Shown piece after piece: positions 1 to 41,960 of a DNA stretch of 41,960 nucleotides. This DNA is from Oscillospiraceae bacterium. GTDB taxonomy: Bacteria; Bacillota; Clostridia; Oscillospirales; Ruminococcaceae. Under the pieces are notes generated by a model. That model was not told the origin of the DNA and did no database searches. It worked only from the letters and a program-made list of their open reading frames with translations. The first letter of the stretch is position 1. Each line of letters starts with the position of its first letter. A program made the position numbers and the translations under genes. The DNA lies in assembly GCA_017533485.1 (NCBI GenBank), contig JAFXIC010000069.1, forward strand, positions 1 through 41,960. The letters are read 5' to 3'.

Positions 1-7
1 AAAGTAA

Positions 8-123
<116 letters not shown>

Positions 124-130
124 ACCTTTC

Positions 131-160
131 AGCCAGAGATTTCTTCTCTGGCTGTTCCTG
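131..160 (+). terminator. hairpin after 5S rRNA
   Basis: AGCCAGAGA at 131-139 pairs with TCTCTGGCT at 145-153 around a short loop. The following bases are only moderately T-rich, so this may be a processing or pausing hairpin rather than a full terminator. tRNA-Gln follows 25 nt later and may be read through from the rRNA operon. Confidence 0.5.
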
Positions 161-177
161 TATTCAGTGGTAAATAA

Positions 178-249
178 TGGGGTATAGCCAAGCGGTAAGG
201 CACCAGACTTTGACTCTGGCATTCGTAGGTTCAAATCCTGCTACCCCAA
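178..249 (+). tRNA. tRNA-Gln (anticodon TTG)
   Basis: Complete cloverleaf. The acceptor stem TGGGGTA (178-184) pairs with TACCCCA (242-248), the discriminator is A249, and the anticodon loop CTTTGAC gives TTG. CCA is not encoded. It lies 54 nt downstream of 5S rRNA with no promoter between them, so it is probably co-transcribed with the rRNA operon. Confidence 0.95.
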
Positions 250-251
250 TC

Positions 252-288
252 AAAAGACTCATAGGTGAAATACCTATGAGTCTTTTTT
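252..288 (+). terminator. intrinsic terminator after tRNA-Gln, probably bidirectional
   Basis: A 15-bp stem (AAAAGACTCATAGGT against ACCTATGAGTCTTTT) with a short loop and a T-run. It ends the rRNA/tRNA transcript. The A-run on its left side also gives a T-run on the minus strand, so it may serve the convergent rhodanese operon, whose stop is at 295. Confidence 0.9.
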
Positions 289-294
289 GCGATA

Positions 295-720
295 TTATGA
301 TTTTTCGATGGTGTACGGCCAGTCGATGATGCCGCCGAATTCACGGATTTTTGTGTATCCAAGGATTTCAAGCTGTTCGGCCGCAAGCTTACTTCTTCTT
401 CCGCTTCGGCAGTATACGAGAATCAGCTGGTTTTTATCCGGAAGGGCTGTTTCGGCTTTTTCTTCGATCTCATAATCGGGAATGAGAATTGCGCCGGGGA
501 TATGTCCTTCATCAAATTCTTCTTGTGTGCGGACATCGAGAATGACGTAGTCGGATTCTGTATCGATGAGTTGTTTGGCTTCTACCTGTGAAATATTCAG
601 GTATGCAGGTTCTTCCGTTGTTTTCTCGTGCTGACAGGCAGAAAGCGGTGCAGCGCCGAGGGGGAGGAGTGTAAGACAGAGCAAAGTCCGTCTGATGGTT
701 GAGCGATTGATATGTTTCAT
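295..720 (-). CDS. rhodanese-like domain lipoprotein
   Basis: 141 residues. The start is set at the ATG whose product begins MKHINRST, because this creates a lipoprotein signal peptide: basic n-region, hydrophobic core and lipobox LSAC, with the acylated Cys near residue 27. A longer reading from 819 would bury this signal. The rest is one rhodanese fold: LDVRTQEEFDEGHIPGA, then the active-site loop YCRSGRRS with the catalytic Cys, then a GG-W ending. Such domains carry sulfur as a Cys persulfide or act as thiol sensors; the substrate is unknown. It would sit on the outer face of the membrane. It follows the next gene on the minus strand by 13 nt and is the last gene of a three-gene operon. 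Confidence 0.88.
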   Translation of the reverse strand: MKHINRSTIRRTLLCLTLLPLGAAPLSACQHEKTTEEPAYLNISQVEAKQLIDTESDYVILDVRTQEEFDEGHIPGAILIPDYEIEEKAETALPDKNQLILVYCRSGRRSKLAAEQLEILGYTKIREFGGIIDWPYTIEKS

Positions 721-733
721 AGGCAGTTTTCCG

Positions 734-1576
734 TTAATGGGTATTTCGGTTTGTGCCGAACAGCACCTGATCGAAGAAATCACGCGTTGTCGTTTCACCA
801 AGTTCCTTTTTGAATACATCAGTAGAAATGCCGCCGTGTTCGATTAAGCCATCGGAATAGTCTTTGCAAAGCTGTGTTTTCGTCCGCTGTTCCTCTTCGG
901 TGAGCAGGGGGAGTGATTTCGCGGCGTTCATCACAGTCCCGAATCCGTCGCAAAGAATTTTGCGGAGGGTAGGATCATCCTTCGCTTTGGCATTTTTATA
1001 GATACCAACTGTTTTGAGGGTGTCGTACCATGCAGGTGTCGGAGAAGCGTTTTCGAGTGCGGAATAGGATTCCTTGACCGTATTCAGATCGGAGAGCAGG
1101 GACTGATATTCCGGTGTTTGCTGGTCGGTAACGAAATCATAGAATTCGAGATAGGCGGTGCGTTTTCCGAACATATACATATAGTCGGCAGAGATCAGCG
1201 GCAGATTCTTCTGGGTTGGTGTAAGAATGATGGTAGCCATCTGCATCAGACCCATATTGACTTTCATGACAGAGAGATTTCCGATATCCGCAACCTCGTA
1301 CTGTTCGACATGGAATTTCATGATTTTATAGACTTTCAGCTCGGAATATGTACCGGGATCGACGGGCGTAACCGTATGTTCCGCAGAAATCGCGGAAATA
1401 GCGTCGTCAATCGCAAGATTCATTTCCCTGACATTTTTTGACGCAAAGATCACGATGAGGATCACAGCAATGATCAGGAGAGCCAGAAGAACCAGTAGGA
1501 TCCGGATGCCCAGCGGCATCGCGGTAAGCACAGGCAGTTTCATAATAACACTTGTATGATCAGGGTACCCTTCCAT
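734..1576 (-). CDS. membrane-anchored protein of unknown function
   Basis: About 280 residues. Two adjacent ATG codons (1579 and 1576) follow a GGAAAGGAG site; 1576 gives the better spacing. A single strongly hydrophobic segment lies at about residues 22-44 (ILLVLLALLIIAVILIVIF), preceded by a short N-terminal tail and followed by about 235 soluble residues rich in charged helices. This predicts a bitopic protein. I do not recognise the family. It lies between a small membrane protein gene (70 nt upstream) and the rhodanese lipoprotein gene (13 nt downstream), so the three probably act together at the envelope. The function stays open. Confidence 0.75.
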   Translation of the reverse strand: MEGYPDHTSVIMKLPVLTAMPLGIRILLVLLALLIIAVILIVIFASKNVREMNLAIDDAISAISAEHTVTPVDPGTYSELKVYKIMKFHVEQYEVADIGNLSVMKVNMGLMQMATIILTPTQKNLPLISADYMYMFGKRTAYLEFYDFVTDQQTPEYQSLLSDLNTVKESYSALENASPTPAWYDTLKTVGIYKNAKAKDDPTLRKILCDGFGTVMNAAKSLPLLTEEEQRTKTQLCKDYSDGLIEHGGISTDVFKKELGETTTRDFFDQVLFGTNRNTH

Positions 1577-1646
1577 CATACGTCTCCTTTCCGGAAGAAT
1601 TTGAAATCGTATCCATCGGTATTTTTGATTGCAGACTGCAATCTTG

Positions 1647-1943
1647 TCAGGCAGCATTGCGTTTTTGTTTTTTTCTTCGGATGAAACGCACAATTGCATA
1701 TATCAGCTGATATAGCGGAATAAACCAACCATAAGAACACGTAAAAAACAGAAACGTCCCTATGCCGATTCCGAACGCTTCCCATCCGTATACTATCGTG
1801 CCATCGCCCAAAGCCGGTGCTGCCCACCCGGGATCGACACCGTTCCGGTACAGCATCATACAATATCCGAGCCAGAAAATATAGTATAAAAACGAGATAA
1901 GAAACAGAATAAACAATAAACTTTCGATCCTTTTTTTCAGCAT
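1647..1943 (-). CDS. small membrane protein, unknown function
   Basis: 98 residues, starting MLKKRIES, with AAAGGA seven bases before the ATG. It has a hydrophobic segment near residues 8-30, a Gly/Trp-rich middle, a second hydrophobic stretch near 60-88 and a basic tail (RFIRRKKQKR). Two membrane passes with both ends inside is the simplest topology by the positive-inside rule. It is the first gene of the minus-strand operon and follows a consensus promoter at 2063-2091. A longer overlapping frame (1576-2091) has no good ribosome binding site and was not used. No family recognised. Confidence 0.75.
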   Translation of the reverse strand: MLKKRIESLLFILFLISFLYYIFWLGYCMMLYRNGVDPGWAAPALGDGTIVYGWEAFGIGIGTFLFFTCSYGWFIPLYQLIYAIVRFIRRKKQKRNAA

Positions 1944-2062
1944 AACAATCCTTTCGAAACATAAGGGGTGTTGATGTATGGTGAGATGATGCCGGTTGGA
2001 TGCAGTCGTCCGGAGTTGTCATTGTGCAGATGTCAGCGCATCCGTTTCCATCCTTTTCTCTC

Positions 2063-2091
2063 ATTATATCTTTTTTCGCCGGCTTTGTCAA
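2063..2091 (-). promoter_or_regulatory. sigma-A promoter of the rhodanese/membrane-protein operon
   Basis: Read on the minus strand: TTGACA, 17 bases, TATAAT, a full consensus match. It lies about 120 nt upstream of the 1943 start codon, leaving a leader of about 115 nt. Confidence 0.85.
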
Positions 2092-2113
2092 GGTGAAAAT
2101 GCATGGAAACTAC

Positions 2114-2142
2114 TTGACAAACGGAAAATGATATGCTATAAT
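2114..2142 (+). promoter_or_regulatory. sigma-A promoter of tRNA-Ala
   Basis: TTGACA at 2114-2119, 17-base spacer, TATAAT at 2137-2142. The tRNA begins 15 nt later. It is divergent from the operon promoter at 2063-2091. Confidence 0.9.
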
Positions 2143-2156
2143 ATATGATGTTCTAT

Positions 2157-2229
2157 GGGGCATTAGCGCAGCTGGGAGCGCACCACACTGGCAGTGTGGG
2201 GGTCACGGGTTCGAATCCCGTATGCTCCA
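2157..2229 (+). tRNA. tRNA-Ala (anticodon GGC)
   Basis: Acceptor stem GGGGCAT pairs with ATGCTCC and includes a G3:U70 wobble pair, the identity element of alanine tRNA. The anticodon loop CTGGCAG gives GGC. Discriminator A2229; CCA not encoded. It is a single-gene transcript with its own consensus promoter and terminator. Confidence 0.96.
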
Positions 2230-2233
2230 TTTC

Positions 2234-2277
2234 AAAACCGAAGTTTGCTTGTGATACAGGCTGACTTCGGTTTTTTT
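2234..2277 (+). terminator. intrinsic terminator of tRNA-Ala
   Basis: AAAACCGAAGT at 2234-2244 pairs with ACTTCGGTTTT at 2264-2274 around a 19-nt loop, followed by further T residues. Confidence 0.85.
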
Positions 2278-2339
2278 CGTGATTTGCTATGTTAGTGGGA
2301 TTTTAAGGATAATCGGACAGTTTTTCTGCGAAATAGTGC

Positions 2340-2368
2340 TTGACGGGTCAGGTTTCATGCGATATAAT
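2340..2368 (+). promoter_or_regulatory. sigma-A promoter of the dockerin esterase
   Basis: TTGACG at 2340-2345, 17-base spacer, TATAAT at 2363-2368. The start codon is about 58 nt after the expected transcription start. Confidence 0.85.
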
Positions 2369-2432
2369 AAAGTTTGGACAGTAAAAAAATTACATATATG
2401 ACCTGTCTGATATTCTGAATCTGGGGGAACAT

Positions 2433-4721
2433 ATGATGAAAAAGCTGAATATACTTCTGACAGCAGCCGTACTGACAGCAACTACGCTCTTTTCATCCGG
2501 ACAGTATATGCATCATCCGGATGTCAGCGCAGCGGACGAAGTCCGAATCATGCCGATCGGAGATTCCATTACCTTTGGATATGGCGAGGACGGCGGATAC
2601 CGGAAATATCTGGATTATGCGCTGAATGAAAAAGGGATTGCCTTTGATATGGTAGGGCCGGAGGGACCGGATACCGCCAGCTTCAACTATAAAGGTCAGT
2701 CGTACCGGTATGACAACAATCACGCAGGATACAGCGGTTATACGATTAAACAGCAGTATCCGATTCCGAGCTGGGGCGAAAACGGATTATATGAAAAGCT
2801 TCAGAGCAAGGACGCGATCAAGAATCACCAACCGGATATTGTCCTGCTCATCATCGGTACCAATGACATGACTGCCAACCGTGCGATGAGTGACTGTGCG
2901 AATGATCTGCATACGCTGGTAGATTATATGTTAGCAGATCTGCCGGAGGAGAGCGTTATTTTCATGGGCTCGATACCGGAATTTACGGCTTACGGCGGCA
3001 ATGCACAGCGTGTCGCGAATTATAACAGCACCGTCAAAGAGGTTGCGGAATCCTATGGTGATCGTGTGTGCTTTGCGGATGTCCATGGCTGTCTGAACGG
3101 AACCGCAGATCTTGCCTCGGATAATCTCCATCCGAGCGGTGCGGGCTATGAAAAAATGGGCCAGTTCTGGGCGGGCGTCATCGAAGAATATCTGGGCAGC
3201 CGGAATGATACACCGTATGATCCGAACAATCCCGAACTGCTCCATTCGGATTTCGAAAGCAGCCTTTCCGGATGGAAGGGGCGCGGAGATGCGGCTGTTA
3301 CGCGTACAACGGATGCCGCAGCAAGCGGAAGCGGTTCGGCATCGGTAACCGGCCGTACTGCTGCATGGAACGGAATTCTCTATACATTAAACAGCAATCA
3401 TTGTCCGGCGGGAACGTATCTCAGCGTGCAGGCGCAGGTGATGCAGAAATCCGGCGCGTCCGTACATTTTAAAATGACGATGCAGTATGATACGGCGGAT
3501 GGTACGGTCTATGATACATTTGCGGAGGGCGATGCGAAATCGGGAGAATGGCTGACGCTTTCCGCACCCAGCTATGCGGTGGGCGAAGGCACAAATCCGG
3601 TGCTTTATATCGAAACAGATACTGACCTTTGTGATTTTTATCTGGATGAAGTAATTGTGACGAAGGTTGACGGGACATCGCCGCCGACCGGCAATTTCAA
3701 GTCCGGTGATGTCAACCACAGCGGTACGGTTGACAGTACAGACGCCGCCGCACTTTGTGATTATCTTTTGACGAAGCCGGTGGAAATTTATGCGGATGCA
3801 GCCGATCTGAATGCAGACTCCGTGGTGAATGCAAGCGACCTGACGCTGCTGAAGCGGATGCTTCTCAATCCTTCGGGCTCGGAGGAAAGCGGAAATCCTT
3901 CGGATTATATGGCAAAAATCCGCGATCAGATTACGGTCAATGTGCCGAATTCCGTCTTATCGGAAGCAGGCGGAACCGTAGAGCATATCACATATTTCTC
4001 CAAAAAGGCAAATCACGATAAGGGTGCAAACGTCTGGCTTCCGCCCGGATACGATCAGACGAAGAAATACCCTGTGTTCTATGTGAATCACGGCTACGGC
4101 GGAGATGAATCGTCGATGGTCAATGGTATGGGCGTGCGGGAAATCGCCGCGAATCTCATCAAAAGCGGTGAGGCAGTCCCGATGATTATCGTCTTTACAC
4201 ATCAGTACACCAACCCCGACCGCACCACAGAAACCGGAAACGGCTCGGCGGATGTTCCGTATTATGATGCGTTCGCAGAGGATTTGCCTGATAGTCTGAT
4301 GCCCTATATCGAGTCCCATTATCCGGTAAAAACAGGACGGGAGAATACTGCTGTGGCAGGCTTTTCGATGGGCGGCAGAGAGTCGCTCTATATCGGTATT
4401 GTCTGCAAGGATAAAATCGGTTATATCGGAGCGGGCGCGCCGGCCCCCGGCATCTTCCCGACCAAGGATCAGTTCATGGATCATCCGGGCTGTCTCAGCA
4501 AGGAGGAGATTCGGATTGACGCACCCTATCAGCCGTATGTACTGATGATTGCAGGCGGTACGAATGACGGGATGGTGGGAAGCTATCCGGAACAGTATCA
4601 TAATCTCTTTACGGAACATGGTACAGAGAATATCTATATTTCTGTACCGGGCGGCGGCCACGACAGCAGTACAGTCATTCCGCTGATGTATAACTTTATC
4701 CGGTGCCTGTTTCAGGCATAA
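2433..4721 (+). CDS. secreted two-domain esterase: SGNH hydrolase - CBM22-like - dockerin - CE1-type esterase
   Basis: 762 residues, behind GGGGG spaced 5 bases from the first of two ATGs. Signal peptide about 1-34 (ends SAADE). Domain 1 (about 37-255) is an SGNH/GDSL hydrolase: GDSITFG with Ser45, GTNDM, and DNLHPSG as the Asp/His block, as in CE3 acetylxylan esterases. Residues about 268-410 form a CBM_4_9/CBM22-like module (DFESSLSGW, VTGRTAAWNG). Residues about 425-480 are a type I dockerin with two calcium loops (DVNHSGTVDSTD and DLNADSVVNASD). Residues about 490-762 are an alpha/beta hydrolase of the CE1/esterase D kind, with nucleophile GFSMGG (Ser645) and His743 in GGGHDSS. The likely role is removing acetyl and feruloyl/other acyl groups from xylan within the cellulosome. 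The architecture recalls the multidomain esterases of R. flavefaciens. Own promoter and terminator. Confidence 0.93.
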   Translation: MMKKLNILLTAAVLTATTLFSSGQYMHHPDVSAADEVRIMPIGDSITFGYGEDGGYRKYLDYALNEKGIAFDMVGPEGPDTASFNYKGQSYRYDNNHAGYSGYTIKQQYPIPSWGENGLYEKLQSKDAIKNHQPDIVLLIIGTNDMTANRAMSDCANDLHTLVDYMLADLPEESVIFMGSIPEFTAYGGNAQRVANYNSTVKEVAESYGDRVCFADVHGCLNGTADLASDNLHPSGAGYEKMGQFWAGVIEEYLGSRNDTPYDPNNPELLHSDFESSLSGWKGRGDAAVTRTTDAAASGSGSASVTGRTAAWNGILYTLNSNHCPAGTYLSVQAQVMQKSGASVHFKMTMQYDTADGTVYDTFAEGDAKSGEWLTLSAPSYAVGEGTNPVLYIETDTDLCDFYLDEVIVTKVDGTSPPTGNFKSGDVNHSGTVDSTDAAALCDYLLTKPVEIYADAADLNADSVVNASDLTLLKRMLLNPSGSEESGNPSDYMAKIRDQITVNVPNSVLSEAGGTVEHITYFSKKANHDKGANVWLPPGYDQTKKYPVFYVNHGYGGDESSMVNGMGVREIAANLIKSGEAVPMIIVFTHQYTNPDRTTETGNGSADVPYYDAFAEDLPDSLMPYIESHYPVKTGRENTAVAGFSMGGRESLYIGIVCKDKIGYIGAGAPAPGIFPTKDQFMDHPGCLSKEEIRIDAPYQPYVLMIAGGTNDGMVGSYPEQYHNLFTEHGTENIYISVPGGGHDSSTVIPLMYNFIRCLFQA

Positions 4722-4743
4722 TGGATTATGTCCGGCATATTTT

Positions 4744-4785
4744 ATGCAGATCCCGAAACGAAAGATTCGGGGTCTGCATTTTTTT
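4744..4785 (+). terminator. intrinsic terminator of the esterase gene
   Basis: ATGCAGATCCCGAA pairs with TTCGGGGTCTGCAT around a 7-8 nt loop, followed by a run of T. Confidence 0.93.
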
Positions 4786-4866
4786 ATCTGCTGAAATTTG
4801 TATATTTTTACTGTATTTTTATTTGGTATGTTTTTGAAATCATACGAATGAAAACAGCGTTTTTGC

Positions 4867-4895
4867 TGGACAATTCAGCTGAAATATGTTATAAT
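4867..4895 (+). promoter_or_regulatory. sigma-A promoter of the dockerin protease
   Basis: TGGACA at 4867-4872 (one mismatch to consensus), 17-base spacer, TATAAT at 4890-4895. A strong ribosome binding site, AGGAGGT, follows at 4914-4920, just before the ATG at 4928. Confidence 0.85.
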
Positions 4896-4927
4896 ATCGT
4901 TATCCAACAATTCAGGAGGTATCATAA

Positions 4928-7900
4928 ATGCACCAGACAAAGCAAAAACAATTGTTGGCATTTCTTTCTTCTTTTGTCCTGCTGGCATCCACAGCGCCGC
5001 AGGATCTTGCAGAAATCGTGCAGATGAGTCAGCCTGTACCGAAGGCTTCCATCGAGCGATTTGCAGAAAGTATCAAGGAAATGCAAAAGCCGGCGGAGGA
5101 TACGAAGCGTTTTCAGACGATCCGTTTTTCTCCGGAAGAGGGAATCCTGTATCAGGATGATGTCAGGGTCGGCAAAAACAACGGCAGTGTTGTTGTAGAA
5201 AACGGAACAGTCCGCGTACTGTCCTCCTATGCAGCAACCGAAGCAGAGCGTGCAGCAGTGGATGAAACCGCAACCATCTCGCTGGACGAAGCCGTTGAAA
5301 AGATCGGCTGTGAAGTACGGACCGATAAGGACGGAAATACACGCGTGAATTTCCCGTTCCATGCTTCCCGTGTCATCGTCAAATCGAAGTCCAAGCCGGA
5401 TATGCTGAACGCACTGGATATGTCTCTGTCCTATGACAATCTCTATGTGCTTCAGTTTGCAACGCCGGCGGATGCATACGCAGCGTGCAAGAAGTATAAC
5501 GAGATGGACGCTGTAGAATTTGCAGCACCGGACCGTATCTTGAAGACCTGTGCCACAGAAAGCAAGCCGCTGTATGAACAGGGCGTCAGCTGGGGCAATA
5601 CAGCAATTGGTTCGATCGAATACTGTAAGGAGCTGACGGCAAGCGGAGATAAGCTGCCGGAAATTACAGTTGCTGTGGTCGATACCGGTATAAACTATGA
5701 ACATAGCTGGTTTGAGAACAGAATCGCAGACGGCGGAATGTCATTTGTATATCCCGATCGTGAACTGCCGCAGGATTACAATGGTCACGGTACACACTGT
5801 TCGGGAATTATCTGCTCCTCCACTGCGGATAATGTCAAGATTCTGCCGATTGCCGTACTGGATGACGGCGGCTACGGCTTCAGCTCTGATATTTACTGTG
5901 GTATGATGTATGCCGTGAATCAGGGCGTTGATGTCGTCAGCATGAGCTTTGGCGGCGGCGGTGAAGATCCGATGCTGGACGAAGCGGCAAAAGCAATGAG
6001 CAAGAACGGAATTCTTGCTTGTGCTGCGGCAGGAAACGAATCCGATGACAGCCGTAATTATAATGTTGCGAATTCACCGGATGTGATTGTCGTATCGGCA
6101 GTCGATTCTTCGCTCGAAGCGGCATATTTCACGAACTATGGACCGGAAATCTGTCTTGCGGCACCGGGCGTTGATATCAGCAGCGCATATCATATCGGAA
6201 CCGATGAAACGATTTCCTTTGACGGAACGAGTATGGCAACACCATATGTTGCAGCTTGCTGTGCAAATGTTCTTTCTGCTGAGCCGGATCTGGATAACGA
6301 AACCGTAAAATCCTATCTGTATGCAAATGCGATTGACATTGGTGATCCTGGCCGGGATGACAGCTTCGGCTGGGGCTTGGTCAATCTGAAAGATTTCAGG
6401 TTTTCTGATGTATCCTGTTCGATTCCGAAAGCATTGACGCTTCCGGGTGAGTACGAGGAAGCAGTGGATGTTGAGCTGGGATGCGATACGGAAGGCGCGT
6501 CCATCTACTATACGCTGGATGGTACAGAACCGACTGCGGAAACCGGCATACTTTATGACGGAAAGCCGATTCATCTTGAAAAAACAACGGTTATCCGTGC
6601 GATGGCTGTGCTCGGCAATATGAAAACACGCTTTGCGGAGTTCTTCTATGTGATTGCCGGCGAGGAATTCGAGCAGGCATTTGTAATTGAAGACGGTGTA
6701 CTGAAAGAATACCGCGGCGTAATGTCCTCTCTTGATCTCAGCGAGATGACGGAAATCAAGGCAATCGGTGACGGTGCATTCCGGAATCGGCCGTTCATCT
6801 TCGAAGTCACACTTCCGTCGAGCTGTCAGACAATCGGAGACAGCGCATTTAAGAATTGCCAAGAACTCGAGGTTCTTCATGCGGAAGCCGTTACAAAAAT
6901 CGGAGCGTCTGCATTCAGCGGATGCGAAAATCTTTGGGAAGCAAAATTCGGAGAAGTGACTGAAATTGGCGAGAGCTCCTTTAGAGACTGTTGGTGGCTT
7001 ATTGAGCTCACCGGTCTGTCGAAGCTGACCGAGATTCCGGCGTATGCGTTCTATGGCGCAAACGTGGATACAGATCTGGGCTCTGTCGAAGTGATTCATG
7101 AGTATGGTCTTGCGAATGCAAGCATCGGCGACATCATTCCGTGGCGCAATATCAAAAAGATTGCACCGCATGGAATGGAGGGCACTGCTTCTACATCCGT
7201 ATGCATTCTGGATCTTTCGAATGCCGAGGAGCTTGGCGAATATGCGCTGTGCGGCTCGACATTTACCAAATATTACCTGCCGAAGGATCTGAAAGTGATT
7301 CCGGAAGGTCTGCTGATGGACTGCATGAACATCCAATACCTTTCCGCACCTTCTGTGACCGAAGTCGCTGATTACGGACTGGCATTCTGTTCGGATCCTT
7401 TTTGGGTTGGTATCAATCCGATTATGGAGACGGATATCGACTTCAGTGCGATTACATCCGCAGGAAAATTTGCATTCAGTGGTCTGACGGTTGACTGCGC
7501 GCTGCATTTTGATGCACTGATGAATGAAACTGCAGCCGTCTATACCGGTATTTGGGCACCGCAGCTTTATCTGCCGAATGTAAAGACGATCGCGCCGACC
7601 TCCGCGAATACAGAAGTAGAAAAACAGACGAATGGAATTTACTTCTACTCGGATGTTGTATATCTTGAGAATCTGGAGCGTGTGGAGGACTACGGTATTT
7701 TCCATGCCGTCAACCTTGTGATCGGAGATCAGTTTACGGAATTCTCGACTAAGGTATCGGATTTTGCAACGATCGGCTATACGCTTGTTGGTAAGGCAGG
7801 AAGCGCAGTCGAAAAGGCAGCCGAAGAACTGGATCTGAAATTTGTGGAAGCGCCTTCGATCTGGATGATAACAGAAGGCGGAACCTACGACTGTTATGAA

Positions 7901-10900
7901 TGGGTGACGCTGTCTGCTGCTGCAATGAGTCTGGAGCATACCGGCCGTTGGAGTGAACTTGGTGCGGACGGAAAAACGAAGGTATTTGAAGAAGAATATC
8001 CGAAACTGATGGCTGCCGAGCCGACAACCAGGTATCTGAGCTATTCGATTCTTGATAAAGACGGAAAAGTTGTTGCGTCGGAAGCTGTGACGCTGACATT
8101 CAAGGCGGGTTCCGCAGACGTCGAAACGGTTGCGAAAGACGAACAGATCGTTCGTGATATGCGCCAAGAGAAGAAATATATGTATATTCCGGAGGAGACC
8201 GGCATTCAGAAAATCATGTACAGCAATGCAGATGTCGTTATCAGCCACAACGGTCAGTCGGATTATTTTTATCTGGACTGGAGTAAGCAATCCGCTGCAT
8301 ATGAATTTGTTGCGGGCGAGCTCTATATCATTGAATTGCTGCCGAGCGAATGGATTGATTTTGTGGATTATGCCGTATTTATGATTACGGACGAATCGAC
8401 CGAAAAGACGCTTCTGGAAGATTCCTCATACACTGGATACCGCGATGAGGAGGAAAACCATTTCTATGATTCCGATGATTATTCGACGCTCGTGGTTGTG
8501 GGCGCAGAGGGCGAGCTGAAAGAGGGAACCGACTATGAAGTATATGCTTCGGGGTCGAAGGAAGACGGTGTTCTGGTAGATTACATTGTCGGTAAGAATG
8601 ACTACTTTGGTATAATCTGCCATAGGTATTTCATTTATAGAGAAATCGAAGCTGAAACCCGAAGAGAATCGAAAAGTGACCGCTTGTACTGCTCTTTTAC
8701 ACCGGAAGTATCCGGCGAATACAACGTAATTCCTATGTTTTCCGGTTCTGATGGATCTATGGAAGAAGCCAAGAATGAAGGCACCTGGCTGGCAGACTCC
8801 GTAGTTGACCTGTGGATTTCAGAGTATAAAGACGTTTATGAAACGATCGAATCGGAATCGTCCGGCGGCAATATCAGCAGCCAGCGCTGTCAGCTGACAG
8901 CCGGCACAACCTACCATATCGCGGTCGAAGGAACGGGGATTCCGGATTGTGTGACAGTTTCCCTTCTGATTACAAGCGAGAAGAAATCCTTGTATGCGTG
9001 CGACATCAATCAGTATTTCCAGATTGATGAAACCGGCAAGGTAAACGGGTCTGAATGCATGGTAATCGCTCAGGACGGTACGGAACTGCAAGAGAACATT
9101 GATTATCGTCTGGAGTGGTGGTATGACGATCCGGAACAACCGGAATATGTCGTACTCATGGTGACCGGTATGGGCGATTATGTTGGTACTTATGTAGAAG
9201 CGATTCCTACTTATGCCGCGATTGTAAGTGAGCTGGTGTTGGGCGAGTCCTTTACAGTATCGGGTATCCAGGACTTTACGCTGACACTGGATACTGCTTG
9301 TGAGCTTTGCTTGAGCGAGATTAAAAACAGCAACGGAAATGCGCTCGGAAAAGACTGGTTCTCAATTGCATTCATAGATAACAATCTCTACGCGGTAGTC
9401 GGAACCCTGAAAGAGCAGGGTGATACCGTGAACTTAGCCGCAGGCGAGTATTCGCTGACTGTAAACGCAGAGAACATGGACCGCTACGGAGAGCTGAAGG
9501 AATATACCGCAGTGGTGGAAAAGGTTCGGGAATTGAAGGAACTGACGGAATGCAACGTAGACGTAGAAGAGGTTCTCTATTATACCGGCGAAGTCTGCAC
9601 ACCGCAGCTGACGCTTACAACAAGTGATGGTAAAACTTTGAAAGAGGACGTAGATTATGAAGTCTACGTACCGCAGTCGATCCAGACCGGTGAATACACC
9701 GTTGATATCATGGGTATTGGCGACTACGCCGGCTATCTGCAAATCTTCTATTATATTATCAGTGAGCCTACGACAGATACTGTCATTCCTTTGACAGAGC
9801 GTGACAATACAGCAGAAATCACAGCGCCCGGTCGGGATGTCATTTATCGGTTTACGGCGGATTCCGAAGAAACAGTAGTACGCTGGGATACATCGAATCC
9901 GATTGAAATCATTCTGAACCGTGCGGACGGCGAAAATACAGAAGTATATGCGAATTACGGCGGCTTTGAAAACTACTATGTATTTGCAACGGACGTAGGC
10001 TTTGAATATACGCTCCAGATTGGTTTTAAGCATCAATATCAGACCGGTGATATTCCGTTTTCCGTGCTGAAATCGGAAGGCCGTGACCTTGCGAACTGTT
10101 CTGTCATTTCTGAACCCGTACAGAGTTCTTCTGATCTGAAATATGAACTCCGTTATGATGAGGAACTCCTCGTAGAAGGCAAAGACTACTGCGTAAAATA
10201 CGATGGTGGTACAGAGGGTGTCGGCTATGCGGAATACTGCTTTGTCGGTATCGGCGATTACTACGGTGAAACCAACACTTTCTTAACGATCTATCATGAA
10301 GACATGGACGATTACGGTTTCATCGAGCAAGACTACGAATACGCGATTCCTTTGACGGAATCGGAAGAATACCTGTTCCCTGAATATCTGAATGAGTGCT
10401 GGCTCTATAAGATTGAGAACAATGCGAATGAGGATGCGACATATTATCTGAACGCAGAAGAAGAGTCCACTCTGATTTATTGGGATATGCTGTTTTCTGC
10501 TTCGGAGGAAGAGGATGCGTTTATGCCGGAAGACGACTATACGGATGATGGATATGTAGATACGCTTTACCTGTCTGAATTTACGCTGCTGGTATATGAT
10601 TCGGATAAGAAATTCATCGGACAATATGGCTACTCCGGCGTGGAGATCGGCGCAAATGATTATGTATATCTGGTTGTTGTCGCGAACTCTCACGAATCAA
10701 CCTTAGGTATGGAACTGTATCTCAGTTTGGACGATGCAATGCAGGGCGGCACAGATTTCGAGTTTGAATATGTCGAACAAGACGGTATCTGGTATGGAAT
10801 CCTCTTTGGCAGTGATGCCTATATTGTGGGTGTCGAAGAGGGATATCAGGGTGTTGTGCTGAAAGATGTCATTACAGTGGACGGAGAACAGCATCATGTT

Positions 10901-11230
10901 GTCGGCATTGATATGACGGAAGAGACCTTGTATGAACTGTGCGGAAGCTGTCTGTTCTATTACGAGGAAGAATCCGATTGGGAAGATTGCCTTTTGGATA
11001 ACGGCCTGATCGGCGTACCGCTCACAGGCGTTTCCGGTGTTGTCGGCGATCTCAATTGTAATGGAATCGTTGAAGAATGGGATGCAGTCATTCTGAGTGC
11101 TGTCATTTCGGAAGGCACGGGTGTCCTTACAACCGAAGCACTTCTGGAACAGGGCGATACGAACAATGATGGCGTATTGGATCTGATGGATGTCATGTAC
11201 ATCTTCTCCCATAACGAGGCAGCCGGCTGA
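4928..11230 (+). CDS. 2100-residue subtilisin-like protease with LRR region, beta-repeats and C-terminal dockerin
   Basis: Signal peptide near 1-22, then a propeptide-like region to about 220. The S8 catalytic domain (about 235-480) shows the triad in order: Asp252 in AVVDTGI, His287 in NGHGTHCSG and Ser435 in DGTSMATPY, with an oxyanion-hole Asn in AAGNES. A short chitobiase-C-like segment follows (YYTLDGTEPT, about 515-575). Next is a BspA-type leucine-rich region (about 590-960; IGDGAF, IGDSAFKNC, IGASAFSGC). The C-terminal half alternates beta-repeats ending in GxGDYxG-like motifs with PPC-like domains. Residues about 2042-2100 are a dockerin (GDLNCNGIVEEWD, then GDTNNDGVLDLMD). It is probably secreted and docked on the cellulosome, cleaving surface or substrate proteins or maturing partners. 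Very long for the family. Single-gene transcript with its own terminator. Confidence 0.93.
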   Translation: MHQTKQKQLLAFLSSFVLLASTAPQDLAEIVQMSQPVPKASIERFAESIKEMQKPAEDTKRFQTIRFSPEEGILYQDDVRVGKNNGSVVVENGTVRVLSSYAATEAERAAVDETATISLDEAVEKIGCEVRTDKDGNTRVNFPFHASRVIVKSKSKPDMLNALDMSLSYDNLYVLQFATPADAYAACKKYNEMDAVEFAAPDRILKTCATESKPLYEQGVSWGNTAIGSIEYCKELTASGDKLPEITVAVVDTGINYEHSWFENRIADGGMSFVYPDRELPQDYNGHGTHCSGIICSSTADNVKILPIAVLDDGGYGFSSDIYCGMMYAVNQGVDVVSMSFGGGGEDPMLDEAAKAMSKNGILACAAAGNESDDSRNYNVANSPDVIVVSAVDSSLEAAYFTNYGPEICLAAPGVDISSAYHIGTDETISFDGTSMATPYVAACCANVLSAEPDLDNETVKSYLYANAIDIGDPGRDDSFGWGLVNLKDFRFSDVSCSIPKALTLPGEYEEAVDVELGCDTEGASIYYTLDGTEPTAETGILYDGKPIHLEKTTVIRAMAVLGNMKTRFAEFFYVIAGEEFEQAFVIEDGVLKEYRGVMSSLDLSEMTEIKAIGDGAFRNRPFIFEVTLPSSCQTIGDSAFKNCQELEVLHAEAVTKIGASAFSGCENLWEAKFGEVTEIGESSFRDCWWLIELTGLSKLTEIPAYAFYGANVDTDLGSVEVIHEYGLANASIGDIIPWRNIKKIAPHGMEGTASTSVCILDLSNAEELGEYALCGSTFTKYYLPKDLKVIPEGLLMDCMNIQYLSAPSVTEVADYGLAFCSDPFWVGINPIMETDIDFSAITSAGKFAFSGLTVDCALHFDALMNETAAVYTGIWAPQLYLPNVKTIAPTSANTEVEKQTNGIYFYSDVVYLENLERVEDYGIFHAVNLVIGDQFTEFSTKVSDFATIGYTLVGKAGSAVEKAAEELDLKFVEAPSIWMITEGGTYDCYEWVTLSAAAMSLEHTGRWSELGADGKTKVFEEEYPKLMAAEPTTRYLSYSILDKDGKVVASEAVTLTFKAGSADVETVAKDEQIVRDMRQEKKYMYIPEETGIQKIMYSNADVVISHNGQSDYFYLDWSKQSAAYEFVAGELYIIELLPSEWIDFVDYAVFMITDESTEKTLLEDSSYTGYRDEEENHFYDSDDYSTLVVVGAEGELKEGTDYEVYASGSKEDGVLVDYIVGKNDYFGIICHRYFIYREIEAETRRESKSDRLYCSFTPEVSGEYNVIPMFSGSDGSMEEAKNEGTWLADSVVDLWISEYKDVYETIESESSGGNISSQRCQLTAGTTYHIAVEGTGIPDCVTVSLLITSEKKSLYACDINQYFQIDETGKVNGSECMVIAQDGTELQENIDYRLEWWYDDPEQPEYVVLMVTGMGDYVGTYVEAIPTYAAIVSELVLGESFTVSGIQDFTLTLDTACELCLSEIKNSNGNALGKDWFSIAFIDNNLYAVVGTLKEQGDTVNLAAGEYSLTVNAENMDRYGELKEYTAVVEKVRELKELTECNVDVEEVLYYTGEVCTPQLTLTTSDGKTLKEDVDYEVYVPQSIQTGEYTVDIMGIGDYAGYLQIFYYIISEPTTDTVIPLTERDNTAEITAPGRDVIYRFTADSEETVVRWDTSNPIEIILNRADGENTEVYANYGGFENYYVFATDVGFEYTLQIGFKHQYQTGDIPFSVLKSEGRDLANCSVISEPVQSSSDLKYELRYDEELLVEGKDYCVKYDGGTEGVGYAEYCFVGIGDYYGETNTFLTIYHEDMDDYGFIEQDYEYAIPLTESEEYLFPEYLNECWLYKIENNANEDATYYLNAEEESTLIYWDMLFSASEEEDAFMPEDDYTDDGYVDTLYLSEFTLLVYDSDKKFIGQYGYSGVEIGANDYVYLVVVANSHESTLGMELYLSLDDAMQGGTDFEFEYVEQDGIWYGILFGSDAYIVGVEEGYQGVVLKDVITVDGEQHHVVGIDMTEETLYELCGSCLFYYEEESDWEDCLLDNGLIGVPLTGVSGVVGDLNCNGIVEEWDAVILSAVISEGTGVLTTEALLEQGDTNNDGVLDLMDVMYIFSHNEAAG
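8455..10290 (+). repeat. four diverged beta-repeat units within the protease
   Basis: Protein-level repeats starting near 8455, 8990, 9530 and 10080. Each has a stretch like DGKTLKEDVDYEV followed some 25 residues later by a GxGDYxG-like turn (KNDYFG, GMGDYVG, GIGDYAG, GIGDYYG). They resemble the surface-protein repeats of Firmicutes that end in GKGNYTG. The units are separated by other beta-rich segments. DNA identity between units is low, so the duplications are old. Confidence 0.6.
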
Positions 11231-11273
11231 ATCGGAAGCTAAGCGCTTTTCGTTCGGATCGGATGAATGGATG

Positions 11274-11313
11274 AAAAACTCCTATGGTATGAAAATGCCA
11301 TAGGAGTTTTTTT
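11274..11313 (+). terminator. intrinsic terminator of the protease gene
   Basis: AAAAACTCCTATGG pairs with CCATAGGAGTTTTT around a 10-nt loop, with a run of seven T. Confidence 0.95.
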
Positions 11314-11368
11314 GATGGAAAACCGGAATATCAGCGGGAAACGCCGGTAAAAATATCGGAGATGTCTT

Positions 11369-11655
11369 GTGGAATATGCTTTGTCCGCTGCTGGAAATCA
11401 TGAAGAATTATACAATTATTACAAAGAATTACAAGTTAATGAATCGAAATATATGAACTTATCGGATGAGGAGACTTCTTTCGAATTGTGCAAAACGTCA
11501 GGAATGCAAACGGTTTTTCAGCAGATTCGATGGTTGCGGATGACAAGGCAACACAGGGCAGATTTGCCCCTAAATATAAGTTTTTTTGGTATAAGGCGAT
11601 GTTCTTTGGACGGTATTCCGCAAGCTTCCAATTATACAAATTTCCCAAATTGTAA
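11369..11655 (+). pseudogene. possible frameshifted small gene, unknown function
   Basis: A GTG at 11369 follows CGGAG at a 7-base spacing and opens a frame reading MEYALSAAGNHEELYNYY and on to about 11480 (LSDEETSF). From there a protein-like reading continues better in another frame (RIVQNVRNANGFSADSMV, later KYKFFWYKAMFFGRYS) to a TAA at 11653-11655. The original frame also stays open to 11659, so a true short protein of 96 residues cannot be excluded. No promoter is seen directly upstream and it follows a strong terminator. I recognise no family. This is otherwise the only content of the 360-nt gap between the protease terminator and the pilus promoter. Confidence 0.3.
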
Positions 11656-11672
11656 ATAATTCATGAAATAGA

Positions 11673-11701
11673 TTGACACTTTGATTGGTATATGGTATAA
11701 T
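11673..11701 (+). promoter_or_regulatory. consensus sigma-A promoter of the pilus operon
   Basis: TTGACA at 11673-11678, 17-base spacer, TATAAT at 11696-11701. It matches consensus at all twelve positions, so expression should be strong unless controlled through the leader. About 90 nt separate the expected transcription start from the first start codon. Confidence 0.92.
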
Positions 11702-11709
11702 ATAAACAT

Positions 11710-11737
11710 CATAAAGGTGGTTTCCACCAATTTTATG
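11710..11737 (+). promoter_or_regulatory. 5'-terminal hairpin of the pilus mRNA
   Basis: CATAAAGGTGG (11710-11720), loop TTT, then CCACC, two unpaired A and TTTTATG (to 11737). It begins within a few bases of the predicted transcription start. A stem at the very 5' end commonly protects mRNA from 5'-dependent decay. It lacks a T-run beyond the stem, so it is not a terminator. Confidence 0.6.
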
Positions 11738-11798
11738 AAGTAAACGATGCAGTATATGATTAGAAATGTCGAAACAGATCCCGTAGGAGTTCTTCGAA

Positions 11799-12182
11799 AT
11801 GACGGATAAACAGTTTAAGCGATTGAAGCGCAGCGAAATGATTGAGATCATCTATGAGTACCAGAAGCGAGAAATGGAACTCCAGCATCAGATCGAACGG
11901 CTGGAAGAAAAGCTTCAGGTACAGGAGATGAAAATCAGCGAAACCGGTTCGATTCAGGACGCAATCGCAGTTCTGAACCAAGTGCTTCTGGTTTCCCTGC
12001 AAACCGCCGATCAGTATTTAAAACAGGTCAGAGAGATCTGTGCGGATCAGCAGCAGCAGGCAGCCGAGATGCTCGAACAGGCGAAACAGAAAATGGAATC
12101 CATTGTGGCGGCACAAGAGGCAGTGCAGCAGCAAGCGGATGAAACCGATGCGCAAATGTCGATAGAGAGTGATGTGGAATGA
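11799..12182 (+). CDS. coiled-coil protein, first gene of the pilus operon
   Basis: 127 residues, with GGAG about 9 bases before the ATG. The sequence is almost entirely charged or Gln-rich helix with heptad-like spacing: about residues 8-50 (KRLKRSEMIEIIYEYQKREM, then QIERLEEKL) and about 70-118. There is no signal peptide or membrane segment, so it should be cytoplasmic. It overlaps the signal peptidase gene by four bases (ATGA), which points to translational coupling and a joint role. I do not recognise a named family. A scaffold or regulator for pilin secretion is an inference from position only. Confidence 0.8.
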   Translation: MTDKQFKRLKRSEMIEIIYEYQKREMELQHQIERLEEKLQVQEMKISETGSIQDAIAVLNQVLLVSLQTADQYLKQVREICADQQQQAAEMLEQAKQKMESIVAAQEAVQQQADETDAQMSIESDVE

Positions 12183-12754
12183 ATAACACCAATGAAATGA
12201 AACAGGTTGCGGTTCCGTCTGTTGAACAGGTGGAAAACGAGCTGAAAAAGATTCGCTATAAGGATTTATTCCGGAAAACACTAAGCAGCACCGTTGCAAC
12301 ACTGATTGTTGTAGCCGCAATTGCCGTGCTGATATCGACCTTGTTCTTACCGGTCATACAGGTTTCCGGAAACAGTATGGAGCCGAGTCTGAAAGACGGC
12401 GACATTCTGGTTCTTGTGAAAACAGATAAATGTGATTACGGCGATTTATGCTGTGTATCGTGGCAGAATAAGCTGCTGCTGAAACGTGTCATCGGCTTGC
12501 CGGGGGACAGCATCACAATCGACAGCGACGGCAATGTATACGTCAATGACGAGCTGCTCGATGAACCGTATATCACAGAAAAAAGCCAGGGCAACTGTGA
12601 AATAGAATTCCCCTTTACCGTACCGGATAACCGGATCTTCATCCTCGGAGATGCCAGAGAATCTTCTGTGGACAGCAGAAGTTCAGCAATCGGCTGTATC
12701 GAGCAGGAACAGATTATCGGAACGGTTTTGTGGAATGTGTGGAACGCAAAGTAG
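12179..12754 (+). CDS. lepB: type I signal peptidase dedicated to the pilus operon
   Basis: 191 residues. A cytoplasmic N-terminus (about 1-36) is followed by one membrane segment (about 38-60). The catalytic domain carries all family boxes: GNSMEPSLKDGD with nucleophile Ser66, LLLKRVIGLPGDSI with general base Lys102, and ILGDARESSVDSRS near the C-terminus. It cleaves Sec signal peptides on the outer face of the membrane. Its place directly before two sortase substrates suggests that it processes the pilins, as SipA-type peptidases do in other pilus islands. It starts inside the stop of the coiled-coil gene (ATGA overlap). The long N-terminal cytoplasmic extension could contact that coiled-coil protein (inference). 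Confidence 0.95.
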   Translation: MNNTNEMKQVAVPSVEQVENELKKIRYKDLFRKTLSSTVATLIVVAAIAVLISTLFLPVIQVSGNSMEPSLKDGDILVLVKTDKCDYGDLCCVSWQNKLLLKRVIGLPGDSITIDSDGNVYVNDELLDEPYITEKSQGNCEIEFPFTVPDNRIFILGDARESSVDSRSSAIGCIEQEQIIGTVLWNVWNAK

Positions 12755-12802
12755 AGAGGCAGCGTTCAAAAAATAGATAGAAAGGATGGGTGGTGAGATC
12801 GG

Positions 12803-15800
12803 ATGAGCAGCTTTATGGATAATCTGTACGATAAGATTCAGCAAAATTCTGCCAAGCGACATAGAACCGTTTCATTGCTGATGGTAATGTCGATATTCGT
12901 AACATCAGGCGTTGTATGGGTTTTACGCGGTACCGGTATTACAATGGTAAATGATCCGATCTGTGATGTGGAAGAACACGAACATTCCGCCGACTGCATC
13001 CGAAAAACGCTGATCTGCATGGTGGAAGATGAAACGCATATCCATGAGGACGCGTGTTATCTGACCGAAGTGATATGTCCGAAGCAGGAACATATTCACA
13101 TTCCAGCCTGCTATACTGACCAGCTTCTCGACGGCTATATCGTTCAGGAAAATCCTGAACCGGAAAATTATATCGAGCTTGAATCCGCAGAAGTTTCTGA
13201 TGCCGAAGAACCATCTTCGGAGGATGTGGAATCCGAGGAATCCGGTCTTCCGGATCCGGAACAAGCCGACAGCAATGACAAAGACGAAAATGAATCCGAT
13301 ACGGATGAAAATAGTGACGATAAAAATGACATAGAGCAAACCGATGATGATGAAACAGCTTCGGATGACAGTGAAGCATCGGAGGAAGAAGCGGAGGGAC
13401 CGCTGCTTGAACATGGTACAAATTACCTGCAAAGTGCAGAGCAGGCGGGCTTAGGTATTGTGACCACAGCCGATAACCGAGCGGATGGTATTATTATCCA
13501 CCTGTTTGATTACGGAACCGAGGGGCTTGACCACGGCAGAAGTGATTATCGGAATCCTGCATATGTCGGTATCAATGAGGGAAAGAACTTACAGGATGAC
13601 ATTCTGTTCTTCTCCTATGGTACGCCGTCCGGTGAGGCAGAAAATTACGTGCCTACGAAGAATAACTATTCCGGCGATTATAATGCGGATCACCTGGTCA
13701 GCGGAAACCGCCCGGTTCAGGGCATCGTCAATAATACCTTGACAAATGGTTTTCCGACGATTGCCGGTTCCAACCACAGTTTGGATTACTTGTTCGATAT
13801 GAACGATATCAATGCGAGTGCGAGTGATCCGACAAAGATTGTATACGAGGATATCAATCATTTCCTCCAGAAGGATGCAACCGGAAAATACTTCTTCGAC
13901 AGCAGCGACAATTATGCATATTACAATCCGAATCAGGGTGACAGAGGAAACTTTACGCTGTATAGCGGAACATTCGATATCCAGAATGATGACCATCATA
14001 CACAGGGCGGAAGACCGTATAATCCCGCGATTCGCAATGCGGATCTTCTGGAGAATGAACGCTATAAAACCGAGTTAAGTCCGATGAAAATCGGCTTTTT
14101 CCCGTTCGATGCATTTGATGATTCCAAGGTAGACCCGAACTTCAATGCAACCCGCATCGAAAATGAAGACGGTTCTTCCAGCGATCAGGCAATTTATAAC
14201 CACCACTTCGGTATGACAATGTCTGCAAACTTTGTTGTTCCGAAGGACGCGAACGGAAATACCAACGGTCAGTTCAATAATCAGGACATCGTCTTTAATT
14301 ACAGCGGTGACGATGATATGTGGGTCTTTGTCGATGATAAGCTGATTCTCGATATCGGCGGTATCCACGAACCGACTGCCGGCAGCATCAATTTTACACA
14401 GAATAAAGTCCGCGTTCAGGACAACGCATATGGTACCATTGATGGTGGAGACGGAAATAAATATATCGAAACTACCGTATCCGCAATGCTTGGCATTTCT
14501 GATGCAGAATACTGGAGCTGGTTTACGGGTCAGCCGCATACCATTAAGATGTTCTATATGGAGCGCGGCGGCTGTTATTCGAACCTGGCGATGGATTTCA
14601 ACCTTCCGACCGTTAAGACAATTGACGTGACGAAGAATCTCGACCAGGGCAGCGGAACAGGATATGAAAATGAAATGTTCCGTTACGAGCTCTGGACGAA
14701 GGCATACGATGCCGCAGAATATACGAAATATGACGGCGTGTATTACGTAAATAACACGCAGTTCCGGACAGATAATGGTATCTTCTTCCTGAAACACGGT
14801 CAGACAGGCTCGTTCTTTGACGGTCTGGATACCATCGAGTCCTATTATGTCAAGGAAGTTGCTGTGGATAACCAGTTGATTTCGGATGTCACGGTAAACG
14901 ATAAGTCTTATCAGATTACTGACCAGTCCGAAATCAGCAGCCCGGAGTATAATTTCACGGATACCAAGGTTACCAGTGGTGAGATCCGGTTCCAGAACAA
15001 GATTCGGGAAACCTATACCGACCTTGCCGTTCAGAAAAAATGGGTCGGCGGAGATCAGAGTGCGATTGATAAAATCCAGTTCCGATTGTTCCAGTCGAAG
15101 AACGGCGGCGAAAAAATCCCTGTAATTGTAGAAGGTCAGAGAACCTTCGCCATCAAACAGGAAAACGGACAATGGGTTTCCAAATCCTTTACACATCTTC
15201 CTTCTGAATACGGAAGAGATCAGTACACGTATACGGTAGATGAAGTGTATGTGCCGAATGGGTATTCGTCCAGTACCGCATCTCCTGTGATGATCAACGG
15301 TGTCGCAACGATTGTCATTACGAACACTTCCCGTGAGAATTCACAGCTTCACGTAAAAAAGGAATGGTATGATAATCAGGGGAACCTGATGACCACACCG
15401 CCGCAAACATCCGTGAAGTTTAAGATCAAGCGTTCCTATCTCCCGTATGAAGAACCGAAAGAGACGCGCTTTATCGTCCAGACGATCAATGAAACAACCG
15501 GAATGCAGACCGGCTCTTGGACAGCAGACGGCGTATATGTCGGCGGAAGCGTAGAGTTTTCGCTGAACATTCTGAACGGTATTGATGTACGAAGCGTTAC
15601 AATCGACGGAAGACCGGTATCATCGACCTACGGAATCTATGAAGCGAAGGATATCCAGGAAAACTCCGTTGTAACCGTATACTATACGGATAAATACGAT
15701 GATACATCAAAATCCGCGGAAGCCTCTTATATACTCTACCACTCGTTCTCCGGTACAACCGATGGTTGGGGCGCGTTCGGACGGAGAGAATATAGGAGCG

Positions 15801-17893
15801 ATGATGGAACTGTAAGCTATGTCTATCCGACCGTTGCGACAAATGGTCATGCATCATATGCCAAGAACGACGGTCTGGCAGTTGAACGAAATTATAATGA
15901 TGCGTTCTATATTAAATCCTCAACAAAGGTTGAAGAAACCTCCGGCAAAAGCAGCGGTGCCTATTTCCCGATCGATACCGATGTGCTGATTCCCGGAATG
16001 TCGTATAGCTTCAGCCTGTATGTAAAGTCTGTTGATGCAACACAAAATGTAGCATTGACATTGACCTATACCGACCTGGAGGGGCAGGCAAGATATGTAC
16101 GAATCGGTCAGGCATCGGCTTCTTCCGGTAGTTGGAGTCAGCTTGCGAATACCAATTTTACTATGCCGGATGATATTGATACTTCTAAGGATATTATTAT
16201 TTATACCGAAACACCGGATGAAACCGACGATAGTCTCCACGATTTCTTCATGGATGAATTTGTTGTCGCACTCGGCGGTACACAGATTAATGTCCAGCCG
16301 GTCAATGTCAGTCCCGGAAGTGGTAAGACATGGCATCTCGGTTATCTGAACCTTACGAAAAATTCGGGAACGATGACAGTCGTTCATAGCAGTGACTTTG
16401 AGACTTCATTGAATTCTTGGACGGCATTTGATGATAATTCCAATATTGTTCAGATTGAGCGCGTCAATGATGCATATGTAGGAAATGGCGCGGTGCGTGT
16501 ATCAAATAGAACAGAATTCCACCATGGCATCCAGCTTCCCGATAATTACAATGTTTTCGAAAAGGGAAAGACGTACAGCCTGAGTGCATATGTCAAGACC
16601 GAAAATAACAGTTCCTCCACTCCGTTTAAGTTTACGCTGAAATATAAGAATACGAACGGAGAGGATGCATATCATCAGGTTGGCATTGCATATGCGGACG
16701 GTGCGGATAAATGGACGCGGCTTTCGGCATCCAACTTCCGGATTCCCGATAATGTCGATATGACGCAGAATGTAATTCTCTACATCGAAAGTCCGGAGAA
16801 TACGGCACCGTTTTATGTCGATCAGGTTGTAATCGCAACAGGCGAAAATCTTGAAATCAGTACGGATCTTTATTCGGCTGAAACGAAAATCGCCCAGGTA
16901 TCATCGCTGAACTTCCCGAGAAATCGTTTTGACGGTTCCCTGGATGGATGGCGAAGACGCGGTGATGCACAGGCCGAAAATAATTCCGGAACTGTATATG
17001 CCGGATCGAGTTCTGTAAGTGTTACGAATCGACAGCAGACATGGCAAGGTATTGAATTACCATTGACGGACTTTGAAAAGTATAAGCCCGGAACAACCCA
17101 CAATTTCAGTATTTACGTTAATCCAAATGAAACAACAACGATGAAAATGACGCTGACATATACGCCGAAAGGATCTGGTTCAGCCGTCTATCCGACAGTT
17201 GTAGAAATGTCAAATGTTCCGGCAGGACAATGGACACAGCTCGCGAATACAGCATATAAGATACCGGATGATGTAGATACCGAAAAAGATGTGCTTCTTT
17301 ATATCGAAGCACTGAGCAGCAATACATCATTCTTGGTAGACGAATTTGTAGAAGGACCGGTGGGACGAAAGGTAACCGTAAACCCCGGTGACGGCAGCCT
17401 CCAGATGGATACGCTGACCGTAAACCTGAATGCGGATACCGCAATCCCGCCCTCACCTAAGACATCGGATACGATGCTGACCGAGTATATCCACAACGGA
17501 AACCTGACACCAATTGAATTCGAGCTTGGATCGACAGGCGATTGGAAGATGGGATTCCGGATGAGCTCTAAGAGTGGACTCACAAGCGGAGAAGCCAATT
17601 ATGGCGTTGTCAACGGAAATCCGACGCTGTACGAAGACCCCAATTGCAATTATTATTATGAGATTGAGGAAGTCAGCGTACCGGATGGATATGTGGTATC
17701 TTACGACAAGCAGGGTTCATCTTCCACAACGGACGATGCACCGATGCTGATCAAAAATAAATACAGTGCATACGAGCTGCCGCCTACGGGAGGCACAGGA
17801 ACAGCAGGCTATTATATGATCGGCGTGTTCCTGTTAGTGCTCAGTGTCCTGTATGGATGCTACGGAAATAAGCGGGAAAGGAGGCAGCAATGA
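12803..17893 (+). CDS. 1696-residue LPPTG-anchored pilus tip adhesin with fibro-slime, Cna-B-like and three CBM22-like modules
   Basis: The first ATG after an in-frame TGA. A membrane/signal segment lies at about 26-44. Residues about 53-110 hold three C-x(4-6)-HxHxxxC motifs. Residues about 120-200 are a highly acidic spacer. A fibro-slime/PA14-like domain spans about 400-610 (GDDDMWVFVDDKLILDIGG). Cna-B-like domains follow (about 735-850, plus one before the anchor with YYYEIEEVSVPDGY). Three CBM_4_9/CBM22-like modules lie at about 972-1162, 1192-1352 and 1369-1522 (RVSNRTEFHHGI, VTNRQQTWQGI). The C-terminus has LPPTGG (about 1660), a hydrophobic segment and a basic tail, the sortase signal. 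It would be placed at the tip of the pilus polymerised from the next gene product. Binding to plant polysaccharide is inferred from the modules. Confidence 0.92.
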   Translation: MSSFMDNLYDKIQQNSAKRHRTVSLLMVMSIFVTSGVVWVLRGTGITMVNDPICDVEEHEHSADCIRKTLICMVEDETHIHEDACYLTEVICPKQEHIHIPACYTDQLLDGYIVQENPEPENYIELESAEVSDAEEPSSEDVESEESGLPDPEQADSNDKDENESDTDENSDDKNDIEQTDDDETASDDSEASEEEAEGPLLEHGTNYLQSAEQAGLGIVTTADNRADGIIIHLFDYGTEGLDHGRSDYRNPAYVGINEGKNLQDDILFFSYGTPSGEAENYVPTKNNYSGDYNADHLVSGNRPVQGIVNNTLTNGFPTIAGSNHSLDYLFDMNDINASASDPTKIVYEDINHFLQKDATGKYFFDSSDNYAYYNPNQGDRGNFTLYSGTFDIQNDDHHTQGGRPYNPAIRNADLLENERYKTELSPMKIGFFPFDAFDDSKVDPNFNATRIENEDGSSSDQAIYNHHFGMTMSANFVVPKDANGNTNGQFNNQDIVFNYSGDDDMWVFVDDKLILDIGGIHEPTAGSINFTQNKVRVQDNAYGTIDGGDGNKYIETTVSAMLGISDAEYWSWFTGQPHTIKMFYMERGGCYSNLAMDFNLPTVKTIDVTKNLDQGSGTGYENEMFRYELWTKAYDAAEYTKYDGVYYVNNTQFRTDNGIFFLKHGQTGSFFDGLDTIESYYVKEVAVDNQLISDVTVNDKSYQITDQSEISSPEYNFTDTKVTSGEIRFQNKIRETYTDLAVQKKWVGGDQSAIDKIQFRLFQSKNGGEKIPVIVEGQRTFAIKQENGQWVSKSFTHLPSEYGRDQYTYTVDEVYVPNGYSSSTASPVMINGVATIVITNTSRENSQLHVKKEWYDNQGNLMTTPPQTSVKFKIKRSYLPYEEPKETRFIVQTINETTGMQTGSWTADGVYVGGSVEFSLNILNGIDVRSVTIDGRPVSSTYGIYEAKDIQENSVVTVYYTDKYDDTSKSAEASYILYHSFSGTTDGWGAFGRREYRSDDGTVSYVYPTVATNGHASYAKNDGLAVERNYNDAFYIKSSTKVEETSGKSSGAYFPIDTDVLIPGMSYSFSLYVKSVDATQNVALTLTYTDLEGQARYVRIGQASASSGSWSQLANTNFTMPDDIDTSKDIIIYTETPDETDDSLHDFFMDEFVVALGGTQINVQPVNVSPGSGKTWHLGYLNLTKNSGTMTVVHSSDFETSLNSWTAFDDNSNIVQIERVNDAYVGNGAVRVSNRTEFHHGIQLPDNYNVFEKGKTYSLSAYVKTENNSSSTPFKFTLKYKNTNGEDAYHQVGIAYADGADKWTRLSASNFRIPDNVDMTQNVILYIESPENTAPFYVDQVVIATGENLEISTDLYSAETKIAQVSSLNFPRNRFDGSLDGWRRRGDAQAENNSGTVYAGSSSVSVTNRQQTWQGIELPLTDFEKYKPGTTHNFSIYVNPNETTTMKMTLTYTPKGSGSAVYPTVVEMSNVPAGQWTQLANTAYKIPDDVDTEKDVLLYIEALSSNTSFLVDEFVEGPVGRKVTVNPGDGSLQMDTLTVNLNADTAIPPSPKTSDTMLTEYIHNGNLTPIEFELGSTGDWKMGFRMSSKSGLTSGEANYGVVNGNPTLYEDPNCNYYYEIEEVSVPDGYVVSYDKQGSSSTTDDAPMLIKNKYSAYELPPTGGTGTAGYYMIGVFLLVLSVLYGCYGNKRERRQQ
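15720..17370 (+). repeat. three tandem CBM22-like modules in the tip adhesin
   Basis: Units near 15720-16290, 16380-16860 and 16910-17370. Units 2 and 3 open with a DFETSLNSW or RFDGSLDGW type strand and contain an (S/T)NR motif; all three contain a LYVK/AYVK/IYVN strand, a W-(S/T)-(Q/R)-L stretch and close with FxxDEFV or FYVDQVV. Unit 1 has a longer insertion. The same pattern is found in the dockerin esterase (DFESSLSGW, VTGRTAAWNG) and in the CE4 deacetylase (FESGLDGF, TSGRTEAWNG). Confidence 0.75.
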
Positions 17894-17964
17894 TGTGAAC
17901 TCCTGACAGCTCTGTAGTACGAACTCAAAATCAAAAAACAAACATAAAAAATGGAGGTATTATT

Positions 17965-19542
17965 ATGAAATCTTTGAAAAAGTCTTTGGTCACATTATTG
18001 GCCTGCACAATGGCGATCGCTCCCTGTATGGTAGGGAATATGCCCGTATCCGCTGCGGGAGAAACAGCATCTATCGCAATTACCGTGACTGATAAAGAGT
18101 CTCATACTTATCAGGCTTATCAGCTTTTCTCCGGCGACATTGTTAGCGGAGAGTTATGGAATATTGACTGGGGCACTGGTGTTGATAAAGCTAATTTGCT
18201 TAAAGCATTACAGGATGCAACCAATGAAGCTTTGGTGAACAAATTTAAGGATTGTACATCTGCGTATGATGTAGCCGGTGTTCTCGAAGCAAATAAAGCC
18301 ACAGGAGGATTTAGTGAAGCTTTTGCTGAAATCGTTTCCAAGCATCTGACCGGTACTCCGGCAGAAGCATCGGGTAAAGATTCTGTTACAATTAATAATC
18401 TGACTCCGGGCTACTATTTTGTAAAGGATGCGGACGGTTCTCTTAATGGCGCAAACGGTGCGTACACACGCTTTATTATGAAGCTTCTGAGCGGCACAGA
18501 AACTGCAACCGCAAAATCCGATCTTCCGACTCTGGATAAGGTCATCAACGAGGATGGTGGTATTGATGCGAATACTGCCAGCATCGGTGATAATGTAGAG
18601 TTTAAGCTGACCTCTAAGGTTCCGGATATGACCGGTTATAACAAGTATTTCTTCGTTGTGAATGATAAATTGTCCGAAGGATTTACATTCAATGATGATG
18701 TTAAGATTAAGATTGGAGATTCTGAACTGGCTGATACTGCTTTCTATGTTACAGATTTGGGTGGCGGTGAGATTAAAATCGTAATTAATGACTTTATCAA
18801 CTATCAGAGTCCAAAGAATCAAACGATTGAGATTACATACTCTGCTGAACTGGATGAAAATGCGAATCTGGGTACAGAGGGCAACACCAACGTTGCTAAC
18901 TTGGTTTATTCCAACAACCCGAACTATGAATATCAGGGTGATCCCTCGAAGCCGAACGAGCCGTATACTCCCGAAGATGGCACTCCCGATAATCCTGATA
19001 CTCCGAATTTTGATGAAAGCAAGCCCGATCCTACCGGCGATACCCCTGAAATCAAAACCGTTACTTATGCAACCACATTGCAGATCATCAAGGTAGACGG
19101 CGATAACACCAACACAAAACTGCCGGGCGCAAAATTCAAGCTGGAAAAGAAGAATAGTGAAGGCAATTATGTTCAGGTTGGTGAACTGATTACAACCGGA
19201 ACTGACGGTCTGGCAACATTTGCAGGTCTTGGCGAAGGCATCTACCGTATTACTGAAGAAGAACCTCCCACAAATTATAACGGTTTGACTGGTTCGATTG
19301 AAGTAACTCTGGATGCTACCGCTACTGTTACAAATGTTACTTGGAGTAAGCAAGATGGTCCTGATGACCTCGTATTTGAAGATAATACCTTCAAGATTAC
19401 CATTGAGAACAACAAGGGTTCTTCGCTGCCGACGACCGGTGGTATGGGTACAACCCTGATCTACGTACTGGGCGGAATGCTGGTACTCTGCTCGATCGTT
19501 CTGATTATCACCAGAAAGAGAATGGAGTATCGCCAGTTCTGA
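17965..19542 (+). CDS. LPTTG major (backbone) pilin
   Basis: 525 residues behind GGAGG. Signal peptide about 1-31 (ends PVSAAGE). An N-terminal pilin domain is followed by LPTLDKVINEDGG, in which Lys192 matches the pilin-motif lysine used by class C sortases to link subunits. A FimA/D2-like isopeptide domain follows (about 195-320), then a Pro/Asp-rich spacer (about 325-360) and a Cna-B domain (about 365-480) with the E-box YRITEEEPP. The sorting signal is LPTTGG at about 488, a hydrophobic segment and the basic end KRMEYRQF. Subunits are expected to be covalently joined through Lys192 and the Thr of LPTTG and stiffened by internal isopeptide bonds. The upstream gap of 71 nt has no terminator. 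Confidence 0.96.
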   Translation: MKSLKKSLVTLLACTMAIAPCMVGNMPVSAAGETASIAITVTDKESHTYQAYQLFSGDIVSGELWNIDWGTGVDKANLLKALQDATNEALVNKFKDCTSAYDVAGVLEANKATGGFSEAFAEIVSKHLTGTPAEASGKDSVTINNLTPGYYFVKDADGSLNGANGAYTRFIMKLLSGTETATAKSDLPTLDKVINEDGGIDANTASIGDNVEFKLTSKVPDMTGYNKYFFVVNDKLSEGFTFNDDVKIKIGDSELADTAFYVTDLGGGEIKIVINDFINYQSPKNQTIEITYSAELDENANLGTEGNTNVANLVYSNNPNYEYQGDPSKPNEPYTPEDGTPDNPDTPNFDESKPDPTGDTPEIKTVTYATTLQIIKVDGDNTNTKLPGAKFKLEKKNSEGNYVQVGELITTGTDGLATFAGLGEGIYRITEEEPPTNYNGLTGSIEVTLDATATVTNVTWSKQDGPDDLVFEDNTFKITIENNKGSSLPTTGGMGTTLIYVLGGMLVLCSIVLIITRKRMEYRQF

Positions 19543-19580
19543 TTGAAACAAACTAAGGAAACCGACATTTAGCATAGATA

Positions 19581-19609
19581 CAGTGGGAGAACGGAATGTT
19601 CTCCCACTG
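19581..19609 (+). promoter_or_regulatory. strong hairpin between pilin and sortase genes
   Basis: CAGTGGGAGAAC pairs perfectly with GTTCTCCCACTG around GGAAT (12 bp). No T-run follows, so it is not a usual intrinsic terminator. Short flanking AGATA/TATCT may extend the stem. Position between the structural pilin and its sortase suggests an mRNA-stability or processing element that keeps pilin message above sortase message (inference). Confidence 0.65.
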
Positions 19610-19636
19610 CCTATATCTGATAGCAAGGAGCTATGA

Positions 19637-20503
19637 ATGAAACGCTATATCATTAACATCATACTCATCGTAACAATGCTGATTGGAATCGGACTACTGC
19701 TTTATCCCTCTATCAGTAATTATCTCAATTCGAAAGTTCAGACAAAGGTCATCTCGACCTATACGGATGCCACGAAAGATCTGTCGGAAAATGAAAATCA
19801 AGCTTTGATTGACGCCGCACATGAATATAACCAACGTCTTGCGTCAACGAGCGGTGCATTTTATGATCCATCATCGGTTTCCGGATATGATTCGACGCTG
19901 AATGCGGCAGGTACCGGAGTTATGGGGTATCTGACGATTGAAAAGATTGGTGTTGAGCTTCCGGTTTATCATGGCGTTGATGATGATGTACTCCAGATTG
20001 CGGTCGGACATCTCCCCGGTACGAGTCTGCCTGTCGGCGGCGAAACAACCCACGCTGTCATGTCGGGGCATAGAGGGCTTCCGGGCGCAAGACTTTTTAC
20101 CGATCTGGATAAGATGGAAATCGGCGATACGTTTTATATTACGGTTCTGAAAGATGTATATACCTATCAGGTTGACCAGATTAAAACGGTCACACCCTTT
20201 GAAGTCGATGATCTCCAGCTCGAACGCGGTAAGGATTATTGCACATTGTTTACTTGCACACCATACGGTATCAATACGCATCGGATGCTGGTACGCGGTG
20301 TTCGCATCGAAACGATTGAAAAAAAGAAGATCTATATCAAGAACGAGGCATTCCGGATCTCGCCGTATATTGTCACACCGCTTGTAGCGACGCCGATGCT
20401 GGTCGTTCTTCTGATTTATGTCATGTTCAGCGGAAGGAAAACGGTCCGTACACATCGTGACAGTAAGCGATTGAAGAAACAGCAGGAAAAGAAGAATGCC
20501 TGA
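19637..20503 (+). CDS. class C (pilin-polymerising) sortase
   Basis: 288 residues, with AGGAG six bases before the ATG. An N-terminal membrane segment (about 5-24) and a C-terminal one (about 240-262, IVTPLVATPMLVVLLIYVMF) are typical of class C. The catalytic residues are His145 in MSGHRGLPGA, Cys207 in LFTCTPYGINTHR and Arg216. A lid-like segment FYDPSSVSGYD precedes the barrel and resembles the class C DP(F/W) lid, with Ser in place of the aromatic residue. It cleaves LPXTG between Thr and Gly and joins subunits through the pilin lysine. Anchoring of the finished pilus to the wall probably needs a housekeeping sortase encoded elsewhere. It is the last gene of the operon. Confidence 0.97.
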   Translation: MKRYIINIILIVTMLIGIGLLLYPSISNYLNSKVQTKVISTYTDATKDLSENENQALIDAAHEYNQRLASTSGAFYDPSSVSGYDSTLNAAGTGVMGYLTIEKIGVELPVYHGVDDDVLQIAVGHLPGTSLPVGGETTHAVMSGHRGLPGARLFTDLDKMEIGDTFYITVLKDVYTYQVDQIKTVTPFEVDDLQLERGKDYCTLFTCTPYGINTHRMLVRGVRIETIEKKKIYIKNEAFRISPYIVTPLVATPMLVVLLIYVMFSGRKTVRTHRDSKRLKKQQEKKNA

Positions 20504-20549
20504 ATCCTTTGTGCAGAGTTTGCTGTATTTGGGATGAATTGCAAATGTC

Positions 20550-20587
20550 AAAAAAACCCCCGACTGTCGTTTGAACAGTCGGGGGTT
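20550..20587 (-). terminator. intrinsic terminator of the CE4 deacetylase gene
   Basis: A perfect 11-bp GC-rich stem (CCCCCGACTGT/ACAGTCGGGGG) with seven T on the minus strand. In the plus direction the stem lacks a T-run, but it may still help to end the convergent pilus transcript, for which I see no other terminator. Confidence 0.92.
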
Positions 20588-20612
20588 GGTGTTTATGCGG
20601 GAGGGGGAGATA

Positions 20613-22079
20613 TTAGCGAACGTAGTCGTAAACCTGACCCTTGTACATGGTCTTGCCGCTTGCAGCGAACATTTCGGATACGCTTACATTCTGCCAGCCA
20701 TTCTGCTTGAGGAACGGCATAATTTCTTCCATAGCAGCAGCGGTTGTCGCATAGTTTTCGTGTGCAAGAACAACCTTACCGTTGAGAGAGCCGTTGCTGA
20801 CGCCGCTCTTAATCTTGTTGACGATATCGTATGTGGAAGCGTTGTTCCAGTCTTCAGTATCAAGACCGCAGTTTACCATCGGAGTGGGGATTGCCTGTTT
20901 GACGGTATCGTTTACGGAGAGGTACGGAGGACGAACGATAAAGTCCTGCTGACCGGTGAGGGCACGAAGCTTTTCAGCACATTTGTTGTACTCATTCTGA
21001 ATAGAGTAAGAGTCCTTTTGGGTGAGATAGGGGTGGCTCCAGGTGTGGTTTGCGATTTCGAAGCCACGCTCATAAGCCTGAGTAATTTCGTTCTGGTTGC
21101 TGCCGTTGATGCGCTCGCCCCAGTAGAAGAAGGTTGCATGGAAGCCGGACTTTGTGAGAGCATCGTGGATTCGCTGCGCAGCGCTGTTGTTTCCGATACC
21201 GACCGGACCGTCGTCGAAGGAGATTGCGACCATCGGCTTCGAAGAATCAATCCAAGAAATGTCAACCGGCGGAACCCAAGCGTTGCCATTCATTTTACCG
21301 CCGTCAGCTTTCGGTGCTGTTGTGGTTGTGGTCGTCGTTGTCGTAGTTGTGGTTGTTGTATACTTTTCGGGGTAGAGGACTCTTCTGCGGAGGAGGGAGA
21401 GGTCGGAAGCAGTAATGATGCTGTTGCCGTCCAGATCCGCAGTTTCCATATAAACGGTAGCGTCTTTACCCTGTAAGAAATTCAGCAATTCTACAACATC
21501 CTGTTTGTTTACATTTTCGTCCATGTTGACATCACCCAAAGCATATTGTGTCGGTACAGCAGCCTTGACGGAGTCTACGTAGAATTCACACAAATCCTCG
21601 GTGGTTTCAACATAGAGATAGAAGTTTGTGGAACCGGCAGGAAGCTGATAAGCAGAGTTTGCGAGTACGGTCCAGGAATCGCTGGCAACAGTTTCGGTTA
21701 CGATCTGTGCATAGCTGGTGGTACCGGTGGAGTCGTCATACTGGAGAGACATCTGCATGACAACGGGGCTGCCGCTGTTCTGCTTGACTGCACAGGAGAT
21801 GGAGTAGGTTTCGCCGGAAACCCAGCCCGTACCGAGTGCAGTAACCGGACCGTTCCATGCCTCGGTACGACCGGAGGTTGCGATGGAATAGGAGCCTTCG
21901 TAAGCTTCGGCAGAAGTACGTTCAACGGTTTCGCTTGCACGCGCGGAGAATCCGTCAAGACCGGATTCAAAGCCTGCATCAATCAGGGTCTGTGCAGCAA
22001 AGACGTTGCTTGTGATAATGCTGGTAGCGATGATGCTGGAGCATACCACAACGGAAAAAACCTTACGGAATGAATTCAT
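20613..22079 (-). CDS. secreted CBM22-like - dockerin - CE4 polysaccharide deacetylase
   Basis: 488 residues with AGAGG 9 bases before the ATG. Signal peptide about 1-28 (ends VFAAQ). A CBM_4_9/CBM22-like module spans about 30-170 (FESGLDGF, SGRTEAWNG, LYVETTEDLCEFYVD). A dockerin lies at about 178-238 (GDVNMDENVNKQD, then ADLDGNSIITASD). A 14-Thr linker leads to a NodB/CE4 domain (about 275-488): SFDDGP, where the Asp pair is a catalytic/metal site, HTWSH, where the two His bind metal, and RPPYLS. CE4 enzymes remove acetyl groups from xylan, chitin or peptidoglycan. The dockerin and CBM favour acetylxylan as the substrate (inference). It converges on the pilus operon and has a long leader. 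Confidence 0.94.
   Translation of the reverse strand: MNSFRKVFSVVVCSSIIATSIITSNVFAAQTLIDAGFESGLDGFSARASETVERTSAEAYEGSYSIATSGRTEAWNGPVTALGTGWVSGETYSISCAVKQNSGSPVVMQMSLQYDDSTGTTSYAQIVTETVASDSWTVLANSAYQLPAGSTNFYLYVETTEDLCEFYVDSVKAAVPTQYALGDVNMDENVNKQDVVELLNFLQGKDATVYMETADLDGNSIITASDLSLLRRRVLYPEKYTTTTTTTTTTTTTTAPKADGGKMNGNAWVPPVDISWIDSSKPMVAISFDDGPVGIGNNSAAQRIHDALTKSGFHATFFYWGERINGSNQNEITQAYERGFEIANHTWSHPYLTQKDSYSIQNEYNKCAEKLRALTGQQDFIVRPPYLSVNDTVKQAIPTPMVNCGLDTEDWNNASTYDIVNKIKSGVSNGSLNGKVVLAHENYATTAAAMEEIMPFLKQNGWQNVSVSEMFAASGKTMYKGQVYDYVR
21320..21361 (-). repeat. poly-threonine linker codons
   Basis: Fourteen consecutive Thr codons (ACA, ACC, ACT and ACG mixed) joining the dockerin and the CE4 domain. 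Mixed codon use means that this is selected at the protein level rather than a slipping trinucleotide repeat. Such linkers are often O-glycosylated in cellulosomal enzymes. Confidence 0.85.
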
Positions 22080-22347
22080 GTTTCAAAACCTCTTTTCTGT
22101 GTGTGGAAAAAAACGAATTGACGTGTGGACTTGCAGGAAAGGTACAAAGAACGGGAAGTTCTCTGTACGTGAGTAAAAAAAGGTGGTTCGTTGGGTATGG
22201 GTGATCACACCCAACGGACCACATTAGGGGAAACTGAACGATACACTTACAGGCATGAAGTGTTTCGGGAAGGTATCGAGATTCGAAAATAGAATCTGAT
22301 GGAAGGAAAGCGCGGAAAGACATGAAGGGGAATTGCCACGTTTCCTT
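22080..22347 (-). promoter_or_regulatory. long structured 5' leader of the CE4 deacetylase gene
   Basis: About 268 nt lie between the predicted transcription start (near 22347) and the ATG. On the minus strand I see in order: a small stem (AGATTC/GAATCT, about 22277-22295), a nested region where CGATAC can pair with GTATCG or ACACTT with AAGTGT (about 22235-22282), a complete terminator hairpin (22175-22222), and a second stem (GTACAGAGAAC/GTTCTTTGTAC, 22142-22168). This is the layout expected of an attenuator or riboswitch. It matches no class that I recognise. Confidence 0.55.
22175..22222 (-). terminator. intrinsic terminator inside the CE4 leader
   Basis: On the minus strand GTGGTCCGTTGGGT pairs with ACCCAACGAACCAC (14 positions, one mismatch), followed by C and seven T. 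It lies upstream of the coding region and downstream of the promoter, so unregulated transcripts would stop at about 170 nt. Confidence 0.8.
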
Positions 22348-22353
22348 GCTATG

Positions 22354-22382
22354 ATTTTAGCACAATTTGAATATGAATGCAA
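22354..22382 (-). promoter_or_regulatory. sigma-A promoter of the CE4 leader
   Basis: Minus strand: TTGCAT, 17 bases, TAAAAT. Two mismatches to consensus overall. It is the best candidate between the CE4 start and the acyltransferase terminator. Confidence 0.65.
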
Positions 22383-22532
22383 ATAGGATTCTGTTATAAT
22401 AGATATAAGTAAAAGCTTATAGCATTATAAAGTACATCCTATGGGGGGATAAAAAGTGACGAAAATACGTGTGTAATTTATTGTATGCCAAAAATTGCGA
22501 TTTTTCCGTTCGCAAAAATTGCATATCTTCGC
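22383..22532. other. AT-rich intergenic stretch
   Basis: No gene found. It contains a plus-strand extended -10 (TGTTATAAT, 22392-22400) with no good -35, and several copies of an AAAAATTGC-like word, some in palindromic form (GCAAAAATTGC). A plus-strand transcript from here would end at the bidirectional hairpin at 22533-22571, so a small RNA of about 165 nt is possible but unproven. Confidence 0.3.
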
Positions 22533-22571
22533 AAAAAACTCCGCAATTTTTGAGAAATGCGGAGTGATTTT
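22533..22571 (-). terminator. intrinsic terminator of the acyltransferase gene, bidirectional
   Basis: CTCCGCA pairs with TGCGGAG; six A on the left give a T-run on the minus strand, and TGATTTTTTT follows on the plus strand. The acyltransferase stop is at 22584. Confidence 0.8.
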
Positions 22572-22583
22572 TTATACAATTTT

Positions 22584-23678
22584 TCAGGTTTTCCGGAATG
22601 CGGCGAGGAACGGATTTCCACTTGCTTCCAGCGGATTGTACTGAAAGCAGACCGCCGAGATAAGAATGAGGAGATAGCCAGCTGCGATGAGGCTGAGGGT
22701 AATTTTCACGGCAATACATTTCGAATCTGCCTCACCCGTCAGCAGTTCTGCTGCAGAATCCGCGTAACGATTAAGGATACGGGCGAGTGCGTCATTGCCG
22801 AAGATCAGGCAGAGCAGGAGGGCTGCGAACACAGCGATTCCGATCTGGAGGTGGTCGTCGAGCAGCAGCATCCGTTTGCTCAGGAGGAGTGTAAACGGGC
22901 GGTGAAAGAGGAAAATCCAAAGGGAATTTCGCCCGAACATGGTAATCTGTAGGATTCTGCGGTCAGGGATGAGAAAGCGAAAAGCGAGAATGGCTGACAA
23001 TGCGATGAGAATGAGAAGTAGTCTGCCGAGTGCTTCGATCGGATCGGTATATGCGCGCATCACGAGTGCCTTGTCGGAATAATCAAAGTACGAATCGGAA
23101 AGTTGTGAAAGCGTACACATCAGGACGATCGCAAGGATACCGAGCGGAAGTTGTTTTTTTGGTTGAGGGTGGTCGTGCTGTTTTTCCGCGAGAAGGTATC
23201 CGACCATGTAGTAAGGGTAGAACGCGAGTATTCGTGCGACAGCAAAGGTATTGTCGATTGAGGGGAAAAATCCGATGAGAATTGAAATGATGAGCAGAAT
23301 CGGAAGAATATAACGATAACGTGAAAAATATCGGGCGGTCAGCCGCCATACGATGATAGCGGGCAGGTACCAGAACGAATAGAGCGGTGTCAGGAGCGAG
23401 GAAAAGCCATAATAAAATCCGGAAGCACTCTGAAACAGGAGATAGAGAAATCCCATTCGGAATAGGGCTTTTGCGCTCTGCGCACGCGCACCGGTTCCGA
23501 AATATCCGGATACGAATACGAATACCGGCATATGGAACATATAAATCCGATCTACAATCAGGTCGATGGAGCGCGAGCCGCCCTGGAGCGCGTAAAGACA
23601 GTGTGCAAATACCGTCAGGAGCATCAGAATCCCCTTGATATTATCCCAGTATGCACTTCTCTGATTTGAATGCGTCAT
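22584..23678 (-). CDS. acyltransferase family 3 membrane protein
   Basis: 364 residues, with AGGAGG 7 bases before the ATG. It shows the Acyltransferase_3 signature: RSAYWDNIKGILMLL, then the conserved His26 in VFAHCLY of the first membrane helix, and the FHMPVFVFVSGYF block of the second. About ten hydrophobic segments cover the remainder. Family members transfer acetyl or succinyl groups from acyl-CoA to sugars of envelope polysaccharide, lipids or antibiotics. The acceptor here is unknown. It is interesting next to a deacetylase gene, but separate promoters and a terminator show that the two are not one operon. Single-gene transcript. Confidence 0.9.
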   Translation of the reverse strand: MTHSNQRSAYWDNIKGILMLLTVFAHCLYALQGGSRSIDLIVDRIYMFHMPVFVFVSGYFGTGARAQSAKALFRMGFLYLLFQSASGFYYGFSSLLTPLYSFWYLPAIIVWRLTARYFSRYRYILPILLIISILIGFFPSIDNTFAVARILAFYPYYMVGYLLAEKQHDHPQPKKQLPLGILAIVLMCTLSQLSDSYFDYSDKALVMRAYTDPIEALGRLLLILIALSAILAFRFLIPDRRILQITMFGRNSLWIFLFHRPFTLLLSKRMLLLDDHLQIGIAVFAALLLCLIFGNDALARILNRYADSAAELLTGEADSKCIAVKITLSLIAAGYLLILISAVCFQYNPLEASGNPFLAAFRKT

Positions 23679-23704
23679 TGTAAGCCTCCTTTCGACCGTA
23701 TTCC

Positions 23705-23733
23705 ATTATATCATAGAACGGGCTGGAAAGCAA
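23705..23733 (-). promoter_or_regulatory. sigma-A promoter of the acyltransferase gene
   Basis: Minus strand: TTGCTT, 17 bases, TATAAT, about 27 nt before the start codon. Confidence 0.7.
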
Positions 23734-23746
23734 GCGCATAACAAAT

Positions 23747-23809
23747 CGGGTTCTGCCGGAGCCTTACCGTGCGAAGACGCACGGCTGATCGGTGGGCGTG
23801 CAGAACCCG
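23747..23809 (-). terminator. long double-stem inverted repeat, possible terminator
   Basis: An outer stem CGGGTTCTGC/GCAGAACCCG (10 bp) encloses an inner stem CCGTGC/GCACGG. It starts about 40 nt after the stop of the minus-strand gene ending at 23850. The minus-strand sequence beyond it (GATTTGTT) is only weakly T-rich, so a terminator, a processing site and a small repetitive element are all possible. Confidence 0.4.
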
Positions 23810-23849
23810 TAAAATGAGAAATAGAGGGAGGGGGACTGTTTGGGTATCT

Positions 23850-24221
23850 TCAGGCGGGTGCAGCAGTCATGCGGCGAACGATTGCCGCATAAATTTTATC
23901 ATCCACCTCAATGAGTGCGCGCTTATCATCCTGGAACTTGACAGCGAGGGTATAGATGCCCTTGTTCTGCATCGCAGGTGTCGCGCGGAATCGGATATTT
24001 GCGAGGTATGCGGGATCGAGCGAGCCGGTCAGCAGGAGCGAGTTTCCGGAACGGATCGTATCTTCTGTCAGCACCTCAAAGCGTGCAACAGACTGCGGCG
24101 TAAAGGGGATATCGTCAATTTTTTTCATCGTACCGGAGATATAAGCGAAAGAAACGGACATTCGGAAGATACGGCAGCCTGCATAATCGCCTGCCAATAC
24201 AATATTTTTTGCTGAAGCCAT
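23850..24221 (-). CDS. conserved-looking small protein of unknown function
   Basis: 123 residues. The start is the ATG giving MASAKNIVLAGDYAG, which has GGAGG 8 bases upstream; the reading could be extended to 24308, but that overlaps the promoter. There is no signal peptide or membrane segment. The sequence alternates short beta-like strands with charged turns (SFAYISGTMKKIDDI, RFEVLTEDT, YTLAVKFQDDKRALIEVDDKI), compatible with a small beta-barrel such as a PH-like fold, and ends in a helix (IYAAIVRRM). I cannot name a family. It is expressed alone from a perfect consensus promoter, which suggests an abundant cytoplasmic protein. Confidence 0.8.
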   Translation of the reverse strand: MASAKNIVLAGDYAGCRIFRMSVSFAYISGTMKKIDDIPFTPQSVARFEVLTEDTIRSGNSLLLTGSLDPAYLANIRFRATPAMQNKGIYTLAVKFQDDKRALIEVDDKIYAAIVRRMTAAPA

Positions 24222-24279
24222 GGATAAATCCTCCAATCTGTATGAAATCAAGATCACATTTGTTTTGAAATCTATAACT

Positions 24280-24308
24280 ATTATACCATTATACACAGGA
24301 AATGTCAA
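24280..24308 (-). promoter_or_regulatory. consensus sigma-A promoter of the 123-residue protein gene
   Basis: Minus strand: TTGACA, 17 bases, TATAAT, all twelve positions matching. Confidence 0.9.
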
Positions 24309-24371
24309 GAGTAATCTTAAAATTTGTCGAAACTAACAAAGGGAAGTTCCGGAAGAAGTTTTGAGATTCTC

Positions 24372-24400
24372 TTTACATTGCCTAAAATTTGTGATATAAT
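24372..24400 (+). promoter_or_regulatory. sigma-A promoter of mntP
   Basis: TTTACA at 24372-24377, 17-base spacer, TATAAT at 24395-24400. The start codon is only 28 nt downstream, leaving no room for a leader riboswitch. Confidence 0.87.
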
Positions 24401-24428
24401 AGAAATGAATTCTGTAAGGAGGGACATT

Positions 24429-24992
24429 ATGGGTGCACTTGAACTGGTGCTTCTGGCGGTAGGGCTTTCAATGGATGCCTGTGCCGTCGCGATGTCGAAC
24501 GGGATGTGTCATAAGGAACTGGGGCGCAGGCGGATGCTCGGCATCGGCGTGTGCTTTGGTGTGATGCAGGGTATTATGCCGCTGCTGGGTTATTTTCTGG
24601 GTGCAGCCTGTTCAGATATCATATCTTCCTTTGACCATTATATTGCGCTGGTATTGCTGGGCTTTATCGGTGTTAAGATGATATATGAAGCGATTCGCGG
24701 AACCGAAAGCACCGAACCCGAACCACTGACGCTGCGGCTGCTGATTCTGCAGGGAATTGCGACAAGTATAGATGCGCTTGCGGTTGGAGTGAGCTTTGCC
24801 GCGCTGCAAAACATTTCGATCTGGGGCGCGTGCGGATTGATCAGTGCCGTGACCTGTGTGCTGAGCATCGGCGGTGTGGTGCTTGGAAAGCGATGCGGAA
24901 TCCGCTGGAGCGGAAAAGCACAGCTCTTCGGCGGATTGATTTTGCTGGGCGTGGGGCTGAAGATTTTTATCGAACATATGTGGTTTTCATAA
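24429..24992 (+). CDS. mntP: manganese efflux pump MntP
   Basis: 187 residues. The ATG at 24429 follows AAGGAGGG; the in-frame codons upstream include the promoter and were left out. Six hydrophobic helices in two related halves, as in the MntP/DUF204 family. The conserved acidic membrane motifs are visible in each half: AVGLSMDACAVAMSNG in helix 1 and GIATSIDALAVGVSF in helix 4, with the Asp residues that coordinate Mn2+. The family exports Mn2+ to prevent manganese toxicity. Unlike many mntP genes it has no yybP-ykoY riboswitch. nspC follows 62 nt downstream without an obvious terminator, so co-transcription is likely. Confidence 0.95.
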   Translation: MGALELVLLAVGLSMDACAVAMSNGMCHKELGRRRMLGIGVCFGVMQGIMPLLGYFLGAACSDIISSFDHYIALVLLGFIGVKMIYEAIRGTESTEPEPLTLRLLILQGIATSIDALAVGVSFAALQNISIWGACGLISAVTCVLSIGGVVLGKRCGIRWSGKAQLFGGLILLGVGLKIFIEHMWFS

Positions 24993-25054
24993 GAATATAA
25001 ACAAAAGCATTCAAAAATAACGGATCGTCCGGAAAACTGGAGGGATATGCAATC

Positions 25055-26176
25055 ATGCTGGAATCGGAATTGCCAACGCCATGTTATCTGATTGACCAGA
25101 CAAAACTGAAACAGAACCTAACGATTCTGGAAGATTTACGAAGACGAAGCGGAATTAAGATTCTGTTTGCACAAAAAGCATTTTCTTCGTTTCCGTTTTA
25201 CCAGATGATTTCGCGGTATCTGGACGGTGCAGCCGCAACCTCCTGTTATGAAGCTGAGCTTGCCCATTTATTTTTAAAGGGCGAGAATCATGTCTGTCAG
25301 ACGGTATATGAGCCGCAGGAAATGGAGACACTTTGTGCGATCTGCGACCATATTGTATTCAATTCTCCGACACAGCTTGCAAAGTATGGCCCGCAGGCAC
25401 GTGCAAACGGATGTGAAGTCGGGCTTCGGATCAATCCCGAATACCGTTCGCAGAAATTTGATGATTATGATCCTTGCGCACCGTTTTCGAGACTTGGGAC
25501 AACGCTTTCGAATTTTTCATCTGCGGATCGGAGTCTGATCTCGGGGCTTCATGTTCATGCGTTGTTTGAACAGAATGCCGGTGCGCTCGAACATCTGGTA
25601 GACGCAGTGATTGAGAAATTCGGGGACTATCTCCCATCGCTTTCATGGATCAATCTGGGCGGCGGACATCATATTACACGCGAAGGGTATCAGTTCGAGC
25701 GGCTGGAGGCTTGCTGTAAGAAGCTTCAGGATCAGTATGGGCTGACAGTCTATCTGGAGCCGGGCGAAGCGATTGTGTGGGAGGCGGGATATTTTATTAC
25801 AACCGTCTTGGACATCGTGGAGAATGGGATGCCGATTGCGATACTGGATGCGTCGGCGGTCTGCCATGCACCGGATATCACGGAATTGCAGTATCGTCCG
25901 CCGCTGATTGGCGGAGGGGCACCGAACGAATTGCCGTATACATTCCGACTGGGGGGACGCACCTGTCTGCCGGAGGATATTTTCGGGGATTATTCGTTTG
26001 ATCATCCGCTGGAAATCGGGGAGCGGCTGGTGTTCCGTGATATGGCGATTAACACATTGACGAAAGCGAATATGTATACAGGAATTGCGATGCCATCGGT
26101 TGCGGTGCGTGCTGTGGATAATAGCTGTCGTGTGCTGCGTACATTCAGTTTTGAAGATTATCGAAACCGGTTCTAA
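25055..26176 (+). CDS. nspC: carboxynorspermidine/carboxyspermidine decarboxylase
   Basis: 373 residues, close to the usual NspC length, behind GGAGG with a rather long 11-base spacing. The fold-III PLP decarboxylase features are clear: PTPCYLIDQTKL at the N-terminus, the PLP lysine Lys41 in LFAQKAFSSF, LHVHALFEQN, the phosphate-binding INLGGGHHITREGY, EPGEAIV and the C-terminal RDMAINTLTKANMY. The enzyme decarboxylates carboxyspermidine or carboxynorspermidine to the polyamine, the last step of the alternative spermidine route. Its usual partner, carboxy(nor)spermidine dehydrogenase, is not in the window. Probably in one transcript with mntP and the GyrI-like gene. Confidence 0.93.
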   Translation: MLESELPTPCYLIDQTKLKQNLTILEDLRRRSGIKILFAQKAFSSFPFYQMISRYLDGAAATSCYEAELAHLFLKGENHVCQTVYEPQEMETLCAICDHIVFNSPTQLAKYGPQARANGCEVGLRINPEYRSQKFDDYDPCAPFSRLGTTLSNFSSADRSLISGLHVHALFEQNAGALEHLVDAVIEKFGDYLPSLSWINLGGGHHITREGYQFERLEACCKKLQDQYGLTVYLEPGEAIVWEAGYFITTVLDIVENGMPIAILDASAVCHAPDITELQYRPPLIGGGAPNELPYTFRLGGRTCLPEDIFGDYSFDHPLEIGERLVFRDMAINTLTKANMYTGIAMPSVAVRAVDNSCRVLRTFSFEDYRNRF

Positions 26177-26252
26177 TGGAGTGTCCTGCTGTATGTTCCG
26201 TACCGATCGGATTTATGGCGCATAAGCGTCATGCAAAGGAGTGAGAAGCCCC

Positions 26253-26615
26253 ATGGTATTCACTGGAATTTCAAAAGTATTCGATATAACAGACGCGCAG
26301 CAATTCGATACCATTGGTCAGTTCTGGGATGAGATGGCTGAGCGTTATGGACTGGAAAATCTGATCGGTTTGGGGTATGCATGGCGCAATCAGTGTTTGT
26401 ACTATGCCATCGGACGCAAGGACGGCGATATTGAGGCGTATGATGTGCGAATGAACTTGCCGGATGATGGCTGGGTTATCGTGAAAGGCCGGACAGATTC
26501 TTTGAAAGCAATATACGATGAAATCTATAAAGGCGGAAGCCTGCGGTATGAGATTGAAAAATTCTATGAGGACGGAACCTGTGAGATCAGCTATTATCGG
26601 GACATTGAACTGTAG
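26253..26615 (+). CDS. GyrI-like small-molecule-binding domain protein
   Basis: 120 residues. The ATG at 26253 is preferred to an in-frame GTG at 26241, because AAAGGAG overlaps the GTG and is spaced about 11 bases from the ATG. It is a stand-alone domain resembling the GyrI/effector-binding fold: an N-terminal strand (FTGISKVFDI), a helix with FWDEMAERYGL, GLGYAW, a YYAIG strand, and a C-terminal strand pair ending YYRDIEL. Such proteins bind hydrophobic cations or small ligands and can be transcription-factor-like sensors without DNA-binding parts. No DNA-binding domain is present. The assignment is by pattern only. It ends the mntP-nspC group before a strong terminator. Confidence 0.75.
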   Translation: MVFTGISKVFDITDAQQFDTIGQFWDEMAERYGLENLIGLGYAWRNQCLYYAIGRKDGDIEAYDVRMNLPDDGWVIVKGRTDSLKAIYDEIYKGGSLRYEIEKFYEDGTCEISYYRDIEL

Positions 26616-26648
26616 GCATTCTTATTCTATCGAAAATATATGATAAAC

Positions 26649-26688
26649 AAAAATCCAGAGAAGAAACAGATCTTCTCTGGATTTTTTT
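26649..26688 (+). terminator. bidirectional intrinsic terminator
   Basis: A perfect 16-bp stem (AAAAATCCAGAGAAGA/TCTTCTCTGGATTTTT) with T-runs in both directions. It separates the convergent GyrI-like gene and the minus-strand nad-pflA-asparagine synthetase operon. Confidence 0.95.
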
Positions 26689-26708
26689 GTAAGCATTATC
26701 GTTTTCGA

Positions 26709-28247
26709 TCAGCGTTTTACGAAATATTCCTCGTACCAGACAAGGAAGGTGTAAATTGTCCAGACTTTTCTCCAGAGATCGGAATTTCCGCCGATATACT
26801 CATTGAAAATAGCGGTAATCTCATCAATCTGAAAGAATTTCGCAGCAATCTCGCTTTGGAGAAGCCGTCTGACATCCGCATTATACTTTTCGTCAGCGAG
26901 CCAGATGCGAATCGGCACAATAAAGCCGAGTTTTTTGCGGAAAGCGATCTCGTCGGGCAGCACTTTCGCTGCTGCCATACGAAATGCGACCTTATTCTGT
27001 TCCTCGTTGACCTTATAGCAGGAAGGCATTCTGGAAGCGATATCGAAAATACGTCTGTCGGTCAGCGGCATCCGTACCTCGAGTCCGAATGCTTCACTCA
27101 TCTTATCGACATTGAGGTAGATATCGCCCTCCAGCCAGATCTGGATATCGACCGCAGACATCTTCGAAAGCGGATCCAGTCCCTCTGTTTCCTCATAAAT
27201 GGACTGTACAAGCTGGATCGGAAGGAATTCGGGGTTATAGTGGAGGAGGATGCGTTCCTTCTCGTCCTCTTTCATGATATTGGTATTTCCGACATAGAAG
27301 GTCTTGAGGTTATCGCCGTAGCGCTCTGCATTGCGGTACATATTATAGCCGCCGAAGAATTCATCGGAGCCTTCGCCCGAATAGCAAAGCTTCGTCTGTT
27401 TTGCGGTTTCGCGGCATCCGATTGCGAACGCGATCGCGGAGGCATCACCGAGCGGCTGTTCCATATTGTACATCACATCGGGTACAATTGCGAAATAGTC
27501 TTCGGGTGTGATACAGCAGCGGGAGAAACCTTTTTGGAGAAGATCGGCTGTCTGTTTCGCGAGTCCGGATTCATCAAACCGCTCATCCTCATAGCCGCAG
27601 GAATGGCTCATCTGCGCGTCGGACATGGCATAGACATAGGAGGAATCCACACCGCCGGAGAGGAACGAATGCGCGGTTTCATCGTCGGTTTTGATTTCGC
27701 GCATCATCTGCTGAACGGTTTCGTGGATCTCATCGGCGAATTCTGCAATCGGCTTGGAATTGTCGGCATGGAATGTCGGCTTCCAGTATCTGTGAATGGA
27801 CATTTTGCCGTTTTGCTCGATGAGGTAACAGCCGGGCATCAGCTTTTTGAGTCCGCGGAAGAACGTATCCTCGCCTGCAACATAGGTGAGGCTCAGGTAA
27901 ATCTGGAGGAGCTCCGCGTTCAGCTCTTTTTCAAAGCCTTCCTGTGCAATAATATTGCGGATCATCGTACCGGTAAGGAGCTTTCCGTCCGCAGTACGGT
28001 AGTAGTAGAACGGCTTTGCACCAAAATGGTCACGTACACAAAACAGCGTATCTGTGTCGGTATCATAGAGCGCGAATGCAAACATACCATAGAGATGGTC
28101 GGGGAGCTTTGTGCCCCATGCCGCATAGCCCTTTGTCAGGACTTCGGTTTCGCGTGCCTCACGGGAAAGGGATGTGTCGATTTGGAGTTCGGTACAGAGT
28201 GCTTCCCAGTTTCGGATATGGCCTCTGAATTCTTGGAGTTGGATCAT
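26709..28247 (-). CDS. asparagine synthetase-like protein lacking the N-terminal glutaminase nucleophile
   Basis: 512 residues. The start is set at MIQLQEF, with GAGGTG four to five bases upstream; a longer reading adds only four residues (MRCT). AsnB proteins begin Met-Cys, with that Cys as the glutaminase nucleophile. Here the protein begins where AsnB reaches about residue 70 (EFRGHIRNWEAL aligns with the NGEIYNHQAL region). The second half of the glutaminase fold is kept (GMFAFALYD, VRDHFGAKPFYY), and the synthetase half has the PP-loop SFLSGGVDSS (about 195-204) and YSGEGSDEFFGGY. It may use free ammonia, or a partner amidotransferase, to form an amide via an acyl-adenylate. The product may be asparagine or another amide. 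No stop codon or frameshift suggests recent damage. Last gene of its operon. Confidence 0.85.
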   Translation of the reverse strand: MIQLQEFRGHIRNWEALCTELQIDTSLSREARETEVLTKGYAAWGTKLPDHLYGMFAFALYDTDTDTLFCVRDHFGAKPFYYYRTADGKLLTGTMIRNIIAQEGFEKELNAELLQIYLSLTYVAGEDTFFRGLKKLMPGCYLIEQNGKMSIHRYWKPTFHADNSKPIAEFADEIHETVQQMMREIKTDDETAHSFLSGGVDSSYVYAMSDAQMSHSCGYEDERFDESGLAKQTADLLQKGFSRCCITPEDYFAIVPDVMYNMEQPLGDASAIAFAIGCRETAKQTKLCYSGEGSDEFFGGYNMYRNAERYGDNLKTFYVGNTNIMKEDEKERILLHYNPEFLPIQLVQSIYEETEGLDPLSKMSAVDIQIWLEGDIYLNVDKMSEAFGLEVRMPLTDRRIFDIASRMPSCYKVNEEQNKVAFRMAAAKVLPDEIAFRKKLGFIVPIRIWLADEKYNADVRRLLQSEIAAKFFQIDEITAIFNEYIGGNSDLWRKVWTIYTFLVWYEEYFVKR

Positions 28248-28327
28248 AGTACACCTCATTTAGATTGGATTCATTGGAAATTATATGTCAGGAAGCGTAA
28301 AAAAATACCGCTTCCGACCGGATGACC

Positions 28328-28498
28328 TTATTGTTTTCCGGCGATCAGGTATTCATCGCCGTTTCGGTAGTAGGGACAGCGTGCAGAGCGATCTTGTAAA
28401 AAGCGGGCATATTCGTCCTCATCGAGATAGAGATCACAGGTATAGCAGTCCCATTCTTCATCATAGGAATTGTATGCACAGGTATCGCAATCGTTCAT
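28328..28498 (-). CDS. small cysteine-rich protein coupled to pflA
   Basis: 56 residues. Begins MNDCDTCAYNSYDEEWDCYT and continues CDLYLDEDE to RCPYYRNGDEY. Four of its five Cys form two CxxC pairs (CDTC and CYTC, residues 4/7 and 18/21); the fifth is in RCPYY (residue 41). The protein is acidic, which suggests a metal-binding or Fe-S-protecting protein. The ATG overlaps the pflA stop (ATGA), and AGGAG lies 7 bases upstream within pflA, so translation is coupled. Similar small Cys proteins adjoin pflA in other Clostridia, to my recollection (a DUF6472-like family), but their role is not known to me. Help with activase Fe-S cluster or radical chemistry is only an inference. Confidence 0.82.
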   Translation of the reverse strand: MNDCDTCAYNSYDEEWDCYTCDLYLDEDEYARFLQDRSARCPYYRNGDEYLIAGKQ

Positions 28499-29199
28499 GA
28501 TAATGCTCCTAACAGTTCGTCGATGCGTGATTTCGGTGTTTCGGGGATATGGGCGAGGGGGAACGGGATGCCGAGCTGTTCATATTTCGCGGTACAGAGC
28601 TTACGGAACGGGAGCAGCTCGATATTCCGGATACAGTCATATTGCTGTTGTTTCTGAAAGAGGGCAGAAATATTCTCGTTGGTATCGTTGATGCCGCAGA
28701 GGATGACCTGTCTGAGCCAAGTAGGGATGTGGCGGTCATTGAGATTACGGAGAAAGCGTTCTGCCTGCTGCAAGTGCATACCGGAAAAGGAGAAATAATC
28801 CGCTTCGTTGGTCATCTTATAATCGAGCAGCACAAGATCGGTATGGTCGAGCACGCGCTGTACAGCGTCATCGAGGATACATCCGCTGGTATCGAGACAG
28901 GTAGAAATGCCCTGTGCTTTACAGAGGCGGAATACTTCCGCGACAAATTCAGCCTGTAAGAGGGGTTCGCCGCCGGAAATGGTAATGCCGCCGTCGGAAC
29001 CGAAATAATTGCGGTATCGGGAAACACGCGCAGCGATTTCGTCAGCGGAATAGGAATCGCCTTTGCCGATGCCCCAAGTTTCGGGATTGTGACAGCATTT
29101 GCAGCGCAGCGGACAGCCCTGTAAAAAGACGACATAACGTACACCCGGACCATCGACGGTACCGAGCGACTGAAAAGAGCTGATAAAGCCTGCTGTCAT
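28495..29199 (-). CDS. pflA: pyruvate formate-lyase activating enzyme
   Basis: 234 residues, behind GGAGG at a spacing of about 9. A radical SAM enzyme: the [4Fe-4S] motif CxxxCxxC is at Cys29, Cys33 and Cys36 (GCPLRCKCCHN), preceded by GTVDGPGVRYVVFLQGC as in all PFL activases and followed by the ISGGEPLLQ SAM-binding block and LLDYKM. It abstracts hydrogen from the glycine of PFL to make the glycyl radical. The target PFL gene lies about 7 kb away on the opposite strand at 36017. It follows nadC by 22 nt and is coupled to the small Cys gene. Confidence 0.96.
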   Translation of the reverse strand: MTAGFISSFQSLGTVDGPGVRYVVFLQGCPLRCKCCHNPETWGIGKGDSYSADEIAARVSRYRNYFGSDGGITISGGEPLLQAEFVAEVFRLCKAQGISTCLDTSGCILDDAVQRVLDHTDLVLLDYKMTNEADYFSFSGMHLQQAERFLRNLNDRHIPTWLRQVILCGINDTNENISALFQKQQQYDCIRNIELLPFRKLCTAKYEQLGIPFPLAHIPETPKSRIDELLGALS

Positions 29200-29221
29200 A
29201 TGGAGGCACCTCCGTTTCGCA

Positions 29222-30073
29222 TCAGGAAGTTTTCTTGACCCATTTCATCGAGATATCGAAGGCCTTGACGCTGTGGGTAAGGGCACCGATCGAGATAATA
29301 TCGACGCCTGTTTCCGCAACGCCGCGGAGTGTTTCATGGGTAATACCGCCGGAGGCTTCGAGGAGGGCTTTTCCGTCAGCAATCCGTACCGCCTCGCGCA
29401 TGGTATCATTATCCATATTATCGAGCATGATGATATCGGCGCGTGCATCGAGTGCCTGTTTGAGCTCATCGAGTGTACGGACTTCGACTTCGATGCGGAC
29501 CATATGTCCGATATGTTCCCGAAGCCGTGTGATCGCGGGGAGAATTCCGCCGCAGGCGTCAATATGGTTGTCCTTTAGCATGGCGCCGTCGGAGAGATTG
29601 AATCTGTGGTTTTTGCCGCCGCCGCAGCGAACAGCATATTTCTGGAGTGCACGGATTCCGACCATGCATTTTCTGGTATCGGCAATCGAAGCATTCGTGC
29701 CGGCAATGATATCAACGCATCTGCGGGTTTCGGTTGCGATACCGGAAAGGTGCTGCAAGAGATTGAGTGCAGTCCGTTCGCCTTTGAGGAGGGTACGTGT
29801 CGTGCCGTGCATCACAGCGAGCGTATCGCCATATTTAACGGAATCGCCATCCTTGACCTTGGGGGTAAAGGTGACGCCCTCTCCGACGAGCTCGAAGACG
29901 CGTGCGGCAATCTCCATACCGCAGACCACACCATCATCTTTTGCCATCAGGTAGCAGTCGGAAGTATCTTCGGGGGAGAGGAGAAAATCTGTCGTGACAT
30001 CCATGCCGGAGATATCCTCGGTAATGGCGCGGCGGATGATATCATCCACATACATCGGTAAAAGCTGCATCAT
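29222..30073 (-). CDS. nadC: nicotinate-nucleotide pyrophosphorylase (carboxylating)
   Basis: 283 residues, the usual length. Makes nicotinate mononucleotide, CO2 and pyrophosphate from quinolinate and PRPP, the third step of de novo NAD synthesis. Family landmarks: EDISGMDVTTDFLL, ERTALNLLQHLSGIAT, ADTRKCMVGIRALQKYAV, GGGKNHRFNLSD, KDNHI, VEVEVRTLDELKQAL and IIMLDNMDN. The ATG at 30073 overlaps the nadB stop (ATGA), so the two are translationally coupled. GGAGG sits inside the end of nadB. Confidence 0.97.
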   Translation of the reverse strand: MMQLLPMYVDDIIRRAITEDISGMDVTTDFLLSPEDTSDCYLMAKDDGVVCGMEIAARVFELVGEGVTFTPKVKDGDSVKYGDTLAVMHGTTRTLLKGERTALNLLQHLSGIATETRRCVDIIAGTNASIADTRKCMVGIRALQKYAVRCGGGKNHRFNLSDGAMLKDNHIDACGGILPAITRLREHIGHMVRIEVEVRTLDELKQALDARADIIMLDNMDNDTMREAVRIADGKALLEASGGITHETLRGVAETGVDIISIGALTHSVKAFDISMKWVKKTS

Positions 30074-31533
30074 AATTGTTCCTCCAGGATTAAGTATGCA
30101 CAGGTTGCCTGTGATTTTGCTTCGAGATAGTCGAGATCCATTTTCCAGTCCTCACACGCGATGAGCTGAATGAGTTCTGTGACACGCTCATAGGCGGTGC
30201 GGATATGTTCGGTATTGGGGATGACGAAATAATTTTCCTGTAAAATCTTGCGAAGTTCGGTGCGGATTCCATGCGGAATCGGCTCCGTGGCAGTGACGGG
30301 TTGGAAAGTGCCGTCATCAAAGCGCGGGCTGATATCGGCAGCTTCTTTTGCGATTTCTTCTGCAGCTCTGCGGGAGAAAACGAGTGCTTCGAGGAGGGAG
30401 TTGGAGGCGAGGCGGTTATTGCCGTGTACGCCCGTATGTGCACACTCGCCGCAGGCATACAGGCGTTCGACTCTGGTCTGTGCATTGCTTCCGACCTGAA
30501 TTCCGCCCATCAGATAGTGCTGGCAGGGGAAAATCGGGACTGGTTCTTTTGTGAGGTCATAGCCCTGTTCGAGGAGCTTCTGATAAATCTTCGGGAAACG
30601 CTTGCGTATTTCATCAGGCTCCTTATGGGAGATATCGAGCCAGAATTCCTTGGAACCGGTGCGCTGGCTTTCGAGGATAATGGCGTGAGAAACGACATCG
30701 CGCGGTGCAAGCTCCAGACGGTCGTCATATTTGTGCATAAAGCGTTCGAGATGGCAGTTCCGGAGGTAAGCGCCTTCGCCGCGGACAGCCTCGGAGATGA
30801 GGAAGCATTCGCGTGTGTGCTGGTTATTGAACGCAGTCGGATGGAATTGGATGAGGCTGAGATTTTTGATACGGGCGCCGAGCTCATAGGCAATGCGGAT
30901 TCCGTCACCGGTTGCGATCGCGGAATTGGTGGTATATTCGTAGACACGTCCGATACCGCCGGTTGCGAGAATGAGGTAGTGACAGTTGACGACCTGAAAT
31001 TCCTCGTTTTTGAGGAGTTCACAGGAAAAGCCTGTTTCGGTTTTGACGGCACGTGACATGGTTGTGAATTCGGAAATGATGACATTGGGGAGGGTGCGTG
31101 TAGAGGCGAGAAGACCTCTGAGGATTTCGGCACCGGTGGAGTCGGCATAATGGAAGATTCTTCTGCGGCAGTGGCCGCCTTCGAGGGTACGGTCATAATC
31201 CCCGTCTTCTGCGCGATCGAATTCGACGCCATAATCCGAAACGAGCTGTTCGATATCATGTGCGGCTTCGGAAACGAGAATCTGGAGGGTTTTGGGGTTA
31301 TTGGTAAAAGCGCCTGCGATACGGGTATCGTTGGCATGGAGTTCGATGTTGTCGTTCGGGGAGTTCCAAACGCCAGCGATCCCGCCCTGAGCGAGTGCGG
31401 AGTTACAGAGTGTTGCCTCACGCTTTGAAAGGACGAGGACACGCAGATGCGGGGGGAGATGGAGGGCGGCATAAAGACCTGCCGCACCGGCGCCTGCGAT
31501 GATGACATCATAATTTTTTTCAGCCAAGAACAT
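30070..31533 (-). CDS. nadB: L-aspartate oxidase
   Basis: 487 residues. Oxidises L-aspartate to iminoaspartate using FAD; in an anaerobe fumarate is the likely electron acceptor. The N-terminal FAD-binding Rossmann motif VIIAGAGAAGLYAAL is followed by the aspartate oxidase signatures SALAQGGIAG, EGGHCRRRIFHYAD, ATGGIGRVY and HPTAF, then GEGAYLRNCH and CGECAHTGVHGNNRLASNSL. AGGAGA precedes the ATG. First gene of the operon, 57 nt after the -10 box. The quinolinate synthase gene nadA, commonly beside nadB and nadC, is not in the window. Confidence 0.97.
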   Translation of the reverse strand: MFLAEKNYDVIIAGAGAAGLYAALHLPPHLRVLVLSKREATLCNSALAQGGIAGVWNSPNDNIELHANDTRIAGAFTNNPKTLQILVSEAAHDIEQLVSDYGVEFDRAEDGDYDRTLEGGHCRRRIFHYADSTGAEILRGLLASTRTLPNVIISEFTTMSRAVKTETGFSCELLKNEEFQVVNCHYLILATGGIGRVYEYTTNSAIATGDGIRIAYELGARIKNLSLIQFHPTAFNNQHTRECFLISEAVRGEGAYLRNCHLERFMHKYDDRLELAPRDVVSHAIILESQRTGSKEFWLDISHKEPDEIRKRFPKIYQKLLEQGYDLTKEPVPIFPCQHYLMGGIQVGSNAQTRVERLYACGECAHTGVHGNNRLASNSLLEALVFSRRAAEEIAKEAADISPRFDDGTFQPVTATEPIPHGIRTELRKILQENYFVIPNTEHIRTAYERVTELIQLIACEDWKMDLDYLEAKSQATCAYLILEEQL

Positions 31534-31589
31534 GATATTGTCTCCTGTTCTATTGAATTTGAGTAATTCCCATAGATATACCTAATCGT

Positions 31590-31618
31590 ATTTTACCACA
31601 TTTCCCTGTATTTGTCAC
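31590..31618 (-). promoter_or_regulatory. promoter of the nadB-nadC-pflA operon
   Basis: Minus strand: GTGACA, 17 bases, TAAAAT. I found no strong promoter between the genes downstream, so it probably drives nadB, nadC, pflA, the small Cys gene and the asparagine synthetase-like gene. Confidence 0.7.
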
Positions 31619-31747
31619 GCATTTTTTGAAAATCGGAAGAAAAATCGCGAAATGCGCCCGTAATCAAAAAAAGAAGCCGAGAAATTGTATAGATTGAACA
31701 AATTTCGTGTTAGATTCTGTTGCAACCGTACAAAAGTCTGTGGGCAT

Positions 31748-31785
31748 AAAAAGTGCGCCCCGGAGTCGGAGGCTCCAAAGCGCAC
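31748..31785 (-). terminator. intrinsic terminator of the antiporter gene
   Basis: On the minus strand GTGCGC pairs with GCGCAC around an inner GGAG/CTCC helix, followed by five T. It lies 17 nt after the antiporter stop. Confidence 0.85.
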
Positions 31786-31801
31786 AGATATATATAGATT
31801 G

Positions 31802-33112
31802 TTAGGGAGTGGATTGATCCATGACATGATCGAGCGCTTCCGAAGAAATGGTAGCGGAGCGGTGTTCGGAATGGACATCCACCGTCTGCTGACCGCGGAA
31901 TACGAGCTTTAGGAAAATCGGACAGAGAATTGAGGAAATGATAATGAGGAAGATTGTTGCGACGAGCGGATCAAGTCCGATCAGCTTTCCGTCCTGATAT
32001 GCAATCATGCTTTGACCGGTGGCATAAACGGCGAGTGCGACCTCACCGCGGGCGATCATGCCGCAGCCGATGGTGAGGGATTCACGGTTGTTATAGCGGA
32101 AGAATTTTGCGACCGCAGCACAGCCTGCGATTTTTCCGAGGATACCGACAAAGACGAATCCGAGGACAAAGAGCAGAAGACTTGGAGCAAAGCTTGAAAA
32201 ATCCGCACTGATACCGATATACGCGAAGAACATCGGCGTAAAGAGCATATAGCCGCTGACGATTACCTTACGGTCAACGAAGTGACTGTCGCCGAGTCCG
32301 GATAACATCAGTCCCGCCATATACGCGCCGGTAATTGCGGCAATGCCGAAGATTTCCTCTGCACAGTATGCAAAGAGGAAGCACATGGAAAGCGCGAAAA
32401 TGCTGGTGCGGCGTTTATGGGGATAGATGCGGACAAGGAGGGTAAAGGCTTTTCGGAGCAGCAATCCGACAATAATCGTAAAAGCGAAGAATCCAAGAAC
32501 ATTCAGACAGGTTTTCAGGAGATTGCCGTCGCCGCCAAAGCTCGTCAGGATACTCAGTACGATAATTCCGATTACATCGTCAATAATCGCGGCACTCAGA
32601 ACTGTCGTACCGGTTTTTGTTTTGAGCTTTCCGAGTTCACGCAGCGTTTCGACTGTAATACCAACACTTGTAGCAGAAAGGATACAGCCGACAAAGAGTG
32701 CATTCATGAGCAGGGCGCTGTCTTTTGCGGCAGAAAGGCCGCCCATAAACAGCAATGCAATCAGTGTGCCGAGCGCGATTGGAATAAATACACCGGCGAG
32801 TGCGATTGCCGTAGCGGCGATACCGCTTCGTTTCATTTCCTTGAAATCGGTTTCGAGACCGCTGGAAAAGAGGATAAAAACGACACCGATCTGAGAGAAG
32901 CTCTGGAGGACATTCATTTCCATGTCGGTCGGATGAATCAGCCCATGAAAGGCGGTGTTGCCGGAAAAGAAAGCGGGGCCGATGAGAAGACCGGCGAGGA
33001 TCATACCAACGACCTGGGGCAGTCCAATTTTTCTTGCACCCATACCAAGTGCTTTTGTGGCGAGGAGAATAATTCCGCAGTCCAGCAGAATATGTGTTAC
33101 ATTAAATTCCAT
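31802..33112 (-). CDS. CPA2-type Na+/H+ (or K+/H+) antiporter
   Basis: 436 residues from the ATG giving MEFNVTHILLDCG; AGGAG lies about 11 bases upstream. About twelve to thirteen hydrophobic helices. Family motifs: GLPQVVGMILAGLLIGP, FILFSSGLETDF, the discontinuous helix SATSVGITV and the ion-binding pair in AAIIDDVIGIIVL (Asp-Asp, electrogenic CPA2/NapA type). The protein stops soon after the membrane part, so it has no KefB-like C-terminal TrkA-N domain; only a short tail follows. It exchanges Na+ or K+ for protons for pH and salt balance. It lies 88 nt downstream of glyA with a terminator between them and no clear promoter, so it may rely on read-through. Confidence 0.93.
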   Translation of the reverse strand: MEFNVTHILLDCGIILLATKALGMGARKIGLPQVVGMILAGLLIGPAFFSGNTAFHGLIHPTDMEMNVLQSFSQIGVVFILFSSGLETDFKEMKRSGIAATAIALAGVFIPIALGTLIALLFMGGLSAAKDSALLMNALFVGCILSATSVGITVETLRELGKLKTKTGTTVLSAAIIDDVIGIIVLSILTSFGGDGNLLKTCLNVLGFFAFTIIVGLLLRKAFTLLVRIYPHKRRTSIFALSMCFLFAYCAEEIFGIAAITGAYMAGLMLSGLGDSHFVDRKVIVSGYMLFTPMFFAYIGISADFSSFAPSLLLFVLGFVFVGILGKIAGCAAVAKFFRYNNRESLTIGCGMIARGEVALAVYATGQSMIAYQDGKLIGLDPLVATIFLIIISSILCPIFLKLVFRGQQTVDVHSEHRSATISSEALDHVMDQSTP

Positions 33113-33144
33113 ATAGAATTTGACTCCTTTATCTTGCACACAGC

Positions 33145-33173
33145 AAAAGCAGGGCAGTAAAAGCCCTGCTTTT
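33145..33173 (-). terminator. intrinsic terminator after glyA
   Basis: AAAAGCAGGGC pairs with GCCCTGCTTTT (11 bp) around a 7-nt loop. The minus-strand T-run is short (four T), so partial read-through into the antiporter gene is plausible. Confidence 0.75.
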
Positions 33174-33200
33174 GGAAGCGATGTTGAAATACGGTGTGAA

Positions 33201-34454
33201 TTATTCGTAGAGCGGGTATTTGTTGCAGATTGCGGAAACACCTTCACGGATCGCATTCGCCTTGTTTTCGAAATCGGTTGCACAAAGGTACATAAACTCA
33301 GCAATTTTCTCCATATCCTCGGTGACAAGACCGCGGCTGGTGACAGCAGGTGTACCGACACGGATACCGCTTGTGATAGACGGCTTCTCCGGATCATTCG
33401 GGATTGCATTTTTGTTGACGGTGATATAAACCTCATCGAGTCTGTGCTCAAGCTCTTTACCGGTGATATGAACCGGACGGAGGTCAACGAGCATCAGGTG
33501 GTTATCAGTACCGCCGGAAACGAGATCGAAGCCATGGGAGAGGAGACCCTTTGCGAGAGCCTGTGCATTGTCAATGACCTGCTGCTGATATGCCTTGAAT
33601 TCGGGCTTGAGCGCCTCACCGAAACAGACAGCCTTGGCAGCGATCACGTGCATCAGAGGGCCGCCCTGAATGCCGGGGAAGATTGCCTTATTGACTTTCT
33701 TCGCGATTTCCTCATCATTGGTGAGGATGAGACCGCCGCGCGGACCACGCAGTGTCTTGTGGGTTGTAGTTGTGACGACATCCGCAACGCCGATCGGGGA
33801 CTGATGGAGACCGGCAGCAACCAGACCGGCAATATGCGCCATATCGACCATCAGGAGAGCGTCATTTGCGTGAGCGATTTCAGCAAGACGGGAGAAGTCG
33901 ATGGCACGCGGATAAGCGGATGCGCCGGCAACGATCATTTTCGGGTGATGTTCTTTGACGAGTGCCTCAACCTTATCGTAATCAATATGCTCATCGTCGC
34001 CCAGACCATAGGAAACGAAGTTGAAATACTTACCGGAAAGGTTAACAGGAGAGCCGTGGGTGAGGTGACCGCCGTGTGCGAGGCTCATACCAAGAACGGT
34101 GTCGCCGGGCTGAAGGAGCGCAAAATAGACAGCAGTATTTGCCTGAGAACCGGAATGCGCCTGAACGTTGGCAAATTTCGCACCAAAGAGTTCTTTTGCG
34201 CGTGCAACAGCGATATCCTCGACGACATCGACGCATTCGCAGCCGCCGTAATAACGCTTACCGGAGTAGCCTTCTGCATACTTGTTGGTGAGAACGGAGC
34301 CCATTGCAGCCATAACAGCAGGCGAAACGATATTTTCGCTGGCAATCAGTTCGAGATTTCTTCTCTGGCGTGCAAGCTCGGTGTTCATAGCGGCGCCGAC
34401 CTCGGCGTCAACAGAGGAAACATAACCGATGGTGTCAATCAATGAATTATACAT
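33201..34454 (-). CDS. glyA: serine hydroxymethyltransferase
   Basis: 417 residues from the ATG at 34454 ([12 protein letters not shown]), with AAAGGA upstream; the reading can be extended to 34511 but without a site. Interconverts serine and glycine with tetrahydrofolate, feeding 5,10-methylene-THF into one-carbon metabolism. PLP-enzyme landmarks: [70 protein letters not shown] and the PLP lysine in [14 protein letters not shown]. It has its own promoter at 34521-34549 with a short leader in which I saw no riboswitch. Confidence 0.98.
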
Positions 34455-34520
34455 CTTCGTACATCCTTTCCGATGAATCGTATGTGGGGGGGAGACCCCA
34501 TGATTTTTCATAACTTATCT

Positions 34521-34549
34521 ATTATAGCATATATTTCAGGAAGATGCAA
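34521..34549 (-). promoter_or_regulatory. sigma-A promoter of glyA
   Basis: Minus strand: TTGCAT, 17 bases, TATAAT, about 65 nt before the start codon. Confidence 0.85.
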
Positions 34550-34570
34550 GACCCGAAGCAAATTTTTCCG

Positions 34571-34604
34571 AAAAAAATCCGTGCTGTCTGAGACAGCACG
34601 GATT
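34571..34604 (-). terminator. intrinsic terminator of the cohesin-dockerin gene
   Basis: A 13-bp stem (AATCCGTGCTGTC/GACAGCACGGATT) with a tiny loop and seven T on the minus strand. Confidence 0.95.
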
Positions 34605-34621
34605 ATCAATGAATTCAGAAA

Positions 34622-35425
34622 TTATTTCAGCGGCATATCGGACTGATCCAGGAGTCTTGCAACGAGCTTGAGGATTGCAACAGCATCCTTACCGTCGATG
34701 TTTGAGTCAGCCTGGCAGTTTGCATTGCTCTTACCGGCAGCAGTCAGAGAAACGGTAGTATCTTCAGCTGCGATACGGCTTACGAGGATAACGTCAGAGA
34801 TATCAACAAGACCGCTGCAGTCAGCGTCGCCCCAGAGGGTAGCACCGACATCGCTGCCCTTAATGGTAACGCTGCCATCGGTAGCGTTTACGGTAGCGGG
34901 AGTGCCGGCATTCTCGAAAACGATTGCGCTGTTAGCGGAACCAGCCTGCGGATAAGCCTCACGAGCAACAGGCTCGATTTTGAGAGCAGAAGTACCGGGC
35001 TGTGCATCGCTCTTTACGGTACCGGAGATGGTGAGGAATACACCGCTCTGCTTGATCCAGTTGCTGGAATCCTCAAGACCGGTAGACCAGATGACAACAT
35101 ACTGATCGGAGCCCTTGTAGGTAGTGAAAACGGTATCACCGAGGTCGCCTTCCTTAGAAGCAGCGCCGGTGTCGCCGACAGTACCGAGGCTGACGCCGGT
35201 AATATCGAGAACGGAAGAATCGTAGCCGATTGCGAAGTCAACGGAATTGATACCGGAAGACGGTACGGAAGCGAGAGAAACATCAACCGTGAAGTTCTCG
35301 CCAGCTTTTACTTCTGCATTGCCGATGCTGACAGAAACAGAATCAGCAGCATTAACGACTGCGGACATAGAGAGCGCGGTCATAGCCATTGCCATCAGGC
35401 CGGAAATAAGTTTCATTTTTTTCAT
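34622..35425 (-). CDS. ScaC-like cohesin-dockerin adaptor scaffoldin
   Basis: 267 residues. Two close ATGs (35431 and 35425) follow GGAGG; the second gives proper spacing (9 bases) and a clean signal peptide, MKKMKLISGLMAMAMTALSM, cut after VNAAD. Residues about 27-170 form one cohesin (VSVSIGNAEVKAGENFTVDV, SVDFAIGYDSSVLDI, SGVFLTISGTVKS). Residues about 195-267 are a dockerin with calcium loops DADCSGLVDISD and ADSNIDGKD. Size and order (cohesin then dockerin, about 28 kDa) match R. flavefaciens ScaC, which docks on ScaA and changes which enzymes can bind. Unlike the classical sca cluster, no other scaffoldin lies alongside. The name scaC is not assigned because orthology cannot be tested here. 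Confidence 0.93.
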   Translation of the reverse strand: MKKMKLISGLMAMAMTALSMSAVVNAADSVSVSIGNAEVKAGENFTVDVSLASVPSSGINSVDFAIGYDSSVLDITGVSLGTVGDTGAASKEGDLGDTVFTTYKGSDQYVVIWSTGLEDSSNWIKQSGVFLTISGTVKSDAQPGTSALKIEPVAREAYPQAGSANSAIVFENAGTPATVNATDGSVTIKGSDVGATLWGDADCSGLVDISDVILVSRIAAEDTTVSLTAAGKSNANCQADSNIDGKDAVAILKLVARLLDQSDMPLK

Positions 35426-35731
35426 GTTCATACTCCTCCAAAGTATAAAGAGTGATAAGCATTGCGGCAAGACATTAAAAAGATTTGCTTGTCGCCGCCA
35501 CACGTGAATCAGAAGGTCCCCTTCTTCCTTCTATTTCACATTATGCTACTTTAATCTTAACTGAATCTGAAAGAAATAGCAATGACATATTGTATCATGT
35601 TTATGTCGGATTGCACATTTTTTGCAAATCAGCAAGATAAACTGTGACAAGATTGCGGATTCGGCGCAAGAAATTCCAAATGCCACAATGGAATTTTTAC
35701 GCTTTGCACGATACTTGTCCCATTAAATATT
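35426..35731 (-). promoter_or_regulatory. long leader of the cohesin-dockerin gene
   Basis: About 300 nt without a gene on either strand. On the minus strand it contains a stem of type GCGGCGAC/GTCTTGCCGC (35465-35498, with bulges), a GACATA/TATGTC inverted repeat (about 35584-35608), and otherwise AT-rich sequence. No full terminator is seen, unlike the CE4 leader. A weak internal promoter is possible. Confidence 0.4.
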
Positions 35732-35760
35732 ATAATACTTCAAATATGCCGAAAAGTCAA
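35732..35760 (-). promoter_or_regulatory. candidate promoter of the cohesin-dockerin gene
   Basis: Minus strand: TTGACT, 17 bases, TATTAT. Best match in the region, but it leaves a 300-nt leader. Divergent from the pflB promoter. Confidence 0.5.
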
Positions 35761-35828
35761 TGACAAATTGTGCTTTGTCCATGTCTTTTTCTGCACAAAA
35801 TTGACAGCACGGCAGAGCGTGCGGGAGA

Positions 35829-35857
35829 TTGACAAAACGAAAAGACTGTGGTATAAT
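35829..35857 (+). promoter_or_regulatory. consensus sigma-A promoter of the pflB riboswitch transcript
   Basis: TTGACA at 35829-35834, 17-base spacer, TATAAT at 35852-35857; perfect match. Transcription should start near 35864, directly before the riboswitch. Confidence 0.93.
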
Positions 35858-35861
35858 CAAA

Positions 35862-35982
35862 GCAACGGATGCCGCTGACGGAACGTGAAATGACACGATG
35901 CGGTTTCTGCCGCAGTTTTTCTGCATCATGCCGACCGTCTGGGCAGTCTCGTATCAAGCCATTGAGGGAGACTGCCCTTTTT
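35862..35982 (+). promoter_or_regulatory. ZTP riboswitch (pfl motif) with terminator expression platform
   Basis: P1 pairs GATGC (35868-35872) with GCATC (35923-35927). The conserved CTGACGGAA follows P1, then a small CGTG/CACG hairpin. The conserved 3' segment GCCGACCGTCTGGGCA (35930-35945) carries CCGTC, which can form the family pseudoknot with GACGG at 35877-35881. GGGCAGTCTC (35941-35950) then pairs with GAGACTGCCC (35968-35977) before five T: an intrinsic terminator that overlaps the conserved 3' strand. In this family ZTP/AICAR monophosphate stabilises the aptamer and blocks the terminator, turning genes on when 10-formyl-THF is low. The gene controlled here is pflB, the motif's namesake. 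Confidence 0.88.
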
Positions 35983-36016
35983 ATACTATAATAATAATAT
36001 ACAGGAGGTAGCGACT

Positions 36017-38248
36017 ATGGAATTTGCCGCATGGAAAGGCTTTGTGGACGGAGACTGGAAATCGGGGATTGATGTCCGCGGATTTATCCAGTCCAATTAT
36101 ACGCCGTATACGGGTGACGCAGGATTTCTTTCCGGTGCAACGGAACGTACACGCCGGCTGATGGATCAGCTTCGTGAATTACAGCGTCAGGAGCTCCAAA
36201 AGGGCGGAGTGCTCGATATCGACACAACCACCGTTTCCTCGCTTTGTAATTATCAGCCGGGATATCTCGATCGGGAAAATGAGCTGATTGTCGGATTGCA
36301 GACCGATGCACCGCTCAAGCGCGGCGTCAATCCGTTTGGCGGAATCCGTATGGCAAGAGAAGCCTGTGCCGCATATGGCTACCGACTGTCCGAAACGATC
36401 GAGGAATACTTTAAATATCGTACAACGCATAATGATGGTGTATTCCGAGCCTATACGCCCGAAATGAAGGCGGCAAGACATTGTGCACTGCTGACAGGAC
36501 TTCCGGACGCATACGGCAGAGGCAGAATCATCGGTGACTATCGTCGTGTCGCACTGTACGGCGTGGATGTCCTGATTGCGGAGAAGCAGAAGGATAAGCT
36601 TACGGTCGGAATGGGGAATATGGATACGGAATCCATCCGTCTGACGGAGGAGCTGTTCGAACAGATTTCATTCCTCGGAAAGCTCAAAGAGATGGCGCAG
36701 ATGTACGGATACGATATCAGCCGTCCGGCAGAGAATGCGAGAGAAGCGATGCAGTGGACGTATTTTGCGTATCTTGCAACGAATAAGGAACAGAACGGTG
36801 CTGCGATGTCGCTCGGCAGAACGAGTACATTCTTTGATATCTATATTGAGCGTGATATCCGGAACGGAGTACTGGATGAATCCGGTGCACAGGAATTGTT
36901 TGACCAGTTCGTGATGAAGCTGCGGATGGCGCGTCACCTCCGGACACCGGAATATAATGAGCTGTTCGGCGGTGATCCGATGTGGATTACGGAGAGCGTG
37001 GGCGGAATGGGTGAGAATAACCGTACACTCGTCACAAAATCGAGTTTCCGTGTGCTCAATACCTTATATACGCTCGGAAGCGCACCGGAACCAAATCTGA
37101 CCGTACTCTGGAGCAAGCGGCTTCCGGAGGGCTTCAAGCGTTTCTGTGCAAAGGTTTCGGCGGATACCGATTCCATCCAGTATGAAAATGATGATCTGAT
37201 GCGGCCGCGGTTTGGCGATGATTATGCAATTGCCTGCTGTGTATCGGCGATGAAGGTCGGAAAGCAGATGCAGTTCTTCGGTGCGCGCGCCAATCTCGCA
37301 AAGCTTCTGCTTCTCGCACTCAATGGCGGTACGGACAATGTCTTCGGAACACAGGTCGGCCCGCAGATGCCGCCGATGGACGATGAATATCTGGATTATG
37401 ATAAGGTGATGGAGCGGTTTAAGATTTACCGTACATGGCTCTGTAAGCTGTATGTGAATACGATGAACGTCATCCACTATATGCACGATAAATATGCGTA
37501 TGAAAAGACCCAGATGGCATTGCATGATACGGATGTTGAGCGGCTGATGGCGTTTGGGGTGGCAGGTTTATCTGTAATTACGGACTCGCTTTCCGCAATC
37601 AAGTATGCAAAGGTGAAGCCGATTCGGGATGAAAACGGATGGATTGTGGATTTTGAAACCGAGGGTGAATTCCCGAAATACGGCAATGATGATGACCGTG
37701 CGGATACGATCGCACAGAATATGGCGCATGAATTTATTGATGAGCTGAAGAAAACGCCGGCATACCGCGGTGCCCAGCATACGCTTTCGGTACTGACAAT
37801 CACTTCGAATGTCGCCTACGGAAAGAAGACCGGCGCAACGCCGGATGGAAGAAAGAAAGGCGAACCGTTTGCTCCGGGTGCGAATCCGATGCATAACCGG
37901 GAGCAGAACGGAGCATTGGCATCACTCAATTCGGTATCGAAGCTGTCCTATTCGGCTTGTATGGACGGTATTTCGAATACCTTCTCGATTACGCCGGATG
38001 CGCTCGGAAAGACGGAGGAAGCACGGATTTCGAATCTTGTGAACATCCTTGACGGCTACTTCCTGAATGCCGCGCATCATATCAATGTCAATGTGATGAA
38101 TCGGGAAACGCTCCTGAAAGCCTACGAGCATCCGGAGGAATATCCGAACCTGACGATCCGCGTATCGGGCTATGCCGTGAATTTCTGTAAGCTTTCGAGA
38201 GAACAGCAGCGTGAGGTAATTATGCGTACCTTCCACGAAGCGATGTAA
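36017..38248 (+). CDS. pflB: formate C-acetyltransferase (pyruvate formate-lyase)
   Basis: 743 residues, with AGGAGG 8 bases before the ATG. Converts pyruvate and CoA into acetyl-CoA and formate by glycyl-radical chemistry. The adjacent active-site cysteines are Cys407-Cys408 ([11 protein letters not shown]). The radical glycine is Gly718 in [10 protein letters not shown] near the C-terminus. Other PFL blocks are present: [40 protein letters not shown] and [16 protein letters not shown]. Expression is controlled by the upstream ZTP riboswitch. Formate feeds 10-formyl-THF for purine synthesis, which explains this control. The activase gene is at 28495. No obvious terminator is seen in the 145 nt after the stop. 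Confidence 0.98.
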
Positions 38249-38393
38249 TCGAATATGATTGGAAATATCCGAAGCACCGCATGAAGATTATAGCAAAAAG
38301 GACAAAAAAAGAGCGGAAATGGATTTGATTTTCAAGAACCTATCCGAAAAGTGCGGAATGGGAAGAAAATTGAGAAAAAATCCATTTTACCTC

Positions 38394-38422
38394 TTGACAA
38401 ATGGCTATATTTCTGTTATAAT
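38394..38422 (+). promoter_or_regulatory. consensus sigma-A promoter of the three-tRNA operon
   Basis: TTGACA at 38394-38399, 17-base spacer, TATAAT at 38417-38422. Confidence 0.93.
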
Positions 38423-38465
38423 ATTTCATGCGGTGTTAAGGAAATACCGTATGGTTGCTGAGGAT

Positions 38466-38539
<74 letters not shown>

Positions 38540-38545
38540 TTGTAT

Positions 38546-38619
38546 GCGCCTTTAACTCAGCTGGATAGAGTAACTGCCTTCTAAGCAGTAAGCCATTGGT
38601 TCGAATCCAATAAGGCGCG
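38546..38619 (+). tRNA. tRNA-Arg (anticodon TCT)
   Basis: Acceptor GCGCCTT pairs with AAGGCGC; anticodon loop CTTCTAA gives TCT; discriminator G; CCA not encoded. Six bases after tRNA-Gly. Confidence 0.96.
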
Positions 38620-38658
38620 TATTTGCTTACAAATCGGAGATATTCTCCGCATAGATAT

Positions 38659-38733
38659 GGTGGGTATAGCTTAGTCGGTTAAAGCGTCGGATTGTGGTCC
38701 CGAAGACCAAGGGTTCGATTCCCTTTACCCACC
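38659..38733 (+). tRNA. tRNA-His (anticodon GTG)
   Basis: Anticodon loop TTGTGGT gives GTG. The acceptor stem GTGGGTA/TACCCAC is extended by G-1 (38659) opposite C73 (38733), the identity element of tRNA-His. CCA not encoded. Confidence 0.96.
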
Positions 38734-38736
38734 CTC

Positions 38737-38769
38737 AAAAATCCTTATTCCTGGCAATAAGGATTTTTC
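38737..38769 (+). terminator. intrinsic terminator of the tRNA operon
   Basis: AAAAATCCTTATT pairs with AATAAGGATTTTT (13 bp) around a 6-nt loop, immediately after tRNA-His. Confidence 0.93.
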
Positions 38770-38782
38770 TTTTGGGCAAAAT

Positions 38783-38821
38783 AAAAAAATGAGGAATCCT
38801 TTGGCGCGGGATTCCTCATTT
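38783..38821 (-). terminator. intrinsic terminator of the degV-family gene
   Basis: AAATGAGGAATCC pairs with GGATTCCTCATTT; seven A at 38783-38789 give the T-run on the minus strand. It follows the degV-family stop by 40 nt. Confidence 0.9.
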
Positions 38822-38860
38822 GCGATTTTGTGCGATTGTGAATTCGGTTTGCGGATGGGA

Positions 38861-39724
38861 TTATGCTCTTGCTGTACCCATGTAAAAGAGCGCGATGGTG
38901 CCGGGGCCTGCGTGCGCACCGATCACAGGGCCGATTTCACCGATGGTTACTGCGGAAACACCATGCTCTTTTTGCAGAACATCCTTCAGGAATTCCGCGT
39001 CCTCCATGGCGTCGGCTTGTGAGATAAAGACAGGCTCCTTCGGATTTCCGTTATCTTCTTTGAAATGGGCAGCGAGTGTGAGGAGGGAATTTTTTCTGCC
39101 GCGGACTTTCGCGTGTGCAGTCAGCTTTCCCTCGTTTGTGACATACATAATGGGCTTGATGCCGAGGAGTGTGCCTGCCATTGCAGAAAGGCTGCCGACT
39201 CTACCGCCGCGGCGCAGAAACATCAGATCATCGACTGTAAACCAGTGGATGGTATGAAGCCGCTGGTTGGTGACATATTCGGCGAGTTCTTCGAGTGACA
39301 TTCCGGCTTCACGTTTTTCTGCGGCATAATATACGAGGAGTCCTTCGCCCATGCAGGCGGAAAGGGAGTCGATGATGATAATTTTCCGATCGGGATATTC
39401 TTCTCTGAGTTCTTCTGCCGCAATCTGACCGGTTGCGTGCATACAGCTCAGCGCAGAAGAGAGGGAGATATAGAGGATATCCTTGCCCTGCTGAAGAATT
39501 TTGGTAAAGACATCGCGGAACAGCGAAAGGTTTGCGGCAGAAGTACAGGCGACTTGTCCATCGCGCAAAGCCTGATAGAAATCGGTGCCGCGGAGTGCAC
39601 AGGGCAGAGCGGGGGCATCCTTCATAAATACGTTAAGCGGTACCGCCGGTATGCCGAGACGCTCCAGCATTTCGGGTGCGAGATCACAGGCGGTGTCGGT
39701 GACGATCACATAACTTTGTTCCAT
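38861..39724 (-). CDS. DegV family fatty-acid-binding protein
   Basis: 287 residues from the ATG giving MEQSYVIVTDTACDL, with AGGAGA 8 bases upstream. It has the two-domain DegV/EDD fold: VTDTACDLAPEML at the N-terminus, FYQALRDGQVACTSAAN, ILYISLSSALSCMHATG, IIDSLSACMGEGLLVYYA, DDLMFLRRGGRVGS and the C-terminal IGPVIGAHAGPGTIALFY. Family members bind a single fatty acid and, as FakB proteins, present exogenous fatty acids to the kinase FakA for phosphorylation. FakA is not in the window, so function stays at family level. Single-gene transcript with its own promoter and terminator. Confidence 0.95.
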   Translation of the reverse strand: MEQSYVIVTDTACDLAPEMLERLGIPAVPLNVFMKDAPALPCALRGTDFYQALRDGQVACTSAANLSLFRDVFTKILQQGKDILYISLSSALSCMHATGQIAAEELREEYPDRKIIIIDSLSACMGEGLLVYYAAEKREAGMSLEELAEYVTNQRLHTIHWFTVDDLMFLRRGGRVGSLSAMAGTLLGIKPIMYVTNEGKLTAHAKVRGRKNSLLTLAAHFKEDNGNPKEPVFISQADAMEDAEFLKDVLQKEHGVSAVTIGEIGPVIGAHAGPGTIALFYMGTARA

Positions 39725-39765
39725 AATGATTCTCCTTTGGGGATTCATAATCTGTTGATAAGACT

Positions 39766-39794
39766 ATTATACAGCAATTGTGCAGTGTTGTCAC
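39766..39794 (-). promoter_or_regulatory. promoter of the degV-family gene
   Basis: Minus strand: GTGACA, 17 bases, TATAAT, about 42 nt before the start codon. Confidence 0.78.
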
Positions 39795-39835
39795 GATACT
39801 CTTTAAAATGCATCGGAAACCAAGGGTAGAGGTGC

Positions 39836-39864
39836 GGTAGAGTGTCGAAAAAAGGGACTCTACC
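39836..39864 (+). promoter_or_regulatory. inverted repeat upstream of the XRE regulator, possible operator
   Basis: GGTAGAGT at 39836-39843 and ACTCTACC at 39857-39864 are perfect inverted halves separated by 13 nt; a further GGTAGAGG lies just upstream at about 39825. It sits 29 nt before the -35 box of the XRE gene, in the divergent intergenic region. Confidence 0.35.
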
Positions 39865-39892
39865 GGCGGGAGAGTCTGTGATTATTTCGTAC

Positions 39893-39921
39893 TTGCATTC
39901 TTTGGGAATCTGTGTTATAAT
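39893..39921 (+). promoter_or_regulatory. sigma-A promoter of the XRE regulator
   Basis: TTGCAT at 39893-39898, 17-base spacer, TATAAT at 39916-39921. Confidence 0.85.
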
Positions 39922-39951
39922 AGAAGAAAGAACCGGAAAGGCGGGAATGAT

Positions 39952-40641
39952 TTGGAAGAAATTAAGAAAACAGTTGCGGAAAATCTGACCGCACTTCGAA
40001 AAGAACATCATTATACACAGCTTCAGCTTGCAGAATTGCTGCATTATTCAGATAAGGCTGTGTCGAAATGGGAGCGTGGAGAATCGCTGCCGGACTTGGT
40101 GGTATTAAAACAGATTGCGGATTTATATCATGTAACACTGGATGATCTGGTGACGAACGCAGAAGAACGAAGACAGCGTGCGGAAGCTGCCGCGGCGGCT
40201 TCTGTGCAGCGTGCACAGACAGCGGCTCCGGAATCGGAGGATGCCGCGTCAGGAAAACCGCGGCTGCGGACGCGCGTGATTGTAACCGCATTATCCGGAC
40301 TGCTGGTATGGCTGATCGCGACGATTGCATTTGTGACGCTGGATATATTCGCACCGGATGTTGTCATTTCGCCGTATATGTTTTTGTATGCATTGCCGCT
40401 GACGACGATTGTGATATTGGTATTCAATTCAATCTGGTTCAACCGCCGTACCAATTATGTGATTATATCGGTATTGATGTGGCTGGTGCTGCTGACGATA
40501 TATTTATCATTCCTGAAATATAATATCTGGAAGATTTTCTGGATCGGAATTCCGGCACAGGTTATTATTTTTCTCTGGTCACGCCTCAAACCGTCCCGCC
40601 CGAAGGCACCTGTCTCAACAAATCACGCAGACATGAGCTGA
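39952..40641 (+). CDS. XRE-family HTH protein with membrane domain
   Basis: 229 residues with a TTG start (nearby ATGs are out of frame); the ribosome binding site is weak (GGAAAGGCGGG). Residues about 5-62 are an HTH_3 domain (ALRKEHHYTQLQLAELLHYS, KAVSKWERGESLPDL, IADLYHVTLDDLV). An Ala/Glu-rich linker (about 68-102) leads to about four hydrophobic helices (from about 106: VIVTALSGLLVWLIATIAFV) and a basic C-terminal tail. Membrane-tethered XRE regulators of this type are common in Firmicutes and are thought to sense membrane or surface conditions. The target is unknown; a palindrome at 39836-39864 upstream of its own promoter is a candidate site. It ends two codons into a hairpin shared with the convergent flippase gene. 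Confidence 0.9.
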   Translation: MEEIKKTVAENLTALRKEHHYTQLQLAELLHYSDKAVSKWERGESLPDLVVLKQIADLYHVTLDDLVTNAEERRQRAEAAAAASVQRAQTAAPESEDAASGKPRLRTRVIVTALSGLLVWLIATIAFVTLDIFAPDVVISPYMFLYALPLTTIVILVFNSIWFNRRTNYVIISVLMWLVLLTIYLSFLKYNIWKIFWIGIPAQVIIFLWSRLKPSRPKAPVSTNHADMS

Positions 40642-40664
40642 AACGCTCATGCCTGCGCTTTTTT
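40624..40664 (+). terminator. intrinsic terminator overlapping two convergent gene ends
   Basis: CGCAGACATGAGC pairs with GCTCATGCCTGCG (one mismatch) around TGAAAC, followed by six T. The stop codon of the XRE gene (40639-40641) lies at the loop and the stop of the minus-strand flippase gene (40647-40649) in the 3' arm. Confidence 0.85.
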
Positions 40665-41960
40665 ATGCTGAGTGGGAGAGAAAGAACGGGGTGTGCGGAG
40701 ACACCACATGGAAAGAAGATAGATGCCGCCGCCGAGGATCACGGAAAGGAGGAGTGCAATCGGCTGGGTGATTTTATGGAGGAGGAGGGGATAGCCCGAA
40801 GCCGCGCCGACTGCACAGAGTGCGCCCGATATCAGGGGATTGGCGGAGATTCGGAGAAGATGCGGTTCGACAGCAGTTTTCTTGCGGAATACGAATGCCG
40901 CGCATATCAGAATCACGAGATAACAAAGGAGGGTGGAGTATGCCATGCCCATCAGTCCGATTTTTGGAATCAGGATAAGATTCGCCGTAAGCTTGACAGC
41001 AACACCGGCGAGTGTGATGCGTGCGGAATCGGGCGCGGAATCGGCAGCCTGAAGCATACTCATCAATGGGATACTGAGCGCGAGCGGAATGACCGCCAGC
41101 CCCAGCAGCATAAGCGGTGGTGCCGCGGCAGAAATTTCATCCGGTCTTGTCGGGAACAGCATCATAAGTATTGGCTGAGAGAGCGCGAATATGCCAAGTC
41201 CGGCAGGAACGGAAAGAAATGCAGCCGCCTGAAGTGCGGATGCGGCGTGACGGGACATGGCGTTTGCGTCCTTTGCGGTAAAGCTTGCGGCGAATGCAGG
41301 CATCACACCTTTTCCGAGCATATTGGAGAGAGAGGGGATGAGATGAAAGATCGTAACGGACATCCCTGCATATGCACCATATAAAAAGTTGGCGGCTTTT
41401 TCGGGGGACCGGAATGCGGAAAACTGCTGGGGATTTTTGAGAATCATCTGTTCCAAGCCGCGCATTCCGGTGACAAGATCTGCGATAGAGGTGAGATTTG
41501 TCACGAGTGCCGCAGCAGAAATCGGAATCAGGAGCTTTCGGAGTGTGCGAAGAAGCGCGTTCGCATCGGTGCGTGGTAATGTATGATGAAGCGGACGGGG
41601 AATTGGACGGAACAGGAGCAGCAGTGTCCCGACGGCAGTCGAAATCGTCACACCGAGAATTGCGGCGGCGGCAGAAGCCTGTGCCGGGGGAATATCGCTT
41701 AGAATCGGTAGATTGGGATGGTCGAGCACAAAGCGGCAGAGGAACAGTCCGAAAAGGAGTCTTGCGGCACTTTCCACAGCCTGAGAAACGGCGGTCGGGC
41801 GCATATCCTGTCTCCCTTCCCAGACGCCGCGCAGTACCGCATTCATACAGCAGAAGAAGATTGCCGGCGCAAAGCATCGGACAGCAGGCTGCGCACCGGG
41901 ATTTCCGAGAAAATAGGTGCAGAGGGGGTTCGAGAAATAAAAGAGAAGTATGCTTCCGAG
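40647..41960 (-). CDS. SpoVB/MurJ-like lipid flippase of the MOP superfamily, N-terminus outside the window
   Basis: The reading frame runs open to the last base (41960) and beyond, so the apparent ATG at 41846 is internal. At least 437 residues are visible. Many hydrophobic helices and MOP/SpoVB landmarks: FLGNPGAQPAVRCFAPAIFF, NAVLRGVWEGRQDMRPTAVS, VTNLTSIADLVTGMRGLEQM, PSLSNMLGKGVMPAFAASF and a polar turn KIGLMGMAYSTLLCYL near the C-terminus. Such proteins move lipid-linked precursors (lipid II or oligosaccharide lipids) across the membrane; SpoVB acts in spore cortex synthesis. The substrate cannot be decided from sequence. It converges on the XRE gene with five bases between stops. Confidence 0.88.
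   Translation of the reverse strand, partial: LGSILLFYFSNPLCTYFLGNPGAQPAVRCFAPAIFFCCMNAVLRGVWEGRQDMRPTAVSQAVESAARLLFGLFLCRFVLDHPNLPILSDIPPAQASAAAAILGVTISTAVGTLLLLFRPIPRPLHHTLPRTDANALLRTLRKLLIPISAAALVTNLTSIADLVTGMRGLEQMILKNPQQFSAFRSPEKAANFLYGAYAGMSVTIFHLIPSLSNMLGKGVMPAFAASFTAKDANAMSRHAASALQAAAFLSVPAGLGIFALSQPILMMLFPTRPDEISAAAPPLMLLGLAVIPLALSIPLMSMLQAADSAPDSARITLAGVAVKLTANLILIPKIGLMGMAYSTLLCYLVILICAAFVFRKKTAVEPHLLRISANPLISGALCAVGAASGYPLLLHKITQPIALLLSVILGGGIYLLSMWCLRTPRSFSPTQHKKAQA

Follow-up and report, generated by a model that had tools for sequence, protein, structure and literature searches.

The pilus operon

Five genes follow one another on the plus strand of the window (the whole stretch of DNA analysed, 41,960 nucleotides) and encode, in order, a coiled-coil protein, signal peptidase I, a 1696-residue LPPTG protein, an LPTTG pilin and a class C sortase. 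The coiled-coil protein (11799..12182, 127 residues) has coiled-coil matches that are weak and below cutoff, and related operons encode a homologue of it ahead of the tip gene. The signal peptidase I (12179..12754, 191 residues), whose reading frame shares 4 bases with the one before it, matches TIGR02227 with 119.8 bits (cutoff 47) and Peptidase_S26 with 114.3 bits. Upstream of the first gene is a sigma-70-type promoter (11673..11701, plus strand), TTGACA-17-TATAAT with a TG before the −10 element; it agrees at 12 of 12 positions and is the sole site to do so among the 25 promoter-like sites found, where 19.7 were expected. A TTGAC...TATAAT promoter lies within 500 bases of the first gene at 20 of the 21 orthologous loci where the start of that gene was found. 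A terminator-like hairpin, not assigned to a strand (20555..20587; 13–14 pairs, 8 of them G-C), fills part of the gap between the sortase gene and a convergent deacetylase gene. With its T-run on the minus strand and a weak tail on the plus strand, it is a better fit for the deacetylase gene than for the sortase gene. The five genes probably form one transcript. The reading frames, the family matches over cutoff and the sorting motifs bear out the five-gene pilus operon of the preliminary description.

The backbone pilin (17965..19542, plus strand, 525 residues, LPTTG) matches TIGR04226 with 79.4 bits (cutoff 30) and GramPos_pilinBB with 77.3 bits (cutoff 30.5), while its 77.2 bits against the SpaH/EbpB model NF033902 are below the cutoff of 95. 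It also matches the PDB chains 9uvr (3.6e-50) and 9uvm (4.6e-48). K184, within AKSDLPTLDK (18514..18516), is the candidate pilin-motif lysine; a lysine one to five residues before PTxxK is seen in 22 of 28 orthologous pilins, the remaining six having no PTxxK. The sortase (19637..20503, plus strand, 288 residues) matches the class C model NF033745 with 262.4 bits (cutoff 160) and the PDB chain 4d7w (2e-63). Two elements of a class C sortase pilus, the class C sortase and an LPXTG backbone pilin with isopeptide-type domains, were found. The families in the operon agree with this pilus type, which had been proposed previously, and R. flavefaciens and its relatives share the operon. The genome encodes four further sortases.

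Architecture of the tip protein

The third gene (12803..17893, plus strand) encodes the putative tip adhesin, recognised by its reading frame, family matches and the LPPTG sorting motif at residue 1659 (17777..17791). This large protein would be expected at the tip of the pilus. Its N-terminus carries three Cys/His repeats (residues 54–103, 12962..13111), read directly from the sequence, and repeats of a similar kind also occur in other tips. They are followed by a fibro-slime/PA14-like head (residues 215–609, 13445..14629), which scores 55.4 bits against TIGR02148 by itself and 50.5 bits within the whole protein (cutoff 45), and contains SGDDDMW at residues 501–507. All 53 heads that were aligned match TIGR02148, and the motif S-G-D-D-D-x-W is invariant across them. 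The head reaches 20.8 bits against PA14, below the cutoff of 24, and so does not classify as a PA14 lectin; PA14 is matched at E ≤ 0.01 by 47 of the 53. Tips with Cna_B or DUF7601 domains in the stem in place of CBM22 also bear this head, and it has relatives in gut bacteria, Kandleria, Pseudoramibacter and Bifidobacterium among them. A Cna_B stalk domain (residues 742–842, 15026..15328; PF05738, 31 bits, cutoff 22.3) comes next. Neither a catalytic domain nor a dockerin was found in the tip protein by the domain-profile scan. The carbohydrate-binding modules described earlier are present, though the fibro-slime head, which is a second candidate binding domain, and the Cna_B domain had been overlooked.

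The tip modules match CBM22 by sequence

The tip protein matches PF02018 (CBM_4_9) with 150.5 bits over three stretches (cutoff 25.9). Module 1 (residues 963–1164, 15689..16294) accounts for 46.7 bits at 15914–16219, module 2 (residues 1182–1352, 16346..16858) for 76.4 bits at 16382–16798 and module 3 (residues 1364–1525, 16892..17377) for 64.5 bits at 16925–17311. Against PDB chains, module 1 matches 1h6x (2.4e-9) and 1dyo (3.5e-9), module 2 matches 4xuo (2.1e-10) and module 3 matches 1dyo (2.9e-18). A profile of the CBM regions of the tips finds 8 distinct PDB sequences (E ≤ 0.01), named xylanase Y or xylanase C. We take all of them to be xylanases with a CBM22, from C. thermocellum and P. 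barcinonensis, and none to be CBM4, 9 or 16. These two species are the only sources of CBM22 structures named in the available text of PMC8280721. The profile check proposed in the preliminary description, with its eight PDB matches and each of the three modules matching such a chain, thus supports CBM22, and by sequence the tip modules are CBM22 rather than CBM4, 9 or 16. The predicted structure of 564 residues is almost all beta (mean pLDDT 79.8, pTM 0.52). Two dockerin enzymes in the window (2433–4721 on the plus strand and 20613–22079 on the minus strand) also match CBM_4_9, in keeping with the likeness to the tip modules that had been noted.

For the ligand residues we take the CBM22 reference set to be R25, W53, Y103 and E138; the printed PDB alignments show changes at R25 and E138 in the entries 1h6x and 1h6y. 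Module 3 (R1386, W1414, Y1463, E1502) keeps all four. Module 1 (F992, S1050, Y1098, E1136) and module 2 (F1209, H1240, Y1290, E1329), which read FSYE and FHYE against RWYE, keep Y103 and E138 and have lost R25 and W53. Among 64 modules from 32 tips, with the weak matches L142, L153, L163 and L166 (E 0.006 or worse) removed ahead of counting and borders taken from a third HMM iteration in which one seed (L006) was on the wrong strand, as for the tree below, the full set occurs in 8, module 3 and seven others. It occurs in 11 of 12 modules of dockerin proteins in the source genome, a proportion that may be flattered as the 12 come from 18 CBM_4_9 matches outside the tip after L014 and the five weakest (L017–L021) were left out; for each of the 12, the contig also has a dockerin match, in a frame of equal length. 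E138, which ranks 8 of 137 columns, is kept in 53 of the 64 tip modules, and an aromatic residue at 103 in 58, Y103 ranking 15 of 137. At position 25, 36 modules have N or Q and 53 lack R, one of these being a gap; position 53 varies from W to F, Y or N. No module combines an aromatic 53, an aromatic 103 and E138 in 8 of the 32 tips. The strains FD-1, XPD3002, SAb67 and Y1 each have at least one tip module with the full set; module 1 of FD-1 begins near a frame break, hence the gap at its position 25. Plant polysaccharide binding, as first suggested, would fit the family by sequence, though the full ligand set is present in just one of the three modules.

In a tree of the modules, rooted at the midpoint and with FD-1 left out, most tip modules are separate from the enzyme modules, with modules 2 and 3 of our tip in between. 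One starred branch holds 29 of the 30 enzyme rows, of which the 17 modules from other genomes were picked as matches of module 3 and called enzyme modules without a scan of each protein. On another branch 26 first modules of two-module tips join our module 1. A tree in which all 30 enzyme rows are held together was not rejected (p-AU 0.369). Module 2 stands alone, and module 3 pairs with a module of L114 and is 40% identical both to it and to the module of the dockerin protein L001; the single module of L093 pairs with the enzyme row L012 (95/69). With 29 of the 30 enzyme rows apart, the branches do not support a recent borrowing of most tip modules from cellulosomal enzymes. For some (modules 2 and 3, and the L093 pairing) borrowing could still apply on this tree. 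The idea that related modules serve adhesion and catalysis is qualified in that most tip modules form a lineage apart from the enzyme modules.

Distribution and relation to the cellulosome

R. flavefaciens and its relatives have CBM22-bearing tips, found at 31 of the 79 related loci in a scan made without the wrong-strand seed L006; a search for the same operon in other cellulosomal ruminococci had been proposed as a check. At 47 of the 79 no CBM22 was found in the one frame scanned, that covering the head, and as 11 of these 47 frames reach the contig end further modules may lie beyond. The CBM22 loci are titled Ruminococcus or Oscillospiraceae in 27 of 31 cases. All four partners (the coil, the signal peptidase, a single backbone pilin and a single class C-like sortase) accompany the tip at 25 of the 31, and five of the six loci short of partners are at contig ends; at L111 the signal peptidase only seemed to be missing because a too-early start call masked it, and it is seen on the same contig. 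CBM22 is not a general trait of pilus proteins here: a second pilus operon in the source genome encodes a 2803-residue LPXTG-type protein without a CBM22 match, and a fibro-slime paralogue in the genome G029 likewise has none.

Cohesins over cutoff are present in 10 of 11 genomes with a CBM22 tip and in 3 of 14 with a tip lacking CBM22, in a set of 25 genomes that we chose from the 79 loci and that are not independent, given that 27 of the 31 loci share the titles above; the Fisher tests assume an independence that related genomes and modules do not have. Across the genus, cohesins occur in 30 of 30 genomes and the tip orthologue in 10 of 30, several of the 10 being incomplete. The orthologue was not found in the other 20 cohesin-bearing genomes, though with the genomes 58–99% complete some of these absences may be gaps. 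A counterexample is the locus L116, where an operon of this kind has a tip lacking CBM22 in a genome with 23 cohesin matches. Together with the 20 genus genomes this rules out that pilus and cellulosome strictly go together. Neither the five operon proteins (E ≤ 0.01) nor the stretch 11799–20503, when the genome was scanned, gave a match to a cohesin or dockerin, so the analysis revealed no link between the pilus and the cellulosome. Of the suggestion that the pilus works beside the cellulosome, what holds is that the two coexist in genomes.

Proposed function

It would seem reasonably likely that the operon directs the assembly of a sortase pilus by which the cell attaches to the hemicellulose of plant cell walls. 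One strong promoter would drive all five genes, from the coiled-coil protein to the sortase. Judging from the protein families, the sortase would cut the LPPTG of the tip protein and link it to the pilin lysine, further pilins would be added serially through their LPTTG signals, and a different sortase of the cell would anchor the pilus base to the wall. The tip protein would present its fibro-slime/PA14-like head outward, followed by the CnaB-type stalk and then the three CBM22 modules. In module 3 the CBM22 cleft most likely holds xylan or a related beta-glucan; modules 1 and 2 are related but presumably re-tuned or weak. The presence of a CBM is no proof of binding, since one CBM9 bound none of the natural carbohydrates tested, according to the available text of PMC8280721. 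A more speculative and rather doubtful extension is a two-headed adhesin, in which the head binds one glycan and the CBM22 clefts, through changes at positions 25 and 53, are tuned differently in different strains. Each cellulosomal Ruminococcus would then recognise a hemicellulose pattern of its own, and the pilus would direct strains to different plant tissues ahead of cellulosome action.

The loss of R at position 25 from 53 of the 64 tip modules (one a gap) could also mean that the CBM22 modules are now mainly spacers in the stem and that the fibro-slime/PA14-like head does the binding. The invariant SGDDDxW, common to all 53 homologues including those with CBM22-free stems, would suit this, as would the 180-kDa cellulose-binding protein of Fibrobacter succinogenes, which is a fibro-slime protein by the available text of PMC8092306 and PMC3079729. 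We regard it as unlikely, however, as module 3 and seven other tip modules hold all four ligand residues, and the ranks of E138 and Y103 (8 and 15 of 137 columns) suggest more conservation than a spacer needs.

The N or Q at position 25 in 36 of the 64 modules and the variable position 53 might instead reflect clefts re-tuned to a glycan other than plant xylan, such as host mucin or the glycans of other bacteria, and the head has relatives in the gut bacteria Kandleria, Pseudoramibacter and Bifidobacterium. The concentration of CBM22 loci under the titles Ruminococcus or Oscillospiraceae (27 of 31), and the cohesins in 10 of the 11 CBM22-tip genomes looked at, make this quite improbable. That the large protein is a wall-anchored surface protein, never incorporated in a pilus, is less probable again. 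It does have its own LPPTG, and the genome has four other sortases, but its gene adjoins one backbone pilin, one class C-like sortase, the coil and the signal peptidase at 25 of 31 loci, and tip pilins themselves bear sorting signals and are joined first (available text of PMC11389406).

Comparison with known systems

With the sortase pili SpaCBA of L. rhamnosus GG, pneumococcal pilus 1 and Ebp, the pilus proposed here shares the class C sortase, a CnaB-type LPXTG backbone pilin, one large LPXTG adhesin and a linked signal peptidase. It differs in its CBM22 tip and in having just two LPXTG proteins and one sortase, with no separate basal pilin seen. To our knowledge, the known tip adhesins of sortase pili bind host or bacterial ligands. 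The modules are of the same sequence family as the CBM22 of xylanases (C. thermocellum Xyn10B, P. barcinonensis Xyn10C), and module 3 has the ligand set intact; unlike those enzymes, the tip protein has no catalytic domain or dockerin that could be found, and most tip modules are a separate lineage with altered cleft residues.

Type IV pili are non-covalent, and Fibrobacter is Gram-negative, with fibro-slime proteins that, as far as we know, lack a sortase signal. The fibro-slime proteins of Fibrobacter succinogenes nevertheless share the TIGR02148 domain with the tip protein, and one of them binds cellulose (available text of PMC8092306 and PMC3079729). The type IV pili of R. albus and R. flavefaciens have also been proposed to adhere to fibre (PMC3672088, PMC8092306), though they are built by another assembly machine and no CBM is reported for them in the available text. 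CttA of R. flavefaciens, from the same bacterial group, is likewise a cell-surface adhesin, with two CBMs (PMC4081043, PMC5301203), but as described there in the available text it is held on ScaE by an X-dockerin, whereas no dockerin was matched in our tip protein, which has an LPXTG signal.

Fibre adhesion by ruminococci has been ascribed to CttA, type IV pili and the CBMs of enzymes in the available text of PMC3672088, PMC4081043 and PMC8092306, and our searches of the available literature listed no earlier report of a sortase pilus with a CBM22 tip. The pilus is of a known kind, and a CBM22 tip adhesin on one would be new. Since the same pilus with CBM22-type domains is present in many Ruminococcus genomes, it may be an unrecognised way for these bacteria to hold plant fibre. 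As cultured R. flavefaciens strains carry the pilus genes, some with the full ligand set, this is directly testable with small recombinant modules. If true, a covalent, long-reach and hemicellulose-directed adhesin would be added to the known means of ruminococcal adhesion.

The probable pilus operon and its putative tip protein

The five genes claimed for a pilus operon in the preliminary description are all present, in the claimed order, on the plus strand: a coiled-coil protein, signal peptidase I, a 1696-residue LPPTG protein (the putative tip protein; 12803–17893), an LPTTG pilin and a class C sortase. A perfect match to a sigma-70-type promoter lies upstream of them at 11673–11701. As the first two genes overlap by 4 bases and the following gaps are only 48, 71 and 94 bases, it is likely that the five share a single transcript. 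A hairpin at 20555–20587, between the sortase gene and a convergent deacetylase gene, has its T-run on the minus strand. The source genome is a 2.12-Mb draft, 88% complete, of which the window is contig 55.

From the N- to the C-terminus the tip protein comprises an unusual signal sequence (SLL.VLS.FV.SGV.W.L...TM), Cys/His repeats, a fibro-slime head (TIGR02148 above and PA14 below the cutoff), Cna_B, three CBM_4_9 modules and LPPTG. Judging from how tip pilins are joined, the head would be outermost in the mature pilus, with the CBM modules closer to the shaft. The three repeats, approximately C-x-x-x-EH-x-H-x-x-x-C (12962–13111; residues 54–103), follow the signal sequence and could possibly bind metal. 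Comparable repeats were seen in most of the orthologous tips displayed, and the large protein of the genome's second pilus operon (contigs L175, 885–10500, and L172) also begins with them. This operon encodes a signal-peptidase-like protein, the large protein of 2803 residues with a C-terminal LPXTG-like signal (MPSTG), a pilin, a sortase, a 363-residue LPQTG protein and a further sortase, and gave no CBM22 match.

Family and putative ligand site of the modules

Pfam CBM_4_9 does not tell CAZy families apart. Against the PDB, the three-module stretch had six matching sequences at E ≤ 1, all entered as xylanase Y or xylanase C, and module 1 alone gave three matches, all named xylanase Y. A profile of 30 tips brought up eight sequences at E ≤ 0.01, which carry the same two names. 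We take these to be C. thermocellum Xyn10B and P. barcinonensis Xyn10C. According to a passage of PMC8280721, these two organisms are the only sources of CBM22 structures. By sequence, therefore, the three tip modules are CBM22, as their earlier description as CBM22-like had it. The predicted model consists almost entirely of beta structure (mean pLDDT 79.8).

The ligand residues of the reference CBM22 are R25, W53, Y103 and E138, R25 and E138 being mutated positions in two PDB entries. Module 3 has the full set (R1386, W1414, Y1463 and E1502), while modules 1 and 2 read F, S, Y, E and F, H, Y, E. Among CBM22-type modules that belong to dockerin proteins of the same genome, 11 of the 12 used have the full set (the 12 being taken from 18 matches outside the tip, leaving out L014 and L017–L021), as against only 8 of the 64 modules of 32 tips. 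Among tip modules E138 is kept in 53/64 and an aromatic at 103 in 58/64, these positions ranking 8 and 15 in conservation among 137 columns; W53 ranks 48 and position 25, which is N or Q in 36/64, ranks 82. In 24 of the 32 tips, one module or more combines E138 with aromatics at both 53 and 103. This pattern suggests a cleft that looks retained yet re-tuned. Plant glycans are the likely ligands, in view of the single well-kept module, the partial preservation of the cleft in most tips, and the lineage.

A tree of 91 modules, 30 of them enzyme modules, places 29 of these 30 on a single starred branch. All 26 first modules of two-module tips join module 1 of the window's tip on another branch. 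The last modules of these tips (n = 26) divide into 22 in a third, unstarred group, three in a fourth and one pairing with module 3; module 2 stands alone. A tree holding all enzyme modules together was not rejected. The separate groups suggest that adhesion and catalysis mostly use cousin modules, not copies. As to the proposal of related modules for both tasks, the two sets share the CBM22 family by sequence, but most tip modules group apart from those of the enzymes. Module 3 shares 40% identity with its L114 partner and likewise 40% with the module of dockerin protein L001, and it may be tied more closely to the enzyme modules.

Distribution of CBM22 tips

A tip orthologue was found in 10 of 30 genomes of the genus; 11 matched at 1e-20, including G029, whose match was set aside as a paralogue without CBM22. 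Pfam CBM_4_9 scored above cutoff in the tips of eight of the nine other members, and the ninth (L059, the same contig as L113) has CBM22 by a local HMM (4e-9), seeded with 1dyo and 11 modules taken from dockerin proteins of the source genome. Scanning 84,980 species genomes with the head (84 found, 80 kept) gave 79 loci, of which 30 have CBM22 modules by this HMM, the weakest being L104 (3e-5). Pfam agrees on 29 of the 30 regions submitted, the window's among them; at E ≤ 0.001 CBM_4_9 was not found in the whole tip of L101. R. flavefaciens FD-1 (L092, 1539–6498) is the 31st locus; its tip frame is broken, through a draft error or a true break, and the three CBM22 modules are encoded by a separate piece in a different frame. 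L098, a short frame, has no CBM22 modules, and the other 47 of 79 show none above noise by HMM (best 8.5 bits), 11 of these 47 frames reaching the contig end. Titles name Ruminococcus or Oscillospiraceae in 27 of the 31 loci and Bacilli, Lachnospiraceae, Bacillota and Clostridiales in the other four. L165 and L167, distant loci that also have Ruminococcus in their titles, are both without CBM22 modules. The R. flavefaciens strains with modules are FD-1, YAD2003, Y1, ND2009, ATCC 19208, 007c, XPD3002 and SAb67.

The same operon was recovered in other ruminococci, all four partner genes lying beside the tip in 25 of the 31 loci. Of the remaining six, five are truncated where the contig stops; in the sixth, L111, the signal peptidase is on the contig, masked by a too-early start call. 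Upstream of the first gene, a TTGAC...TATAAT promoter was seen in 20 of the 21 loci for which the start of this gene could be placed. The pilins have a lysine shortly before PTxxK in 22 of 28, the other six being without the motif. Family, gene order and conservation together make a strong case for a pilus.

Relation to the cellulosome and to known systems

The pilus had been proposed to work beside the cellulosome. The source genome does have 11 cohesin and 78 dockerin matches, but genome scans place none within the pilus operon, and in the genus cohesins were found in 30/30 genomes and the pilus in 10/30. Among 25 genomes that we chose from the 79 loci, cohesins score above cutoff in 10 of the 11 whose tip has CBM22 versus 3 of the 14 whose tip does not (Fisher p 0.001, the genomes not being independent). 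The exception with a CBM22 tip is L101, which has one cohesin match, below cutoff, and a module whose four ligand positions read K, S, N and R. The exceptions without are the L116, L120 and L156 genomes; that of L116 has 23 cohesin matches and a tip with Cna_B and DUF7601 domains. L116 (1247–5041) shows the same kind of operon, its tip lacking CBM22.

Elsewhere in the window, a 2100-residue subtilase with BspA-type leucine-rich repeats (4928–11230, plus strand) carries a weak C-terminal dockerin (21.2 bits, below the cutoff of 22.9). A small protein with one cohesin (34625–35503, minus strand) has a dockerin-like C-terminus, read by eye only, and resembles the adaptor scaffoldin ScaC.

In the literature searched by title or abstract start, subscription papers lying mostly outside it, there was no report of a sortase pilus with CBMs among the papers listed, and the main text of PMC2721979, on the FD-1 genome, contains none of the terms sortase, pilus, pili and LPXTG. 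Where PMC4081043, PMC2930009 and PMC5301203 mention sortase, the subject is ScaE, and the passages retrieved on adhesion name CttA, type IV pili and the CBMs of enzymes as its means (PMC3672088, PMC8092306, PMC5301203). We file the present system as a new form of sortase pilus with CBM22 modules, and not as part of the cellulosome.
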